Shown here: piece after piece, positions 1-64,000 of the stretch | Layout of the letters: the number at the start of each line of letters is the position of its first letter | How positions within the stretch are numbered: position 1 is the stretch's first letter | Assembly (NCBI RefSeq): GCF_014645315.1 | Contig: NZ_BMLQ01000010.1 | Span: 1 to 64,000 of the forward strand | DNA: 64,000 nucleotides | DNA from: Citricoccus zhacaiensis | GTDB lineage: Bacteria > Actinomycetota > Actinomycetes > Actinomycetales > Micrococcaceae | Direction: 5' to 3' | Made by a program: the position numbers and the translations under genes | Notes under the pieces: model-generated | The model's input: only the letters and a program-made list of their open reading frames with translations | The model's database searches: none | What the model was told of the DNA's origin: nothing

Positions 1-756
1 CTACATCAACCACCGCAGCACCGATCTCTGACCTTGGGCTCCCCGCATAGCCCGCTCCCGCTCTGGAATCGAGAGAATACGCCGGTCACGAATACGTCAG
101 GCCAGCACTTAACGCTTCGTAGTTCTCAGAAGGGTGCGCCGCCTTCGGTCCTCGGCTGAGCGCGGTCTGGCGATCACCCCCACAAGAGAGCTGCGATCAC
201 CGCGTGAATGACCCAACGCCAGCGTGTTCTCACCCATCAACCCAGAAGCCAGTCTCCATCAAGGGAGGCTCGGGCGCTGAGAATGCGCCCCCGGGGGCGC
301 CCCGCGACATAGTGCGGTGGACAGATGCGTCCAGCACCCTCCTCCATGAAACCCTGACCTGTGAGCCTGATTAGGTCAAGTCGTTCCTTCCGGACGCGCC
401 AGATGAGCCCACGGAGAGGTTCTCGACAGCGATATGCCTCCGCCCTCGATGGCTGGGGGGTGCCCAAAGCTTGATGCGACCGGGTCTTGGCTTCAAATCG
501 ATGAGTCGCAGTTAGGCCGATGAGCAAGAAATCGGTCGCGGCACCGGCATCGGTTTCGCTACCGTGCGGCGGTCGCACCATGCTCGGGGCGGGCAAGTTC
601 CACTCACTGGTACGCGCCCTTACAGGCGCGATGATCCACATCACAATCGGAACCAGGCCGTCATGGGGCTTCCCTGTCGTTATCCGCCGGTTTTGTGTAG
701 AGGACAAGACGACAGCCGGCCCCTCCGACGTGGCTTCACCAACGATTGGAGATCAG
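1..756. other. Window edge and leader region before the catabolic operon
   Basis: Bases 2-31 on the plus strand read as nine codons (YINHRSTDL) followed by TGA. They could be the tail of a gene that starts outside the window, but nine residues are too few to identify. From there to the hydratase start I recognise no gene. The longest open frames here have no recognisable motif and look like GC-driven open frames. The promoter of the hydratase-dehydrogenase-aldolase operon should lie in the last 200 bases, but I cannot point to convincing -35/-10 boxes. Confidence 0.3.
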
Positions 757-1551
757 ATGAGTCCCACCGCCGGGAAAACCATTCTTGAGAAATTCGCCGA
801 CGAGCTGCTGGAATCCACCAGGACTTTGGTGCCGGTGCCGCCACTGCGGGAGCGGTTCGACGGCATGGAGTTGCAGGATGCCTATGACATCCAAAACACC
901 CAGCTACAGCACCACCTCAGTCAGGGGCGCGCGCTGGCAGGACGGAAGGTTGGACTGACTTCTCCTGCCATGCAGCAGCAGCTCGGGGTGGACTCCCCTG
1001 ACTTTGGTTTTTTCTTCGCGGACATGGTGCATACCGATAATGCGCGGATCCCTGCGACTGGGTTCATCGCTCCCAAGGTCGAACCGGAGTTCGGCTTCGT
1101 GCTCAAGGAATCACTCACCGGCCCCAAGGTGAGTCTCGAGCGGGCCCGTGCCGCGATCGGCGCCGTCTATCCGGCGATTGAGATCATCGACTCACGGATC
1201 GCCGACTGGGACATCCGTCTGCTCGACACCGTGGCCGACAATGCGTCCTGCGGTGCCATCGCCGTGGGTTCGACCCCGCTGGACGTCAATCCGGAAGATT
1301 TGATCGATGTCGCCTGCTCCCTGCTGATCGACGGCCAGTTGCGGGAATCCGGCACCGGGGCCGACGTCATGGGCGACCCGGTCGCCCCCTTGGCGTGGCT
1401 GGCCAACACCCTCGGAGAACAGGGCGTGGCCCTCGAGGCGGGCCAACTCATCTTGCCGGGCTCCTTCACTAAGGCACTGCCCGTGCTGGCTGGTGAATCG
1501 GCCACCGCCGACTTCGGTTCCCTGGGCTCCCTGACCATCCACTTCACCTAG
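757..1551 (+). CDS. mhpD: 2-keto-4-pentenoate hydratase (2-hydroxypenta-2,4-dienoate hydratase)
   Basis: This is a 264-residue FAH-fold hydratase of the MhpD/XylJ/BphE type. It adds water to 2-hydroxypenta-2,4-dienoate to give 4-hydroxy-2-oxovalerate in the lower meta-cleavage pathway. Family features visible are the GRKVGLTS segment, the acidic metal-binding stretch KVEPEFGFVL, and the PAIEIIDSRI motif. The frame is open further upstream to 520, but ATG 757 has a GGAG about 6 nt before it and matches the normal family length. The upstream 79 codons are not family-like. It starts a tight plus-strand operon with the acylating acetaldehyde dehydrogenase (18 nt gap) and the aldolase, which take the next two steps. 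Confidence 0.92.
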   Translation: MSPTAGKTILEKFADELLESTRTLVPVPPLRERFDGMELQDAYDIQNTQLQHHLSQGRALAGRKVGLTSPAMQQQLGVDSPDFGFFFADMVHTDNARIPATGFIAPKVEPEFGFVLKESLTGPKVSLERARAAIGAVYPAIEIIDSRIADWDIRLLDTVADNASCGAIAVGSTPLDVNPEDLIDVACSLLIDGQLRESGTGADVMGDPVAPLAWLANTLGEQGVALEAGQLILPGSFTKALPVLAGESATADFGSLGSLTIHFT

Positions 1552-1569
1552 AAAACCGAGGACAACATC

Positions 1570-2508
1570 GTGACGAAGAAAACCGCCGCCATCGTCGGCT
1601 CCGGGAACATCGGTACCGACCTGATGTTCAAGATCATGCGCCGCAGCCAGAACGTCGAGGTGAAGTACATGGTCGGCATCGACCCGGCCTCCGACGGGCT
1701 GGCCCGTGCCGCCCGCCTCGGCGTGACCACCTCCGCCGAGGGCGTGGACTGGCTGTTGGCCCAGGAGGAGAAGCCGGACTTCGTGTTCGAGTGCACCTCG
1801 GCTAAGGCCCACGCCGCCAATGCCCAGAAGTACAAGGACGCCGGGATCCACGCGATCGACCTGACCCCGGCCGCCGTCGGACCCTATGTGGCCCCGGTGG
1901 TGAACCTGGACTCCGTCGAGGACGTCATGAACGTCAACATGATCACGTGTGCGGGTCAGGCCACCACGCCGATTGTGGCCGCGGTGTCATCAGTCGTGCC
2001 GGTCGAGTACGCCGAGATCGTGGCTTCGATCGCTTCTAAATCCGCCGGTCCGGGCACTCGGGCCAACGTGGACGAGTTCACCGAGACCACGGCCAAGGCC
2101 CTGGAGGTCATCGGCGGCGCGAAGACGGGCAAGGCGATCATCATCATCAACCCGGTGGAACCGCCGATGCTGATGCGCAACACCATCTACTGCATGATCC
2201 CGGCCGAGGCGGCCGAACCCGGGGAGCAGCAGGACGGCATCCGCGCCGCGATCGCCCAGGCCCAGGAGGACATCCGCGGGTACGTGCCCGGCTACGGGAT
2301 GACCGTGGAACCGCAGTTTGATTCAGCTCGCGAGGACTGGGGTGGTTTCGGCCGGGTCGGGATCTGGGTCCAGGTCTCCGGCGCCGCCGACTACCTGCCC
2401 GAATATGCCGGCAACCTCGACATCATCACGGCCGCGGCCACGCGGACTGCCGACCTGCTGGCCGAGAAGATGGACGCCGCCCTCGTGACCGCCGGCTCCA
2501 CGAACTGA
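1570..2508 (+). CDS. mhpF: Acetaldehyde dehydrogenase (acylating)
   Basis: This 312-residue enzyme converts acetaldehyde, CoA and NAD+ to acetyl-CoA, the last step of the meta pathway. The N-terminal Rossmann motif is GSGNIGTD. The catalytic-cysteine region reads [13 protein letters not shown], and the C-terminal dimerisation domain has the usual length for MhpF/DmpF/BphJ. The GTG start at 1570 is preceded by GAGG. It lies between the hydratase and the aldolase. In this family the dehydrogenase forms a channelling complex with the aldolase, so the gene order hydratase-dehydrogenase-aldolase fits a working lower pathway. Identification to family is secure. Confidence 0.96.
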
Positions 2509-2523
2509 AACGAGAAGAACCTG

Positions 2524-3552
2524 ATGACTGCCCCCATGAACACCGCTTTCGACATCCGCCTGACGGACACCACCCTGCGTGACGGCTCGCACGCCATGAG
2601 TCATAAGTTCACCGAACGCCACGTTCGGGACATCGTCCGGGCCTTGGATGATTCCCGTGTGGAGGTCATCGAGGTCACCCACGGTGACGGGCTCGGTGGC
2701 TCGTCGTTCAACTACGGCTTCTCTCTCACCCCGGAATTGGATCTGATCAAAGCCGCCGTGGACGAGGTCAAGCAGGCCAGGATCGCCGTGCTGATGCTCC
2801 CCGGTCTGGGTACCATTCACGACCTGAATCAGGCCCACGCCGCCGGGGCCTCGGTGGCCCGGATCGCCACGCACTGTACCGAGGCGGATATCTCCATCCA
2901 GCACTTCCAGCACGCCCGGAATCTGGGCATGGAGACCGTCGGGTTCTTGATGCTCTCGCACCGGTCCAGTCCGGAGGAGCTGGCGAAGCAGGCCCGCATC
3001 ATGGCCGATGCCGGCTGCCAGTGCGTCTACGTGGTGGACTCCGCCGGTGCGTTGATCCTCGAGGACGTCTCCGACCGCGTCTCGGCCTTGGTCGCCGAGC
3101 TCGGCGATGACGCTCAGGTCGGCTTCCACGGGCATCAGAACATGAGCTTCGGGGTGGCCAACTCGGTGTACGCGGTGCGGGCCGGGGCCAAGCAGATTGA
3201 CGGCACCCTGGTCGCTCTCGGTGCCGGCGCCGGCAATTCGCCGACCGAGGTCCTGGCCGCCGCGTTCGATCGTCTCGAGGTCAAGACCGGCGTGGACGTC
3301 CAGGGCCTGATGGGCGCGGCCGAGGACGTGGTCAAGCCGATCATCACCCGCATGCCGGTCATGGACCGCGCCTCGATCATGCAGGGTTATGCCGGGGTGT
3401 ATTCCTCGTTCCTGATCCATGCCGAGCGCGCTGCCGAACGGTACGGGCTTCCGGCCTACCGGATCCTCGAGGAGGTCGGCAAGGCCGGCTACGTCGGTGG
3501 TCAGGAGGACATGATCGTGGACGTCGCCGTGAAGCTCGCAGCGGTCAACTGA
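2524..3552 (+). CDS. mhpE: 4-hydroxy-2-oxovalerate aldolase
   Basis: This 342-residue class II (metal-dependent) aldolase cleaves 4-hydroxy-2-oxovalerate to pyruvate and acetaldehyde. The HMGL-like TIM-barrel begins with [11 protein letters not shown] (catalytic Arg and metal Asp). [11 protein letters not shown] carries the two metal-binding histidines, and the DmpG communication domain follows toward the C-terminus. It starts 15 nt after the acetaldehyde dehydrogenase and ends the operon. It is the partner that passes acetaldehyde to that dehydrogenase. Start ATG 2524 is the first start after the upstream stop; a second in-frame ATG at 2536 is possible. Confidence 0.96.
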
Positions 3553-3583
3553 TATGTAGTGGTGACTTTTCAAGAGGCAGAGT

Positions 3584-3616
3584 GAGACACCCGTCCCGTG
3601 GTGGGGCGGGTGCCTC
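3584..3616 (+). terminator. Possible terminator after the aldolase
   Basis: An inverted repeat (GAGACACCCGTCCC / GGGGCGGGTGCCTC) forms a stem of about 14 bp with one mismatch and one wobble, just after the end of the hydratase-aldolase operon. No clear U-run follows, so this is a modest call. Confidence 0.4.
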
Positions 3617-3853
3617 GTGCTTCACCTCCGGGGGTCTAGTGAGTGTGTCGGTTCTTCGCGCGCGGTCAGAATGACCCTATGGGTTTGGATCAGGGCATGA
3701 AGAAGAAACCTTGATGTTCCGGTAGGGCTGTCGCGGGGCGACTCCAGGTCCTCTTGACTCGCCCATAGAAGCTGGCCGCCCAAAACACCAGGAGAGGCAA
3801 GGGCGCCTGCAGGCATCGGACGAAGCCTTTCCAACTCGTGCTTACACAAGAAT

Positions 3854-3894
3854 GGCCCGGCCGCGGCCAACTGTGGGTTGGCCGCGGCCGGGCC
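3854..3894 (-). terminator. Perfect 17-bp hairpin downstream of the dioxygenase fragment
   Basis: GGCCCGGCCGCGGCCAA is followed by a 7-nt loop and its exact reverse complement. It lies 20 bp beyond the stop of the ring-cleavage-gene fragment on the minus strand, as the related hairpin at 11284-11326 lies beyond the full-length copy. The stem sequences share their GGCCCGGCCGC core but the flanks differ. The region from 3617 to 3913 otherwise holds no gene I can support. Confidence 0.6.
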
Positions 3895-3913
3895 GTGGTG
3901 AGGGCTCTACGTT

Positions 3914-4144
3914 TTACTGGTAGACGGCGAAGGCCTTGTTGGAGTTGAAGACGTCCGTGACTACGAGGTCTGACCATTCCCTGCTCAGGCCCAGTTCCTG
4001 GACGGCGCCGAGCATGCAGAACCAGTTCAGGATCTCGTGCTGGCCGGCTTCCACGACCTCGTCGCTGGTGTAGTTGCGCATCGTCTCGAAGTCGTCCTTC
4101 AACAAGACGTCGTACATCTTCCGGTCGGCTCTAGAAGACATCAT
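3914..4144 (-). pseudogene. C-terminal fragment of the LigB-type ring-cleavage dioxygenase
   Basis: About 70 codons are open here and match the C-terminus of the full-length extradiol dioxygenase at 11346-12407, from ADRKMYD to the end FAVYQ, with one substitution (D for A). The fragment lacks the whole metal-binding N-terminal part and has no credible start: the open frame begins with a few unrelated codons. It is therefore a non-functional partial duplicate. The matching DNA stops abruptly at 4129 on its 5' side and at 3918 just inside the stop codon. It marks one edge of the P450 cassette. Confidence 0.9.
3918..4129. repeat. 212-bp direct repeat, left copy
   Basis: This segment is identical to 11350-11561 except for one base (aagacg here, aaggcg there), in the same orientation and 7.43 kb apart. 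Both ends are sharp. The two copies bracket the P450, ferredoxin, reductase, alcohol and aldehyde dehydrogenase genes and the LuxR-type regulator. Recombination between them would delete exactly that block. Confidence 0.95.
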
Positions 4145-4273
4145 CTGAGTGCTGTGGTCTCGCCTCGTAACTCTCTAAAGGTGGCCGAGCAACGGAGGGA
4201 TGGAAGGAGGGGAGGCGCCTGCCACAAGCCGTATGGCATGGCGCATTTCTCCTCCATGACTATGAACCACTAG

Positions 4274-5743
4274 CTAGCCGTTCAGTTTGTCCAGATAGAT
4301 CGTCTTGATTTCCTGGAATGAGGCCAGCCCTTCCCGCCCGAGTTCTCGGCCCAGGCCGCTGGCCTTGACGCCGCCGAACGGGGCGACGGGGTCGTTGGCG
4401 TAGCCGTTGATGCCGATCGTTCCGGTGCGCACCGTGCGGGCAAAGGCCTCGCCACGCTCCGGATCGGCCGTCCAGACCGAACCGCCGAGGCCGAAGTCCG
4501 AATCGTTGGCGATGCGGGTGGCGTCCGCCTCGTCCTGGTAGCGGATGATCGAGAGCACCGGGCCGAAGATCTCCTCCTGGGCGATGGTGGCCTTCGGATC
4601 GACATCGGCGAACACGGTGGGTTCCACGAACCAGCCTTGGTCGATGCCCTGAGGACGCCCGCCGCCGACCAGCAACCGGGCTTCTTGCTTGCCCTGGGCG
4701 ATGTATCCCTCCACCCGATCACGCTGGCGTTCGGAGACCAGCGGACCGATCTGGGTCTCCGGATCGAGGGGATCACCGACCTTCAGGCCGGAGTACAGGT
4801 CGGCCAGGGTGCCGGTCAGCTCGTCATAGCGAGAGCTTGGAACCAGCAAGCGGGTCCCGGTCCAGCAGACCTGGCCGTTGTTGATCATGGTGGCGGCGAA
4901 GAAGTCCTCGAGCTGGGAGTCGAGGTCGGCGTCGTCCAGGATGACGGCGGCGGACTTGCCACCGAGTTCCAGGGTGACGGGGCGCAGGAGTTCACCGCAG
5001 GCGGCGGCGACCTTGCGACCGGCGGCCGTCGAGCCGGTGAAGGCGACCTTGTCCACCCCGAGGTGGGACACCAGGTAGGCGCCGATCTCGCGACCGCCCG
5101 GGACGATGTTGATGATCCCTGCAGGCAGTCCTGCCGCCTCGGCGGCCTCCGCCAGCAGGAAGGCGTCCAGCACCGTCTCGAGGGAGGGCTTGAGCACCAC
5201 GGTGCAGCCGGCTGCCAGCGCCGGCGAGAGGGCCAAGAACGTGATGGCCTGCGGGACGTTCCACGGCACGATCTGGGCGACCACGCCGATGGGGCGTCGG
5301 AGCACCTTGGTCTGTTTGCCGAGCAGGCCCGGTCGGATCTCCTCCTGGGTGCTCTCCGCCAGGTCGGCGAAGTAGCGGACCAGCACGGGCGGGAAGCCCT
5401 GTTCCCACTGCTGGGCCAGCCGGATGGGCATGCCGTTCTGGATCGTGACCCGCCGCGCGGTCTCCTGGCCGCGCGCCTCGAGGGCTTGGGCGAATCGCTC
5501 GAGCGCCTCCCTCCTGCGTGAGGGGCTCCAGTGGGCCCAACCGGTGGGGTCATCGAAGGCACCGCGAGCAGCGGTGACCGCGGCGTCGACGTCGGCCTCA
5601 CGGGCCTCCGGCACACTGCCCACGCGTTCGTGGGTGGTGGCGGAGTGGACCTCGATGCGTTCCGCAGTGGCGGGCGCGGTCCATTGCCCGCCCAGGAACA
5701 GGCGGTCGTAGTCGAGGGTCTGCTGGGTGTCGACGGTGGTCAT
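4274..5743 (-). CDS. NAD(P)-dependent aldehyde dehydrogenase
   Basis: This 489-residue member of the aldehyde dehydrogenase superfamily oxidises an aldehyde to the carboxylic acid. Motifs in order are WNVPQ (cofactor/substrate entrance), the KPSLE lysine segment, FTGSTAAGRKV (nucleotide binding), LELGGKSA (general-base Glu), NNGQVCWTG (catalytic Cys near residue 292) and EEIFGPVLS. It is the last gene of the leftward operon P450-reductase-ferredoxin-alcohol dehydrogenase-aldehyde dehydrogenase. Its likely job is the third oxidation of a P450-hydroxylated methyl group, giving an aromatic acid such as p-cumate. The substrate is inferred from context only. Confidence 0.93.
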   Translation of the reverse strand: MTTVDTQQTLDYDRLFLGGQWTAPATAERIEVHSATTHERVGSVPEAREADVDAAVTAARGAFDDPTGWAHWSPSRRREALERFAQALEARGQETARRVTIQNGMPIRLAQQWEQGFPPVLVRYFADLAESTQEEIRPGLLGKQTKVLRRPIGVVAQIVPWNVPQAITFLALSPALAAGCTVVLKPSLETVLDAFLLAEAAEAAGLPAGIINIVPGGREIGAYLVSHLGVDKVAFTGSTAAGRKVAAACGELLRPVTLELGGKSAAVILDDADLDSQLEDFFAATMINNGQVCWTGTRLLVPSSRYDELTGTLADLYSGLKVGDPLDPETQIGPLVSERQRDRVEGYIAQGKQEARLLVGGGRPQGIDQGWFVEPTVFADVDPKATIAQEEIFGPVLSIIRYQDEADATRIANDSDFGLGGSVWTADPERGEAFARTVRTGTIGINGYANDPVAPFGGVKASGLGRELGREGLASFQEIKTIYLDKLNG

Positions 5744-5781
5744 GGTTTCTCCTATGACGGTGGGGCTCGGTGGGGGTGGTC

Positions 5782-6885
5782 TCAGCTGTGGGTGAGGACG
5801 ACCTTGACGGCTTGCCCGTTGGCCTGGGCGGTGACGGCCTCGTTGATCTGCTCGAACGGCATGGTGGTGATCAGCCTGTCGAAGGGGAACCGGCCCTGCT
5901 CGTACAGCGCGATTAACTCGGGGATGAAGGTGTCCGGGTCACTGTTACCCTCGACGATGCCGGTGAAGCTCAACCCGCGGGCCTGCATCTCCAACAGGTT
6001 CACGGTCAACGCCGCGGCCGGATCGGAGGGGACGCCGACCATGCCCAGGTGCCCCTGCTGCCCCATGGACGCGAGGATCTCGGTGATCACCGGACCCATG
6101 GCCGTGGTGTCCAGGACGTAGTCGACGCCCGCCGGGACAATAGCCCGGACCTGTTCGGACAGCGGGGAGGCCAGGGGGTCCACCGCGTGGGTGGCCCCGA
6201 GCTCCAGGGCCAGGTCACGGCGCTGGGGTACCGGGTCGGACACGATGATCGTCCCCACCCCCCGGGCCACGGCGCCCAGCACGCCCGACAAGCCGACGGA
6301 CCCTCCACCGGTCACCAGCAGCGACGAACCGGGCCGGGCGTCGAGCGCGTTGAGCACCGCCCCGGCCCCGGTCTGCACGCCGCAGCCCAGCGGGCCGGCC
6401 AGCTCCAGGGGAACCGACTCCGGGATATGGACGACATTGCGTTCCCGCGCCATGGCCAGGCGGGCGAACGTGGACTGGCCGAAGAACATCCCGGCGACCT
6501 GCCCGGCGTCGTTGCCCAGGGCGCTGGTGCCGTCCGGCCGGGCACCGCTGAAATTGCGCGCCATGAACTCGGCGCAGTAGGCCGGGGTCCCGCTCTCACA
6601 CTGGGCACATTCCCCGCAGCTGTTGAAGCTCGCGGCGATCCGGTCCCCCACCTTAACCTTGGTCACCCCCTCGCCGACCGCCACCACGGTCCCGCTGCCC
6701 TCGTGCCCCACGACGCCGGGGAAGGGGAAGGGCAGGTGCCCGTCCCGGACCGCCAGATCCGTGTGGCACAGCCCCACGCCGGCCACCTCGAACAGGACCT
6801 CGCCGGGGGCAGGATCGGCGATCTCCAGCTCCTGGAGGGTGAAATCGCTCCCTTGGGACTCGAGAACGGCGGCCGTGGTCTTCAT
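5782..6885 (-). CDS. Zinc-dependent alcohol dehydrogenase, aryl/benzyl-alcohol type
   Basis: This is a 367-residue medium-chain dehydrogenase. The catalytic zinc site shows LCHTD and GHEGSG. The structural zinc lobe has four cysteines in CGECAQCESGTPAYC. The NAD-binding turn is GGGSVG, followed by VSDP, in which the Asp favours NAD. The overall pattern resembles XylB-like benzyl-alcohol dehydrogenases. It sits between the ferredoxin and the aldehyde dehydrogenase and probably oxidises the P450 product alcohol to the aldehyde. A 14-bp G-rich tandem repeat separates it from the ferredoxin gene. Confidence 0.93.
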   Translation of the reverse strand: MKTTAAVLESQGSDFTLQELEIADPAPGEVLFEVAGVGLCHTDLAVRDGHLPFPFPGVVGHEGSGTVVAVGEGVTKVKVGDRIAASFNSCGECAQCESGTPAYCAEFMARNFSGARPDGTSALGNDAGQVAGMFFGQSTFARLAMARERNVVHIPESVPLELAGPLGCGVQTGAGAVLNALDARPGSSLLVTGGGSVGLSGVLGAVARGVGTIIVSDPVPQRRDLALELGATHAVDPLASPLSEQVRAIVPAGVDYVLDTTAMGPVITEILASMGQQGHLGMVGVPSDPAAALTVNLLEMQARGLSFTGIVEGNSDPDTFIPELIALYEQGRFPFDRLITTMPFEQINEAVTAQANGQAVKVVLTHS

Positions 6886-6910
6886 GTGGACTCCTTGACG
6901 GTGGGTCGGG

Positions 6911-6952
6911 ATGGGTGGGTCTGGATGGGTGGGTCTGGATGGGTGGGTCTAG
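6911..6952. repeat. Three tandem 14-bp G-rich units
   Basis: The unit ATGGGTGGGTCTGG occurs three times head to tail (the last ends TCTAG), flanked by further GGGTCGGGATGGG. The plus strand fits a G-quadruplex pattern (GGG with loops of 1-2 nt). The genes here are read from the minus strand, so the G-rich strand is the transcription template. It lies in the 83-nt gap between the ferredoxin and alcohol dehydrogenase genes, where most other junctions in this operon are short. Confidence 0.85.
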
Positions 6953-6968
6953 GGATGGGATGCGTGGG

Positions 6969-7289
6969 TCAACCGTTGGAGGTGGAGACCCGCACGCGGG
7001 CACCCTCACAGGCCTCGGACACGATGAGCTGGCACGAGAGCCTGGAGTTCGGGGCGGCATCATCGAGGAACTCGACGAGGTCGGTCTCCTCGGTCATCGC
7101 GTCGTCGAACGCGCCCTCCGGAGCATGTTCCAGGAACACGTGGCAGGTGGCGCAGGAGCAGCTGCCGCCGCATTCGGCGACGATGCCGGGCAGGTTGTTA
7201 CGCACCGAACCGTCCATGACGGACTGGCCGCAGGGCACGTCCATCTGCTGTTCGGTTCCGTCCGGGAGGACATAGGTGATGGTGGGCAT
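6969..7289 (-). CDS. [2Fe-2S] ferredoxin, putidaredoxin type
   Basis: This 106-residue plant/vertebrate-type ferredoxin carries electrons from the neighbouring FAD reductase to the P450. The cluster ligands are Cys40, Cys46 and Cys49 (ECGGSCSCATC, CX5CX2C spacing) and Cys86 (RLSCQL), as in putidaredoxin and adrenodoxin. The frame is open further upstream, but ATG 7289 gives the usual short N-terminus (MPTITYVLPDG). It lies between the reductase (about 60 nt upstream) and the alcohol dehydrogenase. The set P450-reductase-ferredoxin is a complete class I P450 system. Confidence 0.95.
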   Translation of the reverse strand: MPTITYVLPDGTEQQMDVPCGQSVMDGSVRNNLPGIVAECGGSCSCATCHVFLEHAPEGAFDDAMTEETDLVEFLDDAAPNSRLSCQLIVSEACEGARVRVSTSNG

Positions 7290-7351
7290 GGCCTTCGCTT
7301 TCTGGGTCTCTGGCGTATCTGGTGTGGTGGATGTCCGGCGGGCAGAACCGC

Positions 7352-8593
7352 TCAGGCGGCGATCAGGACCTTCAGGTCGGTGGCCGGGTCTCGCAGGGCT
7401 GCGGCCTCGACGGGGCATCTGCTGGACAGCATCCGCTTGGAGGCCATGAAGTCCTTGGGCGCGTTGACGGTCTCCGCGGCGACGAGCCGGCCGTCCCGCA
7501 GGTGGTAGAGGGCGAAGCCGCCGCCGGCCGGGTCACCGCGCTGGACGGTCTCGTAGTCGCCGTGGACGATTCCGGCGATCTTGATCTTCAGGTCGAACTG
7601 ATCGGACCAGAACCACGGCACCTCGTGGTCCTGTGCTGGCCGACCCAGGATCAGGTCGACGGCGTGCCGGGCCTGGTCCACCGCGCTGGGAATGCTCTCC
7701 ACCCGCATGCGGCCGTCCATGATCTCCAGCCCGTCCACCGGACGGTTGGTGACGTCGCCGATGGCCAGGATTGACTTGTCATTGGTTCGGCACCGCGCGT
7801 CGACCGTGATGCCGTTGCCGCACTCGAGCCCGGCCTGCTCGGCCAGCGCCTGACGGGGCACGGCCCCGGCTCCGACGAGGACGGTCCCGCAGGGGACCAC
7901 GGTGTCGTCGGCCAGGCGCACTCCGCCGACCCGGCCGGAGTCGCACACGTACCCGACAGTCTGCGCGCCGGTGAGAATCCTGGTGCCGCTGGCACGGTGA
8001 TGCTCGGAGAGCAAGCCGGACAGCGCCGGACTCGCGACCCGGGCCAAGAGGCGGTCCTCGCGCTCGATCACGGTGACGTCCACACCCTGGGCGCGCGCCG
8101 CCGCGGCCACCTCGAGCCCGATGTAACCACCGCCGACGATCGCCAGTGGGGCCCCGGAGAGGATCGCCTCCTCCAGCCGCTCGGCATCGGCCAGGTCCCG
8201 GAGGGTGTGGATCCCATCCAGTCCCTCACCCGGTAGGTTCAGCCGCCGGGGTTCGGCTCCGGTGGCCAGCACCAGCAGGTCGTAGTCGAGTACGCCGCCC
8301 CCGGTCAGCACCACGTGACGCCGGTCCCGGTCGATGGCGGTCACCGATTCACGCAGGTGCAACTCGATGCCCTGGGACTGGTAGTACCCAGGGTCGTAGA
8401 TCCACTTGACCTTCTCGTCCCGACCGGTGCCGGATGTGCCGAAGGACTTGGACAACGGCGGGCGGTGGTAAGGGGCGTGCTCCTCAGCACCAACCAGGGC
8501 GATCTGTCCGTCATACCCCTCCCGACGCAGCAGTGCCACGAAGGTGCCGCCGGCGTGGCCGGCACCGACCACCACGATCTTGCGGGGATTCAT
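7352..8593 (-). CDS. FAD-dependent ferredoxin reductase (P450 electron supply)
   Basis: This 413-residue reductase belongs to the putidaredoxin-reductase/BphA4 family and transfers electrons from NAD(P)H to the [2Fe-2S] ferredoxin. The FAD Rossmann motif [10 protein letters not shown] is at the N-terminus. The NAD motif [11 protein letters not shown] lies in the middle, and AIGDV (FAD ribityl binding) comes after residue 280. The open frame extends to 8749, but ATG 8593 starts exactly at the Rossmann strand and overlaps the P450 stop as ATGA. This indicates translational coupling. The second, similar reductase at 20082 belongs to the dioxygenase operon. Confidence 0.94.
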
Positions 8594-9918
8594 GACAGCT
8601 CCAGGACCATCGGGCGGTTCTTCAGCCCACCGACGAAGTTGGTTTGGACGACCTTGCGTTCTCCGGCCAATTGGAGGGAACTGATCCGCGGCAACAACTC
8701 CTCCAGCATGACGCGGAGCTCCATCTTGGCCAGGTGCTGACCGATGCACATATGCGGTCCGTAGCCGAAGGCGATGTGCTTGTTGGGCCTGCGGTCGTAG
8801 CGGAAGTCGTAGGGATCCCCGAAAACCTCCTCGTCACGGTTGGCCGACTGGTACAGCGTCAGCAGCCGATCACCCGGCTCGATGCGCTGGCCGCGAAGCT
8901 CGTAGGGTTCAAGTGCCTGCCGGGTGAACTGCTTGACGGGGGACGCCCAGCGCAAGGCCTCGTTGACGAGGTCCGGAATCCTCGAGGGGTCGGCCTGGAC
9001 GGCAGCCAACTGTTCCGGGTGTTCGGCCAGGGCCTCAAGGCAGCTGGCCAGGGTGGACGAGGTGGTGTCGTGCCCGGCGGTGGCGATGGCGATGAACCAG
9101 CCATAGGCTATCTCGCGCGGGAAGTACTCTCCGTCGGGCTGCTTGGCATTGGCGATAATGGAGGCGAGGTCGTCTCGCGGGTTGACACGGCATTCGTCCA
9201 CCAAGGAATCGAAGTAGCGGTAGAAGTCCTGGATGGTGGCGGCCCACTGTTCCGCGGCCGCGGTTGGCGAGAGGGCTTCAACGTCGTCCCGCTGTGCATC
9301 CGGGTCGGCCGTGCCGAAGAAGTCCTGGGTCAGCGCCATCATGCGCGGTTCGTCCTCTGCCGGGACCCCGAAGAGGGTCATGATGACGTGCAGCGGGTAG
9401 TAGACGCTGAAGTCCTTGACGAAGTCCAGCTCGTTCGTCCCGGAAGAGAGCCGGAGGTCGATGGCCTCACGGGCCAAGTCCCTGATCTGGTCTTCCCACT
9501 TCTTCAATGACGCCGGCCGGAACCACTCGGTGGCGATATCCCGGACCATGGTGTGCTCTGGGGGATCGAGGTAGGTCACGTTTTCGAGGACACGCAGGGT
9601 GCCCCCGGTTAGCGACTTGGTGAACTCCTCCTCGGCCTTGGTCCCGAGGATGGGGTTGTGTGAGCCTTTGTTCTCGCCCCCGGCATTACTGAAGATCTGC
9701 GGCTGGCGTTCGATCTCCATGATGTCCACGTGCTTGGTCACCAACCAGACCGGGTCATAACCGTCCACTTCGACCTTGGCCAGCGGTGCATTATCCCGGA
9801 GCCAGCGATAGGCCTCGAAGACCGCCTCATCATCGCGGTGGCCTTCCGGGGTGACGATCTGGCGTGCAATGTGATCGGGGACCAGCGTGTCCTGAACATC
9901 CTGGGTAACGCTCATCAT
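8590..9918 (-). CDS. Cytochrome P450, class I bacterial
   Basis: This 442-residue soluble P450 has AGHDTT (I-helix oxygen-activation motif), EALRW (ExxR) and the haem loop [14 protein letters not shown] with ligand Cys391. Family conservation shows it is a monooxygenase but does not give the substrate. Context (dedicated ferredoxin and reductase downstream, then alcohol and aldehyde dehydrogenases, next to a ring-dioxygenase pathway that handles an aromatic acid) suggests hydroxylation of a benzylic methyl. p-Cymene to p-cymen-7-ol is the best guess. It is the first gene of the leftward operon. ATG 9915 is an alternative start three bases in. A Crp/GlxR-like palindrome lies 37-52 bases upstream. 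Confidence 0.95.
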
Positions 9919-9954
9919 TTCCTCCTTGATTGGTGTGACTCAATCTAGGAAGCC

Positions 9955-9970
9955 TGTGAGGCGAATCACA
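9955..9970. promoter_or_regulatory. Crp/GlxR-like palindrome upstream of the P450 operon
   Basis: The 16 bases TGTGAGGCGAATCACA match the Crp-family consensus TGTGA-N6-TCACA exactly in both arms. A second site with 14 of 16 identical bases lies at 13439-13454. In actinobacteria GlxR/Crp sites of this form commonly link catabolic operons to carbon status. The site lies in the 93-bp gap between the P450 start and the end of the LuxR-type gene. Confidence 0.6.
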
Positions 9971-10011
9971 TCTATCGAAGGAGGTATCTTTCTGGCCCGG
10001 GGCGCCTCCAG

Positions 10012-11103
10012 CTACCCGCGCTCTCCCCGCCGATAGAGCGCAGCGGCCTGAGTCCGGTTGGAGACGCCCAACTTGCGGAACACGTTCCGGACGTGTGTTT
10101 TTGCAGTTCCCTCGGTGATCGTGAGCTCCCGACCGATCTCGGCGTTCGTCAACCCCGCAGCCACCCAGTGAAGAATTTCGCTTTCACGGACGGTTAGTTG
10201 ATCCACGGGTGCCATCTCTCGAGCGGCGAAGCCGCCCCTGGAGCGTCGTTCTGCCTGAAAGGCAGTGTGCTCGGGCGGAGTGGCTCGATGCCGGGCGCGG
10301 TGAAGGCGCTCCAAGATGATGCCAGCTCCTGCAGTGTGGATGCTTAGCAGGCCCCGATCGAAATCGTCCACGCTCCCGGTCGTGGCATTTGCATCAATAT
10401 TGACGAAGCCGACGACTGCATCTCCAGCTATCAGCGGTGATGCCACAAAGGCCTCAGCCTCCGTGGCTCTCAGCAACTCGGGATGGACCCGGCGGCTCTT
10501 GCGAATGCCATGCCTGAGAATCGAATGGCGTTCTCGGATCATCTCGTATTCGAAATAATCCCGCAGATCGCGAAACGGCTGTTGCCGTCCCGCCTCCACC
10601 AAGCGGCGACTCTCGTCTTCACCCTGAACCGAATGAGCTGACTGAGCCACCCAGTGAAGACCGTCTGCCCAGGAGAACAATGACCGCACATACCCGAGGC
10701 TTACGATTTCCTGCGGTACTTTGTGGATGAAGTCTTGCAGCGTGTCTACGGCGCGCAACCGCTGCAACGACTGGTCGACTCGATGCATCATTTCGTGGCG
10801 TGAAGCCATCGCCGTGGTGACCAGGCGACCCCTTAGGTCTACCACTTCAAGAAGCACGTCCCTTGCCACCTGCGGCCCGTCCAGTACGCCGGTCCGCGGT
10901 AGTTGTGGTCCGTGGGTCCGAAGAAAGTTCTCGGCCCAAATCAGAGCAGCATCGAGGGAAGGAAGATCGCTTCCGAGATCCCCAGGGGAATATCGCTTCC
11001 GCGCAAGACCCGACACGATTTGGAGGACGCGGTGAACGCGGTCGGTCAGGAACTGCCAGGCATCGCCTGAACCATCGGCAGGGCTGGTCATTCGACTCAT
11101 CAT
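10012..11103 (-). CDS. LuxR-family transcriptional regulator with GAF-like sensor part
   Basis: This protein of about 363 residues ends in a typical LuxR/NarL helix-turn-helix (LTVRESEILHWVAAGLTN, with IGRELTITEGTAKTHV next to it). The N-terminal 280 residues contain no receiver Asp pocket. The middle part (EAFVASPLIAGDAVVGFVNI, then a DRGLLSIHTAGAGIILER helix) looks like a GAF domain that could bind a small ligand. Start ATG 11103 has GGAAGG about 10 nt upstream; TTG 11109 is possible. It is read in the same direction as, and just upstream of, the P450 operon and lies within the 212-bp repeats, so it is probably that cassette's own regulator. Confidence 0.88.
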   Translation of the reverse strand: MMSRMTSPADGSGDAWQFLTDRVHRVLQIVSGLARKRYSPGDLGSDLPSLDAALIWAENFLRTHGPQLPRTGVLDGPQVARDVLLEVVDLRGRLVTTAMASRHEMMHRVDQSLQRLRAVDTLQDFIHKVPQEIVSLGYVRSLFSWADGLHWVAQSAHSVQGEDESRRLVEAGRQQPFRDLRDYFEYEMIRERHSILRHGIRKSRRVHPELLRATEAEAFVASPLIAGDAVVGFVNIDANATTGSVDDFDRGLLSIHTAGAGIILERLHRARHRATPPEHTAFQAERRSRGGFAAREMAPVDQLTVRESEILHWVAAGLTNAEIGRELTITEGTAKTHVRNVFRKLGVSNRTQAAALYRRGERG

Positions 11104-11283
11104 CGACAACTAACCTTCCACGGGCGGGGTAACTGCTCCATTATTCCGAGAGCGTCTGAGGCTGCCGAGTGACTCCGAATCTTCTTTAATACACTCATTG
11201 AAATGTAGTCAACACACCAAGAGAGGCGATGGTGGTGCCGGAGGGCGTGAGGTAGTGCTTTCCACTCACCCCTGCGCAGGAAG

Positions 11284-11326
11284 GGCCCGGCCGCCGCCAC
11301 CCGGTGAGGTCGGCAGCGGCCGGGCC
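11284..11326 (-). terminator. Hairpin downstream of the ring-cleavage gene
   Basis: GGCCCGGCCGC pairs with GCGGCCGGGCC, with extra pairing inside. It lies 20 bp past the stop of the minus-strand dioxygenase gene. It corresponds in position and core sequence to the hairpin at 3854-3894, although the DNA between hairpin and stop differs between the two copies. Confidence 0.6.
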
Positions 11327-11345
11327 GCGACGGGTCGATTGCGCA

Positions 11346-12407
11346 TCATTGGTAGACGGCGAAGGCCTTGTTGGAGTTGAAGACGTCCGTGACTACGAGG
11401 TCTGACCATTCCCTGCTCAGGCCCAGTTCCTGGACGGCGCCGAGCATGCAGAACCAGTTCAGGATCTCGTGCTGGCCGGCTTCCACGACCTCGTCGCTGG
11501 TGTAGTTGCGCATCGTCTCGAAGTCGTCCTTCAACAAGGCGTCGTACATCTTCCGGTCGGCGTCGGTGTCCGGGCGGATGTGCCACAGCTTGTCTGCCAG
11601 GAAGGCGTGCGACCAGCTGGAGGACGCCACAAAGGCCACCCGGAGGTCGCGGTCCTTGAAGGCACGGGCGACGGCCTGACCCACCTGGAAGCACCGGGCC
11701 GGCGTCGGGCCGGCGGGGTCCAGGACCTCGTCCTCGATCTCGGCGAATCGGGCGAGACCGCCCTTACGGGCGATGGCGTGCTGTCCGTAGCAGTTCACCG
11801 TCATGGGGATGAACCGGTAGTCCATGGTCGCGCCGGCATTCTCATAATCCAGGAACAACTGGGTGTTGAGGATGGCGTGCGGGAAGTGCGCACCGTCCCG
11901 CTTCTTGTACGAGTAGGCCATGTCGAAACCGTCGGCAATCAGGGCGTCCGCCAGTGCCTTGGATTCCCCCGGAGCACCGCGCATGGTGATCTTGAAGTCT
12001 TCCGGCTTGCCCCACTGGTTGGGGCTGCCGCGCTCGTTCATCACCTCGAAGGCCGGGACCTCGAGGTCACCGTAGGCAAGGACGCAGAACGGGGGGACGA
12101 CTTCCTCGCGGAAGTTCTCGTACTGGTCATCACCCCACACCACCACGAGGTCGGGTTCGAAGTCGTCGAGGGCCTGGCGGACCCGGGACAGGTTGTCGAC
12201 GAGGGCCGCCCGGTGCTGGACAGCGGCGGCGTCGCCACCGTCGTCACCCCACTCCTGCCGCATCAGCTCCGGCCAGTTCTCCGGGTCCTTGTGCTCGGAC
12301 GGGATGTCCGGGTCATTCAGGGTCCAGCGCAGCAGTCCGGCCATGTGCTCGTCCGTCCCGGCCAGCATCGGATAGTGCGTCATGCCAAGGGCAAGGAATT
12401 CTCCCAT
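11346..12407 (-). CDS. LigB-type (class III) extradiol ring-cleavage dioxygenase
   Basis: This 353-residue protein resembles the catalytic subunit of class III extradiol dioxygenases, which use non-haem Fe(II) to split a catechol next to the hydroxyl pair. The N-terminus carries the early GMTHYPM histidine motif. The middle has VVVWGDDQYENF and DGAHFPHAIL, and the C-terminal third has SSWSHAFL, all typical of LigB-fold metal and acid-base sites. ATG 12407 has AAAGGA upstream; the open frame before it is not family-like. In the proposed p-cumate route it would cleave 2,3-dihydroxy-p-cumate. Its 3' end is duplicated at 3918-4129. Confidence 0.85.
   Translation of the reverse strand: MGEFLALGMTHYPMLAGTDEHMAGLLRWTLNDPDIPSEHKDPENWPELMRQEWGDDGGDAAAVQHRAALVDNLSRVRQALDDFEPDLVVVWGDDQYENFREEVVPPFCVLAYGDLEVPAFEVMNERGSPNQWGKPEDFKITMRGAPGESKALADALIADGFDMAYSYKKRDGAHFPHAILNTQLFLDYENAGATMDYRFIPMTVNCYGQHAIARKGGLARFAEIEDEVLDPAGPTPARCFQVGQAVARAFKDRDLRVAFVASSSWSHAFLADKLWHIRPDTDADRKMYDALLKDDFETMRNYTSDEVVEAGQHEILNWFCMLGAVQELGLSREWSDLVVTDVFNSNKAFAVYQ
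11350..11561. repeat. 212-bp direct repeat, right copy
   Basis: This is the intact-gene copy of the repeat at 3918-4129, one mismatch in 212 bases and the same orientation. It covers codons for the last 70 residues of the ring-cleavage dioxygenase. The near identity implies a recent event. Confidence 0.95.
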
Positions 12408-12587
12408 GGGTGTCCTTTCTGAGAATCCGGCGGCAAGGACCACCGGGTGACCTGCTTCACACCCATGCTGACCACTTTTCCTTCCACCGACCCCATGAGT
12501 TCCGGTGCCCGGAACCGACCGGGACGGGCCGGTGCCGGCTCTTGCTGGAATCGCCCCCCCCGCACCGGCCCTGGCGCGAAGGGGAGC

Positions 12588-13394
12588 TCAGAATTCGTAA
12601 GGGAATAGCTCCTGCCGCTTACGGACCAAGGCGATGGTGTCTAGGGTGATCCGCTTGGCGGTCAGCATGACGCCCTGGGTGATGGCATCGGACAACGGCT
12701 TCGACGCGTCAAACTGCACGGCAACAGCACCCATGGGCCGACCCTTGATAAGGATTGGCGACGCGACGTTGCCGATACCTGCGTGGATCTCGCCGAACTG
12801 CACCGCCGATTTACTGGACCGGACGGCTGCGAGTTGCTCGCGGATCTCCTGCGGGTCAGTGATCGAGGTCGGCGTCATGGCAATGAGTGGAGGAGCCAGG
12901 ATTTCGTCAATCTCCTCTTCTGGCAGGAACGCGAGCATGGCCCGTCCCGCAGCTGACAGATGCGAGGGGATCCTGGCCCCGGGCTCACCGATCGGGCTTG
13001 TGGTGTCGGCCGCATGGAGCGTCTGGATGACCACGACGTCCTTGCCGCGCAGGACGCCGAAATGGACGGGCGCATTGGACCAGGCCTGCAACTGCGCCAT
13101 GTGCGGCAAGGCCATCTCACGCATCCCGTCCACTGGCATGGCGGACGTCATCTGCATCAGTCGGATCCCCAACCGGTACCCGCTCCCGTGCTGTTCGATC
13201 ACCTCGAGCTCGCTCAGCCGCTGCAGCAGCCGATGCACGGTGGACTTGGGCCAACCGCTCTTTCGGCTGATTTCGGTCAGAGTCAGGACGCGATGCTGGC
13301 CATTGAAGGTGCCCAGGATGTCAAAGGCCTTCGCCAGGATGGACGGCCGATCCGCATCCCCGGAGTCCTTGGCTACCCCATCTAGGTCGGACAA
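12588..13394 (-). CDS. IclR-family transcriptional regulator
   Basis: This 268-residue protein has an N-terminal winged helix (ILGTFNGQHRVLTLTEISRK, then GWPKSTVHRLLQRL) and a C-terminal IclR effector-binding domain ending around ITLDTIALVRK. IclR proteins regulate aromatic catabolic genes in response to pathway acids. It is divergent from the decarboxylase-hydrolase operon and upstream of the ring-cleavage gene, so it likely controls one or both. A Crp/GlxR-like palindrome lies in the 202-bp divergent gap. The 180 bp between it and the dioxygenase start hold only GC-rich inverted sequence. Confidence 0.92.
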   Translation of the reverse strand: MSDLDGVAKDSGDADRPSILAKAFDILGTFNGQHRVLTLTEISRKSGWPKSTVHRLLQRLSELEVIEQHGSGYRLGIRLMQMTSAMPVDGMREMALPHMAQLQAWSNAPVHFGVLRGKDVVVIQTLHAADTTSPIGEPGARIPSHLSAAGRAMLAFLPEEEIDEILAPPLIAMTPTSITDPQEIREQLAAVRSSKSAVQFGEIHAGIGNVASPILIKGRPMGAVAVQFDASKPLSDAITQGVMLTAKRITLDTIALVRKRQELFPYEF

Positions 13395-13438
13395 TACAGG
13401 TGCCTCCTCGCAAAGCCCGCCAAGGCGGAACTGGACAA

Positions 13439-13454
13439 TGTGATGCGAATCACG
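13439..13454. promoter_or_regulatory. Second Crp/GlxR-like palindrome in the IclR/decarboxylase divergent region
   Basis: TGTGATGCGAATCACG shares 14 of 16 bases with the site at 9955-9970. It contains the perfect palindrome GTGAT-GCGA-ATCAC. It lies about 45 bp upstream of the IclR gene and 143 bp upstream of the decarboxylase, in the only gap from which both directions could be controlled. The strong identity between two sites upstream of functionally linked operons supports a shared regulator. Confidence 0.55.
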
Positions 13455-13596
13455 GTAGTCGATCCGCGGGCCTTCTCCTGTACGCCGGAGACCACCTCAG
13501 ACCCTGGGGTTCCGACCGCTGGAACAAACCGAGTGGGCCGCCTCACACCCCGGCTAGCGTCACCGGCAACCCCACCGATGTCGGAAGGAGGCCTGG

Positions 13597-14670
13597 ATGA
13601 CGGCCCCGGGAACCATTGATGTACACGCCCATTTTCTTCCAGAAGGTGACCCGCCTGCCGCCGTGACCGAGTCATTCCGCGACGTTCCGCGCGTGGTCCG
13701 GGATTCGTCGACGTCTGGCCGAGTAGTCCGCGGTGACGTTGATTTCCGCACCGTGCGTTCGTCCCTGTGGAATCTGTCCGACCGCTTGGCCGAGATGGAC
13801 GCCGCGGGCATCGGCGTTCAGGTCATCTCCCCCATGCCTGTGGCTCTGGACTACCAGGCACCGCCCAAGGCTTTCGCCGCCTACTGCCGCTGGGTCAACG
13901 ATGCCATCGCCGCGGCCGTTCGAGACAGCCAGGGCAGGCTCTGCGGATTGGGCACTCTGCCGCTGGCCGATCCAGAACGCCTCGTGCAGGAACTCGATTA
14001 CCTGCACTTCGACCTCGGCCTGTCCGGCGTGGAGATCGGCACCCGCATCGCCGGGATGGATCTGGACGATGCACGTCTACACGGGTTCTTCGCGGCCGCT
14101 CAGCGGCTGGGGATGGCCATTCTCGTCCACCCCGTCGACGGCGGCGGCGGCGCCATCCGGCGCGGGGGTTTCGTCTACAACTTCGGCTTGGGCATGCCCT
14201 CGGACACGGCCCTGGCCGCCAGCGCATTGGTCTTCGGCGGGGTGTTGGAACGCTTCCCTGCCCTACGGATCGCCATGGTCCACGGTTGCGGGACTTTCAC
14301 GTGGGCCTACCCGCGTCTGAGAATGGGCGCGAAGATCGCCCGGACCCATGACCTCGAGCAACTCGACCGGAACCTGGCCAGGCTCTACGTCGACACCCTG
14401 GTCTTCGACCCCGACGACCTGCGGCTACTCGTCCAACGCTTCGGGACCGAACGGCTCCTCGTGGGCAGCGACCACCCCTTCGTCCCGGGCCAACCCGACG
14501 GTTCGCTCAAGGACCTCGCCGAGATGGCCCCCAACCTGGAATCGGAGGCGATGTCCCGCATCCTGCGCACGAATGCGCTGGAGTTTTTGGGACTCCCGGT
14601 CACCCCGGGTGCCCAAGACCCAGGCTCTCCTTCCACCCATGAACCCGCCACCGCATCGATCAAAGGATAA
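13597..14670 (+). CDS. ACMSD-family amidohydrolase, likely carboxymuconic semialdehyde decarboxylase
   Basis: This 357-residue metal-dependent TIM-barrel protein belongs to the amidohydrolase_2/ACMSD family. Visible metal and catalytic motifs are IDVHAHFLP (HxH) near the start, VHPVDG, the MVHGCGTF histidine, and GSDHPF near residue 290. Members decarboxylate ring-cleavage products or aromatic acids non-oxidatively. In this cluster it fits removal of the carboxyl group that remains on the ring-fission product of a 2,3-dihydroxybenzoate-type substrate (the CmtD step in p-cumate catabolism). It starts a plus-strand operon with the hydrolase 4 nt downstream of its stop. Confidence 0.85.
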   Translation: MTAPGTIDVHAHFLPEGDPPAAVTESFRDVPRVVRDSSTSGRVVRGDVDFRTVRSSLWNLSDRLAEMDAAGIGVQVISPMPVALDYQAPPKAFAAYCRWVNDAIAAAVRDSQGRLCGLGTLPLADPERLVQELDYLHFDLGLSGVEIGTRIAGMDLDDARLHGFFAAAQRLGMAILVHPVDGGGGAIRRGGFVYNFGLGMPSDTALAASALVFGGVLERFPALRIAMVHGCGTFTWAYPRLRMGAKIARTHDLEQLDRNLARLYVDTLVFDPDDLRLLVQRFGTERLLVGSDHPFVPGQPDGSLKDLAEMAPNLESEAMSRILRTNALEFLGLPVTPGAQDPGSPSTHEPATASIKG

Positions 14671-14674
14671 GAAC

Positions 14675-15661
14675 ATGGCATTGACCGAAGAGAACATCCT
14701 GGACGTCCCTGGAATGGCCAGCCGCTGGGTCCGACTGGCCAACGGTTCCCGCGCCCACTACATGACCTCCGGCACCACCGGCCCGGCCGTCATCCTCCTG
14801 CACGGCGGTCTTCCGGGCTCCTCGGGCCTGGCCGGTTGGCGCTTCATGGCGCCGTATTTGGGTGAGAACGGGTTCCGCGTCTTCTGTCCAGACATGCCCG
14901 GTTTCGGCCTCTCGGACACCCGCGAGGAGTACTGGCCCAAGGGCATGGAGAGCTTCGTCGACTTCATCGACCAGTTCGCCGAGGCGCTGTGCCTGGACGA
15001 GTTCCACCTCGCCGGCAACTCCATGGGCTGCATGAACACGGTCAACTACTCCGTGGCGCACCCGGACAAGGTCAAAAGCTTCATCCTGATCGCCGGTGAC
15101 ATCGGCGACGTGGTCCCCGAGCACCTCACGCCGCCCTCCGGCGACTTCCACCTCACCGCCTACGACGGCACGCGCGACGGCATGCGGACCATGATGGAAG
15201 CCATCATCTACCGCAACGAGGCCATCAGCGAGGACCTGATCGAGATGCGCTACCTGGCCTCGAAGGACCGAATGCAGGCCCACGCGAAGTTCTGGCCGAC
15301 GCTGCTGGAGTACCGCCGCATCGTCGAGTGGAGCGATCAGAACCGTGCCGCCCGCCTGTCCACCAAGGGCCGTCTGGATCGTCTGAACATCCCAGGTCTC
15401 TACCTCTATGGCCGCCAGGACGTTCTGACGCCCGTGGAGTGGGGCTATGTCCAGGAGGACCACCTGCCGAACGTCCAGTTCTTCTACCCGGATGAGTGCG
15501 GCCACCAGGGCCAAACCGACCGGCCGGACCTGTTCAACCCGGTGTTCCTGGAGTTCTTCCGGGACGGCAAGGTGTCCGGGGAAACCGCCGATGCGGCCGG
15601 TGTCTCCGATCGCCGCCCGGAGCTTCCGTTGGTAGACCGGTCCATGGTCCTCGCCCACTGA
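14675..15661 (+). CDS. Alpha/beta hydrolase, meta-cleavage product hydrolase
   Basis: This 328-residue alpha/beta-hydrolase resembles BphD/CmtE/XylF-type C-C bond hydrolases. The oxyanion segment is LHGGLPGSSG, the nucleophile elbow is GNSMG with Ser116, the catalytic Asp lies in YGRQDVLTP, and the His lies in DECGHQG. It would cleave the decarboxylated ring-fission product into a short-chain acid (isobutyrate if the substrate is p-cumate) and 2-hydroxypenta-2,4-dienoate, which feeds the hydratase at 757. ATG 14675 has AAGGA before it. The frame is open much farther upstream, but that part overlaps the decarboxylase and is not coding. A strong terminator follows. Confidence 0.92.
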   Translation: MALTEENILDVPGMASRWVRLANGSRAHYMTSGTTGPAVILLHGGLPGSSGLAGWRFMAPYLGENGFRVFCPDMPGFGLSDTREEYWPKGMESFVDFIDQFAEALCLDEFHLAGNSMGCMNTVNYSVAHPDKVKSFILIAGDIGDVVPEHLTPPSGDFHLTAYDGTRDGMRTMMEAIIYRNEAISEDLIEMRYLASKDRMQAHAKFWPTLLEYRRIVEWSDQNRAARLSTKGRLDRLNIPGLYLYGRQDVLTPVEWGYVQEDHLPNVQFFYPDECGHQGQTDRPDLFNPVFLEFFRDGKVSGETADAAGVSDRRPELPLVDRSMVLAH

Positions 15662-15694
15662 GCCCACCGTGTACCTGGGCTGACGCCCTCAGCC

Positions 15695-15735
15695 ACAGTG
15701 GCCGCGCTCCGACCGGGCGCGGCCACTGTTTTCTT
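15695..15735 (+). terminator. Rho-independent terminator after the hydrolase
   Basis: ACAGTGGCCGCGC pairs perfectly with GCGCGGCCACTGT across a 9-nt loop and is followed by TTTTCTT. The 13-bp stem ends the decarboxylase-hydrolase operon. The transporter gene begins just after it. Confidence 0.9.
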
Positions 15736-15761
15736 GTCAGGCACCTAGAGAAAGACCCACG

Positions 15762-17048
15762 ATGACCGCTACGTCTGCTCCGGCCAAAAGGCTCGGCGCC
15801 CCGCTCCAGGTTCCCCGTGCCCGTTCCGTTCCGGGTTGGTGGTCCGTCTGCCTGATCATGTTCACCGTCGCTTGGGGCGGCAACCAGTTCACGCCGTTGC
15901 TGTCCATGTACCGGGCGGAGAACGGGTTCAGCGACGTCACCGTCAACACCCTGCTCTTCGCGTACGTCGTGGGACTGGTCCCCTCTTTGCTGTTGGCCTC
16001 TGCCGCAGCAAAGCGCTTCGGCCTCAAGCCGATGCTGGTGGCCGCCTTGCCGATGAGCGCGTTGGGCTCAGCCCTGCTGATCCTGGGGTCTACCGCACCG
16101 GCGGTCATGTTCCTGGGTCGCACCCTGATCGGCCTCGCCCTCGGGATCGGCATGGTCGTGGGAGGACTCGCCCTCAAGCAACTGTCTCTGGCCACCGCGA
16201 CGGCTCCGTCCGAGCCCCTCCTCGGGGACCAGCGCACGACGGCGCGAGCTCCCTCGGCGCCGCGGTCCTCGGCCATGTCATTGACCGCCGGATTCGCCCT
16301 CGGCGCGGGTTTGGCAGGCGTCGTGGCCCAATGGCTCCCCCACCCCACGGCGTTGCCGTACGTTCTCCACCTGCTGGTGTGCCTAGCGGCGGCCTTGGGC
16401 CTGTTCTGGCTCCGGCTATCCGGGCGCGATGATGACATTGGGGCCCACCCCCTGCCCCAAACCCGGAGACTTCCCGCGGCCTACCTATTGGGTGTGCTTC
16501 CAGCGGCCCCGTGGATCTTCGGTGCCTTGGGCATCGCGTACGCAATCTTGCCGTCCGTAGTGTCCTCCCAACTCACAGGGCTCTCGACCGCCTTTTCGGC
16601 ACTGTTATGCCTGATCAGCCTGGGAATTGGCTTTGCGGCGCAGCAGATGGTCGCCCACTTCACCGGTCGCTGGCGCTTCCCGGCCCGCCCAGTCGGCGTC
16701 GGTCTGTTCGTCGTTGGTACCGCCATGGGCATCGTCGCCACGATCAGTGCCTCGGTGGTCCTTGTCGTGCTCGCGGCCATCGTCCTCGGCATCGGCTACG
16801 GGCTCATCCTGGTGGGTTGCCTGCAGGACTGCGACCGACTCGCCGGCCCGGGCCAGCTCGGCCAGATGACAGGGGTGGTCTACACGCTGGGGTACCTCGG
16901 ATTCGGACTGCCCATGGTGGTGGCGTGGATCCAGGAGACCTTCGGCACGTCCTACCCGGTGATGCTCGCCTGGATCGCCGGCATCGCCCTGGTGTCCAAC
17001 CTGGCCGGCGCCCTCGCGATCCGCGTTGTGCGTCACCGCCACCGCTAG
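15762..17048 (+). CDS. MFS transporter
   Basis: This 428-residue membrane protein of the major facilitator superfamily has about 12 hydrophobic segments in two halves and a central hydrophilic loop near residues 145-175. The segment FLGRTLIGLALGIGMVVGG resembles the helix-4/5 region of MFS carriers. It lies downstream of the ring-fission hydrolase, separated by a terminator, and convergent with the flavin monooxygenase. It probably moves an aromatic substrate or pathway acid, in or out. The sequence does not tell which. Confidence 0.85.
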   Translation: MTATSAPAKRLGAPLQVPRARSVPGWWSVCLIMFTVAWGGNQFTPLLSMYRAENGFSDVTVNTLLFAYVVGLVPSLLLASAAAKRFGLKPMLVAALPMSALGSALLILGSTAPAVMFLGRTLIGLALGIGMVVGGLALKQLSLATATAPSEPLLGDQRTTARAPSAPRSSAMSLTAGFALGAGLAGVVAQWLPHPTALPYVLHLLVCLAAALGLFWLRLSGRDDDIGAHPLPQTRRLPAAYLLGVLPAAPWIFGALGIAYAILPSVVSSQLTGLSTAFSALLCLISLGIGFAAQQMVAHFTGRWRFPARPVGVGLFVVGTAMGIVATISASVVLVVLAAIVLGIGYGLILVGCLQDCDRLAGPGQLGQMTGVVYTLGYLGFGLPMVVAWIQETFGTSYPVMLAWIAGIALVSNLAGALAIRVVRHRHR

Positions 17049-17128
17049 CCTCCCACCCGTCAGTCGCTTCAGGACACAAACACGGATCCTCAGTTCTACC
17101 AACCTGCCGAGGGACTCATTGGCACGAG

Positions 17129-17158
17129 AAAAGCCGGTCGTTTCCATGGCCGGCTTTT
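17129..17158. terminator. Bidirectional terminator between convergent genes
   Basis: AAAAGCCGG and CCGGCTTTT form a stem with A and T tails on both sides. It lies between the convergent MFS transporter and flavin monooxygenase genes and could serve both. Confidence 0.85.
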
Positions 17159-17193
17159 CGCTATCCGCTAGTCCCGATGAGGACAGCAGGGAC

Positions 17194-18393
17194 CTAAGGA
17201 ACGGGGACGAGGGACGGGGTCAGCAGCCCGTGGCCAACCATCAATTGGTTGACCCGCATTTCGGGGTCGGCGGCCAGGCTGCGCAGGCGCGTGAGGTCGG
17301 ACTCGAGTCGTTCCGGATCGGTCGAGTGGAAGACCAGGCGCTTGGTTTCCGACGAGCTGGGCGTGGCTACCTCGTTGAACACCCGGCGGCGGTCGTCCGA
17401 GTAGTGGTCCAGGACGCTCTGCGGAGCGGTGCCCGCGATGACGGCCCCGAGGGCATCGGCGAGGACCAGGGAATCCATCATGCCGGAAACCAGACCGAAC
17501 CCGTTGGTGGGGTTAGTGGCATGGGCGGCGTCACCGGCCAGCAGCAAGCGCCCCGTCCGCATGCTGGAGGCCACCCTCTGGTGCATGCGGTACACGGAAT
17601 GCAGGGTCTTGTTATACGGCCCGGTTCCGGGCAGCACCGTACGGTAGAAGTCCTCGATGCGCTCCTCGATCGAGCCCATTGGCGAGTCGGCCGGCTCGGC
17701 GAAGGTGACCCGCCATAGCCCGTCGGAGGTGACCTTGGCGATCACCGCGCCGAACTCCGGGTCCACCAGGTAGTTGCAGTCGTCCCAGCCATGGGCGCCC
17801 AGGTCATACCGGACATTGGTGGCCACAAACTGCTCCGGCCAGGTGAAGCCGACGAAGTCGGCCTCGGAGGCCTTTCGAACCAGGCTGCGGGCGCCGTCGG
17901 CTCCGATCACCCAGTCCGCGTGGATCTCGATCTCCTGGCCGGAGGCCCGGGCGCGAATCGTGGCTCCGTTCCCGTCCTGCTCGACCGAGATGACTTCGGT
18001 GGACCACTGGACGGAGGCGTTGGGAAACGCCGCGAGGTGTTGTAGGACGATCCGTGAGATCTGGTCTTGGCCGAGCACGACCGCATACGGATATGGCGTG
18101 AGGTGTCGTACGGCGTCGATGCCGAGCCGGATGACCTCACCGGTCCTGAAGACGCGATAGCACATCTCATGGAGCCGGAAGCCCTCGGCTTCCATGTCCT
18201 CCAGGATGCCCAACTCGGCCAGTCCATCAAGGACGGCCCAGTGGTAGGTCATGGCCCTTGGCTCGGGGACGACGTCCGCATGGCGTTCCAGTACGATCAC
18301 GTCAACACCCTGCCGGGCTAGGCCTAAGGCGTTGATGAGGCCGACCGGACCGCCCCCGACGATGACGACCTGATGGGAAGCTGCACTAGGCAT
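17194..18393 (-). CDS. FAD-dependent monooxygenase, MhpA-like aromatic hydroxylase
   Basis: This 399-residue group A flavoprotein monooxygenase has VGGGPVGL (FAD Rossmann) at the N-terminus, the DG motif VIGADGARS in the middle, and GRLLLAGDAAH (GD motif) followed by NPTNGFGLVSGMMD. Enzymes of this type hydroxylate phenolic rings using NAD(P)H. It is shorter than MhpA itself, lacking the thioredoxin-like C-terminal domain. It is read with, but separated by a terminator from, the MHS transporter upstream. It may feed a hydroxylated aromatic into the same meta-cleavage route. The substrate is unknown. Confidence 0.88.
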   Translation of the reverse strand: MPSAASHQVVIVGGGPVGLINALGLARQGVDVIVLERHADVVPEPRAMTYHWAVLDGLAELGILEDMEAEGFRLHEMCYRVFRTGEVIRLGIDAVRHLTPYPYAVVLGQDQISRIVLQHLAAFPNASVQWSTEVISVEQDGNGATIRARASGQEIEIHADWVIGADGARSLVRKASEADFVGFTWPEQFVATNVRYDLGAHGWDDCNYLVDPEFGAVIAKVTSDGLWRVTFAEPADSPMGSIEERIEDFYRTVLPGTGPYNKTLHSVYRMHQRVASSMRTGRLLLAGDAAHATNPTNGFGLVSGMMDSLVLADALGAVIAGTAPQSVLDHYSDDRRRVFNEVATPSSSETKRLVFHSTDPERLESDLTRLRSLAADPEMRVNQLMVGHGLLTPSLVPVP

Positions 18394-18420
18394 GGCTCAA
18401 CCCGCTTTCGTGAAAAGGCC

Positions 18421-18454
18421 AGTTGGCCCGGGAGAGGGATCTCCCGAGCCAACT
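18421..18454 (-). terminator. Terminator after the MHS-family transporter
   Basis: AGTTGGCCCGGGAGA pairs with TCTCCCGAGCCAACT (one mismatch) around a 4-nt loop. Read on the minus strand the stem is followed by TTTT. It ends the transporter transcript before the flavin monooxygenase gene. Confidence 0.8.
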
Positions 18455-18505
18455 GACGGTTGATGAGAAAAGTAGTTGGAGAAGTCCTGGGCGTAGTGGC
18501 GTGGA

Positions 18506-19885
18506 TCAGTGCTGGGTCAGGGATGGCCCGGAGTCCACGGCGACCTTTGCCTGGACCTCCTTCTCGCTGCCGTCTCCGCTGTCCTCGCCCAGGGATAGTC
18601 CCTTGGTCTCCCGCAGGAAGACCACGCAGACAACGCTGATCGCGGCGAGGATCGCCATCATGGCGGTCAGACCCATGCTGCCGGTGGCCGCAAAGATCGG
18701 GGCCGCAACGATGGGAGGAATCGCCCCGCCGAGCACGGACCCGAGGTTGAAGGAGACGCCAGTGCCGGTGGAGCGGTAGCGAGTCGCGAAGATCTCCGGG
18801 AGCAAGGCCGTGGTGGTGCCGCAGGCCACACCGACGATCACGAGGGATACGGAGACGGCGACACCCATCAGGACGATGTTGCCGGAATTGGCCAGCGGGA
18901 ACATGGCAAAGGCCCACCCCACGGCCGCCAGGTTGGCGGCACCGATGGTAATGCGGCGACCGAACCTGTCCGCCAGGACGGCCCCGAGGATGGAACCGCC
19001 GATGTTGAACATCACGCCGATGAGGTTGACGGTCAGCATCTCGTTGCGGCTGAAGCCCAAGACCGCGGTCCCGTAGTTGGTGAGATAGACGGCACCGATG
19101 TAGAAGAACGAGAGCCACATGATGGTGGCGCCGGCAGCGAGCAGGACTTCTTTAGTCTGGTGCTGGAACAGCTGGGCCAGGGGCGTCTTGGTTGCCTTCT
19201 TGGCGGCGGCCTTTGCAGCAGCCTCCTTGAAAACCGGGGTTTCGGAGATGCCGAGTCGGACGTACATGCCAACGGCGACCAGGACGACGCTGAGCAGGAA
19301 CGGCACGCGCCAGCCCCACGCCTCAAAGGTCTCGGTGGACATCGTGAACCCGGTGATCAGGAAAGTGACGGTAGACAGCAGCAGGCCGGTCGACGTGCCC
19401 AAGGTGGGGGCCAGGGCGAACAGGGCTCGTTTGTCCTTCGGAGCATACTCGCCGACGAAGAGGGCGGCAGAGGCCCATTCACCGCCAACGGCCAGGCCTT
19501 GGGCGAAGCGCAGTGTAATGAGGGCCATCGGCGCCCAGATGCCGATGGTGTTCCCGTCGGGCAGCAGGCCGATCATGACGGTGGCGACGCCCATCAGCAT
19601 CATGGTGATCACCAGGGTGGTCTTGCGCCCGACCCGGTCACCAATGTGGCCGAAGACGATGCCGCCCAGAGGACGGGCCAGAAAGGCGACGCCGAACGTG
19701 GCGAATGAGGCCATGACGGCCGCGGAGTCGCCGAGGGCCGGGAAGAAGATCTTCGGGAAGACCAGCGCAGCAGCCGTGCCGTAGATAAAGAAGTCGTAGT
19801 ACTCGACGGTGGTGCCGATGAATCCGGCGGCAACGACCTTGCGCAGAGTGCGGGGCGAGGGCGTCGCGGAGGTGGGAGTGGTCAT
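18506..19885 (-). CDS. MHS-family MFS symporter (metabolite:H+ symporter)
   Basis: This 459-residue transporter has the MHS-family signature: FLARPLGGIVFGHIGDRVGR (loop 2-3 motif), RFAQGLAVGGEWASAALF in helix 4/5, and a second-half repeat with LADRFGRR. Family members take up organic acids such as shikimate, 2-oxoglutarate and aromatic acids with protons. It is divergent from the dioxygenase operon (196-bp gap) and could import the aromatic acid substrate. The last 25 residues are an acidic cytoplasmic tail. Confidence 0.9.
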   Translation of the reverse strand: MTTPTSATPSPRTLRKVVAAGFIGTTVEYYDFFIYGTAAALVFPKIFFPALGDSAAVMASFATFGVAFLARPLGGIVFGHIGDRVGRKTTLVITMMLMGVATVMIGLLPDGNTIGIWAPMALITLRFAQGLAVGGEWASAALFVGEYAPKDKRALFALAPTLGTSTGLLLSTVTFLITGFTMSTETFEAWGWRVPFLLSVVLVAVGMYVRLGISETPVFKEAAAKAAAKKATKTPLAQLFQHQTKEVLLAAGATIMWLSFFYIGAVYLTNYGTAVLGFSRNEMLTVNLIGVMFNIGGSILGAVLADRFGRRITIGAANLAAVGWAFAMFPLANSGNIVLMGVAVSVSLVIVGVACGTTTALLPEIFATRYRSTGTGVSFNLGSVLGGAIPPIVAAPIFAATGSMGLTAMMAILAAISVVCVVFLRETKGLSLGEDSGDGSEKEVQAKVAVDSGPSLTQH

Positions 19886-20081
19886 AGTGGGTTCCTCTCT
19901 GTCCCCTCCGCCATAGACGGGGATTCGGCAAAGGGATGTGACGGAACATAGAAGTAATTTGGATCACACTCTGAAGCTGTTCCGCTCACTGGAACTTCCG
20001 CTGGACCGCATGTTTTCGTCCCGGTTCCAGCGGTCGGAACCGGCCGGGCGGGAGTGTGACGCACGTCCTAGCTTCGAGGGC

Positions 20082-21278
20082 ATGAGCATCCTGATCATTG
20101 GCGCATCCGTAGCAGGGACCCGCGCGGCACTCTCCCTCCGGCACCGCGGATTCGACGGTGGCATCACGCTTCTGGAAGCCGAAAACCGCTGGCCCTATGA
20201 CAAGCCCTCGCTGTCCAAGGAGGCCCTGGCCGTGGACGGTACCGGCGAGGCACCCGCCCTCCTGACCCCGGAGATGGCCGAGGAGTTCCGCCTCGATATC
20301 CAGTTGGGCAGTCGTGCCGCCGCCCTGGATCCTCAGGCCCGCATCGTCACCACGGAGGACGGCAGAACGTTCTCCTACGGGAGCCTGATCATCGCCGCTG
20401 GCGCCGCAGCTCGGCAGCTTCCGGTGCCCCACGGTATGGCCGGTGTGCACACCCTGCGCACCCAGGCTGATGCCGACGCCCTGAGGGCGGTCATGGCCAC
20501 CAAGCCTCGCGTTGTGGTCATCGGCGCCGGCTTCATCGGTGCCGAGTTTGCCGCCGCCGCGCGTCAGCAGGGATTGGACACCACCATCGTCGAGGCCATG
20601 GATGTTCCCATGAGCCACTTGTTTGGCCCGGAGGTCGGTGCGGAAGTCGCCTCGATCCACGAAGCCCACGGCACCCGTCTGGTGACCGGCGCACGATTCC
20701 AAGGTTTCGTGGGCGCCGACCACGTCGAGGGCATCAAGCTCGAAGACGGCACCGTGCTCCCCGCCGAACTGGTCCTGGTCGGCATCGGCGTCACCCCCAA
20801 TACCGGGTGGCTGGCCGACAGTGGACTGCCCATCGAGAACGGCATCAACGTCAATGAGGACTTTGGGGTCGTCGGTTTCCCGGGTATCTACGCCATCGGA
20901 GACTTGGCCATGCGCCACCACCCGCTGCTGGGCATCATGGCCAGGATCGAACACTGGACGAACGCCGGTGAGCAGGCCGACGCACTGGCCACCATCCTGA
21001 CCGGGGGCGAACCATCCGCGGCTCAACTGCCGTACGTCTGGTCTGACCAGTACGGGCACCGATTCCAGATCATCGGCCGGCCCAACATGGGAACCCTGAC
21101 ACACCGCGTCGGGTCCGTGGCCGAGGGACGCTTCCTGGCCCTCTTTGCGCACGAAGACGGCTCGCCCGTCGGAGCCGTGTCCTTCAATGACGTCAAGGCC
21201 ATCACCCGATACCGCAAGAACCACAAGCGCGGCGGATCCGTCACGGACCTGATCGACCAGCTCACCCCCGCCAGCTAG
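20082..21278 (+). CDS. Ferredoxin reductase component of the ring-hydroxylating dioxygenase
   Basis: This 398-residue FAD/NAD(P) reductase of the BphA4/TodA/CmtAa type passes electrons from NADH to the Rieske ferredoxin encoded 2.4 kb downstream. It has IIGASVAGTRAALSL at the N-terminus (a variant Rossmann turn, GASVAG), VIGAGFIGAEFA in the middle, and YAIGDLAMRH for FAD. ATG 20082 (GAGGG upstream) begins exactly at the Rossmann strand; the frame is open to 19938 but unsupported. It begins the plus-strand operon reductase, 93-residue protein, alpha, beta, ferredoxin, dihydrodiol dehydrogenase. Confidence 0.93.
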   Translation: MSILIIGASVAGTRAALSLRHRGFDGGITLLEAENRWPYDKPSLSKEALAVDGTGEAPALLTPEMAEEFRLDIQLGSRAAALDPQARIVTTEDGRTFSYGSLIIAAGAAARQLPVPHGMAGVHTLRTQADADALRAVMATKPRVVVIGAGFIGAEFAAAARQQGLDTTIVEAMDVPMSHLFGPEVGAEVASIHEAHGTRLVTGARFQGFVGADHVEGIKLEDGTVLPAELVLVGIGVTPNTGWLADSGLPIENGINVNEDFGVVGFPGIYAIGDLAMRHHPLLGIMARIEHWTNAGEQADALATILTGGEPSAAQLPYVWSDQYGHRFQIIGRPNMGTLTHRVGSVAEGRFLALFAHEDGSPVGAVSFNDVKAITRYRKNHKRGGSVTDLIDQLTPAS

Positions 21279-21303
21279 GCGACACCGCACGAACAGAGGA
21301 ACC

Positions 21304-21585
21304 ATGCGCCATATCCAGCACTTCAACGACGGCCCGGACAAGATCCTGCACATCGAAACCGAGGGCTGCAAGATCAACGTCATCATCGGCACCCACGACC
21401 CCAGCGGCGAGCTGTTCACCACCGTGGAGATTCTGGCCGCCGAGCCGGACGACGAAGGCAACAACTGGATGACCATCGGCCCCAGCGCCGTCCTGGTCGT
21501 CCCTACGGCCGGCATGGATGACGCCGAATGGCACTTCCGCGACGCCGTCGCCAACCAGGCGGCCCAGTCCGCCAGCCACCACTAA
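21304..21585 (+). CDS. Small conserved-looking protein of the dioxygenase operon
   Basis: This 93-residue acidic, soluble protein has no signal peptide or membrane segment. It begins MRHIQHFNDGPDKILHIE and ends with a helix (WHFRDAVANQAAQ). The start has a good GAGGAA box, and it lies 25 bp after the reductase and 71 bp before the alpha subunit, so it is clearly operonic. I do not recognise a family. The central WMTIGPSAVLVVP strand suggests a compact alpha/beta fold. A role in assembly or tuning of the dioxygenase is possible. The p-cumate cluster of Pseudomonas is described as having an unassigned small gene (cmtI), but I cannot test homology. Confidence 0.8.
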   Translation: MRHIQHFNDGPDKILHIETEGCKINVIIGTHDPSGELFTTVEILAAEPDDEGNNWMTIGPSAVLVVPTAGMDDAEWHFRDAVANQAAQSASHH

Positions 21586-21656
21586 ACCACCACCAAGAGC
21601 TGGCCTTCCCGCCCGCCCAGCACCTCACCTCAGTCCCCGATGGAACGGAGCACACC

Positions 21657-22970
21657 ATGACCGCGTCGACGTACGTCAATGACGACCGCCAGAACCACCT
21701 CTTCCAGGTCAACCGCGAAGTCTTCACCTCGCAGGAGATCCTGGAGAAGGAGAAGCAGGAAATCTTCAGCAAGGCCTGGATCTATGTCGGACACGAGTCC
21801 GAGATCCCGAACAAGGGCGACTTCCAGACCCGCGATGTTGCTGGCCGGCCGGTGATCTTCAACCGCGACCGCCACGGCGAGGTCCGCGTCATGCTCAACA
21901 GCTGCCTGCACCGTGGCGCGTCCCTGTGCCGCCACTCCTCCGGCAACGCCAAGATCTTCACCTGCTTCTACCATGGTTGGGCCTACCGAAACTCCGGCGA
22001 ACTCGTCAACGTCCCCGGCAACGAGGACTACAAGGCCGAGCCGGCCAAGGTCTACGAGGGCCTCAAGGGACCGGCCAAGGTGGAGAGCTACCGCGGTCTG
22101 TACTTCGTGAACTTCGACGAGGACGCAGAGTCGCTCGAGGACTACCTCGGGGAGGCCAAGTACTTCATCGATCTGGTTGCCGACCAGTCGCCCGAAGGCA
22201 TCGCAATCCTGGAGGGCACCCACAAGTACTCGATCAAGGCCAACTGGAAGCTGCTCGTGGAGAACAGTGTGGACGGTTACCATGCCAAGTCCGTTCACCA
22301 CACCTACTTCGAGATGATGATGGACCTGGGGGCAACCCCGCCCATGCTCGGTGAGGAAATCGTCAACGGAGTGGCCCCGTCCGGCATGGGCACCGAGTTC
22401 CCCAACGGGCACGCCACCCTGATGTACCCGGCCAATGGGTTGCCATTGGCTACCGAATCGGTCAAGGAGACCCTCGCCGGTATGCGGCGCACCGCCGAGG
22501 AACGCTTTGGTGAGTCTTATGCCACCGCCATGTTCGGGCTCTCGCGCAACTCCGTCTTTTTCCCGAGCTTCATCGTCATCGACCTGAGCTTCGGCCTGAC
22601 CCTGCGCACCATGTACCCCATCTCCCCCAGCGAGACGATCGTCACCGGTTGGCAGATCATTCCCAAGGGAGTGGACGAGGAGTTCATCAAGTACCGCGTC
22701 GACAACGCCCTCACCTTCTGGGGCCCGGCCGGCCTGGCAACCCCGGACGACGTTGAGGCCCTGGAGCAGGCCCAGAAGGCCTTCAGCACCCAAGCGGAAA
22801 TCGGCTGGTCCGACATCTCCAAGGGCATGGGCAAGCAGATGCCCGCCGCCAACGACGAGCTCCAGATGCGCGCTTGGTGGCGCGAATGGAACAAGCGGAT
22901 GACCGGCGAAGCCCTGCCGTCGGAAGGGAAGTCGTTCGTTCCGTTCCAGAAGCAGACCACCGACGCCTAG
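21657..22970 (+). CDS. Ring-hydroxylating dioxygenase, large (alpha) subunit
   Basis: This is the 437-residue catalytic subunit. The Rieske [2Fe-2S] ligands are Cys83 and His85 (CLHRGA) and Cys103 and His106 (CFYHGW). The mononuclear iron site follows in NSVDGYHAKSVHH (Asp206, His209, His214 by analogy with naphthalene dioxygenase). The enzyme adds O2 across an aromatic ring to make a cis-dihydrodiol. The ATG at 21657 has GGAACGGAG upstream and the family's usual N-terminus; the earlier open frame overlaps the 93-residue gene. With the beta subunit, Rieske ferredoxin and reductase it forms a three-component system, as for p-cumate and biphenyl dioxygenases. p-Cumate is the favoured substrate from pathway logic. 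Confidence 0.94.
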   Translation: MTASTYVNDDRQNHLFQVNREVFTSQEILEKEKQEIFSKAWIYVGHESEIPNKGDFQTRDVAGRPVIFNRDRHGEVRVMLNSCLHRGASLCRHSSGNAKIFTCFYHGWAYRNSGELVNVPGNEDYKAEPAKVYEGLKGPAKVESYRGLYFVNFDEDAESLEDYLGEAKYFIDLVADQSPEGIAILEGTHKYSIKANWKLLVENSVDGYHAKSVHHTYFEMMMDLGATPPMLGEEIVNGVAPSGMGTEFPNGHATLMYPANGLPLATESVKETLAGMRRTAEERFGESYATAMFGLSRNSVFFPSFIVIDLSFGLTLRTMYPISPSETIVTGWQIIPKGVDEEFIKYRVDNALTFWGPAGLATPDDVEALEQAQKAFSTQAEIGWSDISKGMGKQMPAANDELQMRAWWREWNKRMTGEALPSEGKSFVPFQKQTTDA

Positions 22971-22995
22971 TCTCCGTTCCCAGAAAGGCATTGAT

Positions 22996-23499
22996 ATGGC
23001 CATCACCGCTCCCACGGCAACCGTCACCACCCGTACTGAAGTCGAGGATTTCCTCTTCCAGGAAGCTGAGATGCTGGACACTTGGCGCCTCGAGGAATGG
23101 CTCGAGTTGTTCACGTTGGACTGCACCTATGAGATCCCCGCAACAGACCGTCCGGACCTGGACCCGGGACTGTCCTGGTCCCTGATTCACGACGGCCGCA
23201 CCATGCTCGAGCAGCGGGTGATCCGTCTGAAGAAGCCGGAGGCGCATGCGGAGTTCCCGCATTCGCAGACCAGTCGCATTGTCGGCAATGTGCGTATCCT
23301 CGCGCAGAGCGGCGATGAGGTCCTAGTGACCGCCAACTTCAACATCAACCGATCCAAGGCCGGGAAGTTCGACACGTATGTGGGCCGCTACGAGTACACC
23401 CTCGTGCCGACCAATGGGACGTTCCAGATCCGCCAGAAGAAGGCGATCCTGGCTCACGACAAGCTGGACCCCCAGGGCAAAATCAGCTTCATCATCTAA
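22996..23499 (+). CDS. Ring-hydroxylating dioxygenase, small (beta) subunit
   Basis: This 167-residue SnoaL/NTF2-fold subunit pairs with the alpha subunit in an alpha3beta3 hexamer. The pattern VEDFLFQEAEMLDTWRLEEW, then LFTLDCTYEIPATD, and near the end the RYEYTLV and QIRQKKAIL strands, is typical for the family. It begins 26 nt after the alpha stop. It has no catalytic residues of its own and is expected to stabilise the complex. Confidence 0.93.
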   Translation: MAITAPTATVTTRTEVEDFLFQEAEMLDTWRLEEWLELFTLDCTYEIPATDRPDLDPGLSWSLIHDGRTMLEQRVIRLKKPEAHAEFPHSQTSRIVGNVRILAQSGDEVLVTANFNINRSKAGKFDTYVGRYEYTLVPTNGTFQIRQKKAILAHDKLDPQGKISFII

Positions 23500-23683
23500 C
23501 CGCAGCCAGTCACAGAACTGACGGTGGAGCCGGGCACGCAGTTGCCCGGCTCCACCCATGTTCCGCGCCAGACCGCCATTCCAGCCACTGGAACCTGATA
23601 GGCGGCAGACGCGGAAAAAACCTCAAGATGGATTCAAGAACGTGGCGCAGACCACACGCTTGCTCCAACTGAAGGACGATCCC

Positions 23684-24016
23684 ATGAGCACCACCGCCTC
23701 CACCACTGCCATCTTCGCTTGCAACGTCGGGGATATCGAGGACGGCGAATCACTGACCCTTGAGGCCAATGGTGGCATCGCTGTCTACCGGGTCGACGGA
23801 GAGTTTTTCGCAACTTCGGACACCTGCACCCACGAGAAGTGGTCCCTTGGCGAGGAGGGCGAACTGGAAGGCCATGAGGTGACATGCACCCTGCACATGG
23901 CGCGGTTCGATGTCCGGACCGGAGCCCCGCTGTGCTTCCCGGCGACGCTCGCCCTGAAGAAATACGCAACGAGCATCGACGGCGACAAGGTCTACGTCCA
24001 CCTCATCGAGGACTAA
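23684..24016 (+). CDS. Rieske-type ferredoxin component
   Basis: This 110-residue Rieske ferredoxin of the BphA3/TodB/CmtAd type shuttles electrons from the reductase to the oxygenase. Cluster ligands are in CTHEKW (Cys, His) and CTLHMARF (Cys, His), separated by about 18 residues. The frame is open back to 23558, but ATG 23684 is preceded by AAGGA and gives the usual length. It lies between the beta subunit (184-bp gap) and the dihydrodiol dehydrogenase (31-bp gap). Confidence 0.93.
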   Translation: MSTTASTTAIFACNVGDIEDGESLTLEANGGIAVYRVDGEFFATSDTCTHEKWSLGEEGELEGHEVTCTLHMARFDVRTGAPLCFPATLALKKYATSIDGDKVYVHLIED

Positions 24017-24047
24017 GAAACTTCACCACTCGGGTTAGGAACACATC

Positions 24048-24830
24048 ATGAACCGTTTTATCGACAGGGTCGCTATCGTCACCGGCGCCGCCTCCGGTAT
24101 CGGCAAGGCCATTGCATCCCGCCTCGGGGACGAGGGCGCGGCCTTGGTCCTGGCGGACATCAACGCCGCAGACCTCGAGACCGTCGCCGAGCAGCTGCGC
24201 GACGGGAACGCCTCCAGCATCCTCACTGTCCAGGGCGACCTGACCCAGCGCTCCGGGGCGGTCGATCTGGTGAACCGCACGCTCGAGGAATACGACCGCG
24301 TTGACGTTCTCGTGAACTGCGCCGGCGGCGGCGTCATCCTCCCGACCGCAGACCACACGGAGGAGACCCTCCGCGCCACCATCGACCGGAATCTTTGGAC
24401 CACGATCTATGCCACGCTCGAGGTTCTACCGCACATGTCCGCACGCACCTACGGGCGCATCGTGAACATCGGCGCCGAATCGGTACGGAACGGTCTCTAT
24501 CGCCATGCCGTCTACAACGCAGCCAAGGGCGGGGTGCATGCCTTCGGCACTGGCTTGGCCCGGGAATATGCCTCTTCGGGCGTCACGGTAAACACGGTCG
24601 CCCCAGCCTGGATCGTCACCCCCGAGGCCGCAGAAAAGCTCGAGTCCGCCTCCATCGAGGTCAAGGAAGACATGGAGGAGTTCGGCGCACAGATGCGAAA
24701 CCTCATCCCCATGGACCGACCGGGCACGGTGGAGGAGGTCGCCGCCGCGGTGGCCTTTGTGGCCTCAGACGAGGCGTCCTACGTGACCGGACAGGTGTGG
24801 AGCGTCAACGGCGGCAGCTCGATGCTGTAG
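24048..24830 (+). CDS. Short-chain dehydrogenase, cis-dihydrodiol dehydrogenase
   Basis: This 260-residue SDR has TGAASGIG (residues 12-19), NCAGGG, the active-site Tyr156 and Lys160 (YNAAK) and a typical C-terminal VTGQVWSVNGG. As last gene of the dioxygenase operon it most likely rearomatises the cis-dihydrodiol to a catechol with NAD+, supplying the ring-cleavage dioxygenase. Asp37 (LADIN) in the second strand favours NAD over NADP. General SDR chemistry leaves some room for another substrate. Confidence 0.92.
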   Translation: MNRFIDRVAIVTGAASGIGKAIASRLGDEGAALVLADINAADLETVAEQLRDGNASSILTVQGDLTQRSGAVDLVNRTLEEYDRVDVLVNCAGGGVILPTADHTEETLRATIDRNLWTTIYATLEVLPHMSARTYGRIVNIGAESVRNGLYRHAVYNAAKGGVHAFGTGLAREYASSGVTVNTVAPAWIVTPEAAEKLESASIEVKEDMEEFGAQMRNLIPMDRPGTVEEVAAAVAFVASDEASYVTGQVWSVNGGSSML

Positions 24831-25228
24831 TGGCTCATTTGACGAGCTCGAATCCCCACATCTCAACGCTACTCCGCCGGAGACGCGTGCCGGCGTGACG
24901 ATGAAACTCGGCGACAGGTGGTGCCAAGTAAATAGCGCGGACAAGGTGTGGTACTGCTCCCCAGGGCTTATGCCCAGGCGAACGACGCCCGGGAAGCGGG
25001 CGTAAGTTACTCGAACTTGATCCGCATCGACATCCCAAAAGGCTTTACAAACTCTCGGGATTGCTCCAAGCGGCTGGGAAGCACAGGCAAGAACGAGTCC
25101 ACCGGGGCAGCAAGCCCGCGCAGAGAGTGCCGCCTAATCCACCACGGTTTTGCTCACCTGTCCTGCGTGTCCTACCGGAAGGAAATCCGTTGTTTCCCAC
25201 TCAGCTGTCCGCCGTTCGAATACTCGAC

Positions 25229-25402
25229 TTGAACAAGCTGGAGCGCGGAGACGCTATTGAGGTGCACCACTTCGACACCGTGGCCCTGCGGGGTCAGGTG
25301 GACGCTGTAGCACCGCACTTGGGCATCCTATGGATCCAGCAGAATGCTTGCCACGGACGCAAACTTGTCACACTTACCGAACACGAAGTCTGGAAGCTGT
25401 GA
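25229..25402 (+). CDS. Possible 57-residue protein upstream of the resolvase
   Basis: The frame reads LERGDAIEVHHFDTVALRG and ends HEVWKL, with good codon-position bias, and looks protein-like: a small beta-rich fold with a GDxVEVHHF turn. A TTG start at 25229 is the only start close to this segment, and the frame is open far upstream without family features. It could be a short cargo protein or the tail of a broken gene. The 398 bp from 24831 to 25228 show no gene I can support. Confidence 0.35.
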   Translation: MNKLERGDAIEVHHFDTVALRGQVDAVAPHLGILWIQQNACHGRKLVTLTEHEVWKL

Positions 25403-25513
25403 CGTGCAGGGCGCTGGACAAGATCATCCATATACGCGTGGTGCCGGTGGAAGCCTTCCCCACCCTGACCGGGGGCAGACGTCCTCCAGCGGCCGGAAGT
25501 GACTCGAGGTGCC

Positions 25514-25600
25514 GTGTAAGAGCTGGTATACCCGTTTACACACCATCGGGGCCGACGGAGATATGCTGTCAGAGTGGGTCCTAAACCGGGCCTTTGACAC
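25514..25600. promoter_or_regulatory. Candidate res recombination site for the adjacent resolvase
   Basis: Bases 25514-25541 form a 28-bp imperfect palindrome (arms GTGTAA / TTTACAC) whose centre is the perfect palindrome GGTATACC. This is the size and central TA expected of resolvase crossover subsite I. A second imperfect inverted pair (TGTCAGAG at 25567, TTTGACA at 25593) spans about 34 bp, the size of subsite II. The site ends directly upstream of the serine recombinase gene, where res sites of Tn3-type resolvases normally lie. Confidence 0.45.
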
Positions 25601-25623
25601 TTTCGTGAGGGCGGGTCCTGAAG

Positions 25624-26211
25624 ATGGTTGGACAGGTTGTCGGCTACGTTCGGGTGAGCTCAGTGGACCAGAACCCGGACCGGCAACTAGAAGCCATCGG
25701 GGAGTGCACCAAGGTCTTCACCGACAAGGTCAGCGGCAAGTCCCGTGCCAAGCGCACCGGCCTGGCGAAGCTGTTGGACTACATCCGCGACGGTGACACC
25801 GTCCGGGTGGCCTCCATGGACCGCCTGGGCCGCAGCACCCGAGACCTGTTCGACCTGGTCGACGAGATCGCCGCGAAGGGCGCGGCAGTGGAGTTCGTCA
25901 AGGAACGCATCACCGTGGACAAACATGGGTCCTCACCGATCGATGCGCTGATGCTCGGGGTCATGGCGTCCTTCGCCGAGTTCGAGCGCAACCTGATCCG
26001 GGAACGCCAAGCCGAGGGCATCGCCCTGGCCAAGGCCAAGGGCAAGTACGTCCAAGTGCCCAAGCTCAGTGCGCAGGACGTGGAGCAGGCCCAGGCCATG
26101 ATCGACCTGGGCCTGCCTAAGACGGAGATTGCTGTGCGCCTAGGAGTGTCTCGCCAGACGCTTTACAGCACTCTCCATAGATATGCGAACGCTGAAGAAC
26201 ACCCCGCCTAA
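25624..26211 (+). CDS. Serine recombinase, resolvase/invertase family
   Basis: This 195-residue resolvase has the catalytic Ser in GYVRVSSVDQNPDRQL, the conserved DRLGRSTRDL segment, the FAEFERNLIRER start of helix E, and a C-terminal Hin-type helix-turn-helix (KTEIAVRLGVSRQTLYSTLHR). Proteins of this size resolve cointegrates or plasmid multimers at res sites. It is the first gene after the catabolic region and a candidate multimer-resolution system of the plasmid-like region. No tnpA-like transposase is next to it. Confidence 0.93.
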   Translation: MVGQVVGYVRVSSVDQNPDRQLEAIGECTKVFTDKVSGKSRAKRTGLAKLLDYIRDGDTVRVASMDRLGRSTRDLFDLVDEIAAKGAAVEFVKERITVDKHGSSPIDALMLGVMASFAEFERNLIRERQAEGIALAKAKGKYVQVPKLSAQDVEQAQAMIDLGLPKTEIAVRLGVSRQTLYSTLHRYANAEEHPA

Positions 26212-26223
26212 AAAAGCAGCGAC

Positions 26224-26592
26224 TTAGATGGTCTCCGCAGCGATCGTGAAGAAACCGATGAGGACAGCCTCAAGACCGAGCAACTTGATGAAGGCCTCCG
26301 GAACGAAGGGGCCCTTGTCGGCCAGGTTGCACAACTCGAAAATGATCGCGAACCCGCCATAGGCGGCTATGGCACCAGCAATCACCGCGTTGGACCAGCC
26401 AAATCCTGCTGTCACGACAATCACTGCGATGGCGACTATGAACAGGAAAATAGCGAACCCGAAGTAGCGTCTGGTCATTTCCTTAGATTCTGGGGTGGCC
26501 TTTTTGAACGCGTCCTTGGCGTCGTTGAGAGTCCTGATCGCCTCTCTTAGCTCTGCGGGGTCGGGTTCCGGGGCAGGGGGTGGACGATCCAT
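26224..26592 (-). CDS. Small membrane protein of unknown function
   Basis: This 122-residue protein has a proline-rich N-terminus, a charged helix (LREAIRTLNDAKDAFKKATP), and two or three hydrophobic segments (YFGFAIFLFIVAIAVIVVTA, AVIAGAIAAYGGFAIIF, and a weaker GLEAVLIGFFTIA). The start has an AGGAAGG box. Its 3' end is 13 bp from the convergent resolvase. I recognise no family. Confidence 0.75.
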   Translation of the reverse strand: MDRPPPAPEPDPAELREAIRTLNDAKDAFKKATPESKEMTRRYFGFAIFLFIVAIAVIVVTAGFGWSNAVIAGAIAAYGGFAIIFELCNLADKGPFVPEAFIKLLGLEAVLIGFFTIAAETI

Positions 26593-26629
26593 TAGTCGTA
26601 GTTCCTTCCTGGGAGCGAGTGAAGCCCGC

Positions 26630-27805
26630 TCAGACTAGGCCAGCCGAGGTGTGAGTTGGCGACCAATAGTCTTCGGTGACATGCATGGACGGTGCCGACC
26701 GTTGGCTTAGCGTTCCATGTCCATCCAGGCCCCGGGGGCCTTGCTTGCGTTGGTGGCCGGCCCCGGGGGTCGGCCGGGAGGGTGCCCGCGGGTCGGGGTT
26801 GGGCAACAAGGGAGAGCGGCTCATGACGTGGCTGCGGTAGTGATGGCGGTCGGCCATGGCGAGGCGGTCGCGTAGTTCGGTGCGGTTGATGGAGTCGATG
26901 AGTGGCTGGGGGTCGAGTCCTTGGAAGGCGGCTTTGTCAGCGAGGCGGCCGAGGGCTCCGGTGGTGTGGCGGGCGACGGCTTCGATGCCGACGGGGCTAC
27001 CGCGGGTGATGTATTGTCCGGCGGCGGCGAGGTCGGCGAGGTCGGGGCGTCGTGCGTCGTCGCAGCGGCGGAAGGCGTCGACGAGGCGGTCGGCCTTGAC
27101 GTTGTCTCCGATGACGTCGGCCAGGAGGTTGTCGCGGATGTGTTCGCTGGTGGCGGTGGCGTGGGCGATGAGCGCGACTTGTTCGTCGGTGAGCCCGGTC
27201 TTGGATGCAGCTCCTTCGGTGAGGGCTTGGGAGGCCCATTCGTACTGTGCGGAGGGCTGCATCGAGTTGAAGCGTTCGGCGGTGTCCGGGTGCAGGGTGG
27301 CTTGTTGGTCTTCGGGGACTGGTGCGTAGTGTCGGGCGAGTTCCTGGCGTGAGTGGGCCGGCTGTTGGCCGGTGACCATGGCGTATTCGGTGGCGGCGGT
27401 GGCCTTGAGGTCGGTTTCGAGGCTCCATCCGTGGCCGGCGGAGAAGACCTGGAGGCGGTCGTTATGAACGGCCCATGCCCGGGGGGGCTGTTCGGTGTGG
27501 CGGGTGAAGGCGTCTTGGAACAGCAGCGCCCGCTCGGGGCCCTCGGGCCCGTAGCCGATGGCCAGGTACCGGTCGGCGCGGTCTCCGAAACCGCCGGTGA
27601 TGTGCTGGGCGACTTCAGCGGCGTGTGCCGGCCCGTCGCCGAGTTCGGCGGTCCAGGTGTGGACGGCGACGCCGACGTAGTCGGAGTCGTGGAAGCCGAG
27701 GACGGCGACCTGGTTGTCGGCGGGTTGGTATCCGACCATGTTGGGGACGGCCCCGGCCAGGGCGGTGGGGGTGGTGATGCGCACGGTGGGCTTGTCTTCG
27801 GCCAT
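26630..27805 (-). CDS. DUF4192 family protein
   Basis: This 391-residue protein starts with the pattern of DUF4192 (TPTALAGAVPNMVGYQPADN followed by QVAVLGF, later GYGPEGPERAL). The family is common in actinobacterial genomes and plasmids and has no established function. The last 60 residues are proline-rich and likely disordered. It is the last gene of a minus-strand group with a 40-residue protein, a charged small protein and an HTH protein that diverges from the mobilization operon. Confidence 0.85.
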   Translation of the reverse strand: MAEDKPTVRITTPTALAGAVPNMVGYQPADNQVAVLGFHDSDYVGVAVHTWTAELGDGPAHAAEVAQHITGGFGDRADRYLAIGYGPEGPERALLFQDAFTRHTEQPPRAWAVHNDRLQVFSAGHGWSLETDLKATAATEYAMVTGQQPAHSRQELARHYAPVPEDQQATLHPDTAERFNSMQPSAQYEWASQALTEGAASKTGLTDEQVALIAHATATSEHIRDNLLADVIGDNVKADRLVDAFRRCDDARRPDLADLAAAGQYITRGSPVGIEAVARHTTGALGRLADKAAFQGLDPQPLIDSINRTELRDRLAMADRHHYRSHVMSRSPLLPNPDPRAPSRPTPGAGHQRKQGPRGLDGHGTLSQRSAPSMHVTEDYWSPTHTSAGLV

Positions 27806-27808
27806 GGT

Positions 27809-27931
27809 TCAGTTCTGGGGTTCGAAGGTGACGGTGAGTGGTTCGCGGTGCAGGTGCAGGTCCACGAGTACTGCCGGGTCCGGTGCGTCGGTGAGGAGTT
27901 CGGCGAGCTTGTCGGTGATGGTCGATTCCAT
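27809..27931 (-). CDS. 40-residue small protein
   Basis: A short frame reads MESTITDKLAELLTDAPDPA and ends LTVTFEPQN. It has an AGGAG box 7 nt before the ATG and ends 3 bp before the DUF4192 start, so it is probably translated and coupled to it. Codon usage matches the neighbours. No family recognised. Confidence 0.6.
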   Translation of the reverse strand: MESTITDKLAELLTDAPDPAVLVDLHLHREPLTVTFEPQN

Positions 27932-27952
27932 GGTGGTCTCCTGGTGGTGCTC

Positions 27953-28261
27953 TTAGTCGGTTGACTGTGGTTGGTCGGATGGCTGGGGAGTGGCGGTCTT
28001 GGTGCCCTGGTCTCCGCTCGTGCTGCTGGTGGTGGTGCGGCGTCGTTTGGCTGGGCGCAGCTTGTCGAGTTCGGGCTTGGTCCAGCCCTTGCGCTCGGCG
28101 TCCTTGAAGGCTTTGCGCTCGGCCGCCTGGGCGTCCTTCAGGGCTTGTTCGGCATCGACGCGGGCCTGCACGGCGACGGCGATGTCCTGAGCGGCGGCGA
28201 GGCGCTGGTCGTTGAGTTTGCGGGCCTGGTCAATGAAGGATTCGGTGATGTTCTCGGTCAT
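27953..28261 (-). CDS. Small charged coiled-coil protein
   Basis: This 102-residue protein has a long Ala/Glu/Lys helix (residues 5-60, predicted coiled coil) with GWTKPELDKL and a basic, Ser/Thr-rich tail (RPAKRRRTTTSSTSG). It could bind nucleic acid through the basic tail, but no domain is recognisable. ATG 28261 with AGGG upstream was preferred over the in-frame GTG at 28270. It lies 6 bp after the HTH gene and is in the same operon. Confidence 0.75.
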   Translation of the reverse strand: MTENITESFIDQARKLNDQRLAAAQDIAVAVQARVDAEQALKDAQAAERKAFKDAERKGWTKPELDKLRPAKRRRTTTSSTSGDQGTKTATPQPSDQPQSTD

Positions 28262-28266
28262 GGTTT

Positions 28267-28575
28267 TCACCCTAGAGCGGACGCGCGATTCCCGCTGAGA
28301 AACCGTAGGTAGTTGTGGACATCTTCGCGCCGGTACCGGCGGATCGAGGCGCCGATCTCAATGGCCGGCAGCATGTCGTCCCCGGTCATCGAAAGCACTG
28401 TCTCGGCGTCGGTGCAGAGCACCTCGGCGACCTCGGCCACGGTGAGCAGAGTCGGGTAGCCGGCGAGCTGTTCGCCGGCCCGGTGGGTGGCCGCGTAGGC
28501 CAACACCTTGGCGCCGGTATCGGCACCGAGGAAGTCTTCGAGGGCAGTCTGGAAACCGCTGGTGGTGAGGCGCAT
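28267..28575 (-). CDS. Excisionase/MerR-like helix-turn-helix protein
   Basis: This 102-residue protein has a C-terminal DNA-binding module: LLTVAEVAEVLCTDAETVLS, then the wing IGASIRRYRREDVHNYLRFL, the layout of helix_turn_helix_17/excisionase domains. ATG 28575 has a strong AGGAGAG box; the frame is open another 140 codons upstream but without features. As first gene of a leftward operon divergent from mobC and relaxase, it is a candidate regulator of the mobilization region. Confidence 0.85.
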   Translation of the reverse strand: MRLTTSGFQTALEDFLGADTGAKVLAYAATHRAGEQLAGYPTLLTVAEVAEVLCTDAETVLSMTGDDMLPAIEIGASIRRYRREDVHNYLRFLSGNRASALG

Positions 28576-28836
28576 CGGGAACTCTCCTGTCGTTTTGCTC
28601 TGGCTGCCGTTCCTTTCGGCGAAGACCGAAATACTCGGGCCGCCAGGTTCGGTCCAGCCGGAGGGGTCGGTCGTGGAATACCGGAGGGAGCGAGGAACGA
28701 GCGAGTGAGGATATGCCGCGAAAGCCGAGCCCGGAGGCTTGACCGGTTCTGGCGGACCAGTACCCTCCAAGGCCGAATGGAACGCTCCGTTCCCGTCAAT
28801 GCTTCGCGGGCGGTAGCCCGCATCCACTCCCGCGCC

Positions 28837-28908
28837 AGCGGGACCGGCTGAGCCGGAGCCAGCGGGACCGACTGAGCCGGAGCCAGCGGGACCGACTGAG
28901 CCGGAGCA
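28837..28908. repeat. Three tandem 24-bp units upstream of the mobilization genes
   Basis: The unit AGCGGGACCGACTGAGCCGG plus AGCC is present three times head to tail, with one substitution in the first copy and one at the end of the third. The array abuts the candidate oriT hairpin. Tandem units beside an oriT hairpin often bind accessory relaxosome proteins. Confidence 0.85.
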
Positions 28909-28940
28909 AGCTATATGGTTAGGTGCCCTAACCAGCTTGC
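28906..28940. other. Candidate origin of transfer (oriT) hairpin
   Basis: TGGTTAGG-TGC-CCTAACCA is a perfect 8-bp inverted repeat. The outer GCAAGC / GCTTGC extends the stem past a 4-nt bulge. It lies directly upstream of mobC and the relaxase gene and next to three tandem 24-bp units, the usual layout of an oriT. The nearby GTCCTTGC recalls the MOBP nic core (ATCCTGC) but is not identical. The nic site is not established. Confidence 0.5.
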
Positions 28941-28964
28941 GTCCTTGCACTGTCGCGACGTTCG

Positions 28965-29429
28965 GTGGGACACTCATGGGTGAGCGGCGTTGCACTGGGC
29001 GGACGTCAAGGACAGCAGGTCAGGCACGGGACGGGGGTGGTCGCGGTGGCGGAGCGCAAGCGTCAGGTCAACGTGACCGGTGGCCGTCCGGCACGTCGGG
29101 TGGTCAAGCTCTCCGCTTCTGAGGATGCGGCCCTGTCACTGGCTGCCGTGGAGCAGGGCGTGTCCGTTCCGCGGCTGCTGAAGGAATCCGCATTAGCGGT
29201 TTCGGTCGGTGAAACGGCAACGGATCGACGCCGAGTGCTGACCGCGTTGAACGTGATGACCGGGCAGCTCGCCCGTGTCGGGAACAACCTGAACCAGATT
29301 GCCCGTGGGCTGAACACCGACGGGGAACTGCACGGAGACGTGCGCGGGTCGTTGGATGAGTTGCGCGGGGTGCTGCGTGACGTTGATGTCACGATCGAGA
29401 CCCTGGCGTTGGATAGGGGCACGCCATGA
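28965..29429 (+). CDS. mobC: MobC-family relaxosome accessory protein
   Basis: This protein of up to 154 residues has an RHH-like start (RRVVKLSASEDAALSLAAVE) and the MobC signature LTALNVMTGQLARVGNNLNQ followed by IARG. MobC helps the relaxase open oriT DNA during mobilization. GTG 28965 gives the longest form; an in-frame GTG at 29046 gives a 127-residue protein closer to the conserved part. It overlaps the relaxase start by 4 nt (ATGA), so the two are translationally coupled. Confidence 0.9.
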   Translation: MGHSWVSGVALGGRQGQQVRHGTGVVAVAERKRQVNVTGGRPARRVVKLSASEDAALSLAAVEQGVSVPRLLKESALAVSVGETATDRRRVLTALNVMTGQLARVGNNLNQIARGLNTDGELHGDVRGSLDELRGVLRDVDVTIETLALDRGTP

Positions 29430-30859
29430 TGCCGAACGTGGTCCGCGGCGGGCAGATGATCGGGCTGATGAGCTACCTCGCCGGCCCGGGTCGGTCCAAC
29501 GAGCACACCACACCAATGGTGATCTCCGGCGACGACCGGGTATTGATTGAGTTCGAACCCGGACAGGAGCTTTCCGTCGAGGACGGGCAACGCATCGGTG
29601 CGATCCTGGACGGCCCCCGGCGTACGCATGGCACCGAGGTGAAGGCCCCCGTCTTCGCGTGGGACGAAGCGTCCCAGCGCAAGGTCAAGGTCGCCGAGAA
29701 GGACGGCCATGTCTGGCACTGCTCCTTATCCCTAGCCAAAGGCGAGCGGGAGGTGTCCAAAGAGGAGTGGGGAATCATCGCCCAAGAGTTCGTGGAGCGG
29801 ATGGGGTTCATCGACCCGGATGGGGCGCAGTCCTCCCGCTGGGTGGCCGTGCACCACGGAGTGTCGAAAGCCGGCAACGATCACATTCACATTGCCGTGC
29901 AGTTGGTCCGGGAAGACGGAACCAAGGCCAATATTCACAACGACTACTACCGCGCGCAGAAGGTCTGCGGGGAGCTGGAAGCGGAGCACGGGCTGGCGGT
30001 GTTGGAGTCCCGTCAGGTGGCCCGTGGCTTGTCCGGGGATAAGCCCGCCGAGGTCGCTCGTGCGTCCGCCGAGGGCTACCCCCAGGCTCCTCGTCCGGAG
30101 CTGCGCCGACGGATGCGCACCGCGCTGGCGACAGCCGCCACTCCGTCCCAGTACATCGAACGATTGGGTGAGTTGAACGTGCGGGTGGCACCGTCGTTTG
30201 CCAAAGGATCCACCACCCAGATCCGCGGGTACAAGGTGGCCCTCGGCGAGGCACAGGAATCGGTCTGGTACTCCCCATCGAAACTGGATGCCACCCTAGG
30301 GTGGCCCAACGTTCTACGCCGCTTCGAAGGCGCCGGAAGGGAATCGGCCGAGACCCTGCTGGCCTCGATGCACAACAGTGCGAAGCGCGACTGGTCTTCG
30401 GTGCAGGTCGGGTCCTTTGACCCGGCATCGGTGGAGAAGTTGTTCAGCGGAAAGACCGGCACCGGCCCGGACGACCTGTCCACGATCTACGCCCGCTTGT
30501 CCATGCACGTCGAGCGAGGCAAGCCGGGTGCGTTCTCCCAGCTCTCGGAGCAGTACGCCCGTGCTGCCCAAGGGCGGGGCAACGTGACCCACGCGGTGCG
30601 CTTGGGAGCTCGATTCGCGGCCAAGGACAGTGCCCGTGGGTGGCTTGCGGTGTTGGCCCAGGCCAATCGGCTCTCCCGGGCGATGACCACTCAATCCTTG
30701 GCCACGCACCGTCCGCAGTTGGCGAGCCGCACCGCTGCGCTGATGCGCACCGTGGACGTGATCACGGCCCAGTACACCCTCGCACCCAGCCAGACCCGCG
30801 CCCGGATGGGCGGCCAACAGTTCACCCGGCCCCGACCGGATACCGGAATGGATCGATAG
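29426..30859 (+). CDS. mobA: Relaxase/mobilization nuclease
   Basis: This 477-residue relaxase of the MobA/VirD2 type (relaxase Pfam clan) nicks oriT and leads the strand into the recipient. The metal-binding three-histidine motif is HHGVSKAGNDHIHIAVQLV near residue 150, and the N-terminal MIGLMSYLAGPGRSNEH could hold the nucleophilic Tyr (MSYL). The C-terminal half is helical with no helicase motifs. It is coupled to mobC and followed 10 bp later by a coiled-coil protein. With the separate T4SS operon it makes the element potentially self-transmissible. Confidence 0.92.
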   Translation: MMPNVVRGGQMIGLMSYLAGPGRSNEHTTPMVISGDDRVLIEFEPGQELSVEDGQRIGAILDGPRRTHGTEVKAPVFAWDEASQRKVKVAEKDGHVWHCSLSLAKGEREVSKEEWGIIAQEFVERMGFIDPDGAQSSRWVAVHHGVSKAGNDHIHIAVQLVREDGTKANIHNDYYRAQKVCGELEAEHGLAVLESRQVARGLSGDKPAEVARASAEGYPQAPRPELRRRMRTALATAATPSQYIERLGELNVRVAPSFAKGSTTQIRGYKVALGEAQESVWYSPSKLDATLGWPNVLRRFEGAGRESAETLLASMHNSAKRDWSSVQVGSFDPASVEKLFSGKTGTGPDDLSTIYARLSMHVERGKPGAFSQLSEQYARAAQGRGNVTHAVRLGARFAAKDSARGWLAVLAQANRLSRAMTTQSLATHRPQLASRTAALMRTVDVITAQYTLAPSQTRARMGGQQFTRPRPDTGMDR

Positions 30860-30868
30860 GAGAGGGAC

Positions 30869-31789
30869 ATGGCAGAGAACGAGGAAGAATCCGAGATGGC
30901 CGCGCAGTTCGGCAACATGCTGCGCGTGGCGATGGGCTCCAGGATGCAACTCCGTGAAGCCCAAGCTCGCCGTGAACAGATGCAGGCCGCCGAGAGGACC
31001 GCACAGGCCGACCAACAGACCCGGGCCGAGGCCAACGTCGCCGCGATGGTGAATCGGGAGATGTACAACCCGGAGTTCTGGCGCACCGCCGGCTCTGAAT
31101 CCATCGCCGACCGCGTCACCGTGGCCGCGCACCTCTCCGGTTCCCACCCAGAGGCTCGCGGGGCATGGATGCACGCCGCCGACGTGCTGCGCAACGACTA
31201 CGGGATCAACCTGGAACTGATGAACAAGGACCACCCCACGTCCTTGGTCGACCGGCACGCGGCCCTGCGTGATGCGTTGGACGACTACTTCGCCCGACAG
31301 CGTTTGGACGCAGAGGCCGACCAGGCGCTGGCCCCCACGGCCACACCGGACCAGGAGACCGACCGAGATGAGCAGCAGGGTACCGACTCTCAGCTGGATG
31401 CCAGCACACAGCCCAGCGAGGCCGATCAGGCCGCCAGTCAGGAGGCAGCGAAGGCTGCCGACGCCAAGGCTGTGGACGAAGACGCACACCTAGCCCTGGC
31501 AGACCGATATGGATCCGAAGCACAACAGGACCAGGTACATGCCCAGGCTGAGGAACAGACCGGGGGAAGGCTGTCGAATCAATACCAGCGAGTCACAGAC
31601 GCCCAACTGGCTCAAATCGAGCGCCACGCCAACACCCCTGAACTGGCAAACGTGCGATCCCAGCAAGCCGACTTCTTCCCCCGCTCGACCGCTGAACGCA
31701 TCGCAACCAACCCGGCCAAGACCACAAAGCGGCCAGTCTCCACCGCACCGACCGCCGGTCGCAGCCAAGAGACAGGAGTGAGCCGATGA
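30869..31789 (+). CDS. Helical protein of the mobilization operon
   Basis: This 306-residue hydrophilic protein has an Ala/Gln/Glu-rich N-terminal coiled coil (residues 10-60), a middle helical region (ADRVTVAAHLSGSHPEARGA, LRNDYGINLELMNKD), and a low-complexity acidic segment near residues 155-200. No known domain seen. The GGAGAGGG box and position just after the relaxase imply a role in DNA processing for transfer, perhaps as a relaxase partner. Conserved gene order would be the test. Confidence 0.8.
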   Translation: MAENEEESEMAAQFGNMLRVAMGSRMQLREAQARREQMQAAERTAQADQQTRAEANVAAMVNREMYNPEFWRTAGSESIADRVTVAAHLSGSHPEARGAWMHAADVLRNDYGINLELMNKDHPTSLVDRHAALRDALDDYFARQRLDAEADQALAPTATPDQETDRDEQQGTDSQLDASTQPSEADQAASQEAAKAADAKAVDEDAHLALADRYGSEAQQDQVHAQAEEQTGGRLSNQYQRVTDAQLAQIERHANTPELANVRSQQADFFPRSTAERIATNPAKTTKRPVSTAPTAGRSQETGVSR

Positions 31790-32178
31790 TCGTGGAATTC
31801 GGCAGCGCTGACGATCCGGCCACCGAGACGCACCAGGGGGCCGAGAAAGAGCGGCCTCTGTGCTTTCCCAATGCCGGTGCCTGGGTCGAGGGCTGGCTGC
31901 TCCCCCACTATCGGCGCAACCCCGCCACCCGCCGCTGGGACCCCCAGTGGTGGAGGTACGAGGAAGTCGGCACCGTCCTCGAAGCACTCTGGGAATCCTG
32001 GGAACAAGTCCGGTGGGGCGACGCCATGGCCTCCACCGCCTGGTTCCGGGACTACCTCTGGCCCATCATGGACCGACTCACCGACCCCGACGCCCCCTTC
32101 TGGGACTACGACCCACCCCGATCCACCGACGTGCCTCCTCAGTGGGCGGTCACCCCAGCGCCTCGAGGTTGGTTCTGA
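31786..32178 (+). CDS. DUF4913 family protein
   Basis: This 130-residue protein shows the DUF4913 pattern: VEGWLLPHYRRNP, RWDPQWWRYEEV, LEALWESWEQ and a C-terminal DYLWPIMDRLTDPDAPFW. The family is found on actinobacterial plasmids and mobile elements near relaxase genes; function unknown. It overlaps the preceding stop by 4 nt (ATGA) and is therefore coupled to it. Confidence 0.85.
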   Translation: MIVEFGSADDPATETHQGAEKERPLCFPNAGAWVEGWLLPHYRRNPATRRWDPQWWRYEEVGTVLEALWESWEQVRWGDAMASTAWFRDYLWPIMDRLTDPDAPFWDYDPPRSTDVPPQWAVTPAPRGWF

Positions 32179-32206
32179 TTTGTTGAGCTCGGGTGATAAT
32201 GACGAC

Positions 32207-33385
32207 GTGGAAACCACCGGAATATTCAGCCTTGCCGAGGAAGACGAACACCTCGCAGATGCTGTTGTTGTAGATACAAATCTCTTCTGGGGCGACCTCC
32301 ATCTAAGGGGAGGTACATGGAAACGACTAGTGAATCTTCAGCGTTCTAGAGTTGTTCGCCTGTACTTCCCTGAAGTAGTCGTGCGGGAGATGGTTAGGCA
32401 TTATCAGCGCAGGCACCGCGAAAATATGAACCTGATCATTAACGCGGTAGACAATCCAGTTGACCTTGACAATGTCCTGATTGACCTTGGTCTATCCTCG
32501 CCGGGCGTGAGCAAGAAGGATCTGCGTAGCCGACGGGACGCCGCCCTCTCTAGCGGGGTATATGAGGACAGTCTAAGAAGGCAAATTACGTCGGTTGGCG
32601 AAGTTCTCGACCTGCCACCAATTAATCCCGAAGATCTGATTGATTCCTACTTGCGGGCAAAAAAGCCGTTCAAGACAGACGATGCCGGAATCGCCGACTA
32701 TGTGATTTGGCAGACGGTCCGCTCACTTGCTGTCTCCGAACCTCGCCGAAGCATCATTCTCCTCACTAAAAACCATAAGGATTTCGCTTCTGGAGGCACT
32801 CTGCATCCGGACCTCCGGGTGACCCTGAATGAAGCGGACCAAGTAGCTGTATGCATCGACGTTGAGAACTTCCTGGCGGAGTATGAAGAGGAGGTTCGTC
32901 TCGCGGAGGAAGGCCAGACATACTTTGCTCCGGCAGCCAAAGACCTCGCTATGGATGCGGCCGAAGACTACGTCGAGAACCATCTGGTTGGCGCTAAGGT
33001 CGCCGGGTCCGATTTTGATCCGTATCCCTCGGGTTTGGAGATTGACGGGCTAGTACTTCCCTCGGAGATCGAGTCTCCTCACATCAGCTGGGTAGCTCTC
33101 GAGGTGGACTCAGCCAGCTGGGATCCGTATGAGGCCTTCGAGAACACCATGGAGCTTGGTCAGCTTGAATGCCGGGCGGAAGTGAACATCAGCGCGCATG
33201 TTCACCGCTCTGAGGCTTACTCCTTAGAACAATCTGGTGAAGTCGACGCCGTGGACCTGGGGAATTTAGAGGAGCACTACGTTGAGGTCGACTTAACTCG
33301 GCACGTCGTATTGCAGTTCAACATTCGCGTGGACAAAGAGATGTCTGGGCAGGTGGAGCACCTCGACAAGATTGCAATTGATTGA
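32207..33385 (+). CDS. PIN-domain (DUF4935-like) protein, probable nuclease
   Basis: This protein of about 392 residues starts with a PIN-like fold: AVVVDTNLFWGD (first acidic residue), LYFPEVVVREMVRHY (conserved Glu), KTDDAGIADYVIWQTV (paired Asp) and IILLTKNHKDF (late strand). These give the acidic cluster of PIN RNases. The C-terminal 190 residues, rich in Asp/Glu, are unassigned. Start is uncertain: GTG 32207 or TTG 32183; the open frame before that overlaps DUF4913. Base composition is clearly more AT-rich than the flanking genes and codon use differs, which suggests recent acquisition. It may be a stand-alone toxin/defence nuclease; no antitoxin gene is evident. Confidence 0.8.
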   Translation: METTGIFSLAEEDEHLADAVVVDTNLFWGDLHLRGGTWKRLVNLQRSRVVRLYFPEVVVREMVRHYQRRHRENMNLIINAVDNPVDLDNVLIDLGLSSPGVSKKDLRSRRDAALSSGVYEDSLRRQITSVGEVLDLPPINPEDLIDSYLRAKKPFKTDDAGIADYVIWQTVRSLAVSEPRRSIILLTKNHKDFASGGTLHPDLRVTLNEADQVAVCIDVENFLAEYEEEVRLAEEGQTYFAPAAKDLAMDAAEDYVENHLVGAKVAGSDFDPYPSGLEIDGLVLPSEIESPHISWVALEVDSASWDPYEAFENTMELGQLECRAEVNISAHVHRSEAYSLEQSGEVDAVDLGNLEEHYVEVDLTRHVVLQFNIRVDKEMSGQVEHLDKIAID

Positions 33386-33453
33386 CATGTTCCGCCCAGC
33401 ACCAGCACCAGCGGCAGAGCAAGTGGATTGCGCAGGCCGCCTCTAGTTACTGA

Positions 33454-35166
33454 CTAACCGGCGAGCTGTTCGTAGTAGTCCTTTGAGGCGTCTACGTCAT
33501 CGCCGTAGGGGTTGGTGGAATAGTGCTGGAGCTCGATCAGGCCCGGGGGCAGCCCGGAGGTGGAGAGCACGGCTCTGCCGCGGGGTAGGGCGGCGAGGTC
33601 GTTGACGTCCAGGAGGCGTTCGCGCTGGATGGCGGTGGACACCGAGCGTCCACCTTTCTGGGTGGAGGTGGTGCGGCGGATGACGTCGTGGTCGCCGATG
33701 AGTTGGGACAGGAACGGCAGGAACGACGAGTCCGAGAGGCCAGAACCGGCGATCCGAATGTTGGCGGCGGACCAGAGCTTCTTCATGCCCTTCTCCCCGA
33801 AGGCCTCCAGGCCTTGGTCCCAGCCTTGGAAGAACGAGGACAGCACGATCCCCCGGGAGCCGTAGTGGGAGTACACGTCCGGTAGCTGGCGCCACCGCAC
33901 GACGTTGGCGACCTCATCGAGCACTCCCGTCATCGGCGGGGAGAGCCGGCCCCCGGGCTGGAGGGCGGCAATCTCTTCGGCCTCGGTTAGCACCGCCACG
34001 GCCAGGGCACCGGCGATGGCACGGGTGGACCCTGCGCCCTCTTTAGAGATCAGGTACAGGGTGTCGGTTGAGGATGCGAAGCGTTTGGGGTCGAACTCGG
34101 CTCGGCCGAGCTGGCCGGTATCGCGCACCCAGGGGACGACTCGGTCGTAGGAGAGCACGTTGACCCAGGGGCGCATGGTCCCGTAGACCCCGTCGCGCTG
34201 CTTCGGCGTGAGCTGCTGGATCTTGCCCAGGGAGACGGCCACTGCCGTGTGGCTGTGCTCGAGCAGTAGGTCTCGGGGTGCCTTGTCGTCGGGGTTTTGG
34301 GCCCAGAGGTGTACGTCCGTGATGGGACGGCCACCGACTGCGGCGGCGTAGAACATCATCGACAGCAGGCGTCGGCCGTCGGATTCGAAGTAGGCGTCCT
34401 GGGTGGATCCGGCGGACGTGGCGGAGGTGACGAAGATGTCCGCGAGCATCTCGGCCCGCTCCATGCCAGTGACGAAGGACAGCGGGTTCCACCACCAAGT
34501 GGGTTCCTCCCCGATGATGCCTTGGACGTCGTGGACCCACACCACCCCGGTCCTCGACCGGGGGCCCCGCGTCATGTCCACGAGGTCGCGCTTGTTCGAG
34601 GTCGCCACCACAGGGCCCTTGGTTTCCAGGATCTGAGGGACGCACACACTGGTGGTCTTACCCGCGCGAGGTCCCATGAGCCAGATCTGTACCCATTCCC
34701 ACGACGCGAAGAGTCGTTTGCCGTTGTTGACCAGCTTGGCCAGCGGCACTCCCGGCCCAGCGGACGTGGCGCGGAGCCGTTCAGAGTCCTTGGTCATGGC
34801 GGGTTCGTTGAGTGCGTCGAACTCCTTGGCCTTGGCCATCCGGGAGGCCAGGTGGTCGATCCGGGACCCGTTCTTGCGGCCCCGACGCAGCACCACCAGG
34901 AACGAGGCCGCCACGACCAGCAACATGGCCACCCCGGCAGCGAACACGATGAGCTGCCAGATACCGACCGGTGTATCGCCGGTGGCTTGGGACATGAGGA
35001 CATCGAAGGGCCCGCCGGTGGCGCCGATAGTGGGGTCGATCCAGGCGCCGAAGACCCAGAGGGCGAGAGCTCCGATGACGAGAATGAGTAGGCCGGCGGC
35101 CAGTACCCAGCCGGTCTCAGAAGAAGCCGGCTGGGTGCGCCTGCCGGGGCGGGGGTCGGCGAGCAT
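33454..35166 (-). CDS. Type IV coupling protein (VirD4/TraG-like ATPase)
   Basis: This 570-residue coupling protein brings the relaxase-DNA complex to the secretion channel. Two N-terminal membrane helices are evident (GWVLAAGLLILVIGALALWV and IWQLIVFAAGVAMLLVVAAS). Walker A is MGPRAGKTTS and Walker B is MTGVLDEVANV. The YSHYGSRGIVLSSFFQGWDQ motif is typical of VirD4/TraG proteins. The true start is ATG 35166, overlapping the VirB4-like stop as ATGA; the longer open frame upstream is antisense noise inside that gene. It is the last gene of the leftward T4SS operon. Confidence 0.93.
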   Translation of the reverse strand: MLADPRPGRRTQPASSETGWVLAAGLLILVIGALALWVFGAWIDPTIGATGGPFDVLMSQATGDTPVGIWQLIVFAAGVAMLLVVAASFLVVLRRGRKNGSRIDHLASRMAKAKEFDALNEPAMTKDSERLRATSAGPGVPLAKLVNNGKRLFASWEWVQIWLMGPRAGKTTSVCVPQILETKGPVVATSNKRDLVDMTRGPRSRTGVVWVHDVQGIIGEEPTWWWNPLSFVTGMERAEMLADIFVTSATSAGSTQDAYFESDGRRLLSMMFYAAAVGGRPITDVHLWAQNPDDKAPRDLLLEHSHTAVAVSLGKIQQLTPKQRDGVYGTMRPWVNVLSYDRVVPWVRDTGQLGRAEFDPKRFASSTDTLYLISKEGAGSTRAIAGALAVAVLTEAEEIAALQPGGRLSPPMTGVLDEVANVVRWRQLPDVYSHYGSRGIVLSSFFQGWDQGLEAFGEKGMKKLWSAANIRIAGSGLSDSSFLPFLSQLIGDHDVIRRTTSTQKGGRSVSTAIQRERLLDVNDLAALPRGRAVLSTSGLPPGLIELQHYSTNPYGDDVDASKDYYEQLAG

Positions 35167-36761
35167 CACTGCACCATGTCCCAGTCGCGGTTGGTGTTGG
35201 TGTTGTCGATCTCCAGATCGGTCAACTGTACGTGCAGCGGTACCCCGGCTTCCTTGCCCGTCTTGAGCAGGAAGTTTCCGGCCCCTGGGCGCAACCCGGC
35301 CCTGCCGGTCCACTGGTCCACGGGCGCTTCGGCGATCCAGTCCGAGAGTTGGGACACCTCGGCGCGGGAGAGGTTGAATACTTCTCGCAGGTTGCCCATC
35401 TCGCCCTCGGCGAGCCCGCCGAGGAACACCATCGCGGAGCGTTCCACGAATCCCCACGCGGTGGCGGTCAAATGTGGTTCGGCGAGCTTGAGGTCGTTCA
35501 TGGTGTGGGTCACCATCACTTGGGCCATCATCCGGCCACGGTTCAGACGGGTGATGGAGTCGATGAAGTGCACCATGTCCGCCGAGGCGCGCAGGATCCG
35601 CCACAGCTCGTCCATCACGAGCAAATAGGTCTTCCGTCGCCGTCCCTCGTCGGCCGCCAAATAGGCTTCTGCGCTGACGGTGGCTGAGCCGAGATTCCAA
35701 CACAGAGACTGAACGGCGGCCATGAGCACATGGTCGTTCTCGTTGACTCCGGAGATGTCGAATACGGCCGGTCGGCCGACCTCGATGTGTTCGGAGGTGG
35801 GTTCGGAGAACATCGTCCCGTACATCCCGGATGGGCCCAGGGAAATCAATGCGTCCAGGACCTCGCGGACGCGCAGGTCGTACTCGGTGTCATTGTCGTT
35901 GGTGAGGGTCACCGCCCGCAGTGTTTGAGGCCGGGCGCTGATGTGCGCAATGACCTCGCCCAACAGCGGAGGGGTGGTGAGCTCGGGATCCAGGTCGGAC
36001 AGGGAGGTGGCGATCACCGATCGTTCATGCGGTGCTAGTTCGCGCCCCAGCATCATGCCCACCACGCCAGCGATCAGGGATCGACGCCGGGAGGCCATTT
36101 CCTCCAGTGCCTTGCCCCTTTCTTTGGCATCCTGGATGCCGGCCAGTTGTCCCACGATGGGTCCCAGATCCATCGGGTTGATGTGTCCCTGGCCGGGCGA
36201 GAACTTGATGACCTGACCACCGAGGTCGGCGATGGTGTGCACGTAGTCCGGGCGGGTGTCGGCCAGGACCATCGGGATGACGCCCCAGTCCGCCAGCACG
36301 GTGATCCATCGGTGCACCATGGAGGTCTTTCCCAGCCCAGGCTGGCCGAGGATGAATGCCGAGGGATTGGAGATAATCCCGGCCCGAAACCACGACACTG
36401 GGTCCGCGCAGACGAGGGAGCGTCGGCGCAAGTGATAGCCCAGCGGTGCGCCGATCACCGGCAACCCGGCCCCGGCCGAGAACGGGTAGAAACCGCACAC
36501 CTGGACCGTGGTGCCCTGCAGTTCGAAGGGGGCCTCGATGACGTCCACCGGTCCTCCGCCGGTCCGGTTCCAGCCGCGCGGGCCGGGCCGGTGCCGGGAG
36601 GCCTCGCGGGCTTCGCGCCAGCGTTGGGTGGTCTTGGGACGGTCCCGAGCTGCGGCGCGTTGACGCTTGGCGTCCTCGCGTTTGAGCCGGGCCAGGTCCT
36701 TCTTGGACAACGTCAGCGCGGTTCCGGTGAGCGTATCCGGGGGCGTCTGGCGATCGGCCAT
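35166..36761 (-). CDS. VirB4-like conjugation ATPase
   Basis: This 531-residue ATPase has Walker A LGQPGLGKTSMVHR (near residue 145), IPMVLADTRPDYVHTIADLG, Walker B LLVMDELWRIL and MAQVMVTHTMNDLKLAEPH. This matches the C-terminal ATPase half of VirB4/TraC proteins. In actinobacterial conjugation systems this ATPase is split from the SCO6880 protein encoded directly upstream. The start overlaps the SCO6880 stop by one base (TGATG). It is predicted to power pilus or channel assembly at the inner face of the membrane. Confidence 0.92.
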   Translation of the reverse strand: MADRQTPPDTLTGTALTLSKKDLARLKREDAKRQRAAARDRPKTTQRWREAREASRHRPGPRGWNRTGGGPVDVIEAPFELQGTTVQVCGFYPFSAGAGLPVIGAPLGYHLRRRSLVCADPVSWFRAGIISNPSAFILGQPGLGKTSMVHRWITVLADWGVIPMVLADTRPDYVHTIADLGGQVIKFSPGQGHINPMDLGPIVGQLAGIQDAKERGKALEEMASRRRSLIAGVVGMMLGRELAPHERSVIATSLSDLDPELTTPPLLGEVIAHISARPQTLRAVTLTNDNDTEYDLRVREVLDALISLGPSGMYGTMFSEPTSEHIEVGRPAVFDISGVNENDHVLMAAVQSLCWNLGSATVSAEAYLAADEGRRRKTYLLVMDELWRILRASADMVHFIDSITRLNRGRMMAQVMVTHTMNDLKLAEPHLTATAWGFVERSAMVFLGGLAEGEMGNLREVFNLSRAEVSQLSDWIAEAPVDQWTGRAGLRPGAGNFLLKTGKEAGVPLHVQLTDLEIDNTNTNRDWDMVQ

Positions 36762-38278
36762 CAGAAGAACTCCCTCAGGGTGTCGGGGATGAGCATGTGA
36801 TCGGGCAACACCAAGCCCAGGGGCAGGCCTGCCTGGAAGGTCACGGCCTGGTTGGCCAGGGCGGGACGGATTCGCAGCCGGGCCGGTCCCAGTAATCCGG
36901 GGATGCGCTTGTCCCAGACCTTCAGGTCTTCCTCCGAGGTGCCGGTGATGGTGATGACCAGCCCGAAGCGGGTCAATCCGGCACCTTGGGCTTCCTCGGA
37001 GGCGGTCTTGGCTGCGGCAGCCTGTCGCAGGGCAGCGCGGGCGTTACGCCGAGTCTGGGAGCCGGCGAAGGCCGCGTCATTCTGTTCTTGCTGCACTAGG
37101 GCGGTGGTCCGTTCGGCCGCGATGGGCCGGTAGAGCAGGGTGACGCGCTTGCGCAGCAGCCCCGGGGAGGGCTCCAACACCCGTTTCAGAGAGCTGGACG
37201 TGAAGTGTCCTTCCGGGCCCTTGTACATCGTCCAGGACTTCGAGACCGCCCGGTCGTGGCGGTAGTGCTCGAAGGAGTCCTGGGCGAACGAGGGTCCGGC
37301 ATCCTCCCAGTGAAGGTCGGTGCCGCCATCGGCCTGCATTTGCTCCACCAGGGAGGCCACGGTCGGGTCATAGGCCACGCGGGTGAAGTCCGTGATCTGC
37401 TGTGCGGTAGACGCCCGCACAGCCCCTGCCCCGGTGCCCTGCAGGCCGCCGACGAGCCCAGGTAGGCGGGTGCCGATCTCCTCGGCCATTTCCGCCCAGC
37501 CGCGGTCTCCGGTCTTGCCGTCGTGCCGTCGTCCGTCGAAGGTCACGCTCACGCGGGCCACCAGCTGCGGGGCCCCACCCTGATAGGTCTCCCCGATCCG
37601 GTCAGTGACCGCCTTGGCGTAGTCGGGGCCGGTTCCGGTGCGGTTGGCCTCCAATAGATTCGCCAGACGCAGCCCGGAGTCCGGGGAGGACTCGATGGTC
37701 ACCGAGGCCCCACGGATGCCCTCGTCCAGGCCGCGCTGGGTCAGCCAGGAACCCCACACGGCCACCCGGTGATCGATCTGTTCTTGGTCCACCAGAGAGT
37801 CCCCGTCGGGGTGAGTCTCGATGACGACGGAGTAGTTATACACGTCGGATCCGGCGACCCGGATCAGCCCGAAGGCGTTGCCGTAGGAGTCGGTGAACTC
37901 GCCCAGTTCGGACTTGGCCATCAACCCGGGCAGGCGAGTGGCCCCGTCGGGGGTGCCCTTACCGGTCGGACCGGCCAGGTACACGTCGCGGCCAGATTTC
38001 TCTTTGATGCGTTGTGCCAATCGCAAGGTGATCCTTCCGTAGATACTGCGTCCTTGGCGCCGGGTCACCTTCAGCAGCAGCACCGCCACCGTGGCGGCCA
38101 TGACGAGGGCGAAGGCGATGTACCAGCGTCCGGTGGCCATGAACAGGATGCTCAGTAGCACCACCGGAATCAGAGCAATACTGATTCCCATCGACAGTCC
38201 ACCCAGCCCGGAACGGCGGGGCACGGTGAGGTTGCCGAAGACCTGCGGTTCGATCCGAACGGACTCGGTCGTGCTCAT
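36761..38278 (-). CDS. SCO6880 family conjugation protein
   Basis: This 505-residue protein has an N-terminal PrgI-like membrane part with two helices (GISIALIPVVLLSILFMATG, YIAFALVMAATVAVLLL). A large soluble domain follows, resembling the N-terminal half of VirB4 but with no Walker motifs. SCO6880 proteins accompany VirB4-like ATPases in actinobacterial plasmids and ICEs. It overlaps both neighbours by a few bases, so the operon is translationally coupled throughout. Confidence 0.9.
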   Translation of the reverse strand: MSTTESVRIEPQVFGNLTVPRRSGLGGLSMGISIALIPVVLLSILFMATGRWYIAFALVMAATVAVLLLKVTRRQGRSIYGRITLRLAQRIKEKSGRDVYLAGPTGKGTPDGATRLPGLMAKSELGEFTDSYGNAFGLIRVAGSDVYNYSVVIETHPDGDSLVDQEQIDHRVAVWGSWLTQRGLDEGIRGASVTIESSPDSGLRLANLLEANRTGTGPDYAKAVTDRIGETYQGGAPQLVARVSVTFDGRRHDGKTGDRGWAEMAEEIGTRLPGLVGGLQGTGAGAVRASTAQQITDFTRVAYDPTVASLVEQMQADGGTDLHWEDAGPSFAQDSFEHYRHDRAVSKSWTMYKGPEGHFTSSSLKRVLEPSPGLLRKRVTLLYRPIAAERTTALVQQEQNDAAFAGSQTRRNARAALRQAAAAKTASEEAQGAGLTRFGLVITITGTSEEDLKVWDKRIPGLLGPARLRIRPALANQAVTFQAGLPLGLVLPDHMLIPDTLREFF

Positions 38279-39771
38279 GCTCGGTCTCCTTCATCGTCCA
38301 CGGCCCGGTCCACCCGGGCACCCTCGGCGGCCTGCGATCCGGCCTGGCTGGCCTGGCTATACCGGTTGATGGCCTCGGCCCACCGACCCGACCCGGACGA
38401 ACCGCCAGCGGCAGTGTCCGTCATTCCCGCTCCAGCCGGTGCACCACCGGCAGCCGAACCCGCGCCGGCCTGATCACCAGTGGTCGTCTCAGCACCCGAA
38501 GCGGCACTAGAGCCCTGGGTCGCACCCGCAGTGGAGGACGACTCCCCTGACGGGGCATTCCCACCCGCAGCTGATCCACCGGAGGACCCTCCCTCGGCGC
38601 TGGCACCGGACGCGGTGCTGGTGCTACCACCGGCTGAGGTGCCCCCAGCTGCCGCTTCGGATCCAGTGGAAGAACCACCATCCGCGCCGGCGGCCGCGGT
38701 GGACGTCCCCGACACAATTTCGGCCGTTGACGGAGCACCCCCAGCCGGGCCACCCCCGGACGATGAGAGGGCCCCGGATGGGTCTCCCCCACCGACGGCA
38801 GCCGCCGAGGTGCTGCCAGTCGCAGCCCCACCTCGGGCGGCCATCGCACCGGCGCCCACGCCACCGGCCAGCACCGCAGCTCCAGCGGCGACCCCGGCGG
38901 CCCCGGACAATGCCGCGCCTCCAGAAAATCCGCCTGAGCCCGCGGCCGCGGCAGGGACGATGAACTTGATCAGTCCGGGCAGGGCGAAGGCCGCCAGCAC
39001 CAGGATCAGCAACCCCGTCATAGCGTCGACCAGCCCAGCCCCCAGGTCGGACGTCTGGGAGAGATCGGTGCCGTCGATCATCATCCGGAAGCCCAGGGCA
39101 TAGATGCCGGCGGCGACCGGCTTGAACAGCAGCAGGGCGATCAGCCAGCCGTTGGCCTTGCGCCAGGCCTGATTGCCTCCCTCGGTTCCCGAGGCGGCCG
39201 CGAGCACGGCGATGAAGGCCACGAGGATCACCAGCATGAGGTTTCGGAAGATCATGAACATGAAGTTCACGCCCGAACCGAGCAGCATCAGCAGGTAGAC
39301 CACGAACGCGACCCCGTAATTACTGGCCATGGCTCCGGTCGCGGGGATGAGCATTTCCATAGACGAATCGCCGTCAGTGGAGCGGTCAAGCAGCCACCGC
39401 GCGGTTTCGTCTCCGGCGGTGAGCAGGATCGGCACGGCGGCCATATAGACGCCCGTGGCCAACACGAGGTTAAAGAGCGGCTTGGCCAGATTGACCGCAC
39501 TGGATCGGACGTCCTCGGTCATCACCAGCCGGATCAAGCCGAAGAAGAAACCGATCATGGCGAAGACCACCACGAACCAACTCAGGTCCTGCTGGAGCAA
39601 GTTCAGGCCCACTGAGTCCAGGTTCGGCGGAGGAACCTCCATCCACCACGTGCCAATGATCTTGGCCATCTCCACAGCCCCGTCATAAAGACCTTCGACC
39701 ATCGCACCAAAAGCGGAGTTCGCAGCATCGCCCAACCAACAATCCACCTGATGAGGTAGGCATCCAGCCAT
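38275..39771 (-). CDS. TrbL/VirB6-like conjugation membrane protein
   Basis: This 498-residue protein has 6-8 hydrophobic segments in the first 290 residues (for example LSWFVVVFAMIGFFFGLIRLV and GVAFVVYLLMLLGSGVNFMF). A long low-complexity Gly/Ala/Ser/Thr tail follows, with a short basic end. Polytopic proteins of this shape form the inner-membrane channel part of T4SS (VirB6/TrbL). The tail is probably cytoplasmic or disordered. ATG 39771 starts 9 bp after the upstream gene's stop. Confidence 0.85.
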   Translation of the reverse strand: MAGCLPHQVDCWLGDAANSAFGAMVEGLYDGAVEMAKIIGTWWMEVPPPNLDSVGLNLLQQDLSWFVVVFAMIGFFFGLIRLVMTEDVRSSAVNLAKPLFNLVLATGVYMAAVPILLTAGDETARWLLDRSTDGDSSMEMLIPATGAMASNYGVAFVVYLLMLLGSGVNFMFMIFRNLMLVILVAFIAVLAAASGTEGGNQAWRKANGWLIALLLFKPVAAGIYALGFRMMIDGTDLSQTSDLGAGLVDAMTGLLILVLAAFALPGLIKFIVPAAAAGSGGFSGGAALSGAAGVAAGAAVLAGGVGAGAMAARGGAATGSTSAAAVGGGDPSGALSSSGGGPAGGAPSTAEIVSGTSTAAAGADGGSSTGSEAAAGGTSAGGSTSTASGASAEGGSSGGSAAGGNAPSGESSSTAGATQGSSAASGAETTTGDQAGAGSAAGGAPAGAGMTDTAAGGSSGSGRWAEAINRYSQASQAGSQAAEGARVDRAVDDEGDRA

Positions 39772-39780
39772 GATCTGCTC

Positions 39781-40500
39781 CTACCGCCAGCGAACGTAAG
39801 GAGAGGTGTCTTCCAGTGCGGAGACGCGTGGATGCTCCCCTGGTGTTTCGAGATTGAGCTTCCAGTCGCCGGCCTCGTTGTCCCAGACCAGGTCCACACT
39901 TTGGGAGATGTCAGTTCCCTGTCCTGTGATCCAGTAATCAATGGTCGCGGAGTTCATGTCTGCGGCCAGGACGCGGAATCCCTCGTAGACAGGGCGCTCG
40001 AAGTCCGCATCACCGCTCTCTTCGACGAGCTGAAGCATTTCATCCCGCCCTGGGCCAGGGATTGCGGCCTCTGCTTCTCCCATAGAGATGGCGGTCAGCA
40101 GGTTTGGGCCGGCGAAGATGGCACCGGTGGGTGAGCGCTCAAAGCAGGTCCACAGGTTCCCGTCTTGAGTGCTGGGGCCGTATTTCTCGGAGGTCGGCAT
40201 GAGCATCTGGTACGGGTGGGTCTTCCAGACAGTTTCTGGTGCTTCGCTGGGGACCGTCTGGTCAGCGTCGCTGGTCTGGCATGCGGCGCCCGCCTGGGCA
40301 GGCGCCGAGGTGGGTGCCTGCTCCGGGGCCGTTGCCGTGGCTGTCGGGGTGAGGGTGTTCTCTGGTGCGGTCGTGGTGTCGCGTGGCCAGAGGACCACGC
40401 CGACGACAATCGCGACAATCAGGACCACTAGCAGTCCGCCGGAGACCCACCATCCCAGGCTCTGCGTGCCTGGGGAGTCGGTGTTCTTGTTCTTGGCCAC
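39781..40500 (-). CDS. Bitopic conjugation protein, possible VirB8/NTF2-like role
   Basis: This 239-residue protein has a short cytoplasmic start and one membrane helix (WWVSGGLLVVLIVAIVVGVVLW). A Thr/Pro/Ala linker follows, then an extracytoplasmic domain of about 170 residues ending in YWITGQG, SVDLVWDNEAGDWKLNLE and YVRWR strands. That topology is that of VirB8-like assembly factors with an NTF2-like fold, but sequence evidence for the fold is weak. Start is GTG 40500. Confidence 0.75.
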   Translation of the reverse strand: MAKNKNTDSPGTQSLGWWVSGGLLVVLIVAIVVGVVLWPRDTTTAPENTLTPTATATAPEQAPTSAPAQAGAACQTSDADQTVPSEAPETVWKTHPYQMLMPTSEKYGPSTQDGNLWTCFERSPTGAIFAGPNLLTAISMGEAEAAIPGPGRDEMLQLVEESGDADFERPVYEGFRVLAADMNSATIDYWITGQGTDISQSVDLVWDNEAGDWKLNLETPGEHPRVSALEDTSPYVRWR

Positions 40501-40533
40501 GAGGGCCCCCCTTCGCTCGGTGTCCTGCTTGCG

Positions 40534-40815
40534 TTAGACGAAGACGGCCATGATCGCGCCGGCGCCAGTGGCCAGTCCGCAGACGATGATCGCGATGGCA
40601 AGACCCTTGAGGCCTTGAATCTCCCGACCGGTGAAGGCGGCGAACACCAGCGAGCCGGCCGAAGCCAGGAATCCGGCCACGCCGATGATGATGACGATCC
40701 AGGCGATCCAGTTCAGTAGGGTCGTGATGCCCTCGGTGCCTGGAGGCTGCTCCGGGGTCGGGTTCGGGATGACGCTGGCGAAGGTCGAGGCGGTGGCCAT
40801 CAGGTCCATCAGCAT
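40534..40815 (-). CDS. Small two-helix membrane protein, VirB2/pilin-like
   Basis: This 93-residue protein has a signal-like N-terminus, two hydrophobic segments (LLNWIAWIVIIIGVAGFLAS and LAIAIIVCGLATGAGAIMAV) and a short basic loop between them (TGREIQG). Size and topology match VirB2/TrbC pilins and actinobacterial counterparts. It lies between the bitopic protein and a P-loop-like protein in the T4SS operon. Confidence 0.7.
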   Translation of the reverse strand: MLMDLMATASTFASVIPNPTPEQPPGTEGITTLLNWIAWIVIIIGVAGFLASAGSLVFAAFTGREIQGLKGLAIAIIVCGLATGAGAIMAVFV

Positions 40816-40827
40816 GGGTGGGTCTCC

Positions 40828-41436
40828 TTATCTAGGGGTGCGGAAGGCGTGGATGATCTTGGTAAGCCTGCGTGGCAGTCGCCCGGGGTCCGGCGGCAGG
40901 TGCCGCCAGGCCTCGATCCACGGCAGGTGAGCGCCGCGGGGAACCTTGCGCGCCAGTCTCTTGACGGCCTTCTTTTGGCCGTCGGCCAGGGTGGGGCCGT
41001 CATCGACAAGAAGCAGCCCCAACAGGGTCGAGGAAGGCAACTGGCCGGCGGCCCATTGATGGGTGAACGCCTCGGCGGCGGCCAGGCCGGCGTAGTGAGT
41101 CCGGGCTACGGCCAACACCTGCAAGGTCGGCAGGGGGCGGGCCCACCCGCCAGCGACCGGCCAACCGGTACCGGCATCGACAGCGTCGTCCCCAAACAGG
41201 GAAGCGACCGTGGTGGCCCCCGCTCCCCCATGCAAACCAAAGACGGTCACCTGACGAAAGTCCGTCACGGTCGTCTGCGGCCACGGCGCGGCCTCCGGAT
41301 CGGCGGCGACGGTGATCTCCTCGGGCGAGGGCGGCCCGTAATACAGCGCCGCGGTGTCGAGACCGCCGTCGTTCTCAGACAGACTCTGCGAGGAGTCCCC
41401 GGGCACGACGACAAGAGGGTTCCCCCGTTGGGCCAC
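40828..41436 (-). CDS. P-loop-like protein of the T4SS operon (DUF6668-like)
   Basis: This 202-residue protein has VTVFGLHGGAGATTVASLFG, a strand-loop that resembles a ParA/MinD P-loop with the key Lys replaced (GGAGATT). It is followed by LQVLAVARTHYAGLAAAE and LLGLLLVDDGP strands and a basic C-terminus. Proteins like this (I believe DUF6668) sit at the head of actinobacterial conjugation operons. It is the first leftward gene, with GTG start 41436, divergent from an HTH gene. Confidence 0.75.
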   Translation of the reverse strand: MAQRGNPLVVVPGDSSQSLSENDGGLDTAALYYGPPSPEEITVAADPEAAPWPQTTVTDFRQVTVFGLHGGAGATTVASLFGDDAVDAGTGWPVAGGWARPLPTLQVLAVARTHYAGLAAAEAFTHQWAAGQLPSSTLLGLLLVDDGPTLADGQKKAVKRLARKVPRGAHLPWIEAWRHLPPDPGRLPRRLTKIIHAFRTPR

Positions 41437-41503
41437 GTCTGCTCATCCCCTTAGCATGTGATTGGCCAATACAGTCAACATAAACACCCTGCGTCAGATG
41501 CGT

Positions 41504-41527
41504 CAATATGGACTTTTGTCCATATTG
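41504..41527. promoter_or_regulatory. Palindromic operator in the divergent T4SS promoter region
   Basis: CAATATGGAC-TTTT-GTCCATATTG is a perfect 10-bp inverted repeat in an AT-rich gap between the divergent transfer operons. A second palindrome, ATTGGCCAAT, lies at 41461-41470, and GCGTCA / CGTCA units lie between them. The arrangement suits one repressor controlling both directions. The small HTH protein next door is the obvious candidate. Confidence 0.6.
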
Positions 41528-41578
41528 CGTGTCTTGCGCTTGACGAATGCAATGCGTTCGTGAGGACAATGGAGCGTG

Positions 41579-41800
41579 ATGATGAACGATGCCACGGCGG
41601 TCGATTCACTTCTGGAGGGGCAGCCTGACCTGCTCACCACCGATGACATCTGCACGCTGATGCGGGTGTCCCAGGGCACTGTCCTGCGGTGGATGAAAGA
41701 GCAAGGGCTGCCGACGATCTCGGTGGGACCGCGGTTGCGCCGCGTGCGACGCGAGCACTTCCGGGAGTGGCTGCTGAGAGCGGACGAGATCGACGACTGA
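41579..41800 (+). CDS. Small MerR/excisionase-type helix-turn-helix protein
   Basis: This 73-residue protein is a single HTH_17 domain: LLTTDDICTLMRVSQGTVLR, then WMKEQGLPTISVGPRLRRVR and REHFREWL. ATG 41579 or 41582 follows a GGAG box. It is the first gene of the rightward operon and is divergent from the T4SS genes, with a perfect palindrome 52 bp upstream. It probably regulates conjugation genes; an excisionase role is the alternative. Confidence 0.88.
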   Translation: MMNDATAVDSLLEGQPDLLTTDDICTLMRVSQGTVLRWMKEQGLPTISVGPRLRRVRREHFREWLLRADEIDD

Positions 41801-41821
41801 CGTTTCCACCTCGGGGGTGTA

Positions 41822-43339
41822 GTGGACGAGACCGCAGAGACAGGGTTCAACCTAGAGACCGTGCCGGTCTTTCCGGTGCTGACCCTCTGGCTGGATGAGG
41901 GAACCGAACGGTCCGAGCTGAACGGGGTCCCCGTCGAGCCCGTCCCTGGTGAGGGCTACCGGCAGGCGGCTATCGCTGCCGTGGTGCGCGAAGTCCAGCG
42001 CCTGTGCTTGGATGCTGTACGGGTGCGGGTGCTCTCCCCCACCGATGAGGCCTGGGACATGGTGGTCACCGCCACCGGGGACGCACACGACGCCACCGTC
42101 ACCGACCCCGCCGCCGATCAGCCCCAGCGGTGGCCGCGCCGCCGTTGGCTGCTCCTCGGGGCCAGCACCCTGGGAGTGCTCGCCCTCGGCGGTCTGGGCA
42201 CCGCCGTGGCCCTGTCCGTCACCGGCGAGAGCGCTCCGGAACAATGGGTCGTTCCTGGTGCAGACCAGCAGATCCCCGTCGCCCTGCCCGAGGCGTTCTC
42301 CGGACGCTCGGCCTGGTCCGTTCCGGTGGCCGAGAACTCCGATGTCACGGCCTTGGACGCCGGGCACATTCTCTCCGCCGATCCCGACGGCACCCTGACA
42401 GCTCGGGACCCAGAGACCGGTCAGCCGGTCTGGCGCGGCACCTCTGCCCCGAAAGACCTCACCGCCGCTGTGCACACCGATTGGGCCGGCACCCCTTCTC
42501 TGGTGGCCCAAGCAGGCAACGAGCTGCGCGTGTGGGACCTACGTACGCCCGAGGATGGCTCGACCGTCCCGGCCGCGACCATTCCGGTGGACCAGGGCTG
42601 GCGGGTGGAAGTGCGAGGGGCACGACCCCTGGTCGCCAAAGAGCACTGGATCGTCGGTATCCCCACACCGGGCAACGGTCTCACCGATGTGGTCATCCCC
42701 GCCGGGTCCCGCGCCCTAACCGTCACCGGCGACAACCAAATCATCACCGCCACCGAAGACAGCCTCCACACCGTCAACGCAGACGGAACCGTGGCTGGAC
42801 GGGTCCCCCTCACCGCGCCGACCGGCTCCAGTGGCGCACCTGTGGCGTCGTGGATGCTCGACGCTGACCACGCCCTGCTGGGCTGGAAGACCAAGGACTC
42901 GTCCACCCCCATGGCCATCATCCAGATCCAAGACGGTGCCACCCTGGCCACCGCAGAGGTCCCGCAGCCCCCCGACCAACGCCAACAACAACCCATCGTC
43001 GACGCCGAAGGGCGCACTGCCGCCTTCGACACCCTCTCCTTGACCTGGGGTGAAGGGGCGGTACTGCGTCCGCTACACAGCTTCGAAACCTCCACCCTTG
43101 ACGGCACCACCGCCTATGGAATGGCCGGCCGCACCGCCCCGGCCAGCCTCGACCTGTCTTCCCTGACCTCGGCACCTCTGCCATGGGAGACCTTCACCGA
43201 CGAGGACCCGGCCCCGGACTTGGTGGAGGCCGACGCGGCCTACATCGTCGCGGAAACTCTTGAGAACACCGTGCTCTACCGCTCCGAACCAGCCGACGCC
43301 CTAACCAGCGGCCGGGCTGACGACACGAAGGAGAAGTGA
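41822..43339 (+). CDS. Membrane-anchored beta-propeller-like protein
   Basis: This 505-residue protein has an N-terminal cytoplasmic domain (residues 1-100), a basic stop (RWPRRRW) with one membrane helix (LLLGASTLGVLALGGLGTAV) and an extracytoplasmic part of 370 residues. The latter has repeated beta-strand patterns (DAGHILSADPDGTLTARDPE, DNQIITATEDSLHTVNADGT), as in PQQ/WD-like propellers. Start GTG 41822. The N-terminal domain resembles that of the next protein. It may be a cell-wall-side organiser of the conjugation apparatus. Confidence 0.75.
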   Translation: MDETAETGFNLETVPVFPVLTLWLDEGTERSELNGVPVEPVPGEGYRQAAIAAVVREVQRLCLDAVRVRVLSPTDEAWDMVVTATGDAHDATVTDPAADQPQRWPRRRWLLLGASTLGVLALGGLGTAVALSVTGESAPEQWVVPGADQQIPVALPEAFSGRSAWSVPVAENSDVTALDAGHILSADPDGTLTARDPETGQPVWRGTSAPKDLTAAVHTDWAGTPSLVAQAGNELRVWDLRTPEDGSTVPAATIPVDQGWRVEVRGARPLVAKEHWIVGIPTPGNGLTDVVIPAGSRALTVTGDNQIITATEDSLHTVNADGTVAGRVPLTAPTGSSGAPVASWMLDADHALLGWKTKDSSTPMAIIQIQDGATLATAEVPQPPDQRQQQPIVDAEGRTAAFDTLSLTWGEGAVLRPLHSFETSTLDGTTAYGMAGRTAPASLDLSSLTSAPLPWETFTDEDPAPDLVEADAAYIVAETLENTVLYRSEPADALTSGRADDTKEK

Positions 43340-44751
43340 TGATCCGCATCCAGATGGACTCCCCCACCCGAGCGAGCCTGACAACCGACACGGAGACGAC
43401 AGAAGTCACCTGCGCAGCCGGTGAGCAGCTCATCGACGCGGTGATCGAACACCTGGTGCGCCGGGCCCGCCGCGACGGCACCCGACTAATCGCCCAGACC
43501 GACGACACCCCGCCGACCTGGATTGCCGTGGACCCCACCGGCACCGTCACCCCCCTCGACCAGCCGCCCGCACCCTCGCCCGTGGCCACCAACGACGCGA
43601 ACACCACCGACATCACTCCCGCGGAGCAGCCCGCACCAGAGGCCGAACCGACTGTAGTCACGGTCCCTGCCACCCCGGCGACCCCACCGTCCCGGCCCAA
43701 CCCCCTCATCACCAACGGCACCACCACTGGCCCGGCGCCGGTCACGTCCGACCCGGCCGGTGCTGCGCCCCAGCCGACCACCACAGTGGTTCCGACTCGG
43801 CGTAGCCTGCGCGACACCACCTTCCTGGTCCCAGATCAGGCCACCGAGCCGGCCTCTCGGGGCTGGCGGGCCGCCCTGAACACCCTAGGCCTGCGCATCC
43901 CTCCCTCGGAGGCCGAGATGGCCGAACGCCAAGATGTGAGCACCGTGTCCCAGCACTGGCCTGGCCCACGCACCGTGGCCGTGGTCAACCGCAAGGGCGG
44001 CGCGAACAAGACCCCCACCGTGGCCCTGCTCTCCGCCGTGCTGGCCCGCTACGGCGGCGGGCCCGTGCTCGCCTGGGACAACAACGAGTCCCAGGGCACC
44101 CTGGGCTGGCGCACCGAACAGGGCCCTCACGCCGCTAGTGTGCTGGACCTGGTGGATTCATCGACTCGGCTGCTCTCCCCAACCACCTCCACTGCAGACC
44201 TGGCTCACTTCGTCCACCACCAGCCGGCCGACAAGTACGACGTCCTGCGCTCCGATGAAAACGACGAGGGCGACCACGAGGTCACCGCCGAGGAAGTCGA
44301 CCTCGCCCACCAAGTCGCGTCCCGGTTCTACCGGATGATCATCATGGACTCAGGCAACACCGCACGCTCAGCCAACTGGCGACGAATGATCGACCACACC
44401 GACCAGCTCGTCGTCCCAGTCACCGCGATGGAAGACCGCGCCGAGGCAGCCCTACTGACCCTGCAGACCCTCGAAGCCCGAGGCGGCCACGACGCAGAAC
44501 TGGCCCGCAATGCCGTGGTCATCGTCTCCGAGTCCACCGACGCCGGCCGAGGACTGGGCGGGGACGCATTAAAGAAGGCCCGCGCCGAAGCCCAACGCAT
44601 CGCCGACGGCTTCGCACCCCTGGTCCGTTCAGTAATCCGTGTGCCCTATGACCCGGCCCTGGTGCGTGGGGTAATCCGCTACGACGCCCTGCTCCCGGGG
44701 ACCCAGCGGGCGTGGCTGGCGGCCGCCGCCGCCGTGGCCCAGGGCTTCTAA
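43339..44751 (+). CDS. ParA/MinD-like ATPase of the transfer region
   Basis: This 470-residue protein has a small N-terminal domain (1-75), a Pro/Thr/Ala-rich linker (75-160) and a P-loop ATPase with the deviant Walker A NRKGGANKTPT near residue 220. WDNNESQGTLGW and IIMDSGNTARSANW follow as switch strands. It resembles the ParA-like ATPases found in conjugation and type VII loci more than plasmid-partition ParA. A separate parA is present at 52364. ATG 43339 overlaps the previous stop and has AAGGAG upstream. Confidence 0.88.
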   Translation: MIRIQMDSPTRASLTTDTETTEVTCAAGEQLIDAVIEHLVRRARRDGTRLIAQTDDTPPTWIAVDPTGTVTPLDQPPAPSPVATNDANTTDITPAEQPAPEAEPTVVTVPATPATPPSRPNPLITNGTTTGPAPVTSDPAGAAPQPTTTVVPTRRSLRDTTFLVPDQATEPASRGWRAALNTLGLRIPPSEAEMAERQDVSTVSQHWPGPRTVAVVNRKGGANKTPTVALLSAVLARYGGGPVLAWDNNESQGTLGWRTEQGPHAASVLDLVDSSTRLLSPTTSTADLAHFVHHQPADKYDVLRSDENDEGDHEVTAEEVDLAHQVASRFYRMIIMDSGNTARSANWRRMIDHTDQLVVPVTAMEDRAEAALLTLQTLEARGGHDAELARNAVVIVSESTDAGRGLGGDALKKARAEAQRIADGFAPLVRSVIRVPYDPALVRGVIRYDALLPGTQRAWLAAAAAVAQGF

Positions 44752-44764
44752 GGAACAAGCCGCC

Positions 44765-45829
44765 GTGGACAACTCTCGCAGCCTGCTACAGATGGGCGCA
44801 GCAGCCGCCGTCGTGGGGCTGCTGATCCTCATCCCGGTGATACTCATGAAGTTGGACAAGCCCGCTCCCGCCGCTCACACCGGGTGCGTTCCGGCCGGTG
44901 GCAGCACTGCTGGCATCCCTGAGCAGTACCGCGAAGACGTCAGTGCAGCCGCCACCGAAGCCGGGGTCCCGGCGGCGCTGGTCGCCGCCCAGATCCAGTC
45001 TGAATCGACCTGGAACCCCCAGGCCAAGTCCCCCGTGGGAGCCAGAGGCATCGCGCAGTTCATGCCAGCCACTTGGGCCGAGTACGGCCAAGGTGCCGAT
45101 CCCTTCGATGCGAAGGCCGGCATCGCTGCCCTAGGGCGGTATATGAAGGCCATCCGCGCAGACGTCCAGGACCTCGGCACCACCGAGGCTGAGAGGATCG
45201 ACCTGACCCTGGCCGCCTACAACGCCGGCCCAGGCGCCGTGCTCCAACACGGCGGCATCCCGCCGTTCCCGGAGACCCAGGCCTACGTTCGTAAGATCAA
45301 CGATCTGGCCCAGCTGGACTACTCCGCCGACTGCGCCCCTCCGGGCGGATCCGTCATCGGCGACCTCGGCACCGGAGAATGGACTCATCCCCTACCCGGT
45401 GGCGTCCTGACTAGTCGCTTTGGGTATCGCGGCTGTGTAGCGGGGGTCCAGTGCAACGAGTTCGTCTCCACTCACCGCGGCCTGGACTTCTCCACCGGCG
45501 GCGGGGCCACCGTTGTGGCCCCTACCGACCTTCGCGTGACCGACGCCGGGGTCAACCAGTACCAGGGCCACTACGTCGTCGGCCGGATGACCGACGACCC
45601 AGGGCTGGTCTTCCAGTTCCACCACTGCACCCCTGACACCCTCCAAGTGGGCCGAGGCGACACCGTCGCCACCGGGACTCCGCTATGTGTGGAAGGCAGC
45701 TCGGGCAACTCAGCACGGGCGCACCTGCACTTCCAGATCAACGCACCCGAAGCCGACGACACTCGGCCCACCTACGACCACGCCCTGGACCCCTATCCGA
45801 TCCTGATCCAGATGGGCATCCCACTATGA
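44765..45829 (+). CDS. Bifunctional lytic transglycosylase / M23 endopeptidase
   Basis: This 354-residue secreted or membrane-anchored wall hydrolase has an N-terminal helix (AAAAVVGLLILIPVILM) and an SLT-like glycosidase domain (residues 50-175). That domain shows the catalytic Glu in IQSESTWNP, GARGIAQFMPATW and LAAYNAGPGAV. The M23 domain follows, with THRGLDFS (His, Asp) and RAHLHFQ (HxH). Such two-headed enzymes open peptidoglycan for the conjugation channel in Gram-positive bacteria (compare VirB1/TraG-type hydrolases). Start GTG 44765. Confidence 0.93.
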   Translation: MDNSRSLLQMGAAAAVVGLLILIPVILMKLDKPAPAAHTGCVPAGGSTAGIPEQYREDVSAAATEAGVPAALVAAQIQSESTWNPQAKSPVGARGIAQFMPATWAEYGQGADPFDAKAGIAALGRYMKAIRADVQDLGTTEAERIDLTLAAYNAGPGAVLQHGGIPPFPETQAYVRKINDLAQLDYSADCAPPGGSVIGDLGTGEWTHPLPGGVLTSRFGYRGCVAGVQCNEFVSTHRGLDFSTGGGATVVAPTDLRVTDAGVNQYQGHYVVGRMTDDPGLVFQFHHCTPDTLQVGRGDTVATGTPLCVEGSSGNSARAHLHFQINAPEADDTRPTYDHALDPYPILIQMGIPL

Positions 45830-46383
45830 ACCGCACCCGGATTCTGACCTACATTGCCATCACAGCCGTCGCCGTCCTGGTCGGCGTCGGAGTGGCACTG
45901 GCCTTCACTCAACCGTGGAACCGCGAAGCACCCGCACCCACCACCGCCCCAACCTCCGCCGCTACCAGCACCGGCGCACCAGATGATTCTGTTGCAGACG
46001 ACATCAGCGATCGCCAACAGATAGCGCTGGAAGCCGCGCGCATCATGACAACCTGGACGCCGGACGAGGACCTCAACCGCACCGCCGCCGAACTGCGCGC
46101 ACGGACCCTGATGACCAAGGAGCGCGCCGCGGCCGTCATTGCCCCCGAGCGGCCTGCCACAGGAGTCGAATGGCTCGAAGCCGCAGAACGCGGAGCCACC
46201 TCCGTGCCCAACGTCGAGCTCAACTACGCCACCGAATCCAGCGAGACCGGCGTTTCCGTGACCGCAACTTGGACCTGGAACGCCCCCGACGGCAGCGACA
46301 TCCCCGAAGAACCGGGAACACAACCCCGCAGGTATTACTTCGAGTTCACCGAGGAGAACAAAATTCATGACTACAGCTACTAA
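45826..46383 (+). CDS. Single-span membrane protein with an extracytoplasmic domain
   Basis: This 185-residue protein has an N-terminal helix (LTYIAITAVAVLVGVGVALA), a Pro/Thr/Ala linker, and a domain of about 130 residues. The domain contains a helix (DRQQIALEAARIMTTWTPDE) and late strands (TGVSVTATWTWNAP, RRYYFEFTEEN), NTF2-like in outline. It overlaps the wall hydrolase by 4 nt (ATGA) and is probably part of the same apparatus. ATG 45826 was preferred over a longer frame inside the hydrolase gene. Confidence 0.8.
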   Translation: MNRTRILTYIAITAVAVLVGVGVALAFTQPWNREAPAPTTAPTSAATSTGAPDDSVADDISDRQQIALEAARIMTTWTPDEDLNRTAAELRARTLMTKERAAAVIAPERPATGVEWLEAAERGATSVPNVELNYATESSETGVSVTATWTWNAPDGSDIPEEPGTQPRRYYFEFTEENKIHDYSY

Positions 46384-46838
46384 CCCCGTCGTCCCACGGA
46401 CAGGTGGCTACTTCGGAAACTACGCTCCCGTGCTCGCAGCACCGTGTACGGGGAGAAATACTCCACACCGGACCTACTGGCCAGCACCGGCGCCGGACGG
46501 CGGCCCACTACTGGGACCTCCCGGCCCGCCACCAGGTCGCCAAACGCTTCATAGACACCACCTGCTGGTTTCCCGCCGGTGCCGGAGCCGACCGCTGGCA
46601 GCCGGCCAGTCTGGCCGGGATCGACCTGGCACCTGCCCACGATGTGGACGCCATGGTGCAGGCCTCCTCCATGCTGGCAGCCACCCCGCACTGGCTGCGC
46701 CGCGGCAACGTCTCGGACGTCCTGGGCGACCCCATGGAGAGGGCCGGGATCTCGAGTCCGGCGAAGTTCCGGCAGCGCGAGACCATCGACTCCACCGGCC
46801 GCAACCTCACCCTGATCTTGCCGGCCCCGCTGCGGTGA
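46367..46838 (+). pseudogene. Frame-disrupted gene after the transfer operon
   Basis: Protein-like text is spread over three frames: an ATG at 46367 overlapping the previous gene begins TNPVVPRTGGYFGNYAPV. It continues in the next frame as RSTVYGEKYSTPDLLASTGA, and then in the third as HYWDLPARHQVAKRFIDTT down to the stop at 46838. The last part has strong coding bias (ISSPAKFRQRETIDSTGRN). Two small indels, or sequencing errors, would restore one protein of about 155 residues. I do not recognise its family. Confidence 0.5.
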
Positions 46839-46998
46839 CGCCTGGTCGGACTGCCGCTGAGAGCACGACACGCCCAACACGCCAGCGGCTGAGAAAAAAT
46901 CTCTGGCTGATCTTGAGGCACACGGGCCACATCCCGGCCCGGGCTGCCGACCACTCCCCTGGTCCAGGCGCGTATCCGGCCCTGGGCAGGAGCAGAGC

Positions 46999-47232
46999 GG
47001 TAATGCTGGCGTGCCCGGAACCGGCTGCAGATCTACCGCGGCACAGCAATGCTGGCATTGCCATCAACGGCGTCTTCCACACAGCCACGTGAGGCAAGTA
47101 TTAGCCTGTAACAGGATGCTCCCCCACATCAAGAATCTCTACGCTGGCGGCATAGCCGGTAATGCTGGCATGAATGGCAATGACGGGAATGACAGCACTG
47201 ACGCCATAGCCGTTTCTGGAGGCATTGCCGGT
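46999..47232. repeat. Nonamer repeat block 1
   Basis: The block holds runs of the 9-bp unit RGYAWTRCY. Units are AGCAATGCT GGCATTGCC at 47045-47062, and nine units in unbroken phase at 47149-47229 (GGCATAGCC, GGTAATGCT, GGCATGAAT, GGCAATGAC, GGGAATGAC, AGCACTGAC, GCCATAGCC, one divergent, GGCATTGCC). An isolated GGTAATGCT GGC starts at 46999. The unit is its own reverse complement in degenerate form, so both strands carry it. No coding frame here is convincing. Confidence 0.8.
47101..47117. promoter_or_regulatory. 17-bp palindromic site shared with the par region (left copy)
   Basis: TTAGCCTGTAACAGGAT contains the palindrome CCTGT-A-ACAGG. The same 17 bases with one change (G for A at the centre) occur at 52184-52200, upstream of parA. 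Here it lies about 280 bp upstream of the RHH gene. The centre is the only difference, as expected for a dimer-bound operator. Confidence 0.6.
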
Positions 47233-47395
47233 CGGTTCGAGCCAGGCCGGAGCCGGCAACAAAGCGCTCGGCGATGGGCAGCCCATCCCAGTGCTGGGGC
47301 GGAAAGATGCGGCATGGGCACTGGCACAGAGGTGAATCACACGGTGGTAACTTCGAAGGCATCAACCACCAGTCAGACATGGAAGGAGCGACGCG

Positions 47396-47617
47396 ATGAA
47401 GCAATCCGTCACCACCTCCGGCAACGGTTCGACGGCTCGAGCCACGACACGACGGTCCGATTCCAAAGGCGACCGGGCCTTCGTGGGGACACGCATCCCC
47501 GCGGACTTGCAGCCACGACTGAAGTCGAAAGCCGAGCAGTCGAACCTCACCGTGTCTGAGTACGTGGAGCGGTTGATCGCCGCGAACCTCACCCAGGAGG
47601 GGCAATGGATCGCGTAG
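47396..47617 (+). CDS. Ribbon-helix-helix DNA-binding protein
   Basis: This 73-residue basic protein has an RHH core, FVGTRIPADLQPRLKSKAEQ followed by SNLTVSEYVERLIAANL. Proteins of this type control copy number, transfer or partition on plasmids. The start has GGAGCG upstream and a strong terminator follows directly. It lies just upstream of the replication gene, so a copy-control role (as for CopG/RepA1-like regulators) is plausible but not shown. Confidence 0.85.
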   Translation: MKQSVTTSGNGSTARATTRRSDSKGDRAFVGTRIPADLQPRLKSKAEQSNLTVSEYVERLIAANLTQEGQWIA

Positions 47618-47633
47618 CCACTCCGGACAAAAA

Positions 47634-47659
47634 GATGGGCCCGCAGAAGCGGGCCCATC
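47634..47659 (+). terminator. Terminator after the RHH gene
   Basis: GATGGGCCCGC pairs perfectly with GCGGGCCCATC around AGAA. An A-run precedes the stem, which suits termination from the minus strand as well. The region from 47660 to 47918 carries further small inverted repeats (around 47774 and 47808) but no gene; it could encode a counter-transcribed RNA controlling the replication gene, which I cannot confirm. Confidence 0.75.
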
Positions 47660-47918
47660 AAGAAGCCGGACACCAGGGGCCGTTGCCGGGGCCCGCCGGA
47701 AAACCGGACATCGTGTAACTACACCTCACCTCGACGGAACGGACTGCAATCCGATACGTCAGTAGACCGAAGGCCCCTGCAAGGGCCGCCGACCAGAAGG
47801 AGGTAGAGCCCAAGGCTCCATCACTACTTCGATATGCACTTAGCCAACTGACCGGCCCACCTGACTCTCACACCACGGTGGGTACCGGTACTTTGACGTT
47901 CCCGGAAGGAACATCGCC

Positions 47919-49751
47919 ATCGTAACGCAGCCTGAAGAGGGACTGCCAGCATCACGCACCCCCGCGCGTCGAACCGACCACGGTGCCATCTGGCGAGCCC
48001 TAGCCCCCGCACTCGGCGGCCGCGACCGCGTCCGCGTCTCCCGAGACGGCGGACGCAACTACCCGGCCCGGTCCGAGGTCGACCTGCAGGAGATCCTGGC
48101 CAAGCCACCCGTCCGTCCAGCAGCCGTCCTTATTCACACCCGTGACGGGATGTGCCGGACCCTGTGCCTGGACTTCGACGCCAAACCCGCCACCGGTGGG
48201 GAGCCTGCCGTCCTGTCAGACGTGCATACGACCACGGGCCTCTTGCACGCCGCCGGCGCCTCCTGGATCCGCGACCGGTCACCTTCCGGTGGGCGCCACG
48301 TCTACGTGCCACTACGCGAGCCCGTGCCCTTCCATGTGGCCCGTGAGCTGGTCGAGGCCCTGGCGATCGCCTGCCCCACCCTGGACCCTTCACCGCACCG
48401 GTCCATCATCAGCGGATGCATCCGCACCCCCGGGTCGGTTCACCGTGCCGGCGGCCACCAGCAGCTGGAGATGGGCCTGGAGGACGCGGTGGCCGTCGCC
48501 ACCCACCGCAACGGTCAGGATGCCTTCGACCGGCTCTGGGAGGAGCTGTCTGAGCACCGGGCCATGGTCCGGGCCCACCGGTACGAGGAAGCCGAGCCGG
48601 ATGGGGTGGTCTCAGCCGACGCGTCCGGCCCAGTGGCCGTCTCGGGCCGGACCATGTCCACGGAGATGCTGCGCACAGCCACCGACGGGACGTGGAACCA
48701 CACGCGGTACGCCTCGGCCTCCGAGGCACGGCAGGCCGTCCTGGTCAACGCCGCGGGGTCCGGACTGGGCCTCGTCGACATCCAGGCCAGGATCCTCAAC
48801 GGCGTGTGGCCCGGCCTGGCCCAGTTCTACTCGCGCTACTCCCCCACCCACCGGCAGGCAGCGCTGCGACGGGACTGGGTTGAGGCCCAAAGATTCGCAA
48901 CCCAAAGCCCTGTCCGTAAATCCAACACAAGCCAGCCTTCTACACAGGGGGGGCCCTCAATATCTGCCTCCCAGCAGGTACGGACCTGGCTGAACGCCCT
49001 AAAGGTCGTGGATACCCGGATGGGTAGTGACCGCAATTCGCTCACCAAGCGCCTGCTGCTCCGGGCCGTGGCGGAAGCCTGCATGAAGACCGGCGATGTC
49101 GTGGTCGCTTTCGGGGTCCGTGCCCTGGCCGTGGCCATCGGCAGTGATGCCAGCACGGTCTCTCGCCATCTCCGCGAACTGGTCCAGGACCCGGAGCCGT
49201 TGCTTGCGCTCATCCAGAAGGGTCACGGCACGGAGGCAGACACCTACCGGCTGGTCGTACCTGACCACCTAGAACAGGCCGCTGCTGCACGGTCTTGGCG
49301 GCCGGGGAAGATCCATGCCCTGCGCCCGGTGTTTCGGTCACTGGGGATGCCTGAGGCCCTGGTGTTCGAGGCCCTGGAGATGCTGGGTACCTCTGTGCCG
49401 GTGAAGACCCTTGTCCAGGAGTCTGGGCTGTCGCGGACCGCGGTCAACGATGCGCTGAACGTGCTGGCGTCATGGCGGCTGTGCACCGGCTCCGCCGGAC
49501 TCTGGAGCCTCTCCCCCACTGCCAGTGACGCAAACCTGGAGGCGTTGGCCGAGCAACTCGGCGTCCTCGAGCAGGTTTCCCAGCAGGTCGCCCGGTACAG
49601 GGCCGAGCGCGCCGTCTGGCACAGCTGGCTGGCGGCACGTGCCGCAGCGCAGTCCGCCGGGTACATCGACGACCTGGGGCACGCCTCCCTGCTGTGGGAG
49701 TTGGTCGAACCGCCACCGGACCCATGGGAGTCAACCCTCGTACCCGGCTGA
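47919..49751 (+). CDS. Primase-polymerase (AEP) type plasmid replication protein
   Basis: This protein of about 600 residues has the archaeo-eukaryotic primase hallmarks LCLDFDAK (DxD), SPSGGRHVYVP (SGGxH) and the late IRTPGSVHRAGGH motif. Two winged-helix parts follow (GVRALAVAIGSDASTVSRHL; VKTLVQESGLSRTAVNDALN). It is a likely replication initiator that also primes. The first conventional start, ATG 48150, would cut the protein inside the strand before the DxD motif. Coding text continues upstream to a stop at 47862 with no ATG, GTG or TTG. A GGAAGGA box at 47904 is placed to serve ATC 47919, used here as a provisional start. Confidence 0.82.
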   Translation: MVTQPEEGLPASRTPARRTDHGAIWRALAPALGGRDRVRVSRDGGRNYPARSEVDLQEILAKPPVRPAAVLIHTRDGMCRTLCLDFDAKPATGGEPAVLSDVHTTTGLLHAAGASWIRDRSPSGGRHVYVPLREPVPFHVARELVEALAIACPTLDPSPHRSIISGCIRTPGSVHRAGGHQQLEMGLEDAVAVATHRNGQDAFDRLWEELSEHRAMVRAHRYEEAEPDGVVSADASGPVAVSGRTMSTEMLRTATDGTWNHTRYASASEARQAVLVNAAGSGLGLVDIQARILNGVWPGLAQFYSRYSPTHRQAALRRDWVEAQRFATQSPVRKSNTSQPSTQGGPSISASQQVRTWLNALKVVDTRMGSDRNSLTKRLLLRAVAEACMKTGDVVVAFGVRALAVAIGSDASTVSRHLRELVQDPEPLLALIQKGHGTEADTYRLVVPDHLEQAAAARSWRPGKIHALRPVFRSLGMPEALVFEALEMLGTSVPVKTLVQESGLSRTAVNDALNVLASWRLCTGSAGLWSLSPTASDANLEALAEQLGVLEQVSQQVARYRAERAVWHSWLAARAAAQSAGYIDDLGHASLLWELVEPPPDPWESTLVPG

Positions 49752-49859
49752 GGCTACCGCCTGGGTACAGCTGCAGACCCTAGAACCTGTCTCCCAGATT
49801 GGCGACCGGTGCAAACAGCGGCTGGGTGTCGATGACCGAGTTGTTGAGAGGACGGGGGC

Positions 49860-50063
49860 ATGACCAACAACCCAGTCCTCAGGCCCGAGGCGTGGACCGC
49901 GCCTACCCTGGCCGCGGTCGCTTACCTTGCTCTTCTGCTCTGGGCCGTCCTTAAAGTAATCCGAACCCCTCATCTATCGGTTCTGCTCCGTCTGGGCCTA
50001 TTGCTTCTTGCTATTACGGTGCCCTCCCTGGGCGCCATAGTCGCGGCGATTGCGGCGCGCTAG
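49860..50063 (+). CDS. Small two-helix membrane protein
   Basis: This 67-residue protein has two hydrophobic helices (PTLAAVAYLALLLWAVLKVI and LGLLLLAITVPSLGAIVAAI) joined by a short basic loop. The ATG has GAGGACGGGGG upstream. It lies 108 bp after the replication gene. No family is assigned; it could be a phospholipase-D-N-like membrane tail or a small toxin-like peptide. Confidence 0.65.
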   Translation: MTNNPVLRPEAWTAPTLAAVAYLALLLWAVLKVIRTPHLSVLLRLGLLLLAITVPSLGAIVAAIAAR

Positions 50064-50510
50064 CAGCGTCGCGTTCTCCCCGAACGATGAGGTGTCTGTT
50101 GACCAGGAGTGTGTTTGATGTGGTGCGGTGGGTCGACGTCACGGATACCCTGCAACTTTCGTCGGCCGAGCCGCGGTGAATGTGGCAGACCTGATTCCCA
50201 TCGGGGGATGTCTACCAGTGCTTTGATTCTGATGGTGATGGCGGGCAGCATGACACCGCCGCGGCAAGTCAGGGTGAGCTTGTCGTACCGGGTGGCCAAA
50301 CCCCGCCACTGCTTGAACACGTTGAAGGAACCTTCCACGACGTTGCGCCGTCTGTAGGCCTCGGTGTCGACACAGACCGGTCGGTCGCCCCTGGCCACGC
50401 GGCGGGGCCGGTTGGGTAGAGGTCGACCCTCTGCGGGATGACCGCCTGGACGCCCTTGTGGCGCAGCAGTGCCCACTGCGCATCGGTCAGGGCTTCAGTG
50501 CGTGTCGCGC
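50060..50510 (-). pseudogene. IS5-family transposase remnant with internal deletion
   Basis: On the minus strand, text like the start of an IS5-type transposase (ALTDAQWALL) runs straight into text like its C-terminal catalytic end (RHKGVQAVIPQ, then in another frame RRRNVVEGSFNVFKQWRGLA, TRYDKLTLTCRGGVML). The roughly 150 residues normally between these are missing, and a frameshift divides the rest. The element is therefore dead by itself, like a deletion derivative. Terminal inverted repeats are not obvious to me. Confidence 0.7.
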
Positions 50511-50562
50511 TCTCAGCACGTCAACGTGACCAGTCACCCACTAATAAATGCGCCTACGCCGC

Positions 50563-50700
50563 CTAGTCCTCCTGGGCATCGGCCGGCTGGTACCCAAGCC
50601 CAAGACCCACGGCAGCCAACGCGTTGGTGCCGACTGTGCGCAGGGTCGCGTCCTGCGGGACCGGCGTGACTTCGACATCTCCGAAGAGGATGCAGTTCAC
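50563..50700 (-). CDS. Possible 45-residue protein, third of a coupled trio
   Basis: GTG 50700 overlaps the stop of the preceding small frame (GTGA) and has GAGG upstream. It reads VNCILFGDVEVTPVPQDATL and ends GYQPADAQED. Codon use and coupling suggest it may be translated. The sequence resembles small peptides with a VGTNALAAVGLGLG helix; no family known. Confidence 0.4.
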   Translation of the reverse strand: MNCILFGDVEVTPVPQDATLRTVGTNALAAVGLGLGYQPADAQED

Positions 50701-50861
50701 AGCGGAACCTCGCCTTCCCCCGGCACCCGGTTGCTGAGGGTGGAGGTCATGCCAGCATTACCGGTCGAGCTGGCAATGGAGTCGGCGAGTCCCCGATCCA
50801 CGCTCCCCCGCTCGAGAACACGGCTGGCTTGCACGATGCTGTCGAAGAGCCCGATGCCCAC
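50697..50861 (-). CDS. Possible 54-residue protein, second of a coupled trio
   Basis: GTG 50861 starts VGIGLFDSIVQASRVLERGS. The frame includes the nonamer-derived stretch SIASSTGNAGMTS and ends EGEVPL, overlapping the next start. A GGTGAGG box coincides with the stop of the first small frame. Coding status is uncertain, because the repeat itself keeps a frame open. Confidence 0.33.
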   Translation of the reverse strand: MGIGLFDSIVQASRVLERGSVDRGLADSIASSTGNAGMTSTLSNRVPGEGEVPL

Positions 50862-52148
50862 GACCGGTGTCGCCTCACCGGAGGCAGTCGGCGAAGAAGG
50901 CCATAGACACAATGGCTTCCACATCGAAAGCCGTGGGGCATTCGCCTCGGTCATCAATGAGTGCTGACACCATGGCGCTGAGGTCGACTGGTGCTGGATT
51001 GGCGGTGATCGTCATGCTGAGCTCCTGCGTACGGGTTGGTCCGACTGCCATGTGTGCGGAAGCCCGCCCGAACTTCACCCGGTACCTGGGGGCACCTCGC
51101 TGGCAATGCTGGTATTGCTGGGAGTGCGGGCTTTGCCAGCCTCAGGGTCAACGACGACGGTTGTTCCAGCACTAATGGCATTGCCAGCATTACCGCCCCC
51201 ACTGGCGTCCTGGGGTCCGCCCCGTGGGTCTGCCGTTTTGTGTCGGACCTCGCGGCCGGGATGCAACGAGCAGGGGACGGGAGGCGACCGCCCAAGCCGG
51301 TGGCGTTGTGCGCTGGAGCGTGCCCGTCCCCACGTGCTCTGCGTGCACTGTGGGCTTCATCCCGTCAACCCGGCACCGAGGTCGCTCAAGCCTCCGGGTT
51401 CGTCTGCGCCATGCCGGTCGGAGGGCTGCCGACCGCCGCCATGATGGTTCGCCGACGCGATGAGAATCGCCGTGGACCGCGCATCGCTCATCGGGGTACG
51501 TCGACAACAGCCGTGAATGCCGAGCGGTAATGCTGGCATAACCGGCCATCCCGGGGTTGACGGTCTAACGGGTCACGTTCGCTGTGCTCTCTTCGACAGT
51601 GAAGGGGCACTGCTGGCTTTGCTGGCTCCACTGGTAAGCCGTCATTGACGGCACGACTGGCTCAAACAGCAATACCAGTATCACTGGCGATATTGGAGCG
51701 GCCTGCGGGAATTATGCCGTCGAGGGGCATCTGTGCAGAGCTCACTGGTAGTGCCAGCAAAAGAGCTATTTCACTTGGTAAGACCGGTAATGCTGGCAAG
51801 GCGCTTTGCGCGGAACCAGCGTCCTTTTCTCCGGTTAAAGCGGCAAGCAAGCGACTCATGATCCCTAGGGAGTTTTAGCATCAAGGCCGATAATGCCAGC
51901 ATTATGGAGATGCGTGATGGTGAAACCAGCATTGATGGCACAACCGGCAAGGCCGGTTGGGGAGGGGGCTTGCCATCAGTCTTCGGCGAGTGAAGATGGC
52001 AATGCCAGCAATGCCAGCAATGATGGTCAAGCTAACCTGCCCGATCACGAGGCGAGCACTGGCCAGAATAACAAACAGTAATACCAGCATAACCAGCCAA
52101 GCTTGTCTGACTGTTACTGCTGGCCATGGCGTTGATACCGTCAATGTC
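50745..52148. repeat. Nonamer repeat block 2
   Basis: More than 30 units of RGYAWTRCY occur in short in-phase runs: 50745-50780, 51102-51137 (GGCAATGCT GGTATTGCT and two more), 51168-51194 (with GGCATTGCC AGCATTACC), 51526-51543 (GGTAATGCT GGCATAACC), 51606-51641, 51650-51703, 51777-51803, 51889-51906, 51928-51954, 51998-52024 (GGCAATGCC AGCAATGCC AGCAATGAT), 52077-52094 (AGTAATACC AGCATAACC) and 52113-52148. Runs are separated by unrelated spacers and are not in phase with one another. The segment 51016-52363 has no gene I can support; it ends at parA. Confidence 0.8.
50875..51015 (-). CDS. Possible 46-residue protein, first of a coupled trio
   Basis: ATG 51015 is preceded by GGAG at good spacing. 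The product reads MTITANPAPVDLSAMVSALI and ends AIVSMAFFADCLR. The composition is protein-like and the Shine-Dalgarno box is real. No known family. It starts a series of three overlapping or adjacent short frames on the minus strand between the IS remnant and the repeat block. Confidence 0.42.
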   Translation of the reverse strand: MTITANPAPVDLSAMVSALIDDRGECPTAFDVEAIVSMAFFADCLR

Positions 52149-52183
52149 GGCGTTTCGTGAGGGTGTTCGCCCGGGGCTTCAGG

Positions 52184-52200
52184 TTAGCCTGTGACAGGAT
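52184..52200. promoter_or_regulatory. 17-bp palindromic site upstream of parA (right copy)
   Basis: TTAGCCTGTGACAGGAT matches the site at 47101-47117 in 16 of 17 bases. It lies 164 bp upstream of the parA start. Together the two copies flank the replication gene and both nonamer blocks, consistent with one regulator acting on both partition and RHH genes, or with a paired DNA site such as a partition or handling site. Confidence 0.6.
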
Positions 52201-52363
52201 CGCGCTCGTGGACGATCGGGCCGCAGCCGCGGTGCCGGTCTCGGGCCAGCCGATCTTGCCCCGTCGTAGCCGGACGACCGGGGAGCGGCATTGTTCTGCA
52301 GTGCCTGCCCCCTGCCTCCAGCTGCCCGCGCCGGGGACCTACCAGCAGGAGTGGAGGCACCGC

Positions 52364-53170
52364 GTGAGCCGAGTGATCGCCGTGTGCAACCAGAAGGGCG
52401 GCGTGGGCAAGACCACCGTGGCCGTCGGCTTGGCCGAGGTCTACGCCCTGCATGAGGGCAAGAAGGTGCTCCTCATTGACGCCGACCCGCAACGCAACGC
52501 CACCAGTGCTCTGGCCGTCACTGACCCGGAGTTCACCCTCAACGACGTGATCTACGGCGACCCGGACAACAACTTCCGCGTCCCGGCCGGTGCCGCAGCA
52601 GACGCCATCACCGAAGCCGGGGAGGCCTGGCAAATCGGCAAAGCCGCACCCCACGTCATCGCTGCCGAACGGCACCTGGCAGCCCGGGAACGGGACCAGA
52701 TGCTGGCCCGGGAGTTCCGACTGCGCTCGGCCCTGTCCGGGGTCTCGGAGCTGTACGACATCGTCATCATCGACGCCCCGCCGTCGCTGGGCATGCTCAC
52801 GGTCAACGCTTTGACCGCGGCCGACTGGTCCATCCTGGTCACCGAGCCGCGAGCCTCCTCCTTCGAAGGCATCGGTGAGATCGCCAAGACCATGGTCGAG
52901 GTCTCGGAAGCGTTCAATGAGAACCTTCAGGTGGCCGGCATCGTTCTGAATCGCCTCCGTCGAGGACTGCGCGACCAAGAGAACTGGGCGCTGAAGATTA
53001 GGAACACCTACGGCGACGCCGTGGTCGAACCCTCGCTGCCGGCCCGTGAGGCTTTCGCGCTGGCCCATGCCGAGGCTCGCCCGCTGATGAGCTACGGCAG
53101 ATCAGCCAACACCTCGCTTGAGCCCATGAAACTGGTAGCCCGTCGTATCTGGGAGGGGAGCAACTCGTGA
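52364..53170 (+). CDS. parA: ParA-family partition ATPase
   Basis: This 268-residue type Ia/Ib-like ATPase has AVCNQKGGVGKTTVAVGLAE (deviant Walker A), LLIDADPQRNATSAL (Walker A') and YDIVIIDAPPSLGMLTVNAL (Walker B). It segregates plasmid copies by nucleoid gradients together with a centromere-binding partner. GTG 52364 has GGAGTGGAGG upstream; the frame is open to 52157 but the extra 69 codons have no features. It overlaps the next gene by 4 nt. A matching centromere is expected nearby; the nonamer block immediately upstream is a candidate. Confidence 0.94.
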   Translation: MSRVIAVCNQKGGVGKTTVAVGLAEVYALHEGKKVLLIDADPQRNATSALAVTDPEFTLNDVIYGDPDNNFRVPAGAAADAITEAGEAWQIGKAAPHVIAAERHLAARERDQMLAREFRLRSALSGVSELYDIVIIDAPPSLGMLTVNALTAADWSILVTEPRASSFEGIGEIAKTMVEVSEAFNENLQVAGIVLNRLRRGLRDQENWALKIRNTYGDAVVEPSLPAREAFALAHAEARPLMSYGRSANTSLEPMKLVARRIWEGSNS

Positions 53171-53736
53171 GCCGGTCAGACAACGTGTCGAGAGGCAGCG
53201 GGGGAGAGGACGGCGCCAACGCCCTCAAATCACTGCGCCGCGTCGGCCTGAAGAAGGCCCGCTCCACCTCCGTGGTCAACGACCTGGTTGCGGGGGAGTC
53301 AGCGGCCGCCGAAGAGGCATCGAATGCACCTGCGCCGGTGGTGACGGACAAGACTGCGAAGACGCCGGCAGCACCTGACTCGGTGCAGCCGGCACCTGTC
53401 GAGCCCGCCCCGTTAGCACCCCCTGCGACCCCGGAGCCGACTCTGATGCCGCCGCCGACACAGGACCAGCAGTCGACACCGGCACCGACTGCGGTGTCTG
53501 AGACAGCGGAGGAGAAGCCGCGGAAGGTGACGTTCTACCAGGACAACGAGCAGCGTCTGCGTGCTCGAGCGGCTTACGTGCACACCATTCCGGTCACCGG
53601 AGCGACCAGCTGGTCGGACTTCATCGCCCGTGCGGTGGAGCGCGAAACCCTCCGCTTGGAGGCCGCCTACAACGACGGGGAACCTTTCACGCAGATGCCG
53701 GGCATGGTGCGCCGAGGTCGGCCGTTCTCTTCTTGA
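53167..53736 (+). CDS. ParB-like centromere-binding partner
   Basis: This 189-residue protein is coupled to parA (GTGA overlap). The N-terminal part (KSLRRVGLKKARSTSVVND) is basic, the middle 70 residues are Pro/Ala/Thr-rich and disordered, and the C-terminal 75 residues (VTFYQDNEQRLRARAAYVHT, SWSDFIARAVERETLRLE) look like the ribbon-helix-helix C-terminal domain of actinobacterial plasmid ParB proteins. It would bind the partition site and activate ParA. Confidence 0.88.
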   Translation: MSRSDNVSRGSGGEDGANALKSLRRVGLKKARSTSVVNDLVAGESAAAEEASNAPAPVVTDKTAKTPAAPDSVQPAPVEPAPLAPPATPEPTLMPPPTQDQQSTPAPTAVSETAEEKPRKVTFYQDNEQRLRARAAYVHTIPVTGATSWSDFIARAVERETLRLEAAYNDGEPFTQMPGMVRRGRPFSS

Positions 53737-53973
53737 CAAGGCTCCTGGGGCAGAAAGTCGGCCGCTCAAAAGGGGGTGCGAAGCGCGCTATGCGCAGTCC
53801 ACTCCGTCGCGATCGTGGCTCACAGAGTCCGGAACTCACAGAGTTTGTCAGTTACAAGGTAATGGACACACAACGCCTCGGCTGGTCACCTGCGCCGATG
53901 TGAGACCTCAAGCAGGGAGAGGCTGAGGTCGCCGTCCGGTCGCCGGAGGATAACTTGGACGGTGCTTAGGATT

Positions 53974-54019
53974 GACTAACGCTGTCTAACACGCTGAGAA
54001 TGTCTAACAAGGTCTAACA
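53974..54019. repeat. Four CTAACR-type repeats upstream of the ATPase gene
   Basis: TGACTAACG, TGTCTAACA, TGTCTAACA and GGTCTAACA occur within 46 bp, ending 15 bp before the ATPase start. The first three have spacings of 9 and 18 bp. They look like an operator array or iterons. The 237 bp before them (53737-53973) hold nothing recognisable. Confidence 0.7.
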
Positions 54020-54034
54020 TGACGAGGGCACCTC

Positions 54035-55261
54035 ATGGCAAGAGTCACTAATCCGTTTACCCCCGGTTTCGGGCAGAGCCCAGCCATTCTTGCTGGTCGG
54101 GCCAGCGTCATCCGCGAGTTCGAACAGGCCGTGGCCGGCGAATTGCCCGGTCAACGCAATGTCCTGATCTCCGGAGCTCGCGGAGCAGGCAAAACCGTGC
54201 TGCTCACCGAGTTCGAGGCGGTCGCCGCCGATGCAGGGTGGACGTGTATCACTCTGCACACCGCCTCCAGCTCGCTCGTGGCCGAACTGCGGGCCGAGAT
54301 CGTCGAGCATCTGCGGGAGAGTGACCCTCAGGCTGAGCGGTCCCGACTGACTGGCGCGGGACTCTCCGGGGTCTCTGCCCAGCGGGACGTCGTGGAACGC
54401 TACGACGGCGAAGCCTTACCCGTCGGCCGCCTCCTCGACCGGCTCGCCGGCATCCTGGACGCCACCGGGGGAGGTCTGCTGATCACCCTGGATGAGCTGC
54501 AGTCCGTCGACCCGGCGCAACTGCATGAGGTCACCCAGCATGTTCAGGACCTCACCCGTCGTGGGCATCAGGTCGGGTTCGTCGCCGCCGGCATCCGTGC
54601 AGGCCTCGATGACCTCCTGGAGAACGACAAGACCACCTTCCTGCGCCGAGCCCACCGCGTAGAGCTCGGCAGCGTCCCTGTCGGAACTGCCGCCGAAACC
54701 ATTCGTCAAACGGTGGCCGATACTCCCAAGACCATCACTCCCGAAGCCGCAGTGCGCGCCGGCGAGGTCTCTCAGGGCTACCCGTACCTCATCCAGCTCG
54801 TCGGGGCCCGCGCCTGGACCCACGCCGGCAACGCCGACACCATCGAGATCGGCGACATCGAACAGATCCGCACCGAGGTCATCCGCGAGATGGTCAAGAA
54901 CGTTCACCGGCCCGCGCTCCGAGAAATCAGCGGCAGGAAACTCGACTACCTCAACGCCATGCTCGAGGACACCGGCCCCTCCCGCGTCGCGGACATCGCC
55001 GCCCGCATGGGAGAAGACCGGCGGTATCAGTCGGTCTACCGTGAACGGTTGATCCACGATGAATTGATTCACCCGGCCGGGCGAGGGTACGTCGAATACG
55101 CCCTGCCCTACCTGCGCGACGCGCTCGAAGCTCTCCGCGCCGGAACTGCGCCCGTCCCTGGCGCTGACGAGGTCACCCGAACCCGTACCAGGCTCCCCGC
55201 GTCGAGGAGCCGGCCGGAGACCCGGGATCGAACGACACGGGACAACAACCGGAGGCCCTGA
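54035..55261 (+). CDS. AAA/ORC-like ATPase with winged-helix tail
   Basis: This 408-residue soluble ATPase has ILISGARGAGKTVLLTEF-type Walker A (SGARGAGKTVL), Walker B LLITLDELQSVD, and FVAAGIRAGLDDLLEN as sensor strand. A helical lid follows, then a winged helix (RKLDYLNAML, RVADIAARMG) before a basic disordered end. It belongs to the AAA_16/Cdc6-like ATP-binding proteins common on actinobacterial mobile DNA. The role is unknown; DNA handling, or a signal-responsive STAND-like function, are options. It sits alone behind four CTAACR repeats. Confidence 0.85.
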   Translation: MARVTNPFTPGFGQSPAILAGRASVIREFEQAVAGELPGQRNVLISGARGAGKTVLLTEFEAVAADAGWTCITLHTASSSLVAELRAEIVEHLRESDPQAERSRLTGAGLSGVSAQRDVVERYDGEALPVGRLLDRLAGILDATGGGLLITLDELQSVDPAQLHEVTQHVQDLTRRGHQVGFVAAGIRAGLDDLLENDKTTFLRRAHRVELGSVPVGTAAETIRQTVADTPKTITPEAAVRAGEVSQGYPYLIQLVGARAWTHAGNADTIEIGDIEQIRTEVIREMVKNVHRPALREISGRKLDYLNAMLEDTGPSRVADIAARMGEDRRYQSVYRERLIHDELIHPAGRGYVEYALPYLRDALEALRAGTAPVPGADEVTRTRTRLPASRSRPETRDRTTRDNNRRP

Positions 55262-55475
55262 CCGGATACGGGAAAGGGCAAAAGTCGAAACGGCACCCGC
55301 CCCCATCGGCTCAGCAGGATCAGGACAGCACCCCTCCGCGGGTACCCACCGCCGGGCCCCTTGATTCGGCACCACTGGATGCACCCCAGGGCCAAGCCGG
55401 TACCGTCCCCCATGGTCCAAGACGCACGCTGCCGGCGCACGCAAGCGTCGGGCTGTACGTGTGTCAGTATTCCGC

Positions 55476-56242
55476 CTAGGAACCCTGCACGGTCTGGATC
55501 AACTCCGGCCCGTTGTTGCGCACGTTGCCTACGGCGGTCCCGACCTCGGTCAGGGTCCATGTTGAGGCGGTCCGGTAGGCCTGGTTCCGGACCTCCTCGA
55601 CCAGTGTTTCGGCCTCGTCTGCGGACGCTAGCTTCTCGGGCTTCAGCCAGGTGTCCATGGTGTCCCGGTCCATGGGCAGGGGTAGGCGGTCGTGCAGGCC
55701 GGCCAGTTGCTCCAAGGTCGGCTCGTCGGTGCCGGCCTCGGGGGAGGGGCCGGTGAGGATTGTGCAGCTCAGGAGCCACCGGCCCTCATCGTCCTCCGCG
55801 GCTGCTGGGTCTTTCCACCATTCGTAGAGCCCGGCGAAGTAGATCGGCGAGCCGTCGGCGGGGCGAACGAAGAAGGGCCGCTTCGGTGTGCCCTTGGGCG
55901 CATCGGCGGTCGGTTTGAGCCATTCGTAGTACCCATCGACCGGGACTGCGCATCGTCTGGCCTTCACGGCCGCGCGAAAGGTTGGTTTCGTGGAGACGGT
56001 TTCCGAGCGGGCGTTGAAGGCTCTCGAGCCGACGGCGATGTCCTTGGCCCACGGTGGGACCAGGCCCCACCGGGCCACGTGGATCTCCCTGCGTGTCTGT
56101 GCCTCGGCGGCCCGTTCTAGGACGATGGGAACCTCGCTGGTCGGTGCAACGTTCCATTTCGGACGGAGTACCAGCTCTTCCTCGGGCTCGACCGCACCGG
56201 CGTCTGCTACCAGGTCGCCGAGGGTGTCGGGAAACGGAATTA
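55476..56242 (-). pseudogene. SRAP (YedK/HMCES-type) gene lacking its 5' end
   Basis: Text of an SOS-response-associated peptidase/abasic-site crosslinker is open over about 255 codons: LGDLVADAGAVEP, RPKWNVAPTSEVPIV, RWGLVPPWAKD, FNARSET, RCAVPVDGYYEW, CTILTGP and LHDRLPLPM. The family's first residues, MCGR with catalytic Cys2, are absent. Upstream of IPFPDTLGDLV the frame continues as unrelated KRKR codons that belong to the end of the neighbouring recombinase-like gene. An ATG at 56078 would give only a truncated 200-residue protein without Cys2 and the first active-site strand, so it is scored as broken. Confidence 0.82.
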
Positions 56243-57706
56243 TTCGTTTGCGTTTAATTGCCCGTGTTCGCTTGCTCGCAGCTCCGGGTAGATGCCCCAG
56301 TTGGCACTGGTGTCGATGGCATGTCGTAGTGCTGTCTCTACGGCGACGCCCGTGACGTCCGCTACGATGCTCGCTGGGAGTACTTGAGCGAGCTGATCAA
56401 GTCGGGCGCGCTTCATTTCTCGGGCATTAATACCCTGTCTGGCCAGGTGAAGGGCGACACCGCCCTCGCTCGTGTGCTGGTGGGGCATCGTGCCATCAAA
56501 GAGCCATCCGGACGGCTCTCCAACGTATGGCTGCCGGGCACGCGTCTCGTCGAGATGTCTTCGAAGGAGATCGGTGATGGGCGCAGGAAGCTCGATCGGT
56601 GTGCTGCCGAACTTGAGCGAGAAGACCTCTCCGTTGCGGTGGATGTCCTCGAGTCGCAGGCGAACGGAGTCTCGGATCGGTTGAGCGAACACCAGCAGGA
56701 GCAGGCCGATGATGCGGCTCGGCAACGGTGTGGATTCGTCGTTCAGAAGTCCGTCGACCTTGTCCCAGACCACGTCTTCGGGAATGGGGGCCGGAGGCGG
56801 GGAGGGCTGCTTTCGGGGCACGCGGAGCCGGGTCGTGATCCGGTTCCGCACGGCCCAGTTGAGGAAGCTCGCGAGTGTTTTGTGTCGGTCGTGCCGGGAC
56901 AGGTAGTGGTCGAGGGTGACTTGTTCGAGCGAAGCGAGGGGTTGCCCGTGGTTGTCGAGCCAGGTGAGAAACGCGACGATCTTGCGGATCTCGGCGGTGC
57001 GGGTGTTGACGACGCCCGCGCTGATGGGCTGGCCGCCTGTTCGTCGCCGCAGCCTTCGGAGGATTTCCCAGTTGAAGTACCGGGTAATGATGGCGGCATG
57101 GGCAGGTGGAATGCTTCCTGTGAGAGCCTTCGTGCGTAGCTCCAGGTCGTTCAATCGGACGTCGATGTTGGGGAGTGTTCCCGAGCTGATCAGCATGTGC
57201 CGGAAGTATCGGACGCGGGTGGATTGCGGAAGCTCGTTGAGGGTGTGGTGGCTGACTGGCTTCTTGCCCTGGGCCATGTCGCGGAGAGTGCGGTCGATGG
57301 GTTCGTGGCGCAGCCATCGAGTGGCCGAGCGGGGGTCCCGGGCGGTGAGGAGATGCTCGCGGAGGGGAGCGAGTTCCGGGTGGATCTGGCCTGTGGTGTC
57401 GGAGAGGACATCGCCTAACCGGTCCTCCAGGCGGCATCGCCCGCAGTGCGAGCCGGTGAGGTGCTGTTCGCTGCCGCAGGTGGCGCATCCGAACCTCGAG
57501 GGAACGCCGGCGCACGCAGCGCACACGACGAGGCCATCTGGTGACCGGAACGCCAGGACCTTGGTCTGTGCGCAGGCCGGGCACGCCGAGGCGTTCCAGC
57601 GGAGCCTGGTGTAGCAGGCATTGCAGATTCGTTGTTCGAGGATTTCGTACCGGGCCTCGACATGCCGGCGGCATGAGTCGCACTGGGGCTTCCACGTGGT
57701 GCTCAT
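56240..57706 (-). CDS. Zinc-ribbon, tyrosine-recombinase-like protein without catalytic residues
   Basis: This 488-residue protein starts with several CxxC pairs (CDSCRRH, CNACYTRL, CPACAQTK, CAACAG, CATCGSEQH, CGRCRL) over residues 9-95, i.e. three or four zinc ribbons. A helical SAM-like domain follows (TAEIRKIVAFLTWLDNHGQP), and then a region aligned in outline with a phage integrase catalytic domain (LLLVFAQPIRDSVRLRLEDI). The HxxR and GH motifs and the final Tyr pattern are missing. It is last in a three-gene unit with an HTH protein and an intact integrase. It may be a DNA-binding or target-choosing partner. Confidence 0.8.
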   Translation of the reverse strand: MSTTWKPQCDSCRRHVEARYEILEQRICNACYTRLRWNASACPACAQTKVLAFRSPDGLVVCAACAGVPSRFGCATCGSEQHLTGSHCGRCRLEDRLGDVLSDTTGQIHPELAPLREHLLTARDPRSATRWLRHEPIDRTLRDMAQGKKPVSHHTLNELPQSTRVRYFRHMLISSGTLPNIDVRLNDLELRTKALTGSIPPAHAAIITRYFNWEILRRLRRRTGGQPISAGVVNTRTAEIRKIVAFLTWLDNHGQPLASLEQVTLDHYLSRHDRHKTLASFLNWAVRNRITTRLRVPRKQPSPPPAPIPEDVVWDKVDGLLNDESTPLPSRIIGLLLLVFAQPIRDSVRLRLEDIHRNGEVFSLKFGSTPIELPAPITDLLRRHLDETRARQPYVGEPSGWLFDGTMPHQHTSEGGVALHLARQGINAREMKRARLDQLAQVLPASIVADVTGVAVETALRHAIDTSANWGIYPELRASEHGQLNANE

Positions 57707-57722
57707 CTTTGTTGCGGTCGGG

Positions 57723-58070
57723 TCAGTCGGTCAGGCGGTGCAGTTTCGCGGGGATCGGTCGCAGTGCGCCGATGGCGGGACCGGCGCTCCGCGGCTCGCC
57801 TGCTGCTCGGCGGTTTCCGCAGGATGCGGCCGGGGCCACCTCGATGAGGTCGTTGGGTGTGCAGTCGAGGATTCGGCACAAGGCGGCGAGGACCTCGACG
57901 TTCAGGCGCTCCGGGGTCTTGGATACGAGGCGATAGATCTGCTCACGGGACAGCTGCACGCCCTGTTCTCGGAGCGGTTCGATGAGGTCGGTGGTTTGGA
58001 ACATCCCGGCGGCGGCCATGACTTGTCGGAGCTGCCAGGTGATGGGGTTGTCGTCAGCGGTTGTGGGCAT
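57723..58070 (-). CDS. Small XRE-like helix-turn-helix protein
   Basis: This 115-residue protein has an HTH core, MFQTTDLIEPLREQGVQLSR, EQIYRLVSKTPERLNVEVLA, ALCRILDCTPNDLIEV, and a basic tail. ATG 58070 has GGAGGAA upstream and overlaps the integrase end by 17 nt. This pattern (DNA-binding domain plus late CxxxxDLI) matches Cro/XRE-type regulators such as the YozG group. It is the middle gene of the recombinase trio and probably represses or directs it. Confidence 0.88.
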   Translation of the reverse strand: MPTTADDNPITWQLRQVMAAAGMFQTTDLIEPLREQGVQLSREQIYRLVSKTPERLNVEVLAALCRILDCTPNDLIEVAPAASCGNRRAAGEPRSAGPAIGALRPIPAKLHRLTD

Positions 58071-59169
58071 CGTTTCCTCCGTAGATTCGGGACAGTGCTC
58101 GAGTGACCATGCGTGTCTTGTAGTCGTCGCCGACCGAGGTGTAGATCGCGGTGGTCGACGCGTACGCGTGGCCGACCTGGTCCTGGACGAACTTCTCGGA
58201 GTAGCCCCACTCGATGAGATTGGTGACGTAAGTGTGGCGCAGTGCGTGCACGCTGAGCTCCGAGGGCAGCCCCAGCTGGTCGCGGATCGTCGCGAACCGC
58301 AGGTCGATGTATCGGAGACTGACACGGCTTCCCCGCTCCGTGGGCCAGAGCTTCCCGGTTGGCTCGTCGGTGCAGCGGGGGCGGGCCTGGTCTACCCACT
58401 GCGCCAGCCCCTCGGTCACCCAACCGAGCTCGGGAACGGTGAGGACTGAGCGCCGGCGCGGCCCGGATCCCCGCGTGCCCTTGCCCCACCTGGCCTCGAC
58501 GGCGCCGAAGCGCCCGAATCTGGGTGCGGCTCCGTTGGGTCGCAGGTCTGCCACGTCGAGGCCGACCGCCTCCGCCCGACGCAGCCCATAGGCGTAGATC
58601 GTCTTGAAGATCTGCGCATCGCGCAGGGCCGCCAGAGCGCCCTTGCGGCCCTGGGCGAGGATGGACTCGACTCGGGCGTCCGCTGCGGTGAAGAACTGCT
58701 CGAGCTCGTCGTAGGTGAGTGCCCGTCTCTGCGCGCGTCCCTCATAGTCCACCAGGTGCGCGGTGGTGTTCCACACGTGGCAGATCTGTTGGGGAGCCGA
58801 CGCGAAGCGTCGCTCACACTCGCGAGCCCACTCGTAGCGTCCGTCGCAGAGGTAGTCGCAAAAGAGACGGATGATCGTCTGGAACGCACGGATAGTCGAT
58901 TTCGCCGCGGGGCGCGCCTTTGACTTTGCACGAGTCGTGTAGTCCTCGACGTCGACCGGGGCCCATTCCCACGGGTACCTCTCCGTGAAGCTCTCGAACC
59001 GCCTGATGGCCAGAATCCTGTTGCGGATCGTTGGTGTGGCCAGTCCGCGGCTGGACTGCTGATCGCTCCAGCCGGTGAGCATCGCCTCGTAGACGAACTG
59101 CTTTTCGTCCAGCGCACGCACGTTGCCGAGCAGTCGAAGGGCGGTCGCGCCACCGGTATTGGGGTCCAC
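58054..59169 (-). CDS. Tyrosine recombinase/integrase
   Basis: This 371-residue integrase has an N-terminal SAM-like core-binding domain (residues 20-140) and a full catalytic set: YAYGLRRAEAVGLDV (Arg I), WGKGTRG (Lys), HALRHTYVTNL (HxxR), VGHAYASTTAIYTSV (GH and nucleophile Tyr). GTG 59169 is the start; no strong Shine-Dalgarno is seen, and the true start may be leaderless. A perfect 17-bp palindrome lies 20 bp upstream. It heads the trio with the XRE-like and zinc-ribbon proteins and would mobilise that unit. Confidence 0.93.
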   Translation of the reverse strand: MDPNTGGATALRLLGNVRALDEKQFVYEAMLTGWSDQQSSRGLATPTIRNRILAIRRFESFTERYPWEWAPVDVEDYTTRAKSKARPAAKSTIRAFQTIIRLFCDYLCDGRYEWARECERRFASAPQQICHVWNTTAHLVDYEGRAQRRALTYDELEQFFTAADARVESILAQGRKGALAALRDAQIFKTIYAYGLRRAEAVGLDVADLRPNGAAPRFGRFGAVEARWGKGTRGSGPRRRSVLTVPELGWVTEGLAQWVDQARPRCTDEPTGKLWPTERGSRVSLRYIDLRFATIRDQLGLPSELSVHALRHTYVTNLIEWGYSEKFVQDQVGHAYASTTAIYTSVGDDYKTRMVTRALSRIYGGNDAHNR

Positions 59170-59188
59170 ACGGCAAGTATTGCATTAG

Positions 59189-59205
59189 ATGCATCATTGA
59201 TGCAT
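59189..59205. promoter_or_regulatory. Perfect 17-bp palindrome upstream of the integrase
   Basis: ATGCATCA-T-TGATGCAT lies 20 bp upstream of the integrase start, with an additional TGCATTAG on one side. It could be the operator of the XRE-like protein, or the core crossover site of the recombinase at the element's end. I did not find a second copy at the other end near 56240. Confidence 0.6.
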
Positions 59206-59241
59206 TCGCTACGGCGGCGTGTTAGGCAAGAGGGGAGGGTT

Positions 59242-59410
59242 ATTGCGTGTCTGGCGTGCCGCGCGCGATGAGGCGCAGATCGTCATGGCCGTCCTTGATG
59301 TCCCAGTCCACGAACGCGCAGCAGCGTCGTTCGACCGCGACGAGCTCTCGCAGCCGCCGGATTGAGTCCTCGACCTTGGCGTAGGGGACGGTGAGTTGCG
59401 TCGACCGAAC
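59242..59410 (-). pseudogene. C-terminal gene fragment next to the recombinase element
   Basis: A frame ending at the stop 59242-59244 reads QLTVPYAKVEDSIRRLRELV, then ERRCCAFVDWDIKDGHDDL and LIARGTPD. It is protein-like, resembling the RCC-F motif of small proteins encoded near metal-responsive regulators. It has no start and runs into non-coding text upstream. It is the remains of a gene cut by the rearrangements here. The exact family is not established. The remaining 177 bp up to the pst promoter hold the operator-like repeats described next. Confidence 0.5.
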
Positions 59411-59461
59411 TCGGCATGCCTGTCTTGATGACTAGTTGGGTCGTGCTGGCCCTAGGGTATA

Positions 59462-59534
59462 CATAGACAAACATCTATGATCTATTCAATGGGCGACTCC
59501 CGTTCACCTTTCGTTCATATAGACAGCCTTCTAT
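59462..59534. promoter_or_regulatory. Two copies of ATAGA-N6-TCTAT in the pst promoter region
   Basis: ATAGACAAACATCTAT (59463-59478) and ATAGACAGCCTTCTAT (59519-59534) are inverted repeats with identical 5-bp arms and 6-bp spacers; their centres are 56 bp apart, roughly five helical turns. They flank the PHO box. They look like operators for a dimeric repressor, for example ArsR-like, possibly left over from the gene truncated upstream. Confidence 0.55.
59502..59519 (+). promoter_or_regulatory. PHO box (PhoP site) of the pst operon
   Basis: GTTCACCTTTCGTTCATA holds two direct units, GTTCACC and GTTCATA, exactly 11 bp apart. This is the Streptomyces-type PHO box (11-nt direct repeats with GTTCACC core). 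It lies 69-86 bp upstream of the pstS start, the right place for phosphate-starvation activation of the operon. Confidence 0.75.
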
Positions 59535-59587
59535 GAATGCGGCGCGTCGTTTGCGTCTCATCCCCGCATCTAGAAAGGCTTTCCTCC

Positions 59588-60574
59588 GTGAAGAATGCTC
59601 TCAGGGGCCGTACCGGCCTGGCTGTCCTAGGAATCTCCGCTTTGTTGCTGACCGGTTGCGGCAATGCCGGTTCCGCTGACGACACTTCTCCGGCCGCGGG
59701 CGGGTCCGCCGCTGCCGAGGGTGGTACCTCAGGTGACGTGGCGGTGGACGGTTCCTCCACCGTTGCCCCGCTGTCCGAGGCCGCTGCCGAGCAGTACCGC
59801 ACGAGCAACGATGCGGTGAACGTGTCGGTGGCCACCTCGGGCACCGGTGGTGGTTTCCAGAAGTTCTGCGCCGGCGAGACTGACATCTCGAACGCTTCCC
59901 GTCCCATTGACGAGGAGGAGATGGCACAGTGCGAGTCCAACGGGATCGAGTACACCGAGGTCATCATGGCCAATGATGGTCTGTCCGTGGTTGCTAACCC
60001 GGCCAACGACTGGGCTCAGTGCCTGACTGTCGAGCAGCTGCAGACCATCTGGGGCCCGGAGTCCGAGGGCGAGGTCATGTCCTGGTCCGACGTGGACCCG
60101 TCATTCCCGGATGAGCCGCTGGATCTTTATGGTGCCGGCACCGACTCGGGCACCTTCGACTACTTCACCGAAGCCATCAACGGTGAGGAGGGCGCCATCC
60201 GGACCGACTACTCCCCGTCCGAGGATGACAATGTCACTGTGCAGGGCGTGTCCGGCTCCGCCGGCGCGCTGGGCTTCCTGGGCCTGTCCTACGCCATGGA
60301 GAACCCCGACACGCTGAAGCTGATCGACGTGGACGGCGGCGAGGGTTGCATCACACCGTCGGAGGAGACCGTCCAGGACGAGTCCTACCAGCCGCTGGGC
60401 CGCCCGCTATTCATCTACGTGGCCAACGCCTCCTACCAGGACAAGTCGCAGGTCCAGGACTTCGTGGACTTCTACGTGGAGAACTCCACGGAGATCGCCG
60501 AGGCCGCCCAGTTCATCGGACTGACCGAGGAGCAGACGCAGACGGCCCAGGACCAGCTCGCCGAGCTGAACTGA
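59588..60574 (+). CDS. pstS: Phosphate-binding lipoprotein PstS
   Basis: This 328-residue protein has a lipoprotein signal peptide (hydrophobic VLGISALLLTG then Cys in LTGC). It carries typical phosphate-binding text: DGSSTVAPLSEAA, SVATSGTGGGFQKFC, ISNASRPI and GAGTDSGTFDYF. The GTG start 59588 has an AAAGG box; an earlier open frame exists but lacks a signal peptide in register. It binds phosphate outside the cell and delivers it to PstCA. It heads the operon pstSCAB behind a PHO box. Confidence 0.96.
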   Translation: MKNALRGRTGLAVLGISALLLTGCGNAGSADDTSPAAGGSAAAEGGTSGDVAVDGSSTVAPLSEAAAEQYRTSNDAVNVSVATSGTGGGFQKFCAGETDISNASRPIDEEEMAQCESNGIEYTEVIMANDGLSVVANPANDWAQCLTVEQLQTIWGPESEGEVMSWSDVDPSFPDEPLDLYGAGTDSGTFDYFTEAINGEEGAIRTDYSPSEDDNVTVQGVSGSAGALGFLGLSYAMENPDTLKLIDVDGGEGCITPSEETVQDESYQPLGRPLFIYVANASYQDKSQVQDFVDFYVENSTEIAEAAQFIGLTEEQTQTAQDQLAELN

Positions 60575-60597
60575 TCGCCCGAAGGATCGTACGCATC

Positions 60598-61554
60598 GTG
60601 AGTATCACCACAACCCGGGGGACGGCAGCAGCAGCTCTGTCGTCCCCCACGGGGTCCCGTCATTTCAAGGCCAAGTCCCGCCCGGGGGAACGCGTCATCA
60701 TCTGGGCCCTGCGGTTCGCGGCACTGCTGACGGTCGCCACCACCGTCGGCATCGTGGTCTCCCTGGTCGTTCCCGCGGTGGAGTTCTTTACCGAGATCAA
60801 CGTCGGGGACTTCCTGTTCGGGGACCGATGGGCTCCACGATTCGCCGAGGCGTCCTTCGGCGTCCTGCCGCTGATCACAGCAACGGCATGGACCACGGGC
60901 ATTTCACTGCTCGTGGCAGTTCCCCTGGGATTGGGGGCGGCTATCTACCTGTCCGAGTACGCCCGGCCACGGGTGCGCAAGGTACTCAAGCCCGTGCTCG
61001 AGGTGCTGGCGGGCATCCCGACGGTGGTATACGGATTGTTCGCTCTGACCTTCGTGCAGTCGGTGGTCTTCAAGCAGTGGCTCGAACTGCCGACCGGGGC
61101 CTTCAGCGTGCTCGCGGCCGGCCTGGTCATGGGCGTGATGATCGTCCCGACCATCGCCTCGATCTCCGAAGACGCCCTCTCGGCCGTGCCGATGTCCCTG
61201 CGGCAAGGCTCGGCGGCGCTGGGCGCCAACCGCATGCAGACCTCGCTGAAGATCGTCGTGCCGGCAGCGGTGTCCGGAATCGTCGCGGCCGTCGTGCTCG
61301 GAGTGTCACGGGCGATCGGCGAGACGATGATCGTGGCCATGGCCGCCGGCCAGCAGGCCCGGATGGTTGCTGGTCCGCTGGAGCAGGGCCAGACAATGAC
61401 CGGTTTCATGGCCAGTGCCGCCCTGGGCGACTCCCGGGTCGGATCACTGGAGTACAACACGCTCTTCGCGGTGGGGCTTCTGCTGTTCGCCCTGACCCTG
61501 GTGGTCAACATGATCAGCATCCAGATCGTCCGCCGCCTCAGGAAGGCCTACTGA
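60598..61554 (+). CDS. pstC: Phosphate ABC transporter permease PstC
   Basis: This 318-residue membrane protein has six predicted helices and the permease EAA-type loop (LRQGSAALGANRMQTSLKIV). The motif EVLAGIPTVVYGLFAL is typical of PstC/PstA. The GTG start 60598 with GAAGGA upstream was chosen; the long open frame before it overlaps pstS. The stop overlaps the pstA start (TGATG). It forms the channel with PstA. Confidence 0.95.
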   Translation: MSITTTRGTAAAALSSPTGSRHFKAKSRPGERVIIWALRFAALLTVATTVGIVVSLVVPAVEFFTEINVGDFLFGDRWAPRFAEASFGVLPLITATAWTTGISLLVAVPLGLGAAIYLSEYARPRVRKVLKPVLEVLAGIPTVVYGLFALTFVQSVVFKQWLELPTGAFSVLAAGLVMGVMIVPTIASISEDALSAVPMSLRQGSAALGANRMQTSLKIVVPAAVSGIVAAVVLGVSRAIGETMIVAMAAGQQARMVAGPLEQGQTMTGFMASAALGDSRVGSLEYNTLFAVGLLLFALTLVVNMISIQIVRRLRKAY

Positions 61555-62474
61555 TGAGCAGTACTGCACACCGGACCTCCCCGGCCCCGAAGACCTCCCG
61601 CGGACTGAAGCAGACCGGCTTCTTCCAGGGTGAGCGCTCCCCAGCCGCACTGGTAGTGCTGTTCGCCCTGTGGGCCTGTCTGGCCTTCGCCGTACTGTTC
61701 CTGCTGGTGCTGCTGGTCACGACATTCCTGGACGGACGCGAGATGTTCTCCTGGCACCTGATCACGGACTATGCCTCCTCCGACCCGGAGCAGGCCGGGG
61801 CCCGCGCGGCGATCCTGGGCTCGGTCTGGGTCATCGCCACCACGGCGGTGATGACGATTCCCATCGGAGTAGCCGCAGCCGTCTACATGGAGGAGTTCGC
61901 CGACCACAACAAGTGGTGGAACCGGGCCATCGAGGTCAACGTCCAGAACCTGGCGGCGGTCCCGTCAATCATCTACGGCCTGGTGACCCTCGGGGTGCTC
62001 ACCGCACTGAACATCGTCCAGCGCAACATCGTCATTGCCGGGGCCATCGCGCTGAGCCTGTTAATCCTGCCGGTCGTCATCGTCGCCACCCGCGAGGCCA
62101 TCCGAAGCGTGCCGAACGAGATCCGTCAGGGATCCCTGGCCTTGGGGGCCACGCAGTGGCAGACCACCTGGCGGCAGGTGCTGCCCTCCTCGGTGCCCGG
62201 CATCGCCACCGGCTCCATCCTGGCCCTGTCGCGGGCGATGGGCGAGGCTGCACCGCTGCTGGTCCTCGGAGCGCTGGTCTTCGTCACGTTCGACCCCACG
62301 AGCATCTTCGACCAGTTCTCCACGATGCCGATCCAGACCTTCAACTGGGCCTCCCGCCCCCAGGAGGAGTTCCATCAACTGGCGTCGGCCACCAGCATCC
62401 TGCTGCTGGTCCTGCTGCTGGCGATGAACGCCGTGGCCATCACGATCCGAAACATCTACGAGAAGCGTTGGTGA
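61554..62474 (+). CDS. pstA: Phosphate ABC transporter permease PstA
   Basis: This 306-residue permease has six helices, the conserved [18 protein letters not shown] segment and an EAA loop ([20 protein letters not shown]). ATG 61554 overlaps the pstC stop by one base; the longer open frame upstream is noise inside pstC. It is the partner of PstC. Confidence 0.95.
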
Positions 62475-62475
62475 C

Positions 62476-63348
62476 ATGAACAACACAATGCCCGCAGCCC
62501 CCGCCACCGACGACGTGGCCGCCCATCTCGGTGAGTCGTCACCGGGCACCCACCTGGAGCGGCCCGACAACCCGATCATGGCCTGCGAGGATGTCGACAT
62601 CTTCTACGGCGATTTCAAGGCCGTCTCGAACGTGTCGCTTCAGTTCGGCTTCAATGAAATCACCGCCCTGATCGGGCCCTCCGGGTGTGGCAAGTCCACG
62701 GTCCTTCGCTCGCTCAACCGGATGAACGACCTCATTGAGGGGGCCCGGGTCGAGGGGACCATCACTTTCCGGGGCGAGGAGATCTACGGCAAGAAGGTCG
62801 ACCCCATCGAGGTCCGGCGCCGGATCGGGATGGTGTTCCAGAAGGCCAACCCTTTCCCGAAGTCGATCTACGACAACGTCGCCTACGGCCCCCGGGTCTC
62901 CGGCATGAAGGTCGAGAGCATGGACGAGCTGGTGGAGAGTTCCCTGAGGGCAGCCGCCCTGTGGGACGAGGTCAAGGACAAGCTCAAAGACTCCGGGCTG
63001 GGCCTGTCCGGGGGCCAGCAGCAGCGCCTGTGCATTGCCCGGACCATCGCCGTGCGTCCGGATGTGATCCTGATGGATGAGCCCTGTTCGTCGCTGGATC
63101 CGATCGCCACGTTGCGCATTGAGGATCTAATGCACGAGCTCAAGCAGGATTTCTCCATCGTCATCGTGACTCACAACATGCAGCAGGCGGCCCGGGTCGC
63201 GGATCGGACCGCGTTCTTCACGGCGCTTTCGGCCGAGGGCTCCGGTGACCGGACCGGCGTGCTTGTCGAGTACGCCCCGACGCGGAAGATCTTCGACGAC
63301 CCGGCCGACCAGCGGACGGAGGACTACGTCTCTGGGCGCTTCGGATGA
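62476..63348 (+). CDS. pstB: Phosphate ABC transporter ATP-binding protein PstB
   Basis: This 290-residue ATPase has Walker [10 protein letters not shown] (residues 67-75), the Q-loop FQKANPF, the signature LSGGQQQRL, and Walker [16 protein letters not shown] followed by the switch His in IVTHNMQQA. The N-terminal 30 residues are a non-conserved extension. It powers PstCA. The ATG starts one base after the pstA stop codon. Confidence 0.96.
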
Positions 63349-64000
63349 CCACCGCAGTGCACCCGCACCGCACCGCTGGCGCCCATCGCCCAGATCTGGT
63401 CATGGCGCTGTCCGGGATCCTCCGCGTCCTGGTCGTCGGCAACCCGGACCAGGTCCTGGAAGGCACCGACGACGAGCACCTCGCCGCCGGGCTGGAGGTG
63501 TTCACCGCAGCCGACGGGTCAGCCGGGCTGCTGATGGCTGGAGAGCTCAAACCGGACCTTGTCGTGGCCCATGCCGAGCTGGGCGGCGTCGACGTCGTGG
63601 CCTTCGTGTCGGCGGTGCGGCGCTGGTCCTTGGTTCCCGTCCTGGTCACCATTCCAGCGCAGACCGGGTCCGTGGACACGGCCTTCCGAGTGCTGGAGGC
63701 CGGCGCCAATGGCCTGTGCCACGGAATCTTGGATGCCCGCCGTCTGGTCGAGGTGGCCGGCCGGACCCTACCCCGACGGCCGGGACGGTCACGCCGGCTG
63801 ATCCTGGGTCCCTTGGTCCTGGACTGCGGGTCCATGGTGCTCAGCGGCGAGCAAGGCCAAACCCAGCTGAGCGTCAAGGAATATCTGGTGCTGGTGGAGC
63901 TGATGTCCGCCAGTCCGCAGATCCGCACCGCCGCCGAGCTCGTCGAAGCCGGCGGCTTCCCCCAACGCCAGCAGTCCAAGGCCCTGCCGGTCACCATCGG
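63345..64000 (+). CDS. OmpR-like regulator with atypical receiver (partial, runs off window)
   Basis: From ATG 63345, overlapping the pstB stop (ATGA), a frame of more than 218 codons runs to the window end. The N-terminal half has receiver-like order: [55 protein letters not shown]. The phosphoacceptor Asp position (usual LVLLD) holds His in LVVAH, and the usual Thr and Lys positions are not evident. A linker follows, then the start of a winged helix ([31 protein letters not shown]). It is probably an OmpR-type phosphate-linked regulator not controlled by classic phosphorylation. Confidence 0.75.

Follow-up and report, generated by a model that had tools for sequence, protein, structure and literature searches.

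The closest known systems to the locus considered here are the SE, GInt and Tn554 elements, the last of which insert in radC; they differ from it in gene content and footprint. SE are strand-biased circularizing integrative elements with the core genes intA-tfp-intB-srap and two RHRY recombinases; their protein 'srap' is not the SRAP repair domain that is the target discussed below (PMC10214605). GInt are ginABCD genomic islands with three putative integrases; GinC is without catalytic residues and GinD is small and HLH-like (PMC5385486). The Tn554 family (tnpA, tnpB, tnpC) has imperfect inverted repeats at the ends (PMC10214605).

The window analysed is a stretch of 64,000 nt, positions 1 to 64,000 (forward strand) of Citricoccus zhacaiensis contig NZ_BMLQ01000010.1 (Table 1). 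An earlier note on this sequence had described an operon-like unit of three overlapping or abutting genes, coding for an intact integrase (Int), an XRE-like protein (HTH) and a degenerate recombinase with 3-4 zinc ribbons (ZnR). The unit holds: on the minus strand, int and the HTH gene share 17 nt, and the ZnR gene starts 16 nt past the HTH stop. Int has all of its catalytic residues (R197, K230, H308, R311, H334 and Y343), and none of the 11 homologs aligned, of which three are nearly identical, departs from this set.

Table 1. Features of the element and its surroundings; positions are those of the window or, where marked, of the contig
Feature	Position	Strand	Basis or remark
SRAP (YedK/HMCES) gene, 3' part	55476..56224	-	resumes at nt 29 of ORF
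Integrated element, 18,214 bp	contig 56225-74438	.	two-sided junctions
Element portion inside window	56225..64000	.	
Right terminus TTCCGTTTCCCGACA	56225..56239	-	element end at 56225
ZnR, 488 aa: three zinc ribbons and tyrosine-recombinase fold	56240..57706	-	CxxC pairs, AlphaFold2 model
HTH_26 (Cro/C1-type) DNA-binding protein, 115 aa	57723..58070	-	Pfam HTH_26 E=3.2e-15
Int, tyrosine recombinase, 371 aa	58054..59169	-	GTG start; Pfam Phage_integrase E=4.3e-17
Palindrome ATGCATCATTGATGCAT, within TGCANCAATGATGCA...TGCAA motif of close relatives	59189..59205	.	proposed operator/promoter
Degenerate remnant ORF upstream of trio, inside element	59283..59474	-	
Cargo, pstS-like phosphate-binding protein	59537..60574	+	translation read by eye
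Cargo, pstC-like ABC transporter permease	60640..61554	+	BPD_transp_1
Cargo, pstA-like second permease	61554..62474 (start approximate)	+	translation read by eye
Cargo, pstB-like ABC transporter ATPase	62476..63348	+	ABC_tran
SRAP gene, 5' part, nt 1-28	contig 74439-74466		outside window

In ZnR we observed 12 cysteines arranged as six CxxC pairs (C9/12, 28/31, 42/45, 62/65, 74/77 and 88/91), which make three zinc ribbons in residues 9-91, not four; Pfam gave sub-threshold double-zinc-ribbon matches only, with no match for the remainder of the protein. A structure search with the AlphaFold2 model (pLDDT 77, pTM 0.48) matched residues ~200-475 to the tyrosine recombinases XerH/XerA (for XerH 5jjv: VIA Z 13.8, Foldseek E 2.7e-4, TM-score by query 0.30). 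A conserved R-H-R-Y set, which the earlier note might have misread, was sought in the aligned ZnR rows and not found. The modelled fold is that of a tyrosine-recombinase relative with no conserved catalytic set, in line with the degenerate domain suggested before. The link is one of fold only: no sequence relation was detectable in a profile comparison of ZnR with its own Int, a PDB sequence search gave nothing significant, PHROGs and PADLOC searches gave no match, and the phage records and viral contigs searched contained no relative.

Rather than taking part in recombination, such a protein could repress or silence, or be a mere passenger left over from the past, with Int alone being sufficient. 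The lack of conserved catalytic residues would fit this role, as would the weak conservation of the recombinase-fold region (identity 0.37-0.44, versus 0.63-0.65 in the zinc region; the mean pairwise identity is 0.44-0.50 for ZnR overall versus 0.69 for Int) and the loci where ZnR is split into two reading frames (L085) or two pieces (L086). Still, we consider this role unlikely: none of the 37 trio loci examined lacks ZnR, a near-cargo-free element of 3,475 bp (L004) retains it, and in an alignment of 29 rows 10 of the 12 cysteines recur in 25-28 (C9 and C12 in 21 and 20), where the 29 include three mis-framed rows (L089, L090 and L092) not counted as evidence.

The trio belongs to a much larger integrated element, an 18.2-kb island with arsenic and phosphate genes as cargo, which is inserted in codon 10 of the SRAP gene. 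The 5' half of this gene was predicted from the sister genome G005 and then found at contig position 74466; a 5-nt match, CCCGA, is seen at both ends of the element. The earlier note took both flanks of the trio for broken genes, which is true of the left flank (the SRAP gene without its first 28 nt), while the right one, the remnant ORF, lies inside the element. A mobile element with definable ends was rightly suspected, though its extent, 18,214 bp, is not that of the trio; its ends lie at 56225 and 74438, empty-site homologs exist, and the trio does not occupy a fixed chromosomal place without insertion boundaries. In locus L076, inspection by eye showed similar remnant DNA upstream of int.

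Empty sites are represented by an intact SRAP gene (L035, 89.6% identical over 739 columns) and by pAAG24-152 (L075, 88.2% identical over 671 columns). We observed the left junction after nt 28 in nine SRAP genes (L086 among them), and genomes G600 and G690 add two nt-28 junctions found with a pattern that itself fixes this distance. Joining the left 28 nt to the right part gave back the SRAP frame in all eight cases, one of which keeps a nonsense codon; in L003, L002 and L088 the restoration is partly by construction, because the right junction was placed to restore the frame. A scan for SRAP starts in the DNA examined of L076, L077, L079, L086 and L087 gave no match; in L086 the SRAP start is MCASYG, outside the pattern used. 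Three copies had at first shown no left half, and the DNA further out contained it in 3 of 3. Target counts leave out L051, L076, L077, L078 and L082, because an end was not found, and count L079 by its left end only; L004 and L085 probably go back to a single insertion event. The insertion falls shortly after the codon of Cys2, the catalytic cysteine of SRAP.

One element, 99.4-99.9% identical between copies, was found in three genes: a DUF326-like gene (L005), a helicase gene (L083) and an SRAP gene (L080 left, L081 right). The flanks in L005 and L083 rejoin in frame, with no target duplication. Element ends have the form G-N5-GCATTATT or a variant on the left and CCGACA or a variant on the right; the right-end CCGACA is identical in L005, L083 and L081, as are the left six bases, GACCAA, in L005, L083 and L080. 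Non-SRAP targets resemble the DNA coding for the MCGRF start of SRAP. When 28-mers of their own loci were ranked with a profile of eight SRAP sites, these targets came 13th of 26,814, third of 42,814 and first of 42,772 (by the first 16 positions alone, fourth, first and 38th, respectively), with scores of 5.0, 10.7 and 9.5, far below the 22.7-34.3 of the SRAP sites.

When 396 genomes from the order were searched with the junction pattern, 4 matched (reversed control, 0). Both new matches were SRAP genes split on two sides; one has the trio, while in the other (G690) the trio was not detectable. Over 394 genomes from the whole class the pattern matched the genome of origin only, therefore SRAP-targeting members are rare.

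The trio itself recurs as a unit, as the earlier note had supposed: the order int-HTH-ZnR on a single strand was observed in 37 of 37 loci examined, a count which leaves out L027 (the second full-length place in G005) and most fragmentary places. Wide flanks were taken for 20 loci of the 35 places from one search. A scan of genome contigs gave no match with a single-protein query and 13 loci with an alignment query. The trio genes appear frameshifted in L085 and L088. In distant trio lineages we saw neither an adjoining SRAP gene nor the left-end pattern; one such lineage (L052/L069) lies next to other genes and has common ends that are particular to it.

These observations have also to be weighed against a role of the trio in plasmid or chromosome maintenance (multimer resolution, Xer-like), or as a fixed regulatory operon with SRAP as conserved partner. 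Int has XerC/XerD-type models as its best NCBIfam matches (far below cut-off), many relatives are on plasmids (239 of 72,556 records), parA/parB-like genes lie at 52157-53736, and SRAP parts directly follow ZnR in L002, L003, L004 and L007/L050. Such a role is nevertheless highly improbable, given that near-identical copies of one element occupy three different genes and that empty sites exist; the operon-partner reading was rejected because the 5' halves of SRAP, the first 28 nt missing from the parts next to ZnR, sit beyond the element.

We conclude, with a probability of about 0.87, that Actinomycetota have a family of site-specific integrative elements, inserting after nt 28 of SRAP genes, in which the trio acts as the integration/excision module. 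Comparison of loci shows insertion after nt 28 with fixed ends and with no target bases duplicated or deleted; by the same comparison, non-SRAP sites with DNA like the MCGRF-coding start can be used as well, and the module travels with variable cargo or almost none. The near-cargo-free elements, of 3,475 bp (L004), 3,962 bp (L085) and 4,138 bp (L088), are little longer than the trio. The elements appear to be mobile, a case that is entirely comparative.

Upstream of int there is, as noted earlier, a perfect palindrome; it is exact, with 0.01 expected per window even with two mismatches allowed, and the genome contains a single copy of the core pattern TGCAWCAWTGWTGCA. The strict motif was found in 11 of 14 close-relative rows, at 35-41 nt upstream of the int start adopted there; these rows exclude L002, L051, L081, L082 and L086 (no usable int start), and three of them (L005, L080 and L083) are the same element. 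It was absent in 17 of 17 distant-clade rows. The suggestion that the palindrome is the site of the integrase was rejected, since in close relatives it keeps its distance to the int start and not to the element ends, here 3 kb away beyond the trio (right) and 15 kb away (left). The palindrome is therefore best read as an operator/promoter of the trio. A copy of its half-site, GATGCA, is nonetheless present ~20 nt inside the left end.

The trio could belong to the SE/GInt/Tn554 class by descent, in a reduced form that lost the second active recombinase. It shares with SE an integrase operon at one end, a small extra protein (DNA-binding here), cargo and target specificity, and ZnR, with a recombinase fold but no conserved RHRY set, resembles Tfp, a recombinase-fold protein without RHRY, and GinC, which is without catalytic residues (PMC10214605, PMC5385486). 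GInt likewise have integrase genes at one end, cargo and insertion in the 5' end of a gene (PMC5385486), and Tn554 has three genes, site-specific insertion and no target duplication (PMC10214605). On the other hand, there is a single RHRY recombinase in three genes, in contrast to the four genes with two active recombinases of SE and to Tn554 of Staphylococcus/Enterococcus, where TnpA and TnpB both carry RHRY; and the SE surveys, in their accessible portions, report Gammaproteobacteria only, while the present elements are in Actinomycetota (PMC10214605). The 6-bp footprint of SE (beside the right motif, varying with the donor) and of Tn554 was looked for and not seen, as one element showed the same six bases in all three of its targets (PMC10214605). 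A common donor site for L005, L083 and L080/L081 would also fit this sameness. GInt have four genes, against three here with one for an HTH protein, and other hosts, their 10-11 nt imperfect direct repeats are absent here, where L005 and L083 rejoin without duplication, and zinc ribbons go unmentioned in the accessible part of their description (PMC5385486). On balance, we regard common descent as somewhat unlikely.

Other systems are more distant. RIT (recombinase in trio) is also a three-gene recombinase module, yet RitA, RitB and RitC are described as all recombinases, as opposed to Int, HTH_26 (115 aa) and a dead zinc-ribbon recombinase (PMC8138268, PMC10214605). The dusA-targeting integrative islands have another target gene, and no trio is mentioned in the accessible part of their description. 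The recombinase of the Gamma-mobile-trio (GMT) was not recognised here, since its GmtY NCBIfam model scored 13.7 bits, where the cut-off is 340. Unlike in ICE/AICE, own transfer and replication genes would not fit in L004, L085 and L088; the 18.2-kb cargo was read in part. A literature search, with most subscription journals outside its reach, found no description of the trio or of SRAP-targeting elements.

From fold, gene order and conservation only, we infer the roles of HTH and ZnR. All strand cleavage would be made by Int. The HTH protein may bind the TGATGCA palindrome and control the operon, and probably also binds the half-site that matches it close to the left end. ZnR would be a DNA-binding architectural partner, which within the synaptic complex most likely sits on a single arm, that of the target or of the right end; as first proposed, it is possible that it chooses the target or docks the active Int. 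Upon insertion the last six bases would remain with the element, and the circle joint expected after excision is CCCGACA|GTCTGAGCATTA. In the best-resolved copies target and element have no sequence in common at the junction, therefore the usual core identity seems unneeded. One could speculate, as a tentative idea that we hold to be short of probable, that ZnR is a dedicated reader of the MCGRF-coding SRAP DNA that docks the single active Int, with exchange proceeding without a shared core and with the six end bases kept. If true, this tyrosine-recombinase system would have two subunits, 'reader plus cutter', with a conserved string of active-site codons as a landing pad across species.

The trio appears to be the insertion machinery of actinobacterial mobile elements that all cut into a DNA-repair gene at one position close to its start, SRAP/HMCES being a repeated target, and such elements, by their gene content, can carry arsenic resistance. 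The comparison gives precise termini, a target motif and an empty site for a group of elements that, on plasmids as well as on chromosomes, bring along genes for resistance to arsenic and other metals. A three-gene system with a natural near-cargo-free version of 3.5 kb offers a simple test bed for what dead recombinases, Tfp and GinC among them, do in mobile elements.

A SRAP gene without its start directly follows ZnR in the own copy (Pfam SRAP 2.1e-55), and genome G023 as well as Microbacterium, Rhodococcus and Arthrobacter plasmids likewise have a start-less SRAP gene after ZnR. The Arthrobacter plasmid has the missing start (MCGRFVIAG) on the upstream side of int; in G005, the sister genome with the same island, a SRAP start lies ~16.7 kb upstream of int. 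From G005 we predicted the own SRAP start near 74.5 kb of the contig and located it at 74466, thus defining an own element of 18,214 bp. The own 5′ flank matched an intact SRAP gene in G005 over 327 columns (88.7% identical), a match that takes in SRAP nt 1-28 and the DNA preceding them. The SRAP start was also obtained from DNA further out in the G023, Rhodococcus and Microbacterium copies (3/3); it was not found in the DNA covered in five other rescanned loci.

The own genome has two more SRAP genes, with starts intact and target DNA present and unoccupied. A Y-family polymerase (umuC-type) gene adjoins the own SRAP 5′ half, and a umuD/Y-polymerase pair is situated near the SRAP gene of the Microbacterium plasmid. 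The region hosting the own SRAP gene is of conjugation/plasmid type, with translations that read as relaxase-, VirD4- and VirB4-like and with parA- and parB-like genes (Pfam). The own contig is 97.7% identical to G005 over 28882-60178 and 100% over 60177-64000.

Locations of the trio genes, the own element and other features discussed (C10 and C9, contigs of the own genome, G000; unprefixed positions are those of C10)
Feature	Location	Strand	Remark
Int, tyrosine recombinase, 371 aa	58054-59169	minus	Pfam Phage_integrase 4.3e-17
HTH protein, 115 aa	57723-58070	minus	Pfam HTH_26 3.2e-15; 17-nt overlap with int gene
ZnR, 488 aa	56240-57706	minus	16-nt gap after HTH gene
Palindrome	59189-59205		
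Own element	G000:C10:56225-74438		
Conjugation/plasmid-type region	26825-55261		
parA- and parB-like genes	52157-53736		
Y-family polymerase gene	L070:11740-13062		contig ~74.7-76.1 kb
Further SRAP gene	G000:C10:108563-109291		
Further SRAP gene	G000:C9:187-963		
Second ZnR relative of G005 (L027)	G005:C1:3648549-3649940		
Insertion in pstS of G005 (L037)	G005:C1:3604412-3605797		
G690 locus (L106)	G690:C1:600500-620000		951-7000
Split Int, Microbacterium plasmid (L100)	NZ_CP012698.1 17000-57000		
Distant trio lineage	L052:4734-7988		
Distant trio lineage	L069:4492-7727		
SRAP-type start at L086	L086:8046-8300		
Nested insertion at L083	L083:12144-17212		

Insertion boundaries, which the earlier note had proposed to define by empty sites, do exist: the own copy has an empty-site homolog in L035 (89.6% identical), the Arthrobacter copy one in pAAG24-152 (L075, 88.2%). 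On alignment, left ends have the form G-N5-GCATTATT or a variant of it. With the left junction placed six bases ahead of the GCATTA-like word, the SRAP gene is broken after nt 28 in all eight SRAP insertions of the left-end list, two of which (L004 and L085) are probably one insertion event. Locus L086 provides a ninth junction after nt 28; two further ones, in genomes G600 and G690, were found with a pattern fixing that distance and are not independent. The right ends are CCGACA, CCGACT, CCAACA, CCAGTA or TCGAAC. Joining the left 28 nt to the right part restored the SRAP frame in 8/8 cases, one with a nonsense codon, restoration being partly built in at L003, L002 and L088, where the choice of right junction took the frame into account; homologs or identical elements fixed the other right junctions, except that of L084, which was set by similarity to the own copy. 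At L086 the SRAP-type start (MCASYGLD) cut at nt 28 by the left end is followed ~50 nt on by another SRAP-like reading frame, possibly left over from a second element or the result of a rearrangement.

One element (99.4-99.9% identical) occupies five loci: L080 and L081 are the two sides of SRAP genes, L082 is a further locus, L005 lies in a gene for a Cys-rich DUF326-like protein and L083 in a UvrD-like helicase gene of opposite direction (both host translations read by eye). At L005 and L083 the two flanks, once joined, give open frames with no base lost or duplicated. The L083 copy, in Microbacterium saccharophilum, has a nested insertion of ~5 kb within the L005-type element. Non-SRAP target DNA resembles SRAP: CTGTGCGGACGTTTGCG at L005, ATATGTGGCTGGTTCG at L083 and, for the left end only, TTGTGCGGCTGTCTCG at L079. 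When all 28-mers of each locus were ranked by a profile of eight SRAP sites, these targets ranked 13 of 26,814 (L005), 3 of 42,814 (L083) and 1 of 42,772 (L079), and by the first 16 positions alone 4, 1 and 38, respectively; their scores of 5.0, 10.7 and 9.5 are well below the 22.7-34.3 of SRAP sites. Our reading is that the machinery recognises the DNA encoding MCGRF, which lies ~12-28 nt from the insertion point on one side, and not the gene as such.

A junction pattern made up of a SRAP start, any 19 bases and then GMATTA, and partly drawn from the own genome and G023, had four matches in 396 genomes of the order: these two genomes, G600 and G690; the reversed control pattern had none in the same 396. 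In G600 the trio (Int 78%, ZnR 58% identical) is located between the junction and the remaining SRAP, which starts ~8.7 kb on. In G690 the remaining SRAP is 6.1 kb on and family end sequences are present, with no detectable trio between the SRAP halves; this is perhaps a decayed or trio-less element. The downstream SRAP parts of G600 and G690 are preceded by similar DNA (AATAATTCT...ATGCC...CCCCGG) and have no own start in the stretch searched, indicating that both SRAP genes are split on two sides. Within the class, the own genome was the single match among 394 genomes; members targeting SRAP are thus rare.

The supposition that the three genes form a unit was borne out by genome search, as the order int, HTH, ZnR on a single strand was kept in 37/37 loci: 24 examined together with wide flanking DNA, 4 of them plasmids and 20 from 35 places, and 13 from a genome-contig scan. 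This count includes one locus under two handles (L050 and L084), partial int genes at L051, L081 and L082, and int or ZnR in pieces at L064, L067-L069, L078, L085, L086, L087 and L088. Relatives of ZnR occurred in 239 of 72,556 plasmid records, chiefly those of Streptomyces (104) and Rhodococcus (56). At E 1e-20 they were present in 21/99 related genomes and in 8/296 genomes drawn from the phylum, the own genome being in both of these counts; there were none in 50,697 phage records, nor in viral contigs within the reach of the pattern scan. G005 has a second, distant ZnR relative (28% identical) ~39 kb from the first. In the Microbacterium plasmid (L100) Int is split into residues 1-307 (85% identical) and 298-371 (89%); the ~25 kb that separates the two parts includes two IS21 copies, trpS and metabolic genes. 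A distant trio lineage (L052 and L069, 92.8% identical) has its own common ends, TTAGCGTGAATTTCCG... and ...GTTACCAGTA, and adjoins different genes, one being the start of a Tn3-type transposase (translation read by eye).

The integrase is intact, as had been claimed: R197, K230, H308, R311, H334 and Y343 did not vary in an alignment of 11 integrases, three of them nearly identical. ZnR had no Pfam match above the cut-off and no detected sequence-level relation to Int. Its six CxxC pairs were invariant in two alignments of close relatives (n=6; n=8). In structure searches with an AlphaFold2 model (mean pLDDT 77, pTM 0.48) residues ~200-475 matched tyrosine recombinases: Foldseek placed XerA 5hxy (E 2.4e-4) and XerH 5jjv (E 2.7e-4) on top, with TM-scores by query of 0.26-0.30, and VIA placed XerH first (Z 13.8 across 250 residues, rmsd 7.3), the best 50 rows listed being tyrosine recombinases and type IB topoisomerases, judged from titles. 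In an alignment of 29 relatives, read by eye and with three rows mis-framed, no catalytic-set R, H or Y was conserved at the expected places. The modelled fold, the CxxC pairs and the lack of a conserved catalytic set agree with the description of ZnR as a zinc-ribbon, catalytically dead relative. Mean pairwise identity was 0.63-0.65 for its zinc region, nearly that of Int (0.69), and much lower, 0.37-0.44, for the recombinase fold, which suggests that the zinc part carries the constrained work.

The palindrome, exact beyond chance expectation and with a core pattern unique in the genome, had been proposed as the integrase's site. Instead, in the close clade TGCA[AT]CAATG[AT]TGCA precedes the int start used by 35-41 nt, where a promoter/operator would lie, in 11 of 14 rows (three being one element); the remaining three rows have near variants (by eye). 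With 0/17 distant-clade rows having the motif, the palindrome is a feature of the close clade. Its obvious candidate binder is the HTH protein. Palindrome-like sequence at the element ends, for which the earlier note had proposed to look, is represented by the half-site GATGCA ~20 nt inside the left end in 8/10 rows (6/8 distinct elements), suggesting that the HTH protein may act there too.

Cargo of the own copy, between the trio and the left end, includes pst-like phosphate transport genes (2/4 confirmed by Pfam) and genes of arsenic type, namely those for an ArsR-type regulator, low-molecular-weight phosphatase/arsenate-reductase proteins, an SBF-family transporter (ACR3-like, by reading), pyridine-nucleotide-disulphide-oxidoreductase-type enzymes and an MFS transporter. 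The Rhodococcus copy carries arsB, arsC, arsD, arsA and mercury genes. The elements at L004 (3,475 bp), L085 (3,962 bp) and L088 (4,138 bp) are nearly cargo-free, hardly longer than the trio; the trio genes of L085 and L088 look frameshifted. In the G005 island copy pstS has an insertion of ~1.4 kb that the own copy is without.

Comparison of loci shows that insertion is site-specific, at nt 28 of SRAP, that empty sites are precise and that both the ends and the trio are conserved. Int would cut and join DNA, the HTH protein would regulate and may also shape the left end, and ZnR would bind DNA as a non-catalytic subunit, possibly one that reads the target. SE, GInt and Tn554 similarly have an operon at one element end, and SE and GInt a dead recombinase-fold partner (PMC10214605, PMC5385486); Tn554 inserts without target duplication (PMC10214605). 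These elements have two or more active recombinases and show either a 6-bp footprint or imperfect repeats (PMC10214605, PMC5385486), whereas in the trio elements a single recombinase is active, the dead partner bears three zinc ribbons and the end bases are identical in three different targets. Because of the single active recombinase, the zinc ribbons and the constant end bases we do not file the trio elements under SE, GInt or Tn554; they appear to work like these three.
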